From the NCBI GenBank assembly GCA_024401215.1, contig JAKSLL010000034.1, positions 1-34,501 of the forward strand: a stretch of 34,501 nucleotides of DNA. Direction: 5' to 3'. How positions within the stretch are numbered: position 1 is the first letter of the stretch; each line of letters starts with the position of its first letter. This document shows, piece by piece, positions 1 through 34,501 of the stretch. A program made the position numbers and the translations under genes. The DNA comes from Bacteroidaceae bacterium (lineage in GTDB: Bacteria > Bacteroidota > Bacteroidia > Bacteroidales > Bacteroidaceae). The notes beneath the pieces were generated by a model, which saw only the letters and a program-made list of their open reading frames with translations, was not told the origin of the DNA and searched no databases.

Positions 1-1016
1 CTTTTCTTGTTCTTCACACCATAGACCTCCTTTATAATGTGCCACTTCTCATGCAAGTCATCGCCATTGTGCGTTGTGGCAAGTTCGTCGAAGAGATAGT
101 TGTAGTCGTATTCAGGATGCTTCTCCTTTTGCTCCTGCGCCCACTTGCGGAACTGGGCGTCTGTCCAATGGGCGATAGGAATATCCTTGACGACTTCATA
201 ATTCTTGATGCCAAGGTCTGCAAGGATGGACAAGGCACGGTCAATATCGCTCTGCTCGGTCTCGGTGCTGGCATAGATATACACTTTGTGGTTGGTAACC
301 TTCTTTGCCCTTGACAACTCATCAGCCATGCAATAATCGAACTGGTCTTTCTCCCACGGCGCTATGCTGCCATGCACCCAGTCGCCGGCAACGCCTTTTC
401 TGTTCAGCATAAGTGCTTCGCCTCCACCAGGCAGAAGTATGGTCTGCGTGCGAGGCAGATTGCCGATGACACCTTGTGGCACTACTACATCTTTAGTCAT
501 CAGGTTGATTGTTATGCTGTCTCCATGGGTAATCCGACGGATGCCTAACAGGTCTTTGTTCGTGAGGTCGGGTAGTGATTCCTTGTCAAAAGGTACACCA
601 TCGACTGTCATTGTCAGATTCCCTAAATCAAGAAAGAAATAAAGTTGGTATTCCTCCTCAATGTATTGCTTGTCATCTGCCATTTGCACATAGATGCCAG
701 GACACACATGCACTATGTATCCGCTGCGATGTTTACTTACCTGACGATATTCCACGAGTGGCTTAGTGTCTATACTCTTGTCTATCACAGGCTCCTTCTC
801 CTCCATGTGTTTCTGAACAAGGACTACAGATGCTATCGCAATGCAACTCAGGCACATGATGGCAAGAAATACTGCAGCAATCTTTCGCCATCCTTGTCCA
901 ATGGCAAAGTGGTGGTTTGCCTTCTGTGATGGCATTATCACTTCCTTACGGAATTTTGCCCATTCTGCATCTACATCGGGCATTCCTATCTTTTTGTCCA
1001 ATTCTTCTTTTGTCAT
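1..1016 (-). CDS. Probable anti-sigma / membrane signalling protein, partial (C-terminus off window)
   Basis: The reading frame is open for 338 codons and continues past the left edge, so the end of the protein is missing. The ATG overlaps the stop of the sigma factor gene (ATGA), which implies translational coupling and is the usual position of an anti-sigma gene. Residues 1-44 are charged and probably cytoplasmic, with the W-x-x-F spacing EWAKF near residue 19. Residues 45-67 form one membrane segment and the rest should be periplasmic. No FecR domain is recognised. Residues 135-175 (TVDGVPF, DLLGIRRIT, DSITINLMTK) resemble the compact TonB-plug-like fold found in some Bacteroidota signalling proteins. 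Residues 243-275 (KVYIYAST, ILADLGIKNYEVV) look like a small alpha/beta domain of the ExbD periplasmic type. The anti-sigma role is inferred from position and topology. The domain resemblances are tentative. Confidence 0.7.
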   Translation of the reverse strand, partial: MTKEELDKKIGMPDVDAEWAKFRKEVIMPSQKANHHFAIGQGWRKIAAVFLAIMCLSCIAIASVVLVQKHMEEKEPVIDKSIDTKPLVEYRQVSKHRSGYIVHVCPGIYVQMADDKQYIEEEYQLYFFLDLGNLTMTVDGVPFDKESLPDLTNKDLLGIRRITHGDSITINLMTKDVVVPQGVIGNLPRTQTILLPGGGEALMLNRKGVAGDWVHGSIAPWEKDQFDYCMADELSRAKKVTNHKVYIYASTETEQSDIDRALSILADLGIKNYEVVKDIPIAHWTDAQFRKWAQEQKEKHPEYDYNYLFDELATTHNGDDLHEKWHIIKEVYGVKNKK

Positions 1017-1522
1017 AGTGCAATGCTTTTACTGTTTGGCTTCATGAAAATGCTTCTTATGCGGGAAAGTGAGCGTGTGACGTGCTTGTTGACTGCCGAA
1101 CAGCTGATGCCTAAAGCCTGAGCTGTCTCGTTGTAGGTCATCTCCTCATCGTAATGTAGTGAAAGCACCCGACGGTCTTGCTCGGTAAGGTTGTCGTTTA
1201 TCACGTTCTGCAACTCTTCGAGGAGTTGCTGATGTTCAAGTTCATCCCTTTCCTCTTGCTCCTGTTTGTACTGCTTCTCCATCTCCTGTCGCAGCTTTCT
1301 CTGCCGCAGGACATTGAGGCAGAGGTTGCGTGTGGAAGCCAGCAGATAGCCGCCTATGGATCCATCCGCAACTTGCGGTTTGTTCTGCCATAGGTTTGCA
1401 AATGCCTGACTGACCACATCGCGCGTCTCCTCCTCATCCTCCAGCATGGAGTATGCAAGGCGATACATCTGCCTGTACCGTTCCTTGTAGAGCTGCTCAA
1501 ATGCTTTTTCAGTATAGTCCAT
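1013..1522 (-). CDS. ECF-type RNA polymerase sigma-70 factor
   Basis: This 169-residue protein has the two-domain layout of extracytoplasmic function sigma factors. Region 2 (about residues 12-48, YRQMYRLAYSMLEDEEET, DVVSQAFANLW) binds core polymerase and the -10 element. A Glu/Gln-rich linker covers about residues 80-105. Region 4 (about 112-160, LTEQDRRVLSLHYDEEMTY, ALGISCSAVNKHV, LSRIRSIF) is the -35-binding helix-turn-helix. Length and motifs are typical of the many Bacteroidota ECF factors. It follows a small membrane protein gene by 62 bases and overlaps the probable anti-sigma gene by four. The operon appears to start from the promoter at 1843-1899. Its targets cannot be read from the sequence. 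The outer-membrane barrel gene upstream is a plausible client, but that is only inference. Confidence 0.93.
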   Translation of the reverse strand: MDYTEKAFEQLYKERYRQMYRLAYSMLEDEEETRDVVSQAFANLWQNKPQVADGSIGGYLLASTRNLCLNVLRQRKLRQEMEKQYKQEQEERDELEHQQLLEELQNVINDNLTEQDRRVLSLHYDEEMTYNETAQALGISCSAVNKHVTRSLSRIRSIFMKPNSKSIAL

Positions 1523-1584
1523 ATTGTCTCATTGATGGTTTTTAATAATAAGACACTCGAAAAGCAAAATCCAATACCCTTGAT

Positions 1585-1815
1585 TCAAAATATTTTTCGA
1601 CACACATATTTCAACCACTCCCAGATGTCCTCGAAGAACCAGCCGACATACATCCAGAAACGGAACACGCGTGCTGCCTGAATCAATATGACAATGGTGG
1701 CGATGAGCAATACGCATGCAATGATGCACAAGGCTATCAATGCAGCTTCATTCTCCGAAAGGCGTTCGCCATGGAACCATTGTTCGAATAAGTTAATGAT
1801 AGATTGCAAGTCCAT
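1585..1815 (-). CDS. Small single-span membrane protein heading the sigma operon
   Basis: This is a 76-residue protein if translation starts at the ATG at 1815. A longer version could start at TTG 1845, but that codon lies inside the predicted -7 promoter element, so the ATG is preferred. An acidic N-terminal stretch (MDLQSIINLFEQWFHGERL) is followed by a strongly hydrophobic segment (about residues 24-50, ALIALCIIACVLLIATIVIL). The aromatic, basic C-terminal tail (MYVGWFFEDIWEWLKYV) could lie along the membrane as an amphipathic helix. It is the first gene after the promoter and precedes the sigma gene. I do not recognise a family. A role in sensing or in controlling the sigma/anti-sigma pair is possible from position alone. 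Confidence 0.6.
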   Translation of the reverse strand: MDLQSIINLFEQWFHGERLSENEAALIALCIIACVLLIATIVILIQAARVFRFWMYVGWFFEDIWEWLKYVCRKIF

Positions 1816-1842
1816 ACCTAAATGATTGTTTTCTTTTTGCGA

Positions 1843-1850
1843 CAAAGGTA
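1843..1850 (-). promoter_or_regulatory. -7 promoter element of the sigma operon
   Basis: TACCTTTG on the minus strand matches the Bacteroidota -7 consensus TAnnTTTG. A weak -33 match (TATG, 1871-1874) lies at the usual distance. The predicted start of transcription near 1836 leaves a leader of about 20 bases before the ATG at 1815. Confidence 0.6.
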
Positions 1851-1881
1851 TGGATTCGCTCCAAAAGCGCCATAGGTTTTT

Positions 1882-1899
1882 ATTCGCATTTTGTTCGCA
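1882..1899 (-). promoter_or_regulatory. Operator-like direct repeat next to the sigma-operon promoter
   Basis: TGCGAACAAAATGCGAAT holds two heptamers 11 bases apart, just upstream of the -33 region. The same element occurs at the same distance from -33 and -7 at 5680-5697. The position suits an activator binding adjacent to RNA polymerase. Confidence 0.6.
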
Positions 1900-1916
1900 T
1901 TTTTGAGAGCATCAAA

Positions 1917-1949
1917 AACGGACTTTGCAAATTGTTCGCAAAGTCCGTT
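1917..1949 (-). terminator. Hairpin with T-run; also carries an operator-like repeat pair
   Basis: A perfect 12-bp inverted repeat (1917-1928 and 1938-1949) is separated by 9 bases. Read on the minus strand it is followed by TTTTT, as in an intrinsic terminator. The loop and inner stem contain TGCGAACAATTTGCAAAG (1940 to 1923), the same repeat unit as the promoter-proximal operators. The site may therefore be both a terminator for leftward transcripts and a distal operator. Confidence 0.55.
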
Positions 1950-1958
1950 GTAAGTTGT

Positions 1959-1988
1959 TTATAATGAAAGAATAAAGTCGTCCCAATC
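1959..1988 (-). pseudogene. Ten-codon 3' remnant of a second membrane regulator gene
   Basis: Read on the minus strand, these 30 bases encode DWDDFILSL and a TAA stop. This is nearly identical to the DWDEFILSL end of the intact regulator at 5768-6787. An in-frame TAG lies two codons upstream, so nothing longer is translatable. Downstream of both stops come TGCGAAC/TGCAAAC repeats and then a promoter in the same order. The match in gene end plus following control region makes a chance resemblance unlikely. Confidence 0.65.
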
Positions 1989-2047
1989 CGTAGGCTAACA
2001 TTCCTCTCTAACAAGTTAATACATGAATCCAAAAATCCATAGAGGAT

Positions 2048-2097
2048 CTTACTTTGCAAAGTTAATTTTTTGCGATTTATTCACTTTGTAAAGTAAG
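2048..2097. repeat. 14-bp inverted repeat with a TAACTTTG promoter-like element
   Basis: The arms CTTACTTTGCAAAG (2048-2061) and CTTTGTAAAGTAAG (2084-2097) pair with one mismatch around 22 bases. On the minus strand TAACTTTG (2064 to 2057) fits the -7 consensus and equals the element before the intact regulator (6838-6845). It may be the relic promoter of the lost regulator copy. No transposase-like sequence is nearby. Confidence 0.4.
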
Positions 2098-2117
2098 TTG
2101 GTTGACCAAAAGAAAAG

Positions 2118-2149
2118 CCCTCGCACTATCATCATTGACGGTGCGAGGG
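2118..2149 (-). terminator. Intrinsic terminator of the outer-membrane barrel gene
   Basis: The 9-bp arms CCCTCGCAC (2118-2126) and GTGCGAGGG (2141-2149) form a GC-rich hairpin. On the minus strand it is followed by a T-rich tract, starting 27 bases after the stop of the barrel gene. A close copy of this hairpin lies upstream of the same gene at 4921-4948. Confidence 0.75.
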
Positions 2150-2176
2150 GGAGCTCTGTATATTACTAACTTAATC

Positions 2177-4882
2177 TTATTTTTGTGCTTTCTTGGCTTT
2201 TGCGTCGAAGTTGTATGTGAATGTGAGAGAGATGTAGCGGTGGAAGGTCTCGTTGCGACTGTCTGTGCGCATAGTAGGCGTGAGGCTGGAATACACCTCG
2301 TCCATCTGGTTGAGAATGTCCTTGGCAGAGAGGGTGAGCTGGCCCTTGCTCTTGAGCATCTTCCATGTGATGTTGGCATCGAGGGCGAAGCGGTCGCGGT
2401 TCATCATGTCGGAGAGGTAGCCTGTGTTTCCGACGAGCCTGCCTGAGAGGTCGAAGGTCCAGTGCTTTATCTTGTATTTGCCGCTTATGCCCACGCGGTA
2501 TTCCCACATGTCTTGATTAGTCATGGAAGTGTCGGAGTAGCTGGCTCTTTCGTTTGTGAACGAGCTCAAGAAAGATGCTTCCCATTGCTTGTTCAAGTAT
2601 GTGATTTCCAAACGATCCCACAGGGATGTTGACGTTTGCAAGAACTGCTCGAAAGGTTCATCAAGCGTCGTGAGAGTCTTCACTCCGTGGTCACGATTTA
2701 GGATGTATTGTGTGCTGTTCTGCAAGCGGAAGCATTCTCCTAAGGAGCGGTCGTAGCTCAGATTGAAACTCCATCGTTCACGCGGATCCACATTGGCGGT
2801 AGTAGATGTGTAAACGCCAGTTTTGGAATCGTATGCCCTCACAGTTGCAGCAGGATTGTTCACTCGATTATAACCGAGGCTCACCGACAGCATCTGCTGA
2901 CCTTTAGGGAACATCATGCTGTATGACAAGTTGGAAGAGAGGTTGTTGGAAGCCTTCAGGTTGGGGTTGCCCTTGATGATGTTGAGAGGGTTGGTGTCGT
3001 CGGTGTAGTTCAAGCCGCCGAGGAGGTCTGCCACATGATAGTCCCAGTTTATGCGACCTCGCAACTGTGTGGTCTTTGATGATTGCCATTTGAACTCGAA
3101 GGCAGGGCGAGGGAACCATGTGTTGCGGCACACGATAGTGTCGAGGTTGCCGCGCTGGTAGTCGAAGTGCTCCTCTACGTTCTGCAGCTTCACTCCACCT
3201 TTCATCCACAATTTGCCAAGGTCTGCCTCAGCCTCTACGCGAGGTTCGTTGACAAGGTAGTATTTCATGCGGTCGAAGCTGTTCGCATGGTCGTATTCGC
3301 TATTCTGGTAATGCTCGCTGTCATCAGCCTTGCGCCAGTAGTCCACCCAGTAGCCAACGCCGACCTTCAGCTTCTTTGGGATGAGCTGGTAGTTGATCTT
3401 TGTGTCGAAGATGGTTTGGAAGAGGTTGCTGCTGGTCTTCGATGTCTGTTCAAGGGTTTCGGTCGTGCCAAGCTCGTGGTAGTTGTAGTCGGTGTGGCTG
3501 TCCGACGAACCTTTGGCCTTTTCGTAATCGGCTGAGATAGCCACATAGAAGTCGCCTCTTTCCAGCACATGCGACAATCGCATCTGAGCGTCAAAATAGC
3601 CTACATCTTCCCTGCTAAGCGCCTCGCCTTCAGACGAGTTCACCAACTGCATCGCAGCGTCGGCATCGTCGCCTCTATGGTAGGTCTTTTGCTCGTCGGT
3701 GTTCCTTGACGAGTTGCGTCTTGCACCACCTTCAGAGTATAAGCTGAATGTTGTCTTAGGACCCAAATGCAGTTCTGAGCGCACAGTCAAGGGGAGTTCG
3801 AGCGAGTGGTTGTAGTTGTAGCTGTGGCTGTTGCTGAGCGATGAAGACTTGCCGTCGAGGAAGGTCTCGGTGTTCTGCCATTTGTTCTGGTGCACATCAA
3901 AGTGGTTGGGTGTGGTGCTTATGCTCCAGTTGTCCTCGTAGGAAGTCTCAACAAACTCAGGCTTCCAGTTGTGCTGGTAGGAGAACTTGCCATATTGCTG
4001 GCGTATAGGCATGTTACCCCAGTTCGTCTCATATTCGCCATACACGCCACCCGTAGCATTGCCACAATCGGAAGCACGCACAAAGAGGTTTATCGGGTCG
4101 TGGTCGCTGAGGTAGTGAAGGTTGGCAGAGGCGCGATAGTTCTCCGAGGCGTATGCGCTCAGCTTCGTCTGTCCGTACCATTTATCCATGAACCCAGGTT
4201 TTATCTCAATGTCCAGCACCTGCTTTTCTTGACCGTCGTTCATGCCCGTGAGTTCGGCAAGTTCGCTCTTCTTCTCGTATGCCTTGATGTTTTGCACAGC
4301 CTCTGCTGGTAGCTGTCCCGTGAGGAAGTCGTCGGCAACATCATGACCGTTCATCTTCAGGTGAACCTCCTTGTTCATGAAATAGAGCTTGCCCTCCTTG
4401 ACGCTCACACCAGGAAGCTTCTGCAGTAGTTCTGCCACACGTGCTCCATCGTCAAGATTGAACGCCTCAGGGTTGAACACAACAGTATCGCCTTTCATGG
4501 TGAAACGTTTGACTTTTGCTTTTACTAGCACTTCATCAAGCATTTCAGCAGACATCTTCAGCTTCAAGTCACCAAGGTTGAGTGTGTCCTTGGTGCCTCC
4601 AGCGCAGTTAAAACTTTTTTTCATGGTGTTATAGCCGAAGTAGCTGATAGTGATTTCCACCTTCGACATAGAACTGACTTTCCATTGGAACTCTCCAATA
4701 CTGTCGGTTGTCATCAAGATAATAGTGGCACCATAAGCACCAACCTCTTTGGAGTAAAAGTCAACCTTTGCACCATCGAGTGGTTCGCCTGAGTCTGCAT
4801 CAACTACGCGTCCTTTGACGACGTCAGCGGACATAAAGAGGACTTGCAGACATAAGAATGCCAGCAGAAAAAGTCGTTTCAT
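2177..4882 (-). CDS. Outer-membrane beta-barrel protein with carboxypeptidase-regulatory-like N-terminal domain (PF14905 type)
   Basis: This 901-residue protein begins with a signal peptide (MKRLFLLAFLCLQVLFMSA). A carboxypeptidase-D regulatory-like domain follows (about 22-110, VKGRVVDADSGEPLDGAKV), then a plug-like domain (about 115-225, LPGVSVKEGKLYFMNKEVHL, PAEAVQNIKAYEKKSEL). The remainder is a long barrel rich in alternating aromatic strands, ending in TFTYNFDAKAKKAQK. The layout is that of the outer membrane beta-barrel family proteins related to TonB-dependent receptors. There is no clear TonB box and no SusD partner next to it, so a SusCD-type glycan importer is unlikely. The ligand is unknown. 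It lies between the lipocalin-like gene and the sigma operon, with its own terminator at 2118-2149. Confidence 0.88.
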   Translation of the reverse strand: MKRLFLLAFLCLQVLFMSADVVKGRVVDADSGEPLDGAKVDFYSKEVGAYGATIILMTTDSIGEFQWKVSSMSKVEITISYFGYNTMKKSFNCAGGTKDTLNLGDLKLKMSAEMLDEVLVKAKVKRFTMKGDTVVFNPEAFNLDDGARVAELLQKLPGVSVKEGKLYFMNKEVHLKMNGHDVADDFLTGQLPAEAVQNIKAYEKKSELAELTGMNDGQEKQVLDIEIKPGFMDKWYGQTKLSAYASENYRASANLHYLSDHDPINLFVRASDCGNATGGVYGEYETNWGNMPIRQQYGKFSYQHNWKPEFVETSYEDNWSISTTPNHFDVHQNKWQNTETFLDGKSSSLSNSHSYNYNHSLELPLTVRSELHLGPKTTFSLYSEGGARRNSSRNTDEQKTYHRGDDADAAMQLVNSSEGEALSREDVGYFDAQMRLSHVLERGDFYVAISADYEKAKGSSDSHTDYNYHELGTTETLEQTSKTSSNLFQTIFDTKINYQLIPKKLKVGVGYWVDYWRKADDSEHYQNSEYDHANSFDRMKYYLVNEPRVEAEADLGKLWMKGGVKLQNVEEHFDYQRGNLDTIVCRNTWFPRPAFEFKWQSSKTTQLRGRINWDYHVADLLGGLNYTDDTNPLNIIKGNPNLKASNNLSSNLSYSMMFPKGQQMLSVSLGYNRVNNPAATVRAYDSKTGVYTSTTANVDPRERWSFNLSYDRSLGECFRLQNSTQYILNRDHGVKTLTTLDEPFEQFLQTSTSLWDRLEITYLNKQWEASFLSSFTNERASYSDTSMTNQDMWEYRVGISGKYKIKHWTFDLSGRLVGNTGYLSDMMNRDRFALDANITWKMLKSKGQLTLSAKDILNQMDEVYSSLTPTMRTDSRNETFHRYISLTFTYNFDAKAKKAQK

Positions 4883-4920
4883 AATATATATGAGATTATG
4901 TGAAAGATTACTTTGTTAAA

Positions 4921-4948
4921 CTCGTACTATCATCGCTGACCGTGCGAG
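4921..4948 (-). terminator. Imperfect terminator-like hairpin, duplicate of the one at 2118-2149
   Basis: It matches 2120-2147 in 24 of 28 positions, and both copies are followed by a GAGCTC hexamer (2151-2156 and 4953-4958). The hairpin is imperfect, with one mismatch in the stem. It lies between the lipocalin-like gene and the barrel gene and may terminate the former or be part of the leader of the latter. Confidence 0.45.
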
Positions 4949-5082
4949 TGGTGAGCTCATTATCATTATATTAACTAGTCTATAAAGAATCTACTATTAT
5001 GTTGGAATGGTGAAAAACCAGGTGTGTCAGCACGATTCGATATTAAGTGAACTGGATTGTTTTTATAGCTATAAACACCCAT

Positions 5083-5592
5083 TTATCTCTTCTGTGTGTT
5101 AAGAATGAATTTGTTTGTAAGGGTCTGGATATTCTTCGGATCGTTCTTCCTCTTGCATTTATCCACTATGTAATCCACCAATTCTGCAGGCATATTAGTG
5201 ACCTTGCGCCACTTGTCATGGCGGTTTCGCCATTGTCCCTCGAAGTGTGTCTTGTCAAGCATGATGACTGTGCCGTTGCGCCCACATTCGGTGTATTTGC
5301 CGTTTATGAACGAATAAGCGCCGTACTCGTGCGGAAGAATCATAGTCTCAGTATCGCTTATTCGTGCAACTTCAGCACAGGCGTATTCTCCATTGGCGCG
5401 ATAGACCTTCACCTGGTTGTAGTCGCCTCCTATATAATTTGTCTTGGAGCCTTCATAGCTCATGCTCTCCATCACCCACACACCGATGAGGTCGGCATCG
5501 GTAGTCTTGGCTTTCTGCGCCATTACGCATGACGATACAAACATTGCAAACAATATCATTGCAAGTCTTGCTTTGGTTCTTTTCTGCTTCAT
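5083..5592 (-). CDS. Secreted lipocalin-like protein (DUF4488-like)
   Basis: From the ATG at 5592 the protein has 169 residues. An in-frame ATG at 5607 would add five, but the second start puts a basic cluster directly before the hydrophobic stretch. The signal sequence (ARLAMILFAMFVSSCVMAQ) could be cut after VMA or lipidated at SSC. The mature part has the small-barrel pattern of Bacteroidota lipocalin-like domains: LIGVWVMES near the start, VKVYRANGEY, YGAYSFINGKYTE, and FEGQWRNRHDKWRKV near the end. The order of these blocks parallels the external part of the adjacent regulator (GVWVLTN, YSGTYRLINKG, YEWHKM), which suggests a common domain. A strong promoter with operator-like repeats precedes it. 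The ligand is unknown. Confidence 0.72.
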   Translation of the reverse strand: MKQKRTKARLAMILFAMFVSSCVMAQKAKTTDADLIGVWVMESMSYEGSKTNYIGGDYNQVKVYRANGEYACAEVARISDTETMILPHEYGAYSFINGKYTECGRNGTVIMLDKTHFEGQWRNRHDKWRKVTNMPAELVDYIVDKCKRKNDPKNIQTLTNKFILNTQKR

Positions 5593-5640
5593 AATTGGTT
5601 TAATCATTTAGGGTTTAACATGTGAATTGGAATTCGTTTG

Positions 5641-5672
5641 CAAAATTAGATTTTACACAGAAAATGACCAAA
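5641..5672 (-). promoter_or_regulatory. Promoter of the lipocalin-like gene
   Basis: On the minus strand TTTG (5672-5669) and TAATTTTG (5648-5641) are separated by 20 bases. This fits the Bacteroidota consensus for both -33 and -7. Transcription should start near 5634, giving a leader of about 40 bases. Confidence 0.7.
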
Positions 5673-5679
5673 GTTTTTT

Positions 5680-5750
5680 GTTTGCAAATTGTTCGCATTT
5701 TCAATAGTGAGGGGAAAATGAGTTTGCAAATTGTTTGCAAATTGTTCGCA
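5680..5750 (-). promoter_or_regulatory. Array of five operator-like heptamers upstream of the lipocalin-like gene
   Basis: Heptamers TGCGAAC or TGCAAAC start at minus-strand positions 5750, 5739, 5728, 5697 and 5686. Spacing is exactly 11 bases within each group, about one helical turn, with 31 bases between the groups. The proximal pair (TGCGAACAATTTGCAAAC) abuts the -33 element. The array lies between the regulator gene and its neighbour, so the regulator is the natural candidate to bind it, but this is inferred. Confidence 0.62.
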
Positions 5751-5767
5751 AAATTCTTATAACTGCC

Positions 5768-6787
5768 TTATAATGAAAGGATAAACTCATCCCAATCTTT
5801 TGCGCTGCCTTTGCTGTTGAAAACCTTTCCATAAAGGCGGCTTCGTATGCTGCTGATAGTGCTTGTGCTCTTTGTTAATGTGTTTGCAATCTCTGTTGCA
5901 GGCACTCTGAGCTTGATGAGGAGGCTGGTCTGCATCTCGATTTGCGACATAGGGTAGAGGTTGAAAAGGCGTGATGTGAAGCCGGAATATGTGCTGTTGA
6001 CATGGCGTTCTATCTCCTCCCAGTCAGCCTTCTTCATTCGTTCGCCGTTGCTTATTCGCTTGCGAATGGACAGGTAGAAATCAGAATTGAGGAAATCATT
6101 TTCTACACTCTTCAGCGCATCCTGCACCACCTTAGGTCGTTCGTCAATCTCTTTGCGTATTTGCTTCAGCTGTGTCTCGATTCGTGCCTTGTTCTGGTAT
6201 AGGTTGCGGGTGTAGTATGCCAGAAGTGCAAAGCCAAGTATGATGCAGAGGATGATAGTTATGAGATTATTCTTGTCTGACTGCAGATGTCGTTCTGTTT
6301 CGCTGAACACATAATAGTTTTGGTTGTCATTCCACGAATCCTTGTCTTGCTCTATTGTTTTAAGCACATCATTTATATTCGCTTCATTTTGCATCTTGTG
6401 CCATTCGTAAGACCTGCCTAAATCTTTGATGTTGATGACAGTGTCATTTTCTATTGTAAGTTCATGTGTGCTGCCGTCCTCAACATACAGGCATTCATTG
6501 TTGCCTTTGTTGATAAGACGATACGTGCCGCTATAAGAAGGTCTGAAGCAGAAACGCTCATGTTCAGACGACTCCATTGCAACATAATAGATGCTGTCGG
6601 TGAAAATCTTCATAGGCATCGTGTTGGAGCGTTCATAGTAATTGAAGTCGCTGCCATCAGGTATGTGTATGTTTGTCAGCACCCAGACACCTTGGATTTC
6701 GAAGTTGCGCTCCTCATTGCTGGTGCATGACGTAATGAGTGCGCAGATTATTATAAATAATGTGTAGATATGTTTCAGTGATTTCAT
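5768..6787 (-). CDS. Membrane-spanning one-component regulator: lipocalin-like sensor domain plus LuxR-like HTH
   Basis: This 339-residue protein has a lipoprotein-like signal (ALITSC, Cys21). An external lipocalin-like domain follows (about 30-132, IQGVWVLTNI, FRPSYSGTYRLINKG, SYEWHKM). One membrane helix (about 174-192, LITIILCIILGFALLAYYT) leads to a charged helical linker (195-265) and a C-terminal LuxR-type helix-turn-helix (about 279-323, MSQIEMQTSLLIKLRVPATE, IANTLTKSTSTISSIRSRLY). No kinase or receiver domain is present, so signal reception and DNA binding are in one chain. If Cys21 is lipidated, the protein is anchored at both ends of its sensor. It precedes the secreted lipocalin-like gene, whose promoter carries the TGCGAAC repeat array. 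A ten-codon copy of its C-terminus survives at 1959-1988. Confidence 0.75.
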   Translation of the reverse strand: MKSLKHIYTLFIIICALITSCTSNEERNFEIQGVWVLTNIHIPDGSDFNYYERSNTMPMKIFTDSIYYVAMESSEHERFCFRPSYSGTYRLINKGNNECLYVEDGSTHELTIENDTVINIKDLGRSYEWHKMQNEANINDVLKTIEQDKDSWNDNQNYYVFSETERHLQSDKNNLITIILCIILGFALLAYYTRNLYQNKARIETQLKQIRKEIDERPKVVQDALKSVENDFLNSDFYLSIRKRISNGERMKKADWEEIERHVNSTYSGFTSRLFNLYPMSQIEMQTSLLIKLRVPATEIANTLTKSTSTISSIRSRLYGKVFNSKGSAKDWDEFILSL

Positions 6788-6837
6788 TATTACTTGTTGT
6801 CAAAGGATTCAGGACAACGGCTTTTGATTATGAAATA

Positions 6838-6845
6838 CAAAGTTA
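6838..6845 (-). promoter_or_regulatory. -7 promoter element of the membrane regulator gene
   Basis: TAACTTTG on the minus strand matches TAnnTTTG about 50 bases before the ATG. A convincing -33 element is not seen. Confidence 0.5.
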
Positions 6846-7057
6846 GTCATTTTACTTTTATTGACACCTTTTTAGCTGTAAAATCTTGCCCTTTCAGCAC
6901 TATATGCTTTAGCTCGTAGAGAGTAGATAGTTCGTGAGGTCAAGTATATATGCTTTGCCTCGTCAATCTTTGAGTGTTGCGCTTTGTATGGTTATAAATG
7001 CTATATTTGCAGTCATTTTGATTGCGCTTTATACATGATTTTGTGTTTACGACGCAT

Positions 7058-7077
7058 GAGCGCGACAGAGCGCGACA
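7058..7077 (+). repeat. Perfect tandem decamer, two copies
   Basis: GAGCGCGACA occurs twice head-to-tail, about 30 bases upstream of the -7 element at 7106. It could be a protein-binding site for the RNA gene promoter, or incidental. Confidence 0.5.
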
Positions 7078-7105
7078 CAACGGACATTGAGAGATGCATT
7101 TCCCG

Positions 7106-7113
7106 TATCTTTG
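7106..7113 (+). promoter_or_regulatory. -7 promoter element of the structured RNA candidate
   Basis: TATCTTTG matches TAnnTTTG. A start about 6 bases downstream coincides with the 5' arm of the closing helix of the predicted RNA. The -33 element is weak (ATTG at 7086-7089). Confidence 0.5.
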
Positions 7114-7117
7114 CCGA

Positions 7118-7345
7118 CAGGTTCTATCAGTGGCAACCTAAATAGAAAATGCCTCTTGGTAGGTCAGATATACCAGTGTCGGCGTAAGTCTCGCTCTGTC
7201 CCACAGCCCGACAACGAGCAACGCACAACCGTCTCATTTCTAAGATGAGGCAAACAATATAAACGCCGGCACATGGCGACCGAGTGCAATAGCGGAGAGC
7301 ACTTTCTGCATCCTGCCCAAACCTGCTTGAACAAAAAACAAGCAG
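7118..7345 (+). ncRNA. Structured RNA candidate, possibly a 6S RNA homologue
   Basis: The two ends can pair to form a long, interrupted rod: CAGGTT (7118-7123) with AACCTG (7320-7325), GGCA (7132-7135) with TGCC (7314-7317), and ATGC (7149-7152) with GCAT (7308-7311). A strong 9-bp inner helix follows, GTGTCGGCG (7176-7184) with CGCCGGCAC (7264-7272). Between the rod and inner helix is a large open region whose 3' side holds a small hairpin (AGTGC 7283-7287 with GCACT 7299-7303). A rod with a central bubble and a bubble-side hairpin is the general plan of 6S RNA. CTGCTTG (7323-7329) and CAAGCAG (7339-7345) form a 3' hairpin followed by AT-rich sequence. The pairing is seen in the sequence; the 6S identity is inference. 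Confidence 0.45.
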
Positions 7346-7447
7346 TGAGCTGCCCAAATATAATATTTATTTAATTTTATGATTTTTATGATATTATATT
7401 GTGCGGAGAAGGGGCTGCTATGCCCTTATGTTAGTGACTAAAATAAC

Positions 7448-8668
7448 TTACAGTTCGCTCTCAGCAAATTTGCAGATGTTCACCACCGTCATCATTGCTT
7501 TTTCGAGGCTTTGAACAGGGCAGAACTCGTGAGGTCCGTGGAAATTCAGCCCACCAGCGAAGATGTTTGGACAAGGCAGTCCCATGAATGAAAGTTGGGC
7601 GCCGTCTGTGCCTCCTCTGATTGCCTGTACCTTAGGCGTCAAGCCTGCCTCCTCGATAGCTTTCTTCGCTATGTCTATGATGTACATCATTGGTTCTACC
7701 TTCTCTCTCATGTTGTAATATTGATCATGGAGTTCCAGTACAGCCACATCATTGCCATATTTCTCGTTGATAGCATTGACAACATCCTGAATCTCTGATT
7801 TGCGACTCTCGAAATACTCCCTGTCATGGTCGCGTATGATGTATGTGAGTTGAGCTTTCTCGCATGAGCCGTTTATGCTTGTCAGATGGAAGAATCCCTC
7901 ATATCCCTCTGTCGTCTCAGGTGTCTCGTCGGCAGGAAGCATGTTTGCCAGTTCTGTGGCTATGCGTCCGGCATTGAGCATCTTGTCTTTGGCGTATCCT
8001 GGGTGTACAGAGCATCCGTTGATAGTGATTTTTGCTGATGCTGCGTTGAAGTTTTCAAATTCTATCTCTCCGACTTCGCTGCCGTCCATAGTGTAGGCGA
8101 AAGCGCATCCGAATCTCTCTACATCGAAATGGTGTGCGCCCATACCTATCTCCTCGTCAGGATTGAATGCTATGCGTATCTTTCCGTGTTTGATTTCAGG
8201 GTGCTGTTGCAGATACGCCATAGCCTGCACAATCTCTGCAATGCCAGCTTTGTCGTCGGCTCCCAGCAGAGTTGTCCCGTCGGTGACGATGAGGTCCTCT
8301 CCCTTGTGCTTAAGGAGTTCTGGGAATTTTGTTGGAGATGTTACGACTCCTTCAGAAAGTACGATGTCGCCGCCGTCATAATTCTTCACAATGCGTGGTT
8401 TCACATCCTTTCCTGAGGCGTCAGGACTGGTGTCCATGTGGGCTATGAAACCTATGGTAGGCGTATGCTTGTCGGTATTGCATGGCAGCGTTGCGTAGAG
8501 GTATCCTAAATTGTCGAGATACACATCTTCGAGTCCTTCTGCTATTAGTTCTTCTTTAAGGTATTCAGCGAATACTCTCTGTTTTTCTGTTGATGGCGTT
8601 ACGCCAGTCTCCTCTGATGACTGTGTGTCGTATGACACATAGTTGAGGAATCGTTGAAGTAGTGTCAT
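7448..8668 (-). CDS. pepT: Peptidase T (tripeptide aminopeptidase, M20 family)
   Basis: The enzyme removes N-terminal residues from tripeptides in the cytoplasm using two zinc ions. The start chosen is the ATG at 8668, giving 406 residues that begin [17 protein letters not shown], as in known PepT. Upstream in-frame sequence lies inside the preceding gene. Metal-ligand motifs are present in order: IAHMDTSPD (His and catalytic Asp), [14 protein letters not shown] (bridging Asp), [15 protein letters not shown] (catalytic Glu pair), YTMDG, and the C-terminal [31 protein letters not shown] is also typical. It starts two bases after the antiporter stop, so the two are co-transcribed. Confidence 0.95.
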
Positions 8669-8670
8669 TT

Positions 8671-10140
8671 TTATATTGTTATTTTTGAGGTACGTCTTAT
8701 CTTCCATCCTATCATCGCCACGATGCAGCTCATGATAGGTGATATGTAGTTGAAGAAGCAGTATGGAAGGTATGTCAACGTAGGGATGCCGAGTACGGTG
8801 GCTTGTGTCATGCCGCAGGTGTTCCAAGGGATGAGCACAGAGGTGACGGTGGCAGAATCTTCCGTAGAGCGTGACAATAGTTCGGGTGCATAATTGTTGT
8901 CTTTATATACATCCTTATACATTGATGCGCTGATGATTATAGAAATGTACTGGTCGCTTGTGACGAGGTTGAGCAGTATGCCTGACCCAACCGTTGAGGC
9001 GACAAGACCGAGAGTGTTATGTATGTGTCGGATAACCACGGAGGTGATGCTGTATAGCATGCGGCTCGCCACCATACATCCGCCGAAGCACATGGCGCAG
9101 AGTATGAGCCATATAGTGTCGAGCATGCCAGCCATGCCGCCTGTTGAGACGAGGTTGTTGAGTGTGGCATTGCCTGTTTCGACATTCGTGCTTGTAAAGA
9201 AAGTTATCATCATGCCCTTGACGTACGAAAGGTTGTTGATGTGCTCATCGCCAGAGATTGCCAATAGTATTTCAGGTTGCAGCACCAGAGCTGTTAGACC
9301 TGCTGTGAGCGATGACACAAACAGGGTGATTAGTGCTGGCACCTTCTTGGCAATCAGTATGGCAGTTATGACAGGCACAATGAGTGTCCATAGGCTGATG
9401 TGGAATGAATGGCTCAGTCCTTCTGTGTATTCTTCGACGGAGACATCGCCATCGCCGTACCAGAAACCCGCAATGAAGAAAATTATGAGTGTGACAGCTA
9501 TAGACGGCACAGTGGTGTAAAGCATATAGCGGATGTGCTTGAACAGGTCTGTGCCTGCCGATGAAGCGGCGAGGGTGGTGGTGTCGCTGAGTGGCGAAAT
9601 CTTATCACCGAAATATGCACCCGAGATTATTGCGCCGGCAGTCCATGGGGAGGGTACGCCGAGAGCGTCGCCAATGCCCAGGAGTGCGATGCCTATGGTT
9701 GCTATGGTGGTCCATGAACTTCCCGTCATGAGCGACACGAAGGCGCAGATGATGCATGCGCTGGCAAGGAAGAACTGCGGTGACATGATTTGTACGCCGT
9801 AATATATCATTGTTGGAACAACGCCGCATATCATCCATGAACCCGACATCATGCCGATGACCAGCAGTATGATGATTGACACGCTGGCATGGCCGATGGT
9901 GTGTTTTATCTGCTCCTCAAAGACCTCCCATCGTGTCTTATATATGAACATTGACAGGCATACGCATACGCCCGATGCTATTAAAAGAGAAGTCTGATTG
10001 CCACCGCTGAGCGCGTCGCTGCCGTATAGCATGATGGATATTGACACCATGCCGATGAGCACAACAATGGGGATGAGAGAAATCCAAGGATTTGGCATTT
10101 TCTCGTTGTGAAAGTTTTCGTTTTTGTTGAGATTTTCCAT
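8671..10140 (-). CDS. nhaC: NhaC-family Na+/H+ antiporter
   Basis: This 489-residue inner-membrane protein has about a dozen hydrophobic segments. The family signature region is clear around residues 130-200: [38 protein letters not shown] and [21 protein letters not shown] second conserved part lies near the C-terminus ([25 protein letters not shown]). The family exchanges external protons for sodium or other cations. Some members move organic acids or amino acids, so the substrate is not certain. It heads the operon with pepT and is divergent from the capsule locus. Pairing with a peptidase may reflect peptide or amino acid use, which is speculative. Confidence 0.9.
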
Positions 10141-10200
10141 TCTGGGTGCTAAATTACTGAAAAAACTTTGTATACAAGACGCAGTCTCGGCTTTTATTGC

Positions 10201-10208
10201 TATCTTTG
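10201..10208 (+). promoter_or_regulatory. -7 promoter element of the capsule locus
   Basis: TATCTTTG matches the Bacteroidota -7 consensus. It is the best promoter candidate between the divergent antiporter gene and the first capsule gene. It predicts an untranslated leader of roughly 140 bases. The -33 match is poor. Confidence 0.45.
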
Positions 10209-10275
10209 TACGTTTTTTGTAATTATATATAATAAAAATTGAGTCTTTTCGTTAAATAAGTAATGAAAAATGTGA

Positions 10276-10325
10276 AAGGTCTGTGGCAGATTCCATGTGA
10301 TGGCGTATGCTGATGTGAAGACCTT
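10276..10325 (+). promoter_or_regulatory. Inverted repeat in the capsule-operon leader
   Basis: AAGGTCT (10276-10282) and AGACCTT (10319-10325) are perfectly complementary across 36 bases and lie 30 bases before the first gene. There is no T-run, so it is not a simple terminator. It could shape the leader RNA. Confidence 0.35.
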
Positions 10326-10355
10326 CGCAAGGACAGTTTATCAAAGAAATTATTA

Positions 10356-10967
10356 ATGACACAACATACGAATCTTGCAGACATTGATGGCATGAATGGT
10401 TTTGAGAGAGCGTTGAAGCGAGGAGGAGATTTTTTGTTTGCGCTCAATTTGCTGATTATATTGTCACCGGTGTTTCTCGTGATTTTTCTGATTCAGAAAA
10501 TTAGCAGTCCTGGTCCTGCAATCTATAGCCAAGAGAGAATCGGCAAGGGCGGTAAGCCGTTTATGATATATAAGTTCCGCACGATGGTAGTTGATGCAGA
10601 GAAAGATGGCACACCGTTGCTGGAGCAGAGCGATGACCCCCGTCTGACGACTTTCGGCAAGAGTCTGCGCCGACGCCATCTGGATGAGCTTCCGCAGATA
10701 TGGAATGTGCTGAAAGGCGACATGTCGTTTGTGGGGTATCGTCCAGAGCGCAAGTTCTTCATCGACCAGATTATGGAAATTAACCCCGACTATCAGCTGC
10801 TATATCTTACAAGTCCGGGAGTGACCTCGATGGCTACTGTGCATAACGGCTATACAGACACCATGGACAAGATGCTGAAGAGACTTGAGATGGACCTTGA
10901 GTATCTGCGTCATAGAAGCCTCTTGCTTGACATAAAAATCATTTTACAAACATTGTTTAATATCTAA
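10356..10967 (+). CDS. Initiating sugar-phosphate transferase (monotopic phosphoglycosyltransferase, PF02397)
   Basis: The protein transfers a sugar-1-phosphate from a nucleotide sugar to undecaprenyl phosphate, the first step in repeat-unit assembly. At 203 residues it is the short, PglC-like form: one hydrophobic re-entrant segment (about 27-47, FALNLLIILSPVFLVIFLIQ), then the catalytic domain. Diagnostic motifs are GPAIYSQERIGKGGKPFMIY, KFRTM, the Asp-Glu pair in RRRHLDELPQ, and IWNVLKGDMSFVGYRPER. The large WbaP/WcaJ N-terminal membrane domain is absent. Alternative starts exist (Met13), but the ATG at 10356 keeps a plausible N-terminus. It lies 15 bases upstream of the export protein gene. 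The sugar specificity cannot be read. Confidence 0.92.
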   Translation: MTQHTNLADIDGMNGFERALKRGGDFLFALNLLIILSPVFLVIFLIQKISSPGPAIYSQERIGKGGKPFMIYKFRTMVVDAEKDGTPLLEQSDDPRLTTFGKSLRRRHLDELPQIWNVLKGDMSFVGYRPERKFFIDQIMEINPDYQLLYLTSPGVTSMATVHNGYTDTMDKMLKRLEMDLEYLRHRSLLLDIKIILQTLFNI

Positions 10968-10982
10968 TCTAATTATATTATC

Positions 10983-13535
10983 ATGAAGCTCTCTTTCGTT
11001 AAGAAACTTCTATTTATATTGACATTAAGTGTATGCCCTGTTGTGGCACTTGCTCAGTCTATGACAGATGAGCAGGTGGTGAAGTATGTGACTCAGCAGC
11101 AGGAACTTGGAAAGTCACAACAGGATATTGTAACCAGCCTTCTGAAAAAGGGTGTGACAACAGAGCAGCTTCGCCGAATCCGCAAGAAATATCAGGCGGA
11201 ACAGACGGCGCTCGGTGCGCAGAACCTCACAAGCGAGAAGAAAACACCGTCGAGGTTGAGGACAGAGCAGCAGGAGGCTGGTGAAAAAGGACAGATGCGG
11301 AATCAATATATGGTGCAGTCTATGGCTCGCATGAATAACCCTCGCTATGGCACACAGCAGGAGCGCATGCAGGCGATGAATGATGAGATAGGATTCATGG
11401 ACATCGATTCACTTATCTATTACCAGAATTACTTTAAGAACGAAAATGAGGTGTTTGGTAGAAATATCTTCAACAACCAGATGCTTACATTCCAACCAAA
11501 CATGAACATGGCGACTCCTGCGAATTATCGACTTGGAGCGGGCGATGAAGTGATAATCGATGTGTGGGGGGCTTCGCAAGAAACTTTCACAGGACCTATC
11601 TCTCCTGATGGCGTCATAACCATAGAAGGCGTCGGCCCATGCAAGATTGGCGGAATGAGTGTGAGTGAGGCTAATGCGTTCTTGAAGGAGAAGCTCGGAC
11701 AGTTTTATTCGGGTTCGAACATACAGCTTTCTGTGGGTGGAACAAGGACTATACAGGTGCAGGTGATGGGAGAGGTTAATGTGCCAGGCACATACTCGCT
11801 CAGTTCTCTGTCATCGGCCTTCAATGCCCTCTATGCTGCAGGTGGCATAAGCGACATTGGTACATTGAGAGATATCAAGGTGTACCGTCAGGGAAGGCAG
11901 ATATCCTCTATCGATGTGTATGACTACCTTATGAATGGAAATTCTCGCGGTGATGTGCGTCTTTCTGATAATGATGTCATCTTGGTAGGGCCATACGACG
12001 CTCTTGTTGAGATCAGGGGTAAGGTGAAGCGCCCTATGTTTTATGAGATGAAGAAGAATGAAAGCCTCAAGACCATCCTCAGCTATTCGGGAGGTTTCAC
12101 GGGCGATGCATATAAGAAGAGTATTCGTGTGACAAGAAAGAACGGTGCGGAATACTCCATTCATACTGTAGGCGAGTTCGACTGGAGCAGCTTCACGCTT
12201 TGCGATGGTGACTCAGTGACTATCGATAGTGTTGTCGCTCGCTACTCTAATATGGTTGAGGTGCGCGGTGCTGTGTTCCATAGCGGTATGTACCAGATGG
12301 ACGGTAAGATAAATACTGTGCGAGAACTTGTGAAAGCTGCTGAGGGCCTCAGAGAAGATGCCTTCACAGCACGAGCAGTGATGCACAGACAGAAAGCAGA
12401 CTTAACTCTTGAGGTGCTGTCTGTTGATATCTTAGGCATAATGAACGGCACCGTAGCCGACATTCCGCTCAGAAAGAATGACGTGCTCTTCATCCCAAGC
12501 AAGCTCGACTTGCAGGGCGAGAGAACATTCACCATCTCAGGAGAGGTGAAGTTCCCAGGTAGCTATGTCTATGCCGACAACACCACAATTGAGGACCTTG
12601 TGCTTCAGGCAGGTGGACTTACTGATGCGGCATCAACAGTTAAGGTGGACGTGTACAGACGAATAGACAATCCTTTGGCATTGGAAGACGATGAGAATCT
12701 GACAGAGACTTTCACATTTGCCCTGAAGGAGGGATTTGTTGTTGATGGCCAGCAGGGCTTTGTGCTCGAACCTTTTGATATGGTGGCAGTAAGAAAGAGC
12801 CCTTCATATTCGGAACAGCAGAATGTGAAGATTAAAGGTTCTGTGAACTTCGAAGGCACTTATGCAATGACGAACAAGAACTACAAGCTCAGCGACCTCG
12901 TCAAGGCAGCAGGTGGAATCAGTTCGCTTGGATATGCAAAAGGCGCTCGTCTCGACCGTATGATGACAGAAGAGGAGAGACAGCAGCAGGAGGCATCTCT
13001 CAGAGCTTCGCAGATTGCACTTTATGAGGAGTCGATGCAAGCTGATAACAAAAACTTTGACTTGAGCCGAGCAGACTCTCTGCTTAACATGAAACTGGAT
13101 ATTGGCAACACCTTCCCTGTAGCCATTGACCTTGAGGCTGCATTGAAAAATCCTGGGGGCGAAGATGACATCGTGCTCCGTGAGGGTGATTTGCTTATCG
13201 TGCCACAGTATTCATCAACAGTGAAGATTAGCGGTGATGTTATGCACCCTACATCAATGAACTATAGAAAAGGAGAGTCGCTCAACTACTATATCAAGCA
13301 CGCAGGAGGTTACGGTGACAATGCCCGTAAAAGTCGTGTGTACGCTGTCTATATGAACGGCTCGGTTGAGCTGGTCAAGCATTCGAGCAGTAAAGCTGTC
13401 CAGCCAGGATGTACTATCGTCGTGCCTTCTAAGAAGTCAAAGAACAAGATGACAACAGCAGAATATGCTGCTATGGGTACATCGGCGGCATCTATCGCCA
13501 CTATGATGGTGACTATTGCTAACATCCTTAAATAA
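10983..13535 (+). CDS. Multi-SLBB polysaccharide export outer-membrane protein (Wza-like)
   Basis: This 850-residue protein has a signal peptide (MKLSFVKKLLFILTLSVCPV, then VALAQS) and a charged Gln/Lys-rich region to about residue 110. A Poly_export domain follows (about 177-255, NYRLGAGDEVIIDVWG, GPISPDGVITIEGVGPCKIG). Six SLBB-like beta-grasp repeats start near residues 258 (VQVMGEVNVPGTY), 342 (EIRGKVKRPMFYE), 424 (VEVRGAVFHSGMY), 517 (TISGEVKFPGSY), 616 (KIKGSVNFEGTY) and 748 (KISGDVMHPTS). It should form the outer-membrane or periplasmic channel for the finished polymer. It is about twice the length of enterobacterial Wza, normal for Bacteroidota. No lipoprotein cysteine is seen. No partner tyrosine kinase gene lies in the window. 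Confidence 0.92.
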   Translation: MKLSFVKKLLFILTLSVCPVVALAQSMTDEQVVKYVTQQQELGKSQQDIVTSLLKKGVTTEQLRRIRKKYQAEQTALGAQNLTSEKKTPSRLRTEQQEAGEKGQMRNQYMVQSMARMNNPRYGTQQERMQAMNDEIGFMDIDSLIYYQNYFKNENEVFGRNIFNNQMLTFQPNMNMATPANYRLGAGDEVIIDVWGASQETFTGPISPDGVITIEGVGPCKIGGMSVSEANAFLKEKLGQFYSGSNIQLSVGGTRTIQVQVMGEVNVPGTYSLSSLSSAFNALYAAGGISDIGTLRDIKVYRQGRQISSIDVYDYLMNGNSRGDVRLSDNDVILVGPYDALVEIRGKVKRPMFYEMKKNESLKTILSYSGGFTGDAYKKSIRVTRKNGAEYSIHTVGEFDWSSFTLCDGDSVTIDSVVARYSNMVEVRGAVFHSGMYQMDGKINTVRELVKAAEGLREDAFTARAVMHRQKADLTLEVLSVDILGIMNGTVADIPLRKNDVLFIPSKLDLQGERTFTISGEVKFPGSYVYADNTTIEDLVLQAGGLTDAASTVKVDVYRRIDNPLALEDDENLTETFTFALKEGFVVDGQQGFVLEPFDMVAVRKSPSYSEQQNVKIKGSVNFEGTYAMTNKNYKLSDLVKAAGGISSLGYAKGARLDRMMTEEERQQQEASLRASQIALYEESMQADNKNFDLSRADSLLNMKLDIGNTFPVAIDLEAALKNPGGEDDIVLREGDLLIVPQYSSTVKISGDVMHPTSMNYRKGESLNYYIKHAGGYGDNARKSRVYAVYMNGSVELVKHSSSKAVQPGCTIVVPSKKSKNKMTTAEYAAMGTSAASIATMMVTIANILK

Positions 13536-13546
13536 TAGATTGGACA

Positions 13547-14659
13547 ATGGCTGCAAAATATGATTTTCTCATTGTTGGAACAGGACTGTTTGGAGCAGTT
13601 TCTGCTTATCTGCTTAGGAACAAAGGATACAAATGCCTTCTCATAGATAAGCGTTCTCATATAGGAGGAAATGTCTATACAGAGAATGTTGGCGGCATCA
13701 ATGTGCATAAATATGGTGCGCATATCTTCCATACAAGCAATAAGAAAGTGTGGGACTTTGTCAACCAGTTTGCAGAGTTCAACAGATACACAAATTCCCC
13801 TGTAGCCAATTTCAAAGGCAAGCTTTACAACCTCCCGTTCAATATGAACACCTTCTACCAGATGTGGGGCGTGAAGACTCCTGCAGAGGCGAAGGCGAAG
13901 ATTGAAGAACAGAAGGCAGAATACCGTATCGAAGAGCCAAAGAACCTTGAAGAACAGGCAATAAGCCTTATTGGCAAGGACATATATGAAACGCTCATCA
14001 AAGGATATACACAGAAGCAGTGGGGAAGGAAATGCACCGATCTGCCAGCTTTCATCATAAAGAGGCTGCCCGTAAGGTTCACTTTCGACAATAACTACTT
14101 CAACGACAAGTATCAGGGCATTCCAGAGGGAGGGTACACAGCAATGATAGAGAAGATGATAGAAGGGTGCGATGTGAAGCTTGGCGTTGACTATCTTGAT
14201 AATAAAGAGCAGTATGACGCTCTTGCTGGGAAGGTGATTTACACAGGAGAGATTGACAGGTATTTCAACTATCAGTTCGGACATCTGCAATACAGGACTG
14301 TGTCTTTTGATACAGAACGTATAGAGGGCACGGCAAACTATCAAGGCAATGCTGTGGTCAACTATACAGATGCAGAGACACCATTCACACGCATTATAGA
14401 ACATAAGCATTTTGAGATGTTCGGTGATGCTATAGATGCGTGCCCTGACACTGTCATATCGCGTGAATACAGTAAGGAATGGCAGCCGGGAGACGAACCA
14501 TACTATCCTGTAAACGACGACCATAATGCTGCTGTTTATGAACGATATAAAGCCCTCGCTGATGCTCAAGACAAAGTGATTTTTGGAGGTCGCCTGGCTG
14601 AGTATAAGTATTATGACATGCATAAGGTCATTGAGAGGGCTATGGAGGTGATAGGATAG
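13547..14659 (+). CDS. glf: UDP-galactopyranose mutase
   Basis: This FAD enzyme interconverts UDP-galactopyranose and UDP-galactofuranose, so the glycan probably contains galactofuranose. The 370-residue length is standard. The N-terminal dinucleotide-binding motif is FLIVGTGLFGAVSAYLL, followed by LIDKRSHIGGNVYTE and the family marker KYGAHIFHTSNKKVWDFV. Further family regions are KLYNLPFNMNTFYQMW, GYTQKQWGRKCTDLPA, IKRLPVRFTFDNNYFNDKYQ, GIPEGGYT and, near the end, FGGRLAEYKYYDMHKVI. It starts 11 bases after the export gene stop. A 455-codon open frame on the opposite strand is a shadow. Downstream of it the sequence becomes visibly more AT-rich. Confidence 0.97.
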   Translation: MAAKYDFLIVGTGLFGAVSAYLLRNKGYKCLLIDKRSHIGGNVYTENVGGINVHKYGAHIFHTSNKKVWDFVNQFAEFNRYTNSPVANFKGKLYNLPFNMNTFYQMWGVKTPAEAKAKIEEQKAEYRIEEPKNLEEQAISLIGKDIYETLIKGYTQKQWGRKCTDLPAFIIKRLPVRFTFDNNYFNDKYQGIPEGGYTAMIEKMIEGCDVKLGVDYLDNKEQYDALAGKVIYTGEIDRYFNYQFGHLQYRTVSFDTERIEGTANYQGNAVVNYTDAETPFTRIIEHKHFEMFGDAIDACPDTVISREYSKEWQPGDEPYYPVNDDHNAAVYERYKALADAQDKVIFGGRLAEYKYYDMHKVIERAMEVIG

Positions 14660-14725
14660 TATTGTCTCCAAAGTAACTTGACCATTGATAAGATTATTGA
14701 GGTTGTACTCTTTCAATTATATAAT

Positions 14726-15808
14726 ATGAATAAGGAAACAGACAATAAAAAAATTATAGATTTCAACCGTATCGCCAAATTGCTTTGGGAAAAAAGAAAA
14801 GTGTTTTTCAAGGTTTGGCCTATAGTGTTTGTTATTTCCAGCGTATGGATTTTTTCAGAGCCAAGATATTATTCGGCAGAAGTGTCATTGGCGCCAGAAT
14901 CAAATGATGGGTCTGTTTCTGGAGGTGGTTTGTCATCTCTTGCATCTTCCTTTGGTCTCAATATAGGTGGAGTAGGCGGTCACGATGCTATCTATCCATT
15001 GTTGTATCCTGAATTGTTCCAGTCAACGGAGTTTATTGTAAGTTTGCTTGATATTAGAGTGAAAAATGAGGATGGTTCGATAGAAACGGATTATTACACT
15101 TATATGCGCAAATTTCAAAAGTCAAATTGGATAGTTAAACCTTTCCGACTTGCAACGAAATACATAAAGAATCTTTTTTCCGAGAAGAAATCATCTGCGG
15201 CTTCAAACGCATCAAAAGGGGTCAACCCTTTTCACATGTCAGAGGATGATTTTATGCTTTGCCAGTCAATCACAGACAACATAAAATGTGCTCATGATAA
15301 GAAGACCGATGTGATTACTATAACTGTGAAGGATCAGGATCCAGTAATATGCGCATTGTTGGCAGACTCCATTCGCTATCGTCTTCAGAATTTCATTATT
15401 CAGTATCGTACCAGCAAGGCTCGACTTGATGTTGAGTATTATCAGCATTTGGTTGATAGTTCAAGAGTTGAATACCAGAAGAGTGCAGACGCATATTCCA
15501 AGTATTGTGATTCTCATAAGGATATCCTTCTTCAAACTTCAATTCAGAAGCGTGATGAACTTGAAGCAGACATGGAAATCAAAAGCAATACATACACTGC
15601 CATGCAGACTCAGTTGCAGGCGATGAAGGCCAAGGTGCAAGAACGCACACCAGCCTTTACAACCCTTAAGTCTGCCACTGTACCAATTAAACCTGCGGGT
15701 CCAAAACGAATGTTGTTTGTTATTGGCATGTTAGTTCTTTCAACTGTATGTATTGCTGTGTGGTTTATAACAAAAAATCGTAACACTCTGTTCTACGAGA
15801 AAGTATAG
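14726..15808 (+). CDS. Wzz-like polysaccharide chain-length determinant
   Basis: This 360-residue inner-membrane protein has a membrane segment at each end (about residues 29-45, VWPIVFVISSVWIF, and about 330-350, MLFVIGMLVLSTVCIAVWF). Between them is a long periplasmic part with coiled-coil propensity (QKRDELEADMEIK, YTAMQTQLQAMKAKVQERTP). The Pro-Gly-rich stretch before the last segment (VPIKPAGPKRM) is typical of the family, as is the N-terminal YYSAEVSLAPES. A Gly/Ser-rich loop (GSVSGGGLSSLASSFGLNIG) follows. No C-terminal kinase is fused. The ATG at 14726 is preferred over an upstream TTG at 14678. The protein sets polymer length together with the Wzy-type polymerase encoded next, four bases downstream. 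Confidence 0.88.
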   Translation: MNKETDNKKIIDFNRIAKLLWEKRKVFFKVWPIVFVISSVWIFSEPRYYSAEVSLAPESNDGSVSGGGLSSLASSFGLNIGGVGGHDAIYPLLYPELFQSTEFIVSLLDIRVKNEDGSIETDYYTYMRKFQKSNWIVKPFRLATKYIKNLFSEKKSSAASNASKGVNPFHMSEDDFMLCQSITDNIKCAHDKKTDVITITVKDQDPVICALLADSIRYRLQNFIIQYRTSKARLDVEYYQHLVDSSRVEYQKSADAYSKYCDSHKDILLQTSIQKRDELEADMEIKSNTYTAMQTQLQAMKAKVQERTPAFTTLKSATVPIKPAGPKRMLFVIGMLVLSTVCIAVWFITKNRNTLFYEKV

Positions 15809-15812
15809 AAAA

Positions 15813-16865
15813 ATGTTTGTTGTAGCATCATCATTATTAATTGTTGCGTTTATTCTATCATTCCTGGAGGAGTATCTATCTTTCAGGGTTAAGCTGTCCA
15901 TTCTTGCTGGCATGGCAGTAATAATGGTATGTATGTCAACATTTAAGGATTTAAATACTACAGCCGACGCAAGATTCTATTTGGATTATTTTCAAAATAA
16001 TGATGACCCACTTATTGAGGTCATGACTGAGCCTACATACATATATTTGTCAAGGTTGCTGATATATATGGGGTTGGGGATTGAAGTTCTATTGTTTATA
16101 TATGCCATTATCACAATTCCAACAAAATTGGCGGTTATCAATAAGCTTACTCCGTACGTGTTTACGGCATTGTTAATCTACATACCTGCTTATTATCTGC
16201 TTCAGGATGTGGTTCAGATAAGGGCTGGTGCTGCTGCTGCTTTTCTTTTTCTCAGTTTATATATGGTGTGTGAGAAAAAGTATGTATTTGCAGTTTTAGC
16301 ATTTATTACAGCGATATTGTTTCATTATTCTGCTATCGCTTTCCTTCCTGTGTTTATTTGGGGAAATAGAAAACTATACTTACCAGTGAGAATCCTTCTC
16401 GCTATTCTCGTTCCACTTGGTTTTCTTATGTATTTCAAGGAAATGGATTTGCTATCCTTCCTCCCTTCCTCATTAACTCAGGGAAAGGTGGATTTTTACA
16501 AGGATTCTGCAGAGAAAGGTTCTCAGTTCGCAGAATATGTACTGCCATATAAGAACTTCTATCTTATGGTAAGATGTTTATTGTTGTTTGTATGCTTGAT
16601 TTTCTATAAATCCATAATTATGGAAATGAAATATGCAAATATTATAATGGTTATGTTGGCGGCAAGTATTTTTGTTAAACTGTCAATGTCAACCATTCCT
16701 GTCATTGCTGGTCGACTCAGTGATTTGTATGGTATTACTGACTGTATAGCATTCTCATATTGTCTTAGTTTCGTAAAGCCTTCATGGATTGTTAAATGTG
16801 GCATTTTTGGTGTCGGTCTTTACGTGCTTGTCTATAATTACCTGCATTCAGGTTTTATAGTTTAG
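15813..16865 (+). CDS. EpsG/Wzy-like polysaccharide polymerase
   Basis: This 350-residue protein has about ten membrane segments and little else. The pattern fits the EpsG family of Wzy-type polymerases: LNTTADARFYLDYF in the first external loop, EPTYIYLSRLLIYMGLGIE, LLFIYAIITIPTKLAVI, then DVVQIRAGAAAAFLFLSLY and the conserved ILFHYSAIAFLPVFIW. Such enzymes join lipid-linked repeat units on the periplasmic face. Position directly after the chain-length determinant and in the same locus as a Wzx-type flippase supports a Wzx/Wzy-dependent pathway. Polymerases of this kind diverge strongly, so the call rests on topology, a few motifs and context. Confidence 0.82.
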   Translation: MFVVASSLLIVAFILSFLEEYLSFRVKLSILAGMAVIMVCMSTFKDLNTTADARFYLDYFQNNDDPLIEVMTEPTYIYLSRLLIYMGLGIEVLLFIYAIITIPTKLAVINKLTPYVFTALLIYIPAYYLLQDVVQIRAGAAAAFLFLSLYMVCEKKYVFAVLAFITAILFHYSAIAFLPVFIWGNRKLYLPVRILLAILVPLGFLMYFKEMDLLSFLPSSLTQGKVDFYKDSAEKGSQFAEYVLPYKNFYLMVRCLLLFVCLIFYKSIIMEMKYANIIMVMLAASIFVKLSMSTIPVIAGRLSDLYGITDCIAFSYCLSFVKPSWIVKCGIFGVGLYVLVYNYLHSGFIV

Positions 16866-17009
16866 GTTTGCAAATGAAGTGAAGAATAGGGCGATGCTTG
16901 AATTATTACTATACTATATTTCACGTTGTCATGCAGTCATACAATAGTTTTATTACGGATTAGAAAATTGGGGATTCGAAAATGTATCCCATTAAAAATA
17001 GGAAATACG

Positions 17010-18821
17010 ATGCAAGCGATAATGTTAGCAGCCGGTATGGGTAAACGGCTCGGTGAATATACAAAGAACAATACAAAATGCATGTTATCTGTTAATGGGG
17101 TTAAGCTTATTGACAGAGTTATAGACATGTTGTCGGCAAGGAATATAAGTAGGTTGATTATGGTTGTAGGTTATGAAGCCCAAAATGTAATAGACTATAT
17201 CAGCCAACGTGATAATAACGGACTTGAAATTGAATTCATTTCCAATGATATATACGACAAGACGAATAATATCTACTCTTTGTCGTTAGCAAAGGACGAA
17301 CTGTGTAAAGAAGATACTATCCTTCTTGAATCTGATTTGATATTTGAAGAAAGGATTCTTGATTTGCTGTTAAATCATCCTGATAAGGATCTGGCTTTAG
17401 TGGCAAAGTATGAGACTTGGATGGACGGTACAATGGTAACTATTGATAGCGATAGGAATATTGTGAATTTCATACCTAAAGAAGCCTTTCGTTATGAAGA
17501 TGTAGATGTTTACTATAAGACAGTGAACATATATAAATTCAGCAAGGAATTTTCAGCAAATATCTATGTACCTTTCCTTCTCGCTTATAGTAAGGTTATG
17601 GGGTATAATGAATACTATGAACAAGTCCTCCGTATCTTGCTTCATCTGCACAATTCTCCATTGAAAGCATTGCCTATTGGTAATGAAAAATGGTATGAAA
17701 TTGATGATGTGCAGGATTTGGATATTGCCTCATGTATCTTTTCTGAAGATGTCGTGAAATATAATGAATACCATCGCAGATATGGCGGATACTGGAGATT
17801 CCCTCAAATGTTGGATTATTGCTATTTGGTAAATCCATTCTTTCCTCCTAAACGTATGCGTGATGAACTAAAGGCGAACTTTGATATACTTCTTGAGAAT
17901 TATCCTTCAGGCATGTATGTCAATTCTTTGCTTGCAGGCAAGTATTTTGGCATTAAGCAGGATTATGTTGTTGTAGGCAATGGCGCTGCAGAGCTGATAA
18001 AAGTTGTTATGGAAGATCATGCGGAAGATAAGGTGGGCATTGTATATCCAACATTTGATGAATACCCTAATCGCTTAAAGAAAGAACAAATAGTCCCTTT
18101 TGTTGTTGACACGCCAGATTTCAGATATGGTGCTGACGACCTTATTAATTATTTCAAAGATAAAGAAATAAAGCTTCTCTTGCTAATCAATCCGGATAAT
18201 CCTTCAGGTAATTTTATTCCGAAGAATGATGTCCTTCGTCTTGCCGGATGGTGTATGAATGCAGGTGTGCGCCTGATTGTAGATGAGAGTTTTGTTGACT
18301 TTACAGAAGGGTTTGAGGGGAACAGTCTTCTTCATAATGACATTCTTGAAGAATATCCTGTTATGATGGTGATGAAATCCATTAGCAAAAGCTATGGTGT
18401 GCCAGGACTTCGACTTGGAATCTTCGCCACATCCAACAAGGAGATGATATGTAAAATTAAGAAGGAGGTTAGTATATGGAATATTAATAGCTTTGGAGAA
18501 TTCTATATGCAGATTTTCGGGAAATATGAGAAAGACTATCATCGTGCGTGTCAATTGTTTATTGAAGAACGCGAAACATTTAGAAAAGAACTTGAAAGCA
18601 TTCCTTATCTGCATGTTGTTCCATCGCAGGCAAACTATTTTCTTTGCGAGGTTATAGCCAAATATACGTCATCAGAGCTTACACAAGAATTGATAAACCA
18701 CGATGTGATAATAAGCAATTGTGGACTTAAAAGTAATATGGCAGGAAAACAGCTTATTAGACTTGCTGTAAGAAGTCGTGCTGATAATAAAAAACTTATA
18801 TCTATATTAAAGTCATTGTAA
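17010..18821 (+). CDS. Bifunctional LicC/PntC-like nucleotidyltransferase fused to CobD-like PLP decarboxylase/aminotransferase
   Basis: The start is the ATG at 17010 (603 residues), directly before the nucleotide-binding motif; upstream in-frame starts add an implausible N-terminus. Residues 1-235 are a nucleotidyltransferase: IMLAAGMGKRLGEYTKNNTK, the LicC/PntC-type DKTNNIYSLSLAK, and the metal site LLESDLIFEE. Residues 255-603 are a fold-type I PLP enzyme: YCYLVNPFFPPKRM, VVGNGAAELIKVV, LINPDNPSGN, LIVDESFVDF, the Schiff-base lysine K460 in SISKSYGVPGLRLG, and a CobD-like end (PSQANYFL, RLAVRSRADNKKL). CobD decarboxylates threonine phosphate to aminopropanol phosphate; a related reaction on serine phosphate gives ethanolamine phosphate. 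The simplest reading is that one domain makes an amino-alcohol phosphate and the other activates it with CTP. The stop overlaps the next start (TAATG). Confidence 0.85.
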   Translation: MQAIMLAAGMGKRLGEYTKNNTKCMLSVNGVKLIDRVIDMLSARNISRLIMVVGYEAQNVIDYISQRDNNGLEIEFISNDIYDKTNNIYSLSLAKDELCKEDTILLESDLIFEERILDLLLNHPDKDLALVAKYETWMDGTMVTIDSDRNIVNFIPKEAFRYEDVDVYYKTVNIYKFSKEFSANIYVPFLLAYSKVMGYNEYYEQVLRILLHLHNSPLKALPIGNEKWYEIDDVQDLDIASCIFSEDVVKYNEYHRRYGGYWRFPQMLDYCYLVNPFFPPKRMRDELKANFDILLENYPSGMYVNSLLAGKYFGIKQDYVVVGNGAAELIKVVMEDHAEDKVGIVYPTFDEYPNRLKKEQIVPFVVDTPDFRYGADDLINYFKDKEIKLLLLINPDNPSGNFIPKNDVLRLAGWCMNAGVRLIVDESFVDFTEGFEGNSLLHNDILEEYPVMMVMKSISKSYGVPGLRLGIFATSNKEMICKIKKEVSIWNINSFGEFYMQIFGKYEKDYHRACQLFIEERETFRKELESIPYLHVVPSQANYFLCEVIAKYTSSELTQELINHDVIISNCGLKSNMAGKQLIRLAVRSRADNKKLISILKSL

Positions 18822-19840
18822 TGAAGACAATAACAATTTGCGGTGGAGGTTCTCTTGGTCACGTTATAGCAGGGTGGCTTTCTGCGCAAGGACATGCTAT
18901 AGTAAACATCTTGACAGGGAAGCCAGAGAAGTGGCAGCATGAAATAATGGTTGACACGCCTGATGGTAAGGTTCTATGCGGTGATATTGCAAAGATAACT
19001 AACACGCCAGAAGAAGTCATTCCTGAGTCGGATGTTGTACTGTTATGTCTTCCTGGATTCTTGATTGCAAGGCAGTTGGAGTCCATTAAACCTGTTTTGA
19101 AACCAACAACCTTTGTGGGATGTGTTTTCGCTTCAACTGGTTTTTTCTTTGAGGCATTTAACATTCTTGGACATAAACAGCCTCTCTGGGGCTTTCAGCG
19201 TGTTCCTTTTATTTCGCGTGTTGATGAGTATGGTAAGTCGGCTCATCTTCTTGGATATAAGAAGTCACATAATATAGCAGTGGAGAATGTTGGCGATGAT
19301 GCTAAGAATGCCTTTGTAAAGGTTATGGAAGATTGGTTTGAACGGCCTATTTCCCTTCTGCGTAATTATTATGAGGCATCTCTCACAAATAGCAATCCAT
19401 TGCTTCACACCTCTCGCCTTTTTACAATGTTTGGAGATGAGAATGGAGAAAAGGTATATGATCGTATGATTCTTTTCTATGAAGAGTGGACCGAAGCTGC
19501 AGCCGATATGTATATAAAGATGGATCAGGAATTCTTCAGTCTCTTAAAGGTTCTTCCTGTTTCTGATGGATACCTACCAACAGCTTTGGAGTATTATGAT
19601 AGTCATGATGCAAAATCACTTGCTGAAAAATTACGTTCTATTGATGGTTTCAAGGGAATAACTTCGCCAATGTTAAAGGTTGGTGAATGTTGGGTTCCTG
19701 ATTTTGAAAGTAGATATTTTACTGAAGATTTCCCTTATGGCTTAAGATATATTTGGCAGTTGGCTCATGAGAATGGCATAGCTTGTCCAACTATTGATAA
19801 AGTATATGAATGGGGAATGACAAAAGTACAGAAAAAGTAA
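18821..19840 (+). CDS. NAD/NADP octopine/nopaline dehydrogenase family protein
   Basis: This 339-residue enzyme has an N-terminal Rossmann motif (TICGGGSLGHVIAGWLSAQG, Gly8, Gly10, Gly13). A central strand-loop (DVVLLCLPGFLIARQLES) leads to a C-terminal helical domain with the opine dehydrogenase signature N190-S-N-P-L-L-H196, where the His is the expected catalytic residue. Opine dehydrogenases reductively condense an amine with a 2-oxo acid to give an N-carboxyalkyl secondary amine. The gene overlaps the PLP/nucleotidyltransferase fusion by one base and is followed by licD, so it probably modifies the amino group of the moiety made there. The substrate is not known. A plain 2-oxo or hydroxy acid dehydrogenase role is less likely given the NSNP-H motif. 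Confidence 0.85.
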   Translation: MKTITICGGGSLGHVIAGWLSAQGHAIVNILTGKPEKWQHEIMVDTPDGKVLCGDIAKITNTPEEVIPESDVVLLCLPGFLIARQLESIKPVLKPTTFVGCVFASTGFFFEAFNILGHKQPLWGFQRVPFISRVDEYGKSAHLLGYKKSHNIAVENVGDDAKNAFVKVMEDWFERPISLLRNYYEASLTNSNPLLHTSRLFTMFGDENGEKVYDRMILFYEEWTEAAADMYIKMDQEFFSLLKVLPVSDGYLPTALEYYDSHDAKSLAEKLRSIDGFKGITSPMLKVGECWVPDFESRYFTEDFPYGLRYIWQLAHENGIACPTIDKVYEWGMTKVQKK

Positions 19841-19852
19841 CAAGTCGAAATT

Positions 19853-20662
19853 ATGGTTTACAATACTGGTGAAACGTCAGAAGAACTGAGAGCGAAATAT
19901 AATCCGGAAGGTTCAAAACTTCGTAAATCTCAGCTAAGAATGGTTGACATGCTTTTGTATCTCGATAGGATATTCCGTGAAAACAATATAGATTATATGC
20001 TGTGTGCAGGTAATATCCTTGGAGCCGTACGCCATGAAGGAGAGTTTATCCCTTGGGATGACGATTTGGATATAAAGGTGCTGCGAAAGGATTTTAAGCG
20101 TGCTCAACAAGTGATATTGGATAATCCTCATCCGCAATATGTTCTGCAAAACCATGATACAGATCCTGGATATATGGGTCAATGGGCTGTTCTGAGAGAT
20201 ACTAAAAGTGAATATATAAAGAAATCTGTGATACACAATATAAGGAAATATAGAGGCATTCAAATAGATATATTTCCATGGGATAATGGAATTCCGTTTT
20301 GGGTAAGATATTGCGCATCGCAGATGCAGGCAAGATTGTTGGAACCATTCATAAAGATAAAATTATTTAAAATTGCTAATGCGTTGTATTTTCTTATGTA
20401 TAAAGTACTGTTCCCAATTATTATTCATATATGCAATAAGCGTAATAGCAATAAATATTATCCAACATTGGGCACAGGGTGGTTTATTGAATACGAAGAT
20501 AGCACATTGTTCCCAACAAAACCTATAATGTTTGAGGGACATCAGTTTCCTGGCCCTGCTAAACTTGATAAATATCTGAAGGAAACTTATGGTGACTATA
20601 TGAGTCTTCCACCTTTGGATAAGCGGAATCAACATGAGGCAGAATACAATATCTGGGATTAG
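19853..20662 (+). CDS. LicD-family phosphotransferase
   Basis: LicD proteins transfer phosphocholine or similar groups from CDP-linked donors to surface glycans. This 269-residue protein has the family core: LRKSQLRMVDMLLYLDRIF, then NNIDYMLCAGNILGAVRHEG, and the acidic metal site IPWDDDLDIKVLRKDF (Asp69-71 and Asp73). A second conserved part is RKYRGIQIDIFPWDNGIPF, and the end has YGDYMSLPPLDKRN. The gene starts 12 bases after the dehydrogenase. With the nucleotidyltransferase fusion it forms an activation-transfer pair. No choline kinase or choline transporter gene is present, so phosphocholine itself is less likely than a group made by the neighbouring enzymes. Confidence 0.9.
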   Translation: MVYNTGETSEELRAKYNPEGSKLRKSQLRMVDMLLYLDRIFRENNIDYMLCAGNILGAVRHEGEFIPWDDDLDIKVLRKDFKRAQQVILDNPHPQYVLQNHDTDPGYMGQWAVLRDTKSEYIKKSVIHNIRKYRGIQIDIFPWDNGIPFWVRYCASQMQARLLEPFIKIKLFKIANALYFLMYKVLFPIIIHICNKRNSNKYYPTLGTGWFIEYEDSTLFPTKPIMFEGHQFPGPAKLDKYLKETYGDYMSLPPLDKRNQHEAEYNIWD

Positions 20663-20679
20663 AATTATAGCTGTTTGCA

Positions 20680-22107
20680 ATGTCAACAAGTCTAAAAAAA
20701 AATTTTCTATATAATATTATATTAACAGTTGGGAATTATATTTTCCCATTGCTTGTGTATCCCTATACTTCAAGAGTGTTGGGCGTGGTTAATATTGGAA
20801 TATGTAATTATGTAGATAGTATAATAAACTATTTCGTCCTTTTTTCTGCTTTAGGTGTGGGCTCTCTTGGTGTAAGGGAGGTAGCTCGCGCTAAGGAAGA
20901 AGGGGAAAGACTTGACAAAGTGTTCTCTACGTTGGTCTTTTTTAATGTCTTGTTGACGATATTTGCTGTTATATTGCTGGTTGCGTTAACTTACTTTGTT
21001 CCATTATTTGAAAGTTACAAAGACTATCTCTTGATAGGAATACTTAAGCTTGTGATGAGCGCATTCCTTGTGGAATGGTTTTATCAGGGGATATCAAACT
21101 TTAAGTTTGTTACAATACGTTCCCTCATTGTTAGAACATTGTATGTATTTGGAGTGTTTCTTTTTGTAAGGACTAAAGACGATGCGTTAATATATTATTT
21201 CCTTACTTGTTTGATGGTGGCGGTAAATGCTATATATAACTGGTTGTATTCAAGAAAACTTGTAAAGATGTCTTTCAGGAGTATTAACTTGAAACTCTAC
21301 CTTGTTCCGATTTTAAGCTATGGATTGTATAGAATCTTAACTTCTATGTACACCACGTTTAATGTAACTTTTCTTGGAACCGTAACCAGTGATATTGAAG
21401 TAGGTTATTTCACAACCGCAACAAAGCTCTACACCATAATAATGAGTCTTTTTACGGCATTTACAACTGTTATGGTGCCTCGTGTGAGTGAATTGGTTGC
21501 GAAGGGAGACAGAGAAAGTCTTGTTTCTATTGCAAATAAGACATTTAACGCTGTCTTTTCCATATCTATTCCTCTTATATATATATGTTATTGCTACGCT
21601 TCCTTAATTATAAATATTATTGCTGGTGAAGGATACGAAGGTGCTGTTATTCCTTTTCAGATTGTGATGATATTATTGCTTGTGATAGCATTGGAGCAAA
21701 TAATAATACAGCAATTTCTTATGGCAATAACGAACTCAAAGTGTATTATTGTTCTCAGCAGTTTGGGTGCCGTGATAGGATTGTTGTGTAACTTCGTACT
21801 TGATGTACCTTTGAAAAGTACTGGCGCAGCTATTTCGTGGGCTATTTCTGAGGTTGCAATTTTATTTGCATCTTTGTTTTATTTTAAGAAGTATTATTCA
21901 ATACAATTTCCTTTTGGACGAATGGTTAAATACTGTGTTGTCTATGCTCCAATACTTGTCGTGTTTTTCCTCTTCCCTGAACAAGAAATCACATGGAAGT
22001 TAGTTTTTTCTTTAGTGCTGATTCTTTTATGGTTTATATTTGTTAATATAAAGATTATCCCCAATGAATTTATACAATCATTAGCAAACAGATTTCTGAA
22101 GAAATAA
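20680..22107 (+). CDS. wzx: Oligosaccharide repeat-unit flippase (Wzx-type, MOP superfamily)
   Basis: This 475-residue inner-membrane protein has 12 or more hydrophobic segments across its length. The N-terminus (LKKNFLYNIILTVGNYIFPL, then YPYTSRVLGVVNIGICNYV) and the block ALGVGSLGVREVARAKEE are typical of bacterial polysaccharide transporters. LVEWFYQGISNFKFVTIRSL and VPRVSELVAKGD also match the family. It should flip lipid-linked repeat units to the periplasm for the EpsG-like polymerase. It starts 17 bases after licD. Such flippases vary with repeat-unit structure, so the exact substrate cannot be inferred. Confidence 0.93.
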   Translation: MSTSLKKNFLYNIILTVGNYIFPLLVYPYTSRVLGVVNIGICNYVDSIINYFVLFSALGVGSLGVREVARAKEEGERLDKVFSTLVFFNVLLTIFAVILLVALTYFVPLFESYKDYLLIGILKLVMSAFLVEWFYQGISNFKFVTIRSLIVRTLYVFGVFLFVRTKDDALIYYFLTCLMVAVNAIYNWLYSRKLVKMSFRSINLKLYLVPILSYGLYRILTSMYTTFNVTFLGTVTSDIEVGYFTTATKLYTIIMSLFTAFTTVMVPRVSELVAKGDRESLVSIANKTFNAVFSISIPLIYICYCYASLIINIIAGEGYEGAVIPFQIVMILLLVIALEQIIIQQFLMAITNSKCIIVLSSLGAVIGLLCNFVLDVPLKSTGAAISWAISEVAILFASLFYFKKYYSIQFPFGRMVKYCVVYAPILVVFFLFPEQEITWKLVFSLVLILLWFIFVNIKIIPNEFIQSLANRFLKK

Positions 22108-22158
22108 CTAATTTATTTGTTTTGTATATATTCAAACTATTTAAGGGTATTTAATATA

Positions 22159-23169
22159 ATGGACGCAACTAAAAATATAGAAAATAGGAATGTCGGTATA
22201 ACGATTGCGAAAGCAATTGCTATCATTTTGATGGTGTTAGGTCATTCTGGATGCCCAGATGCACTGAATGATTTTCTTGGAATAATCCGCATGCCTCTTT
22301 TCTTCATTATGAGTGGTTATTGCTTTAAGCAAAAATATATAGAGGACGGGCGGAAGTATTTGAAAAGAAGAGTTACCGGTGTCTATTGGCCATTTGTTAA
22401 ATGGTCAATCGTTTTCCTTCTGCTTCATAATGTGATTTATCCTGATAATTATTCACTCCAAACGATTGGATATAAGGCGTTTTGTACTGTGGTCGGACTG
22501 ATAGAAAATGAGCAGTTGATAGGTGGATATTGGTTTGTTCATGACTTGTTCTGGGGCTCTCTGCTCTTTTATGCAATGGTAAGGGTTGTGAAAAAAGAAT
22601 GGGCAGTTGTCTTGTTGTTAGGAATCGCAGGACTTCTTATGAACTATTTTGATGTGAAACTCTCTTGTTTCCTTTACCCCCGTACAGTCTTGGCTTCGTG
22701 CTTTATTGCAATTGGGTATGCATATAAGGTAAGCCGATTCTCCTTTGAAAAGAATTGGATATTCATAGGTTGTGTTTTTGTTTCACTTGGCGTTTTGAGT
22801 CTATTTTGGACAACATCATTCCTTGAGTTTTCTTGGAAGGATGTTCCACTTTTCATACCAGCCGCAACTATGGGCTCGTTAATGATTTTTGGAATTGGCG
22901 AGCACTTGAGCCTTATAAGTGATGGAGTTTGCAAGCGCTTTCTTGTCTATGTGGGTGGAAAAACATTTGCGATTCTTACATGGCATATGTTGTCTTTCAA
23001 ATTAGTTTCAGTCTTTCTGATATTGGTTTTGGAATTGGATTGGACCCGCTTTTATGATTTCCCTGTTATGATGGATTATGCTAGCAAAGGTTGGAGTATA
23101 GCATATCTTGCTGTGGGATTGTTTGTTCCGCTGTCTGTTTATTATTTAATAGAGAAGATAAAGAAATGA
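22159..23169 (+). CDS. Acyltransferase 3 family membrane protein
   Basis: The ATG at 22159 gives 336 residues; an earlier TTG at 22117 is less likely. The protein has about ten membrane segments. Family motifs are present: NVGITIAKAIAIILMVLGHS with the catalytic-type His, then RMPLFFIMSGYCFKQKY and the basic KYLKRRVTGVYWPFVKW. Later come QLIGGYWFVHDLFWGSLLFY and ILTWHMLSFK. PF01757 enzymes add acetyl or other acyl groups to sugars, so it probably O-acylates the glycan. The stop overlaps the following glycosyltransferase start by four bases (ATGA), showing one transcription unit. Confidence 0.9.
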   Translation: MDATKNIENRNVGITIAKAIAIILMVLGHSGCPDALNDFLGIIRMPLFFIMSGYCFKQKYIEDGRKYLKRRVTGVYWPFVKWSIVFLLLHNVIYPDNYSLQTIGYKAFCTVVGLIENEQLIGGYWFVHDLFWGSLLFYAMVRVVKKEWAVVLLLGIAGLLMNYFDVKLSCFLYPRTVLASCFIAIGYAYKVSRFSFEKNWIFIGCVFVSLGVLSLFWTTSFLEFSWKDVPLFIPAATMGSLMIFGIGEHLSLISDGVCKRFLVYVGGKTFAILTWHMLSFKLVSVFLILVLELDWTRFYDFPVMMDYASKGWSIAYLAVGLFVPLSVYYLIEKIKK

Positions 23170-24116
23170 AATTTTCCGTAACGATACCTTCTTACAAATC
23201 ACGTTATCTCAAAGAAGCTATAGAGAGCATTGTAACGCAGACATACGAAAATTGGGAGCTTGTCATTGTAGATGATTGCTCGCCAGAAAACTTGTATGAC
23301 ATCGTTGCTCCATTCCTCTCCGATAGCCGCATACGTTACTATCGCAATAAAAAGAATTGTGGTGCTGTAGATGTTGTTGACAACTGGAACATCTGTCTTG
23401 AGTATTGTACAGGTGAGTATGTGATATGCATAGGCGATGATGATAGACTTAAACAATGCTGTCTCGAAGAATATCGAAAACTGATAGAAAAATATCCAGG
23501 ACTTGAAATATATCATGCTCGCACGGAAATCATTGATGAGAACAGCGCACCAAAGTTCTTGCAAGAAGAACGTCCTGAATGGGAGTCTGCATTGTCTTTG
23601 CTATGGAATAGATGGGATAATCGAGAAAACCAGTATATTGGGGATTTCTGCTATGATACACAAGCGTTGAGGCGTAATGGAGGATACTACAAGCTTCCTC
23701 TTGCATGGGGAAGCGATGACATTTCGGCTGTTAGGGCTGCTACTTCAAAAGGAATTGCTAACACTCTTATTCCATGCTTTGAATATCGTCAGAATAGTCA
23801 AACTATCACAAGCAGTAAGAATGCTCGTACAAAGCTTGAGGCCACATTGGCTTCTCACAAGTGGTTCATGGGATTCATTAAAGGACTGGATGTGGATTGT
23901 TTGTCAGACAGGGATAAAGAACGTTTTATGACTATCAACACCGTGTGCAAGACATATTATTATAAGTCCTTGGGAAAGAACTGTGCTGATGATTTGAGGG
24001 GTAACCCGTTCAGAATACCATTCTGGTATCGTTCCTTAGCTGTATTTGGATTTTCGCCTTTGCTTTTTTTAAAGTGGTATATTAAATCAGTCTGTAATGT
24101 GATAACAGGAAAATAA
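23166..24116 (+). CDS. Glycosyltransferase family 2
   Basis: The start at 23166 gives 316 residues beginning MKFSVTIPSYKSRYLKEAIE. It overlaps the acyltransferase stop by four bases. The GT-A fold is visible: SIVTQTYENWELVIVDDCSP near residue 38 binds the nucleotide, and YVICIGDDDRLK near 90 is the metal-binding DxD equivalent. LPLAWGSDDISAVRAATSKG follows as a probable acceptor or catalytic-base region. The protein is cytoplasmic or membrane-associated and should add one sugar to the lipid-linked repeat unit. Donor and linkage cannot be determined. A second in-frame ATG upstream at 23091 lies inside the preceding gene and is rejected. Confidence 0.92.
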   Translation: MKFSVTIPSYKSRYLKEAIESIVTQTYENWELVIVDDCSPENLYDIVAPFLSDSRIRYYRNKKNCGAVDVVDNWNICLEYCTGEYVICIGDDDRLKQCCLEEYRKLIEKYPGLEIYHARTEIIDENSAPKFLQEERPEWESALSLLWNRWDNRENQYIGDFCYDTQALRRNGGYYKLPLAWGSDDISAVRAATSKGIANTLIPCFEYRQNSQTITSSKNARTKLEATLASHKWFMGFIKGLDVDCLSDRDKERFMTINTVCKTYYYKSLGKNCADDLRGNPFRIPFWYRSLAVFGFSPLLFLKWYIKSVCNVITGK

Positions 24117-24124
24117 TAATGTAG

Positions 24125-25267
24125 ATGAAAAAAGTTCTTTTCTTGACCAGACACTACCTGAGTGACAATAATGGTGGCGCAAATGCTACCAAAGGTTTTG
24201 TTCATGCCTTTGCAAGATTGTTTGACGACTTGGTACTGATATATCCGGAGCATGACAACGAAGACAATTCCAATTTCGTTCCACAAAGCGTGAAGTGCAT
24301 ACCGTGCTTTGACCATCGCTCCAAGATACAAAAAGGTCTAGATGTTTATCGAGGAAGATTGCATAGACTTACGGATTTTGTCAGACGCCATCTTGGTGGT
24401 TGTAAATATGATATTATTGTCATTGACCATAGCTTAACAGCTGCTTCTCTCATTGAGAACATAAAGGCAACGGGTGCAAAGATTATTACTATACACCATA
24501 ATGTGGAAAGGTTTTATATGAAGGACAATCTTCCACCATTAGCATACCGTTTGCCGATGATGTACTATTCATCAAAGGCCGAAACAGCAGCGTTGTTAGC
24601 AAGTGATATAAATTTCACCTTGACAGAGAATGACGCACAAGTGTTTGTGTCATGGTATCCACAGCGCAATCTTCACCTTCACAATATAGGAATCTGTGAA
24701 TTCAGGCATTTGGCAGACAAATCTTTTCCGCTGAAGAAAAAAGGGCGCACGTTCATCATAACAGGTTCGCTATGCTTCAAGCAGTCTAATAGACCCATTG
24801 TTGAGTTTATGAAGAATTACTATGAAATTCTTCTTAAGGCGTGTCCTGACTGCAAACTTATTATTGCAGGTCGGAATCCAAGTATGGAGATTCTTGATAT
24901 TTGCCGAGATAAACAGAATGTCATGGTCATTGGAAATCCCGAAGATATGAATGTGTTGCTTGAAGGTGCAGATTATTATTTGTGTCCGATAAATGCAGGA
25001 AGTGGCATAAAACTTCGTGTGATAGATGGATTGAAGCATGGTCTCCCGATTTTGTGCCATTCCGTATCAGCTGTAGGCTATGAAACTTTCAGAAATAATC
25101 GTCAACTGTTTGAATACAATGATCAGAATAGTTTCTATACATCGGTAAATCAAATGCTCATGGCTGATATCAATCCTAATGATATATATAATACTTTCAA
25201 AGAAGAATTCAGTGTGGAATCTCTTGCGATGAAGCTGCATCGTATAATTCAGAATGTCCTATTATGA
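24125..25267 (+). CDS. Glycosyltransferase family 4 (GT-B fold)
   Basis: This 380-residue protein has a two-domain GT-B pattern. The N-terminal half starts MKKVLFLTRHYLSDNNGGAN and contains YDIIVIDHSLTAASLI and ITIHHNVERFYMKDN, resembling the acceptor-binding domain of family 4. The C-terminal half contains FIITGSLCFKQSNRPIVEFM, CKLIIAGRNPSM, MVIGNPEDMNVLLEGADYYL and CPINAGSGIKLRVIDGLKHG, the last being the donor-binding region. It lies eight bases after the family 2 gene and adds a sugar to the repeat unit on the cytoplasmic face. The specificity is unknown. It ends at an AT-rich gap of almost 300 bases. Confidence 0.88.
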   Translation: MKKVLFLTRHYLSDNNGGANATKGFVHAFARLFDDLVLIYPEHDNEDNSNFVPQSVKCIPCFDHRSKIQKGLDVYRGRLHRLTDFVRRHLGGCKYDIIVIDHSLTAASLIENIKATGAKIITIHHNVERFYMKDNLPPLAYRLPMMYYSSKAETAALLASDINFTLTENDAQVFVSWYPQRNLHLHNIGICEFRHLADKSFPLKKKGRTFIITGSLCFKQSNRPIVEFMKNYYEILLKACPDCKLIIAGRNPSMEILDICRDKQNVMVIGNPEDMNVLLEGADYYLCPINAGSGIKLRVIDGLKHGLPILCHSVSAVGYETFRNNRQLFEYNDQNSFYTSVNQMLMADINPNDIYNTFKEEFSVESLAMKLHRIIQNVLL

Positions 25268-25564
25268 TAAATTGGATATAAGGTATATATATTGATTGAG
25301 AGTCATCATGAAATGTAATTTTGTGTGATATAGTTATAATAATTCTCAATGTTTTAACATGTAAGGTTGTTTGTTATTCATTTGTTTTTATATATGAGTA
25401 AATTTTGTTAATTTTGTGTGATAATTATGATACGATAGTGATAATAATTCCTTTCGGCAAACAGCAAATATGTTTGTTACTGCTTGAAGTGATTGTGTCT
25501 GCTATTTGTTAATAATCTGTTTTAATCAAGGCTTGTTTCCACCTTTAATTCAATATTTTACTTT
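25268..25564 (+). promoter_or_regulatory. AT-rich gap with two copies of a promoter-like module
   Basis: TAATTTTGTGTGATA occurs exactly at 25316-25330 and 25409-25423, each containing TAnnTTTG. ATAATAATTC follows each copy within 40 bases. The second half of the capsule operon may be transcribed from here as well. CAAACA (25459) and TGTTTG form a small hairpin further on. No coding sequence is seen. Confidence 0.4.
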
Positions 25565-26737
25565 ATGTCGTTGAAAAAGATAGCATACATAGGTAAGATA
25601 CAATTATCTGATGTTGATTTGTCGTATCTTCATGAGGCTCAGCAATTGGAAGATATTACGTATATCATGGAGATAACGCCTCGTTTTATGAATGGTCCCG
25701 CCTTTAATGTAAAACAAATGTATCCAAAGACAGGCATATTTAAGGCGATTGATGCTTATCCACAATTCAAACAGTATGCTCAATTTATTGATTTGGATAA
25801 ATTCTATATCGTAAATACTTGTGGTAGCATGTGGTGTATAAAGGCTTTTTATACCAACCTACTTCTGCTTATTTTTCTTATTAAGAACAAGTTTGATGTT
25901 ATACACTTAACATGGCCTCTCAATGTATATGAGTTTATTGTGTATTTCTTGAAGAATAGGATGCTTCTTACTGTACACGATCCTTTTCCTCATACGGGGT
26001 TGGATACTTTCATAGTACGACTTCGCAGAAAGGTAGCATTTTGGCTAATACCTAAGTTTATTATACTCAATAGAAATCAGCGTCAGCAGTTTCTTGATTA
26101 CTACTCGCTAAATGAGGCGTGTGTGCTCAACAGCATGTTGAGCTGTTATACATATTTGCGAACAGTTTCGCCCAAATCATCTTCTATTCCTCTTGAAGGT
26201 AAGAAATACATATTGTTTTTTGGAAAGATTTCTCAGTATAAAGGTCTTGATTATCTGTTACCTGCAATGTGTAAAGTACATAGTCATTGTCCTGATCTTC
26301 ATCTTGTTGTAGCAGGTGGTGGCACTTTTCATTTTGATATAGAGAAATATAAAAATCTTGATTACATCCATATAGAAAACCGTTTTATAGAACAAGAAGA
26401 ACTTGTAGCCCTCATAAAGAATTCCTATTTTGTTGTCTGCCCTTATACTGATGCTACGCAGAGTGGGGTGGTGATGTCAGCTTTTGCGTTCAACAAACCG
26501 TCTGTTGTAACAAATGTAGGTGGACTTGGCGAGATGGTAATTGATGGCAAGTTTGGTCGAGTCATAAAGGAAAAGGATGTTGAAGCTCTTGTCGAAGTCA
26601 TAATACAGTTGGCTGATGATGAGGCACTGATAAATAGATATTCAAACAATATTGCTGAAGCATACAAATCAGGAGAACTCTCATGGAGGAAGATTGCTGA
26701 AATGCTAAGCCAAGAATATAAAAAAGTTGCGGAATGA
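25565..26737 (+). CDS. Glycosyltransferase family 4 (GT-B fold)
   Basis: This 390-residue protein has the family 4 C-terminal signature: KKYILFFGKISQYKGLDYLL, LHLVVAGGG, NRFIEQEELVALIKNSYFVV and CPYTDATQSGVVMSAFAFNK, then PSVVTNVGGLGEMVIDGKFG. The N-terminal half is more divergent, with LIFLIKNKFDVIHLTWPLNV and MLLTVHDPFPHTGLDTF. It is distinct in sequence from the family 4 gene at 24125. It overlaps the following gene by four bases. The role is addition of one sugar to the repeat unit. Donor and linkage are unknown. Confidence 0.92.
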   Translation: MSLKKIAYIGKIQLSDVDLSYLHEAQQLEDITYIMEITPRFMNGPAFNVKQMYPKTGIFKAIDAYPQFKQYAQFIDLDKFYIVNTCGSMWCIKAFYTNLLLLIFLIKNKFDVIHLTWPLNVYEFIVYFLKNRMLLTVHDPFPHTGLDTFIVRLRRKVAFWLIPKFIILNRNQRQQFLDYYSLNEACVLNSMLSCYTYLRTVSPKSSSIPLEGKKYILFFGKISQYKGLDYLLPAMCKVHSHCPDLHLVVAGGGTFHFDIEKYKNLDYIHIENRFIEQEELVALIKNSYFVVCPYTDATQSGVVMSAFAFNKPSVVTNVGGLGEMVIDGKFGRVIKEKDVEALVEVIIQLADDEALINRYSNNIAEAYKSGELSWRKIAEMLSQEYKKVAE

Positions 26738-27522
26738 AAAATAAATTGTCGATAGTCATTGTTGAATATTTTTCAGTAGATGAAATACTTAGGTGTGTAG
26801 ATTCAATCTCAACGCATACAGGTATCTCTCATGAAATAATCATATCGTCCAATTCGTGCTATGATGATCAAAAGCAGAAGGAAATAAAGGAGTTAAATCC
26901 TAATATAAGATGGTCGTTCAATGAGAAAAATGGAGGATTTGCTTATGCGATGAATAAGGGACTGAGTATTGCCGAAGGTGATTTCCTTGTTATCATGAAT
27001 TCTGATTGTACGATTAATTGTGACCTCTCTAATATGGTGACATTAATGGAAAAGCATCCGGAGATAGGTGCTATAGCGCCTCAAATTCGAGATGCTGAAG
27101 ATAAAATCCAAGATACAGCTCGCCCTTACGTGTCTCTTCCTCGTTTTGTTTTCAGACAGATAAATCGCGTAATATTCAAGAAAGAGAGCATACTAAATCA
27201 TGGGTTTGACTATCAAAAGGTACAAACTGTCGATTGGGTGATAGGTGCTTTCATTATGGTGTCAAGAAAGGCATATCAGCTAACCCATGGACTTGATGAG
27301 AAGTTTTTTATGTATGCAGAAGATCTTGATTGGTGCACTCGAATTCGTAAAGCTGGTCTTGAGGTTGTGTATTATCCAAAGCTTGTTATAACTTACAAGG
27401 GGACAAGAAGAGCTCGTACTAATGGTGCTTATGCCAAGATATTTCTTAAAAGCCATTTTGCATATTGGCGTACATTTGGATTTGTTGGAGGTTATCCTGT
27501 TAGAAAGGATATTTCATTCTAG
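26734..27522 (+). CDS. Glycosyltransferase family 2 (rhamnosyltransferase-like)
   Basis: This 262-residue protein starts MKNKLSIVIVEYFSVDEILR and has the features of the WbbL-like branch of family 2: SSNSCYDDQ, the hallmark NEKNGGFAYAMNKGLSIAEG, and the metal site FLVIMNSDCTINCDL. VDWVIGAFIMVSRKAYQLTH and FFMYAEDLDWCTRIRKAGLE complete the pattern. Members often transfer rhamnose or other deoxyhexoses, but that cannot be decided here. Its start overlaps the preceding stop (ATGA). It is the last glycosyltransferase of the plus-strand block. An 80-base gap separates it from the lipoprotein gene. Confidence 0.9.
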   Translation: MKNKLSIVIVEYFSVDEILRCVDSISTHTGISHEIIISSNSCYDDQKQKEIKELNPNIRWSFNEKNGGFAYAMNKGLSIAEGDFLVIMNSDCTINCDLSNMVTLMEKHPEIGAIAPQIRDAEDKIQDTARPYVSLPRFVFRQINRVIFKKESILNHGFDYQKVQTVDWVIGAFIMVSRKAYQLTHGLDEKFFMYAEDLDWCTRIRKAGLEVVYYPKLVITYKGTRRARTNGAYAKIFLKSHFAYWRTFGFVGGYPVRKDISF

Positions 27523-27602
27523 AATTTATATAATCCTATAACGAAACAAAGTCTGTAGTTGTCTTTTTAATGCCATTCATTTATTTGACTATTATTTAAG
27601 AA

Positions 27603-28640
27603 ATGAAAAAGTGCTGTTATCTTTTTCTCCTATCTTTTTTCCTTGTAGTTGTAGCATCTTGCGACAAGGAAGACGATGATATGGATTCGTTGCTTTCTAA
27701 GCAATCATCACCATTTGTGACTCCAAATAGTTGTGGAATTGATGAAGTGCTGAAGAGAGACACACTCCGTATCCTTGATATTGGAAATTCCTATACAAAT
27801 GATGGTATTGCATATTTAGGACATATTGTTGAAGCTGCTAATATAAATACAGATAATATCTGTTTTTATTCTCTCACTCGTGGCAGTGCGAGTTTCAAAA
27901 GTTGGTATGATTGCTATTATGGATTGGATAACCAGAAATATCATCTTAACAAAGAGTTTGGAGGTTTGACAATGCAAGTAAAAACAGGAGTATATGGAAA
28001 TGGAGATTCTTCAGGTATGCAATCTGCACTGTCTCAAAAATGGGATCTTATCATTGTACATCAGGTAAGTGATTATGCAAATGATTACCGCAAATGGAAT
28101 ACAATGTCTGACGGAGGGTATTTGTATCGCTATACAAAGATGCTGTCAGCTCTTCAGCCTGATGCTGCATTTGGTTTTCTCCTTATTCATAGTTATATGG
28201 ATAATTATAAGTCAAATACAGAAGGTTCTTCTTTCAAACGGTGGAACAATATCGTAAAGGCTACTGATGAAATGCTTGTTGATTATCCAATCTATCAACT
28301 TGTTATTCCTTATGGTTCTGCTATACAAAATCTGCGTTCGTCATCCTTAAATAACGAGTATGACCTAACTCGTGATGGGACACATCTTGGTTATGGACTT
28401 GCTCGCTATGCTGCGGCATGTGCTTATTATCAAAGTATATTTTATCCTCGTACAGGCGTGAGTGTATTAGGTAATACTTGGCGATATCAATGCACCTCTT
28501 CTGAATTGAAAAAAGTTAAGTATCTTTCAAGTTGTGTTGATGTTGACGATGATGCTGCCCATGTTGCTCAAATGGCTGCTGTGTATGCTTGTCAGAATTA
28601 TCGGAATAACGTTGCGCCAACTTCAATTGCTACTCAATAA
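27603..28640 (+). CDS. DUF4886-like SGNH-fold lipoprotein
   Basis: This 345-residue protein has a lipoprotein signal (LLSFFLVVVASC, Cys19). The mature part looks like an SGNH-hydrolase relative of the DUF4886 type. Block I is LRILDIGNSYTNDG, with Ser in GNSYT as the likely nucleophile. A middle block is WDLIIVHQVSDYAND. The last block is LTRDGTHLGYGLARYAAACA, supplying the Asp and His. Such proteins may act as esterases on surface glycans, which would suit a locus that also encodes an acyltransferase, but no activity is known. It is the last plus-strand gene of the locus and converges with the minus-strand lipoprotein gene 17 bases away. Confidence 0.75.
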   Translation: MKKCCYLFLLSFFLVVVASCDKEDDDMDSLLSKQSSPFVTPNSCGIDEVLKRDTLRILDIGNSYTNDGIAYLGHIVEAANINTDNICFYSLTRGSASFKSWYDCYYGLDNQKYHLNKEFGGLTMQVKTGVYGNGDSSGMQSALSQKWDLIIVHQVSDYANDYRKWNTMSDGGYLYRYTKMLSALQPDAAFGFLLIHSYMDNYKSNTEGSSFKRWNNIVKATDEMLVDYPIYQLVIPYGSAIQNLRSSSLNNEYDLTRDGTHLGYGLARYAAACAYYQSIFYPRTGVSVLGNTWRYQCTSSELKKVKYLSSCVDVDDDAAHVAQMAAVYACQNYRNNVAPTSIATQ

Positions 28641-28657
28641 TTCCAGGATGATGTAGG

Positions 28658-29152
28658 TTAGAATTTCCTAAATGTTAGTTTCTCGTTTTGGGTAGAAAGG
28701 ATTAGGGTGGATGAATTTAGCTTTATAATATCGAACTTTACTCCGTATTTACTTTTACTGCTGTTATCTTCTTCTAAATATAGCCCAAATAAATTTAAAT
28801 CTTTTAAATCTTTTTCATTTGTAAGCCATTCATTGTCATCTGTCTCTTTCTCATAAGCGGAAGCGGTGCAGAAGTCGTATAGATGAAGTTTTGACGATTC
28901 CATTGAGTTGTGAGAGTAAAACTTAAGTTTATAGGACTCACTTTTATAATTTAATTGGAGAATTTCTCTTCGAAAACTCCAATATGCTCTATTGCCCTTA
29001 ACATCAGTAGTCGTGCCATCTTTCTCAATAGTAAGTAGTTGCCACATTCCGTCAAGATCGTTTTCTGGTAGTTTGTCGCATGAAACGCCAATGAAATGCA
29101 ATAGCAACATCAAACAAATGTATATTATATTATATGTCCTTTTTCGAGTCAT
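28658..29152 (-). CDS. Small lipocalin-like lipoprotein
   Basis: This 164-residue protein has a lipoprotein signal (LMLLLHFIGVSC, Cys25). The mature domain opens with DLDGMWQLLTIEKDGTT and ends with STLILSTQNEKLTFRKF, the beginning and end pattern of Bacteroidota lipocalin-like domains. It is very AT-rich and lies six bases after the wzi stop, so it is the third gene of the wecA-wzi operon. The position suggests a part in capsule attachment or assembly at the outer membrane, but there is no motif for a specific function. Confidence 0.68.
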   Translation of the reverse strand: MTRKRTYNIIYICLMLLLHFIGVSCDKLPENDLDGMWQLLTIEKDGTTTDVKGNRAYWSFRREILQLNYKSESYKLKFYSHNSMESSKLHLYDFCTASAYEKETDDNEWLTNEKDLKDLNLFGLYLEEDNSSKSKYGVKFDIIKLNSSTLILSTQNEKLTFRKF

Positions 29153-29158
29153 GATGAT

Positions 29159-30643
29159 TTATTTTGTAAGAAAACCACACTTCTTTATAGATAATTGTCC
29201 GCCGGCGCTATTTCCTCTCAATGTGCCGTTGTCATATCCAAATGCTGCTGTAAATGTCCAATCTTCCATCTTCGTTGGATTGTATGATACCTCAAATAGG
29301 CATGAGTTCTGTTTTTTTACGTCATCAAAAGGATTGTCGTATGTTCCCCAGTTCTCCGTGAAAGAGAGAAGCATACGCCAATGAATTTCATTTGTTGGAT
29401 CACCATCTAAACCGATGTGCCAAGCTAACAGTCGGTTGCTTTTGAATACCATAGTATGATCTATGTTATATATAGGTGAGTTGAACAACGGATTTCCTAT
29501 CGCCATTCCCCAATGTTCCCATCCAGAGTATATACGGTGGTTGTAATAGTCATCATTTCCTGCATAACCTTTAGGCATGTTGTGGGTTGGGTCAAGATAA
29601 ACAGCTCCGCTTTGGTCTTTTGATGAGAGATGTTCGATAAGAGCATGGCTTACAACTCTATTTTTAGGCAGTTCGGCATCAATGCCGAGTAGATGGTCGT
29701 AAATGCCATACTGAACAGTCATCATAGAATGATCCTCAAAAAATCTTTCTGCATAGAGACGAGTGGACCATCCTTTGCCTTTCCATGTTAATGCGCTGTT
29801 GTAAGAGCCAAGATGGTTTCCAGCTACGTTTGTAATGGTGCCATCTGTAGCATCTCCTCCACTATTAATAGGGAAAAATGCTTTCCAGTACGCGCTAAGA
29901 GATTCGCTATGATTAAGTGTAGTTTTATTGTGTATGTTTCTTCCTGTTATATTATAGCTCCTTCCTCCGAACTGGGAAAACATTTGTATGCCAATTTCGT
30001 ATGTTAGTGGAAAGCATTTCTCATCTCCAAATTTCATGTAGAGTGCTTTCTCATGGTAGAGATGATTTGTGGTGTATCTTGTATTTTTATCAACCCATGA
30101 CTCCTGCCATTTTCCATCGGTGGTCTTGCCGTAACTCATGCGGCCTTTGAATTTCCACCATTGATGGGTGCCGGGCACGGAAATGTAGTCAACATTGAAT
30201 TTCACTTGCGGTATGGGTGTGGCGTTTATGCCAAGGCTAAGGCCGCCGCTTGTGAGTTCATTGTTACGGAGGTCTATTTCATTCTCTTTTGCTCCAATGG
30301 TGAGAGACACCTTCTTGTATGCTGTTGAGAAATATGCTTGATGGATTAGAAAGTTTGATGTTGAATTCTGGTTGAGCACAAGATCGATGCCATATTCGCT
30401 TTTCCAATTTTTTACGGAGTCAGCAGACATGCTGCGTGTTATGCTCACTCTTTCGTATGCAGAATTGCTTTCCACCGATCCGAGGCCTTGTCTATTGCTT
30501 GAAAGCCATAATGGCGCATTGTCGCCATTGCTGACAGTACCACTTGCCTCTATAGAATAGTTTATGCCTTTGCCTAAATCTTTCATCTGGGCAAAGGCGC
30601 TGATTTGTGATATGCTTAGCAATAATGCGATGACCTTCCTCAT
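29159..30643 (-). CDS. wzi: Wzi-family capsule assembly outer-membrane protein
   Basis: This 494-residue protein starts with a signal peptide (MRKVIALLLSISQISAFAQ). Family features are GINYSIEASGTVSNGDNAPL and WLSSNRQGLGSVESNSAY at the N-terminus, then IHQAYFSTAYKKVSLTIGAK and SGGLSLGINATPIPQVKFNV. The rest is beta-strand rich, fitting an 18-stranded Wzi-type barrel, ending LSIKKCGFLTK. Wzi helps attach or organise capsule on the cell surface. Its ATG overlaps the stop of the upstream wecA-like gene by four bases. The gene is convergent with the main capsule block. Confidence 0.9.
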   Translation of the reverse strand: MRKVIALLLSISQISAFAQMKDLGKGINYSIEASGTVSNGDNAPLWLSSNRQGLGSVESNSAYERVSITRSMSADSVKNWKSEYGIDLVLNQNSTSNFLIHQAYFSTAYKKVSLTIGAKENEIDLRNNELTSGGLSLGINATPIPQVKFNVDYISVPGTHQWWKFKGRMSYGKTTDGKWQESWVDKNTRYTTNHLYHEKALYMKFGDEKCFPLTYEIGIQMFSQFGGRSYNITGRNIHNKTTLNHSESLSAYWKAFFPINSGGDATDGTITNVAGNHLGSYNSALTWKGKGWSTRLYAERFFEDHSMMTVQYGIYDHLLGIDAELPKNRVVSHALIEHLSSKDQSGAVYLDPTHNMPKGYAGNDDYYNHRIYSGWEHWGMAIGNPLFNSPIYNIDHTMVFKSNRLLAWHIGLDGDPTNEIHWRMLLSFTENWGTYDNPFDDVKKQNSCLFEVSYNPTKMEDWTFTAAFGYDNGTLRGNSAGGQLSIKKCGFLTK

Positions 30644-31722
30644 TGTGCTTTAAGTTTTTGTATCACCCACATGAACACAGAGTAGATGAGTATGTCTAAC
30701 GCGATGATGTAGGTTGCCTGTATTCCAAGTCCGTTCAGTCCGTAGTTAATAAGGCAGAAGGAGATGAATACGGCTAATATGACTGCAAGTGCTTGATGCA
30801 TGTCGAGACCCATCTGCATGATTCTGTGATGTATATGCGTCTTGTCTGCTTCAAACATCTTTTTGCCGTTTATCTTTCTCTGTATTGCCACTCTTATTAC
30901 GTCAATGCATGGAAGGAAAACCAATGAGAACGATATTAGAAGAGAGTCTTGTCTGTATGGGAAGCCTCCGCATTCGTTCGACATCTGATATTTGATGGCG
31001 AGGTAGGCTATGACATAACCGAGAAACAGGCTTCCGGAGTCTCCCATAAAGATTTTCAGTCCTCCCACTTTGCCATAGTAGTTGAAGAAGAAGAATGCCA
31101 GTATAGCTCCTGCAAGACTTACGCTCATAAGGCAGAACAGCATTGAACCGAGATGGAAATAGAGTAGGGTGAATGCTGCGAGAATAAGTATAGAGAGACT
31201 TGATGACAGTCCGTCAATTCCGTCGATAAGGTTCATTGCGTTGACAATAAGCAGAATGACAAATACTGTTAACGGATAGCTTATCCAAAGCGGTATTTCA
31301 TAAATTCCGAACAGCCCATGCAGGTTGTTTATCATCAAGTTGCAGAATGGGAAGAAGAGCGCAGCCACAGTCTGGATGGCGAATTTATGTATGGCTTTCA
31401 TGCCATTTAGGTCGTCCAGAATGCCAATAAGGTATATGAGAAGCGCTCCGATAGCCATCATCATAGTAGATATTGTAACTTCGAAATCCTTGCTCAGTCC
31501 ATTGTACATGATAGCAAGGGTGATTGCCACTCCAATACTCAGTGATGGCAAGAAAAGCGTGCCTCCGAGACGAGGTATGGCTTCCTTGTGCAACTTTCTG
31601 CCGTTAGGCTGGTCATATAGGCCATGAATGTTGCATATTTTTATTATAAATGGCGTGCCTATGAGTGAAAACGCCAGACTAATTGTAAATGCGATTAATA
31701 TGTATATCCAGTTTAATGTCAT
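30640..31722 (-). CDS. WecA/MraY-family undecaprenyl-phosphate sugar-1-phosphate transferase
   Basis: This polytopic 360-residue enzyme links a HexNAc-1-phosphate to undecaprenyl phosphate. About eleven membrane segments are visible. Motifs are HGLYDQPNGRKLHKEAIPRL at the N-terminus, GILDDLNGMKAIHKF with the Asp pair, NAMNLIDGIDGLSSSLSILI with the catalytic Asp region, KIFMGDSGSLFLGYVIAYLA, and DKTHIHHRIMQMGL, the HIHH motif that separates the WecA group from MraY. It is the first gene of the minus-strand operon with wzi. It gives the locus a second initiating transferase besides the PF02397 enzyme at 10356. It may serve another glycan. Confidence 0.92.
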   Translation of the reverse strand: MTLNWIYILIAFTISLAFSLIGTPFIIKICNIHGLYDQPNGRKLHKEAIPRLGGTLFLPSLSIGVAITLAIMYNGLSKDFEVTISTMMMAIGALLIYLIGILDDLNGMKAIHKFAIQTVAALFFPFCNLMINNLHGLFGIYEIPLWISYPLTVFVILLIVNAMNLIDGIDGLSSSLSILILAAFTLLYFHLGSMLFCLMSVSLAGAILAFFFFNYYGKVGGLKIFMGDSGSLFLGYVIAYLAIKYQMSNECGGFPYRQDSLLISFSLVFLPCIDVIRVAIQRKINGKKMFEADKTHIHHRIMQMGLDMHQALAVILAVFISFCLINYGLNGLGIQATYIIALDILIYSVFMWVIQKLKAQ

Positions 31723-31925
31723 TGCCTTTTATTTTGGTAATGGACTTGACGATGATGCTTTTTCGTCTTTATTAAGCTATCCGTTATTATTAGGAACTGC
31801 TATATGTTATAACGTGAAAAGTGTTTTTTTATTGTTTTATGACATGTTTTTTATTCCAAGAATTGATTTGATTTCGATATGTAGTATAAGAAAATGATGT
31901 GTTCCTCTTATTGACAATCATGAAA

Positions 31926-31948
31926 AGAGGGAAGCAATGCCTCCCTCT
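31926..31948 (-). terminator. Bidirectional-looking intrinsic terminator after the amylase gene
   Basis: Arms AGAGGGA (31926-31932) and TCCCTCT (31942-31948) form a hairpin flanked by T-runs on both strands. Only the minus-strand amylase gene ends towards it, so that is the likely use. The rest of 31723-32006 shows no gene. Confidence 0.75.
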
Positions 31949-32006
31949 TTTTTTATGAATGTTATGTTTATCAATATCTTGCAATATAATACCTGAATGC
32001 AGAGAT

Positions 32007-33695
32007 TTACAATTTGAACTTTAGCACTTTGCCTCCGTTGGCAGGAAGTTCTACATAGAATGTGCCGTCAGGTATGAGTGTCTTCTTCTCTTTTTTGTTT
32101 GTCAAGAGATCCTTGCATTCGCGCTCTTTATCACTTATTGGGATGTTAAGATGCTCAAATGCATGTGCAGGAATCTTTATCCATGAACGCGCTGGCTCGT
32201 TGTCGAAGTTGGCGATTACAATTATAAGTTCTTTTCCTTCTTTTCTGAGGAATGCATATTGGCGATGCTCATTCATGCCTTGTCCGTAATTGACATACAT
32301 GATATCAAAGAATGCGCCTTCACTTATTGCTTTCTCTTTATTGCAGATGTTAAGCACATTAGTGTAATATGCTTGAAGCTCTTTCTCCTCCTTTGAAAGA
32401 AGGCTTCCGTCAAACTTGCCATTGTTCCTCCAACGGCGGATGAGGTCTATGGTCCAGTAGTCAAAGATTGTTGTTCGTCCATCTTGACCGCTGAATCCTT
32501 CTGAATACATGCCTTGCTCGCCCAGTTCCTGACCAAAGTATATCATCATTGGGTTTGTACGCATAAGCGCACTTACCAGCAGGGCAGGTTTGCCTTTCTC
32601 CGCGTTTCCTGCAAAGAACTGTGAAGCAATGCGCTGCTCGTCATGATTCTCAAGGAAGTTGAGCATGTGGCCTTGTATGTCGTCCACACTCTGCCATGCT
32701 CCTGTGATGCTTGTTGCTGTGTTACCTCCCATTACAGAGCGCAATGTGTCATATAGGCCAACCTTGTCATACAAGTAGTCGAAGTGACCTTGATAGATGT
32801 AGTTGCGGTATTCATGTGGGTTGTAAACCTCTGCAATGAACACAATATTTTTATATGCTTCTTTAACCTTAGGTATTGCCCATCCCCAGAAAGCGCAAGG
32901 CACCATTTCTGCCATGTCGCATCTGAAGCCGTCGATTCCCTTGCTTGCCCAGAAGAGGAGGATTTCTAACATCTTCTCCCATGTGTTAGGTATTGAAGGA
33001 CAAAAGGCAATCTGATGATTTCCTTGATAGTCAACACCATAGTTCAGCTTGACAGTTTCATACCAGTCATTCTGGCCAGCCCACTGTGTGAAGCAGTCGT
33101 TTCCTGTTACCTTAGCAGGAAATTCTACATACTCGCCCATCTCTTCGTTTTGCAGAGAGAAGTTAGGAGAGAATCTCTCGCCAGGGATGTAGTAGAAGTT
33201 GTTATGTGGGTTGAATGACATAGACTTATCGTCATCTTCGCCTAAGTCCTTCACGCCTTCTGGCTTGGCATCTGAATGATATTGTCTTGCTACATGGTTA
33301 GGGACGAAGTCGATAATCATCTTGAGGTCTGCCTTATGTGTGCGTTTCACAAGATTTTCGAACTCCTTCATTCTCTCTGGCACTTTTGTTGCAAGGTCAG
33401 GGTCTATATCGTAATAGTCCTTTATGGCGTAAGGGCTGCCTGCATTTCCTTTCACAACAGCAGGATGGTCTTTCTGTATTCCGTATGCTGTGAAGTCTGT
33501 CTTTGTTGCGTGTTCAATAATACCTGTGTACCAGATGTGTGTGGCACCAAGTTTCTTTATCTCAGCAAGCGCTGTGCCTGTGAAGTCTGCCATCTTGCCA
33601 CATCCGTTCTCTTTCTTTGTGCCATTGCTGACATTCTTATTAGAGTTTGCGCCGAAGAGTCGGGTGAATACTTGGTATATGACAATTTTCTCCAT
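32007..33695 (-). CDS. GH13 alpha-amylase-family enzyme, cytoplasmic
   Basis: This 562-residue protein has no signal peptide, so it should act on alpha-glucans or maltooligosaccharides inside the cell. The GH13 TIM-barrel motifs are clear: region I DLKMIIDFVPNHVARQYH, region II GIDGFRCDMAEMVP (nucleophile Asp), region III IVFIAEVYNP (acid Glu) and region IV MLNFLENHDEQR (third Asp). The N-terminus (MEKIVIYQVFTRLFGANSN) starts directly with the catalytic domain. A C-terminal beta domain (about 480-562) ends in VELPANGGKVLKFKL. It has no obvious link with the capsule genes. A terminator follows at 31926-31948. Confidence 0.92.
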   Translation of the reverse strand: MEKIVIYQVFTRLFGANSNKNVSNGTKKENGCGKMADFTGTALAEIKKLGATHIWYTGIIEHATKTDFTAYGIQKDHPAVVKGNAGSPYAIKDYYDIDPDLATKVPERMKEFENLVKRTHKADLKMIIDFVPNHVARQYHSDAKPEGVKDLGEDDDKSMSFNPHNNFYYIPGERFSPNFSLQNEEMGEYVEFPAKVTGNDCFTQWAGQNDWYETVKLNYGVDYQGNHQIAFCPSIPNTWEKMLEILLFWASKGIDGFRCDMAEMVPCAFWGWAIPKVKEAYKNIVFIAEVYNPHEYRNYIYQGHFDYLYDKVGLYDTLRSVMGGNTATSITGAWQSVDDIQGHMLNFLENHDEQRIASQFFAGNAEKGKPALLVSALMRTNPMMIYFGQELGEQGMYSEGFSGQDGRTTIFDYWTIDLIRRWRNNGKFDGSLLSKEEKELQAYYTNVLNICNKEKAISEGAFFDIMYVNYGQGMNEHRQYAFLRKEGKELIIVIANFDNEPARSWIKIPAHAFEHLNIPISDKERECKDLLTNKKEKKTLIPDGTFYVELPANGGKVLKFKL

Positions 33696-33713
33696 AATAG
33701 ATTTAAAATAGAA

Positions 33714-33754
33714 AAAGTGAATAGCGAAGCACTCATCACTTCACTATTCACTTT
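33714..33754 (-). terminator. Intrinsic terminator between fabD and the amylase gene
   Basis: Perfect 11-bp arms (AAAGTGAATAG 33714-33724; CTATTCACTTT 33744-33754) enclose 19 bases. On the minus strand a T-run follows. It lies 13 bases after the fabD stop and only 18 bases before the amylase ATG, so it may also lie in the amylase leader. Confidence 0.75.
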
Positions 33755-33766
33755 GTATTTAATAAT

Positions 33767-34501
33767 TTATGCAATGCCGTGAGCTGTTACGTTGCGGTCA
33801 ATCTTTGCAATCATACCCTGAAGGGCCTTACCTGGACCGCATTCTGTGAAGTCAGTAGCACCAGCAGCAATCATTGCCTGCACCTCGTAAGTCCACTTCA
33901 CTGGAGCAGTGAGCTGAGCTATGAGGTTCTGCTTGATTTCTTCTGGGTTAGTGTGAGCCTTAGCGTCAACATTCTGGTAAACAGGGCACTTTGGCGCAGA
34001 GAATGTTGTTGCTTCAATAGCAGCCTGAAGTTCGTCCTTAGCTGGCTGCATGAGTGGAGAGTGGAATGCACCGCCAACAGGGAGTGGGAGAGCGCGCTTT
34101 GCTCCTGCTGCCTTCATTGCCTCGCATGCCTCGTTGATAGCCTCGATGTTACCAGAGATAACGAGCTGTCCTGGATTGTTGTAGTTTGCAGGTACAACGA
34201 TAGCACCTTCCTTAGAGATAGAAGCGCAGATTTCCTCAATCTTCTCATCTGGAAGACCGATGATTGCTGCCATAGTAGATGGTGCAGCCTCACAAGCCTT
34301 CTGCATTGCCTGTGCACGCTGAGATACGAGTTTCAGACCATCCTCGAAAGAGAGTGCGCCTGCAGCAACAAGTGCTGAGAACTCGCCGAGAGAATGACCA
34401 CCAACCATGTCTGGCTGGAATTCGTCGCCCATGCAGATAGCAGAGATTACAGAGTGGAGGAATACTGCAGGCTGAGTAACCTTTGTCTGCTTGAGTTCTT
34501 C
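33767..34501 (-). CDS. fabD: Malonyl-CoA:ACP transacylase, partial (N-terminus off window)
   Basis: The enzyme moves malonyl groups from CoA to acyl carrier protein for fatty acid synthesis. The frame is open to the right edge, so about 245 residues of the usual 290-310 are present. The catalytic Ser motif GGHSLGEFSALVAAGALS is near the start of the visible part. Other family markers are MAAIIGLPDEKIEE, NNPGQLVISGNIEAI, the catalytic His in GGAFHSPLMQPAKDEL, and FTECGPGKALQGMIAKID near the C-terminus. Met at 34432 is internal, since QTKVTQPAVFLHSVI upstream is also FabD-like. Confidence 0.96.
   Translation of the reverse strand, partial: EELKQTKVTQPAVFLHSVISAICMGDEFQPDMVGGHSLGEFSALVAAGALSFEDGLKLVSQRAQAMQKACEAAPSTMAAIIGLPDEKIEEICASISKEGAIVVPANYNNPGQLVISGNIEAINEACEAMKAAGAKRALPLPVGGAFHSPLMQPAKDELQAAIEATTFSAPKCPVYQNVDAKAHTNPEEIKQNLIAQLTAPVKWTYEVQAMIAAGATDFTECGPGKALQGMIAKIDRNVTAHGIA

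Follow-up and report, generated by a model that had tools for sequence, protein, structure and literature searches.

A three-gene cassette predicted to make and attach N-carboxyalkylated ethanolamine phosphate in a Bacteroidaceae polysaccharide locus

What would a fused cytidylyltransferase-PLP enzyme, an opine dehydrogenase, and a LicD transferase make together inside a surface polysaccharide locus? We followed this question for three genes in a stretch of 34,501 nucleotides from a Bacteroidaceae genome; the window refers to this whole stretch. The answer that we consider rather probable is that they form a self-contained cassette for producing N-carboxyalkylated ethanolamine phosphate and linking it to the glycan.

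Gene layout and domains

The cassette contains three adjoining ORFs on the + strand, which encode the fusion (603 aa), an octopine-type dehydrogenase (ODH), and a LicD-family protein. The last base of the fusion stop codon TAA is the first base of the ODH ATG, and ODH and LicD are 12 bases apart. The first-pass annotation had given these ORFs with the same overall span, 1-base overlap, and 12-base gap. Its domain naming was borne out by Pfam (NTP_transf_3 and Aminotran_1_2, then Octopine_DH, then LicD).

The cassette sits in a Wzx/Wzy-type surface polysaccharide locus, with all genes named here on the + strand. Upstream, it encodes an initiating sugar transferase, an SLBB export protein, a UDP-galactopyranose mutase, and a weakly chain-length-regulator-like protein (10356..15808; the last matched GNVR at 20 bits, below the cut-off of 27.7). 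These are followed by an EpsG-family, Wzy-like polymerase (15813..16865; profile match). Downstream are a Wzx-like flippase (20680..22107; Polysacc_synt) and an acyltransferase with four glycosyltransferases (22117..27522; profile matches). The locus had been called a capsule locus. The surface polysaccharide part of that claim stands; capsule, EPS, and O-antigen are indistinguishable here, and capsule would be one reading of the locus.

The fusion protein (17010..18821) contains a LicC/PntC-like cytidylyltransferase (residues ~1 to 245) and a CobD/SMUL_1544-like PLP enzyme (residues ~255 to 603). The cytidylyltransferase domain (17010..17744) matched NTP_transf_3 at 39.4 bits against a cut-off of 27. 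The fixed letters of its LAAGxGxRL loop (L6, A7, A8, G9, G11, R13, and L14) were invariant in 34 of 34 fusions. The amine-binding position is acidic. It is E107, which aligns to Glu104 of PntC (phmmer alignment to 6pd1) and was invariant in all 14 fusions of one alignment and all 34 of another; LicC has Asp105 there. Glu104 of Tde-PntC contacts the primary amine of AEP (PMC6697681). The N-terminal half is predicted to form a CDP-amino alcohol with CTP.

The PLP domain (17775..18818) contains the motif SISKSYG, in which K460 is the putative PLP lysine. Its best named family was TIGR01140 (CobD) at 172.5 bits, under the curated cut-off of 290.55; TIGR01141 (HisC) gave 137.8 bits, under its cut-off of 276.55. 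Two of the relatives' CobD-like proteins, scored for comparison, were likewise under the TIGR01140 cut-off (245.7 and 264.8 bits). The top fold match was a tie of CobD, SMUL_1544, and 3ftb.

A tree was built from the fusions (the first 16 of 34 rows), 16 CobD-like rows, and 6 HisC rows. Of 30 loci, L157, L158, L159, and L163 were left out for long N-terminal extensions, L168 as the same gene as L016, and L167 as well. Labels rest on an NCBIfam check for the CobD-like L146 and L148 and the HisC L165, L166, L022, and L031, and on an earlier label or likeness for the rest. One clade brought together the 16 fusions with 6oux and one further protein (support 100/98; a long-branch warning applies). 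The fusions (100/100) and the CobD-like proteins from within the order (100/99) formed separate clades, and HisC formed its own clade apart from the fusions. The PLP domain thus sides with the decarboxylase SMUL_1544 and is separate from both HisC and the CobD-like proteins.

A HisC aminotransferase was rejected on its separate clade and its TIGR01141 score, and a disguised CobD of cobamide synthesis on the distinct CobD-like gene in the genome and its distinct clade. The first-pass annotation had named a nucleotide-sugar aminotransferase as the identity that would overturn its reading. The result went against that identity, with best matches of the CobD, SMUL_1544, and HisC type, in a tree that held no DegT-type sugar aminotransferases. 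SMUL_1544 is the norcobamide (ethanolamine-linker) enzyme, and we take its substrate to be L-serine phosphate. The grouping with it favors L-serine phosphate over L-threonine phosphate as the likely substrate of the PLP half.

The ODH (18821..19840; 339 aa) matched Octopine_DH at 105 bits against a cut-off of 30. Its fold is that of an opine dehydrogenase rather than a ketopantoate reductase. It keeps the His-Asp dyad and the NADH-sensing Arg: H196, D303, and R298 were invariant in 44 of 44 sequences and align to H212, D329, and R324 of OcDH. At the position of OcDH Glu142 it has a Gln, with an invariant Arg adjoining. It may reduce the imine of an amine and a 2-oxo acid. The LicD protein (19853..20662; 269 aa) matched LicD at 104.7 bits against a cut-off of 22.6 and contains the motif PWDDDLD. 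The pattern xWDDDxD was present in all 56 LicD-tagged ORFs above 100 bits in loci L066 to L145. It is predicted to move a phospho-alcohol from CDP onto a glycan.

Recurrence and exchange at the dehydrogenase site

A species-wide scan returned at least 587 matching stretches, mostly from MAGs; because the scan combined two patterns, a single locus may count twice. The best 80 of these by likeness to the window were retained as loci, and nearly all were from Bacteroidales. Several are shared with the relatives' genomes (checked for L066 = G030, L098 = G003, L125 = G017, and L128 = G012). We counted 78, leaving out L112 (fusion split into two ORFs) and L141 (no fusion ORF recovered by tiling). 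The gene order, which the first-pass annotation had proposed to look for elsewhere, is recurrent: among these best 80 of at least 587, an ODH followed the intact fusion or was fused to it in 54 of the 78 loci. An ornithine-cyclodeaminase/mu-crystallin (OCD) protein was found there in 15. Two loci had both, and nine had neither within four genes, some of them at contig ends.

The genes are also joined in single ORFs. The PLP half and ODH form one ORF in 5 loci of the best 80 of at least 587, and ODH and LicD form one ORF in 11 distinct loci. Unfused ODH genes were within 30 bases of the fusion in nearly all loci. Stand-alone opine metabolism was rejected on the ODH ORF fusions. In syntenic locus pairs, such as L126 (ODH) and L130 (OCD), OCD occupies the ODH site and vice versa. 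Among named isolates with the cassette, Bacteroides cellulosilyticus DSM 14838 has the OCD type and Xylanibacter rarus 109 the ODH type. The tree of this site was quick, with SH-aLRT support only, and its label changes include any gain or loss of a label relative to all the others, ODH-to-OCD swaps being only part of them.

The full-length fusion was present in 14 of 101 genomes (the window's own and 100 relatives). An ODH relative (E<=0.001) was found in 12 of the 14 and in 5 of the 87 others (Fisher p=4e-10, indicative only because the genomes are related; this relatedness is ignored by the trees and Fisher tests alike). Among distant homologues, a SAM methyltransferase is beside the fusion in Gloeothece and a formyltransferase in Fusobacterium. 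The tiled ORFs of L050 to L145 gave no match to the Fusobacterium formyltransferase, the DUF1015 proteins, or the Gloeothece methyltransferase (phmmer, E 1e-3).

Because relatives carry an OCD/mu-crystallin reductase at the ODH position, we interpret this position as a slot for tailoring the amine. The tag may vary between strains, given this unrelated enzyme at the same site.

Proposed pathway and alternatives

L-serine O-phosphate is an intermediate of serine biosynthesis. The PLP half would decarboxylate it to ethanolamine phosphate, as the grouping with SMUL_1544 suggests. The N-terminal half would use CTP to convert ethanolamine phosphate to CDP-ethanolamine, a step proposed from the LicC/PntC likeness and the PntC-type glutamate. 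The ODH would join the free amine to a 2-oxo acid, for which pyruvate is the most likely candidate, and reduce the imine with NAD(P)H to an N-(1-carboxyethyl) group, as its fold and catalytic residues suggest. The configuration would be (R), as expected from other opine dehydrogenases. LicD would place the phospho-alcohol on one of the repeat-unit sugars. From the NTP-PLP and ODH-LicD fusions, alkylation may take place on CDP-ethanolamine or on the glycan, not before activation, but NTP-PLP-ODH fusions exist too. Sorting of LicD with ODH or OCD would have indicated that LicD recognizes the tailored donor; a comparison of 17 loci gave no such sorting.

The tag could be built on another amino alcohol, with L-threonine phosphate decarboxylated to 1-aminopropan-2-ol phosphate or dihydroxyacetone phosphate transaminated to serinol phosphate, and ODH alkylating that amine. 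CobD, which uses threonine phosphate (by the structure's molecule name), shares the top fold match, TIGR01140 is the best named family, and Cj1437 of C. jejuni makes serinol phosphate for the capsule (PMC12409886). The PLP domain is nevertheless in the SMUL_1544 clade, outside which the CobD-like proteins found in these relatives fall, and threonine phosphate would presumably need a kinase, for which the cassette has no gene. We regard this alternative as unlikely. A tag of plain ethanolamine phosphate, with ODH or OCD making a free opine or reducing another ketone, is more doubtful still. It would fit the nine loci without either gene and the inactivity of Pecten OcDH on an amine without an alpha-carboxylate. 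It fits poorly with the ORF fusions and close spacing of ODH, its replacement by OCD in syntenic loci, and its opine dehydrogenase fold. A phosphonate substrate, 2-aminoethylphosphonate as in PntC, with no phosphate ester, appears very improbable. The nearest fused architecture in the PDB is Tde-PntC (cytidylyltransferase plus PLP aminotransferase), NTP and PLP homologues adjoin aepX in Bradyrhizobium, and 8 of the 14 genomes with the cassette had a PEP mutase above the cut-off (a strong match, E<1e-50, in 6), which in G016 and G022 was on the cassette's own contig. Against this, 8 of the 14 have no strong PEP mutase, another NTP-transferase gene lies near it in G003, G009, G012, and G022, and the PLP halves differ (class V in PntC, CobD-like in the cassette). 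In the window's genome (assembly 93.55% complete), PEP mutase gave no match at E<=0.001, and the phosphonate route was rejected there.

What OCD does at the shared site bears on how the tag would vary. Tauropine dehydrogenases N-carboxyethylate an aminoethyl-sulfonate. They belong to the OCD family (PMC4113996). A more speculative reading, which we consider rather unlikely, is that one conserved CDP-ethanolamine synthase serves a slot exchanged allelically between two unrelated opine-forming dehydrogenases, octopine-type and OCD-type. Depending on the enzyme, the same glycan would carry the (R) or the (S) form of N-carboxyalkyl ethanolamine phosphate, so that a one-gene swap would change Bacteroidales surface stereochemistry; the Gloeothece methyltransferase and Fusobacterium formyltransferase would be other forms of amine tailoring. 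It is possible, though less likely than not, that the two enzymes are non-equivalent, OCD using another keto acid or another chemistry and the slot implying only the same precursor. The OCD family is diverse (alanine dehydrogenase, ketimine reductases, SbnB, and cyclodeaminases), and two loci of the best 80 of at least 587 carry both. The family membership of tauropine dehydrogenases and the unsorted LicD, expected if the products are alike, argue for equivalence.

Relation to known systems

The cassette varies on the LicC/PntC-LicD type, and none of the open-licence PMC papers listed in searches aimed at it or its product describes it. The gene-level logic of the first-pass annotation holds, and the ORF fusions, the exchange of imine-reducing families, and the grouping with SMUL_1544 are added to it. 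If the preferred reading, an N-carboxyalkylated ethanolamine phosphate, is true, the cassette would signal, at the genetic level, a charged glycan tag of amino-acid-like character in Bacteroidales, many from rumen and gut. It would tie opine chemistry to polysaccharide decoration and supply enzymes for making tailored CDP-amino alcohols. It would also be a natural test bed in which a single gene varies in otherwise constant surroundings, with a bearing on commensal surface antigen variation.

Lic-1 (LicA-LicB-LicC-LicD) is similar in that a LicC-like enzyme makes a CDP-amino alcohol and LicD passes it to a glycan (PMC10434233). It differs in that choline is taken up and phosphorylated, whereas an amino acid phosphate precursor and amine alkylation are proposed here. 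A phosphocholine Lic-1 route was rejected: choline kinase LicA reached at best 19.7 bits in the window's genome (cut-off 29). The first-pass annotation had stated that no choline uptake gene is present. This stands for the scanned genes of the window, where no such Pfam name was found.

In Treponema denticola, the PntC-AEPT fusion (Tde1415, PDB 6pd1/6pd2) likewise has a cytidylyltransferase N-terminal to the PLP enzyme that supplies it with the amine, and PntC neighbourhoods contain LicD-like transferases (PMC6697681). Its Glu104 matches E107. It differs in its phosphonate, in place of a phosphate ester, and its class V aminotransferase half. Neither "opine" nor "dehydrogenase" appears in the main text of PMC6697681.

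SMUL_1544 and CobD, which decarboxylate amino acid O-phosphates for (nor)cobamide synthesis, have the PLP fold in common with the fusion, and SMUL_1544 falls in the fusion clade. Cj1436 of the C. jejuni capsule carries out the proposed decarboxylation (PMC12409886) and is likened by reaction, not by sequence. All three are stand-alone enzymes without a fused cytidylyltransferase and feed cobamides or a glucuronamide.

Pecten OcDH and Arthrobacter CENDH have the same fold as ODH, the His-Asp dyad, and the Arg324 equivalent, and the OCD family has its counterpart in tauropine dehydrogenase. The substrates of these known enzymes differ, being free amino acids or taurine, as does Glu142 of OcDH, which is Gln in the cassette.

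The proposed product matches a natural substituent. Open-licence PMC papers yielded no set of biosynthetic genes for N-[(R)-1-carboxyethyl]ethanolamine phosphate, and the cassette would be a candidate. The compound, which the first-pass annotation had named as known in some O-antigens, is indeed a substituent of the Proteus mirabilis O-polysaccharide (PMC9630907).

Polysaccharide locus and occurrence of the cassette

The window corresponds to contig C163; its assembly totals 4.35 Mb and is 93.55% complete with 7% contamination. The three genes reported by the first-pass annotation were borne out. They are a 603-aa fusion of a cytidylyltransferase half to a CobD/SMUL_1544-like PLP enzyme half (NTP-PLP; 17010-18821), an octopine-type dehydrogenase (ODH; 18821-19840), and a LicD protein (19853-20662), joined by a 1-base overlap and a 12-base gap. 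Their host is a polysaccharide locus. Upstream of the three genes it encodes an initiating sugar transferase, an SLBB export protein, UDP-galactopyranose mutase, and an EpsG-type polymerase. Genes for a flippase, an acyltransferase, and four glycosyltransferases follow downstream.

The three genes are a cassette and not a coincidence. In a sample of 101 genomes (the window's own and 100 relatives), a full-length fusion was present in 14. A strong ODH relative (E<1e-100) was present in 13, and 12 of these pair it with the fusion. The two genes directly adjoin in 11 of the 12 paired genomes; in G016 (locus L059), a small gene of the PD-(D/E)XK nuclease family (10191-10562) separates them. The thirteenth genome, G044, contains an ODH-LicD ORF at 12092-13882 (L063) with no fusion gene adjoining, which may reflect either a loss or a donor from another source. 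The remaining two fusion genomes, G050 and G094, encode an ornithine-cyclodeaminase/mu-crystallin protein (OCD) between the fusion and LicD. LicD lies about 15 kb from the cassette in G016; G078 also has LicD, but away from the cassette. At the breadth of the class the cassette is rare: among 295 evenly drawn genomes, only the window's own had the fusion (E<=1e-100), and two had the ODH family (E<=1e-30).

Other LicD or ODH sets were also observed. The window's genome contains a second, unfused LicD-associated set on contig C173 (L172, 5248-9852). It encodes two LicD proteins, an NTP transferase, a WaaP/Kdo-kinase-like protein (Pfam), and a weakly CobD/HisC-like PLP protein. LicD, NTP, and PLP genes are grouped likewise in G016 and G044 (L173 and L174). 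Contig C14 of G337, a genome with no cassette fusion at E<=1e-100, encodes a fusion of ODH to a HAD acid phosphatase (L182, 6674-8446, minus strand) beside a CTP_transf_like gene. This set perhaps belongs to another opine-nucleotide pathway.

Gene fusions and exchange of the middle gene

Scanning one genome per species turned up at least 587 matching stretches; two patterns were used, and a single locus may appear twice. Of these, the 80 best loci were retained. Nearly all of the 80 were Bacteroidales by title, and one was labelled Verrucomicrobia; 78 contained an intact fusion. Among the 78, the gene after the fusion was ODH (49), ODH within the same ORF (5), OCD (12), OCD on the opposite strand (3), LicD (2), or another gene (7). 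Same-strand junctions to ODH or OCD, with script-chosen starts, were 30 bases or less in 60 of 61 cases, including 32 overlaps. LicD was within four genes of the fusion at 57/78 loci. ODH and LicD formed a single ORF at 7/78 loci and at 7/13 strong-ODH loci of the 101-genome sample; three are common to both samples, leaving 11 distinct. With NTP-PLP fused at all loci, PLP-ODH at 5, and ODH-LicD at 11, each pair of neighbouring functions is thus joined in one polypeptide somewhere.

Two ODH-LicD ORFs, at L119 (8838-11606, 922 aa) and L145 (5113-7911, 932 aa), extend about 300 residues beyond the usual 600. LicD-tagged ORFs lie immediately 5' of the NTP-PLP fusion at L103 (5412-6941, 509 aa) and L108 (5286-6941, 551 aa). 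The L103 ORF is an IspD-LicD fusion by Pfam.

The slot between the fusion and LicD is exchanged between ODH and OCD. Across the 78 loci, 53 had ODH alone, 14 had OCD alone, 2 had both genes, and 9 had neither. On a quick tree built from 82 fusion proteins, the OCD label, counted against all other labels, must be gained or lost 10 times, and starred branches force all 10 changes. Ten chosen locus pairs were compared by blastn. Five ODH/OCD pairs showed a clean swap (L126/L130, L126/L132, L143/L135, L079/L081, and L084/L100): the DNA was alike until the final bases of the fusion, the middle gene had no match, and likeness resumed past it. L126 and L130 shared 86% identity from a methionyl-tRNA synthetase-like gene (labelled by likeness to an L053 gene) through 37 bases before the fusion end, and 73% identity resumed at the LicD end. 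The swap was less clean in L118/L111, where the first match stopped about 290 bases early, and in L136/L129, where an additional gene was present. The L086/L080 comparison stopped at a contig end. The two ODH loci L126 and L143 were alike throughout, and the match between L068 (OCD) and L071 (neither) was limited to the fusion.

Within two groups, one of 9 loci and one of 8, LicD identity did not correspond to the type of gene in the slot, so the same kind of transferase seems to accept both products. Tauropine dehydrogenases, which form an opine from an aminoethyl-sulfonate, are known in both the ODH and OCD families. The OCD superfamily includes such enzymes according to the excerpted text of PMC4113996. 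The best evidence for action of the dehydrogenase on the molecule that its neighbours handle comes from these fusions and the exchangeable slot.

Proposed nucleotide activation and distant homologues

The top PDB matches of the cytidylyltransferase half were LicC and the PntC fusion. E107 of the fusion aligns with PntC Glu104 and is invariant in 34/34 fusion sequences. Glu104 contacts the primary amine of AEP, and LicC has Asp at that position (PMC6697681, in excerpt). No match to PEP mutase was found in the window's genome (assembly 93.55% complete), and no choline kinase was over the cut-off there. PEP mutase was over the cut-off in 8/14 cassette genomes and strong in 6. It shares a contig with the cassette in G016 and G022, and has a different NTP-transferase gene nearby in G003, G009, G012, and G022. 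In Bradyrhizobium, unfused NTP and PLP genes lie on either side of a CDP-alcohol phosphatidyltransferase gene beside aepX, which suggests that relatives can serve phosphonates as well.

Of 494 matching records in a plasmid collection, 12 reached a query coverage of >=80%. A Gloeothece verrucosa plasmid (L176, 5977-9439) has the order fusion, SAM methyltransferase, LicD. Through this set, methylated ethanolamine phosphate might be made with no need for choline uptake. Fusobacterium vincentii (L175, 7225-10869) encodes a homologue with 47% identity. It is directly flanked by a formyltransferase-like gene and, on the opposite side, by a DUF1015 gene whose product may be a serine kinase; LicD is three genes upstream. 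A gene for a TarF-like glycerophosphotransferase comes after the fusion in B. oleiciplenus. The homologues on Priestia pBM700 (L177) and Erwinia pERA53 (L178) are distant (32-33%), and their surroundings look like small-molecule clusters. The former includes ATP-grasp genes and an extra DXP reductoisomerase; in the latter, a CDP-alcohol phosphatidyltransferase adjoins the homologue and HAD phosphatases are present. No neighbour of CDP-alcohol or amine-tailoring type was annotated by the homologue in Priestia or Pseudonocardia. The Gloeothece, Fusobacterium, Erwinia, Bradyrhizobium, and B. oleiciplenus contexts fit a CDP-alcohol product with an amine that may be tailored in several ways.

A viral-classed contig with a family B DNA polymerase (L181, IMGVR_UViG_3300025009_000162) encodes a fusion with 49% identity (6001-7815). 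Two dehydrogenase-like genes come next, along with a gene for a LicD protein.

Comparison with known systems

Gene order, fusions, slot exchange, conserved residues, and folds are observations. The proposed pathway would convert serine phosphate to ethanolamine phosphate and CDP-ethanolamine, with the amine N-carboxyalkylated and the group transferred to a glycan by LicD. The predicted product appears among the natural substituents listed for Proteus mirabilis (PMC9630907, in excerpt), which lends it plausibility and no more. The component families are already known; no description of their combination, the fusions, or the ODH/OCD exchange was found among the matches listed in open-licence PMC literature. 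We rate the cassette as a putative variant of CDP-amino-alcohol tailoring of the LicC/PntC-LicD type.
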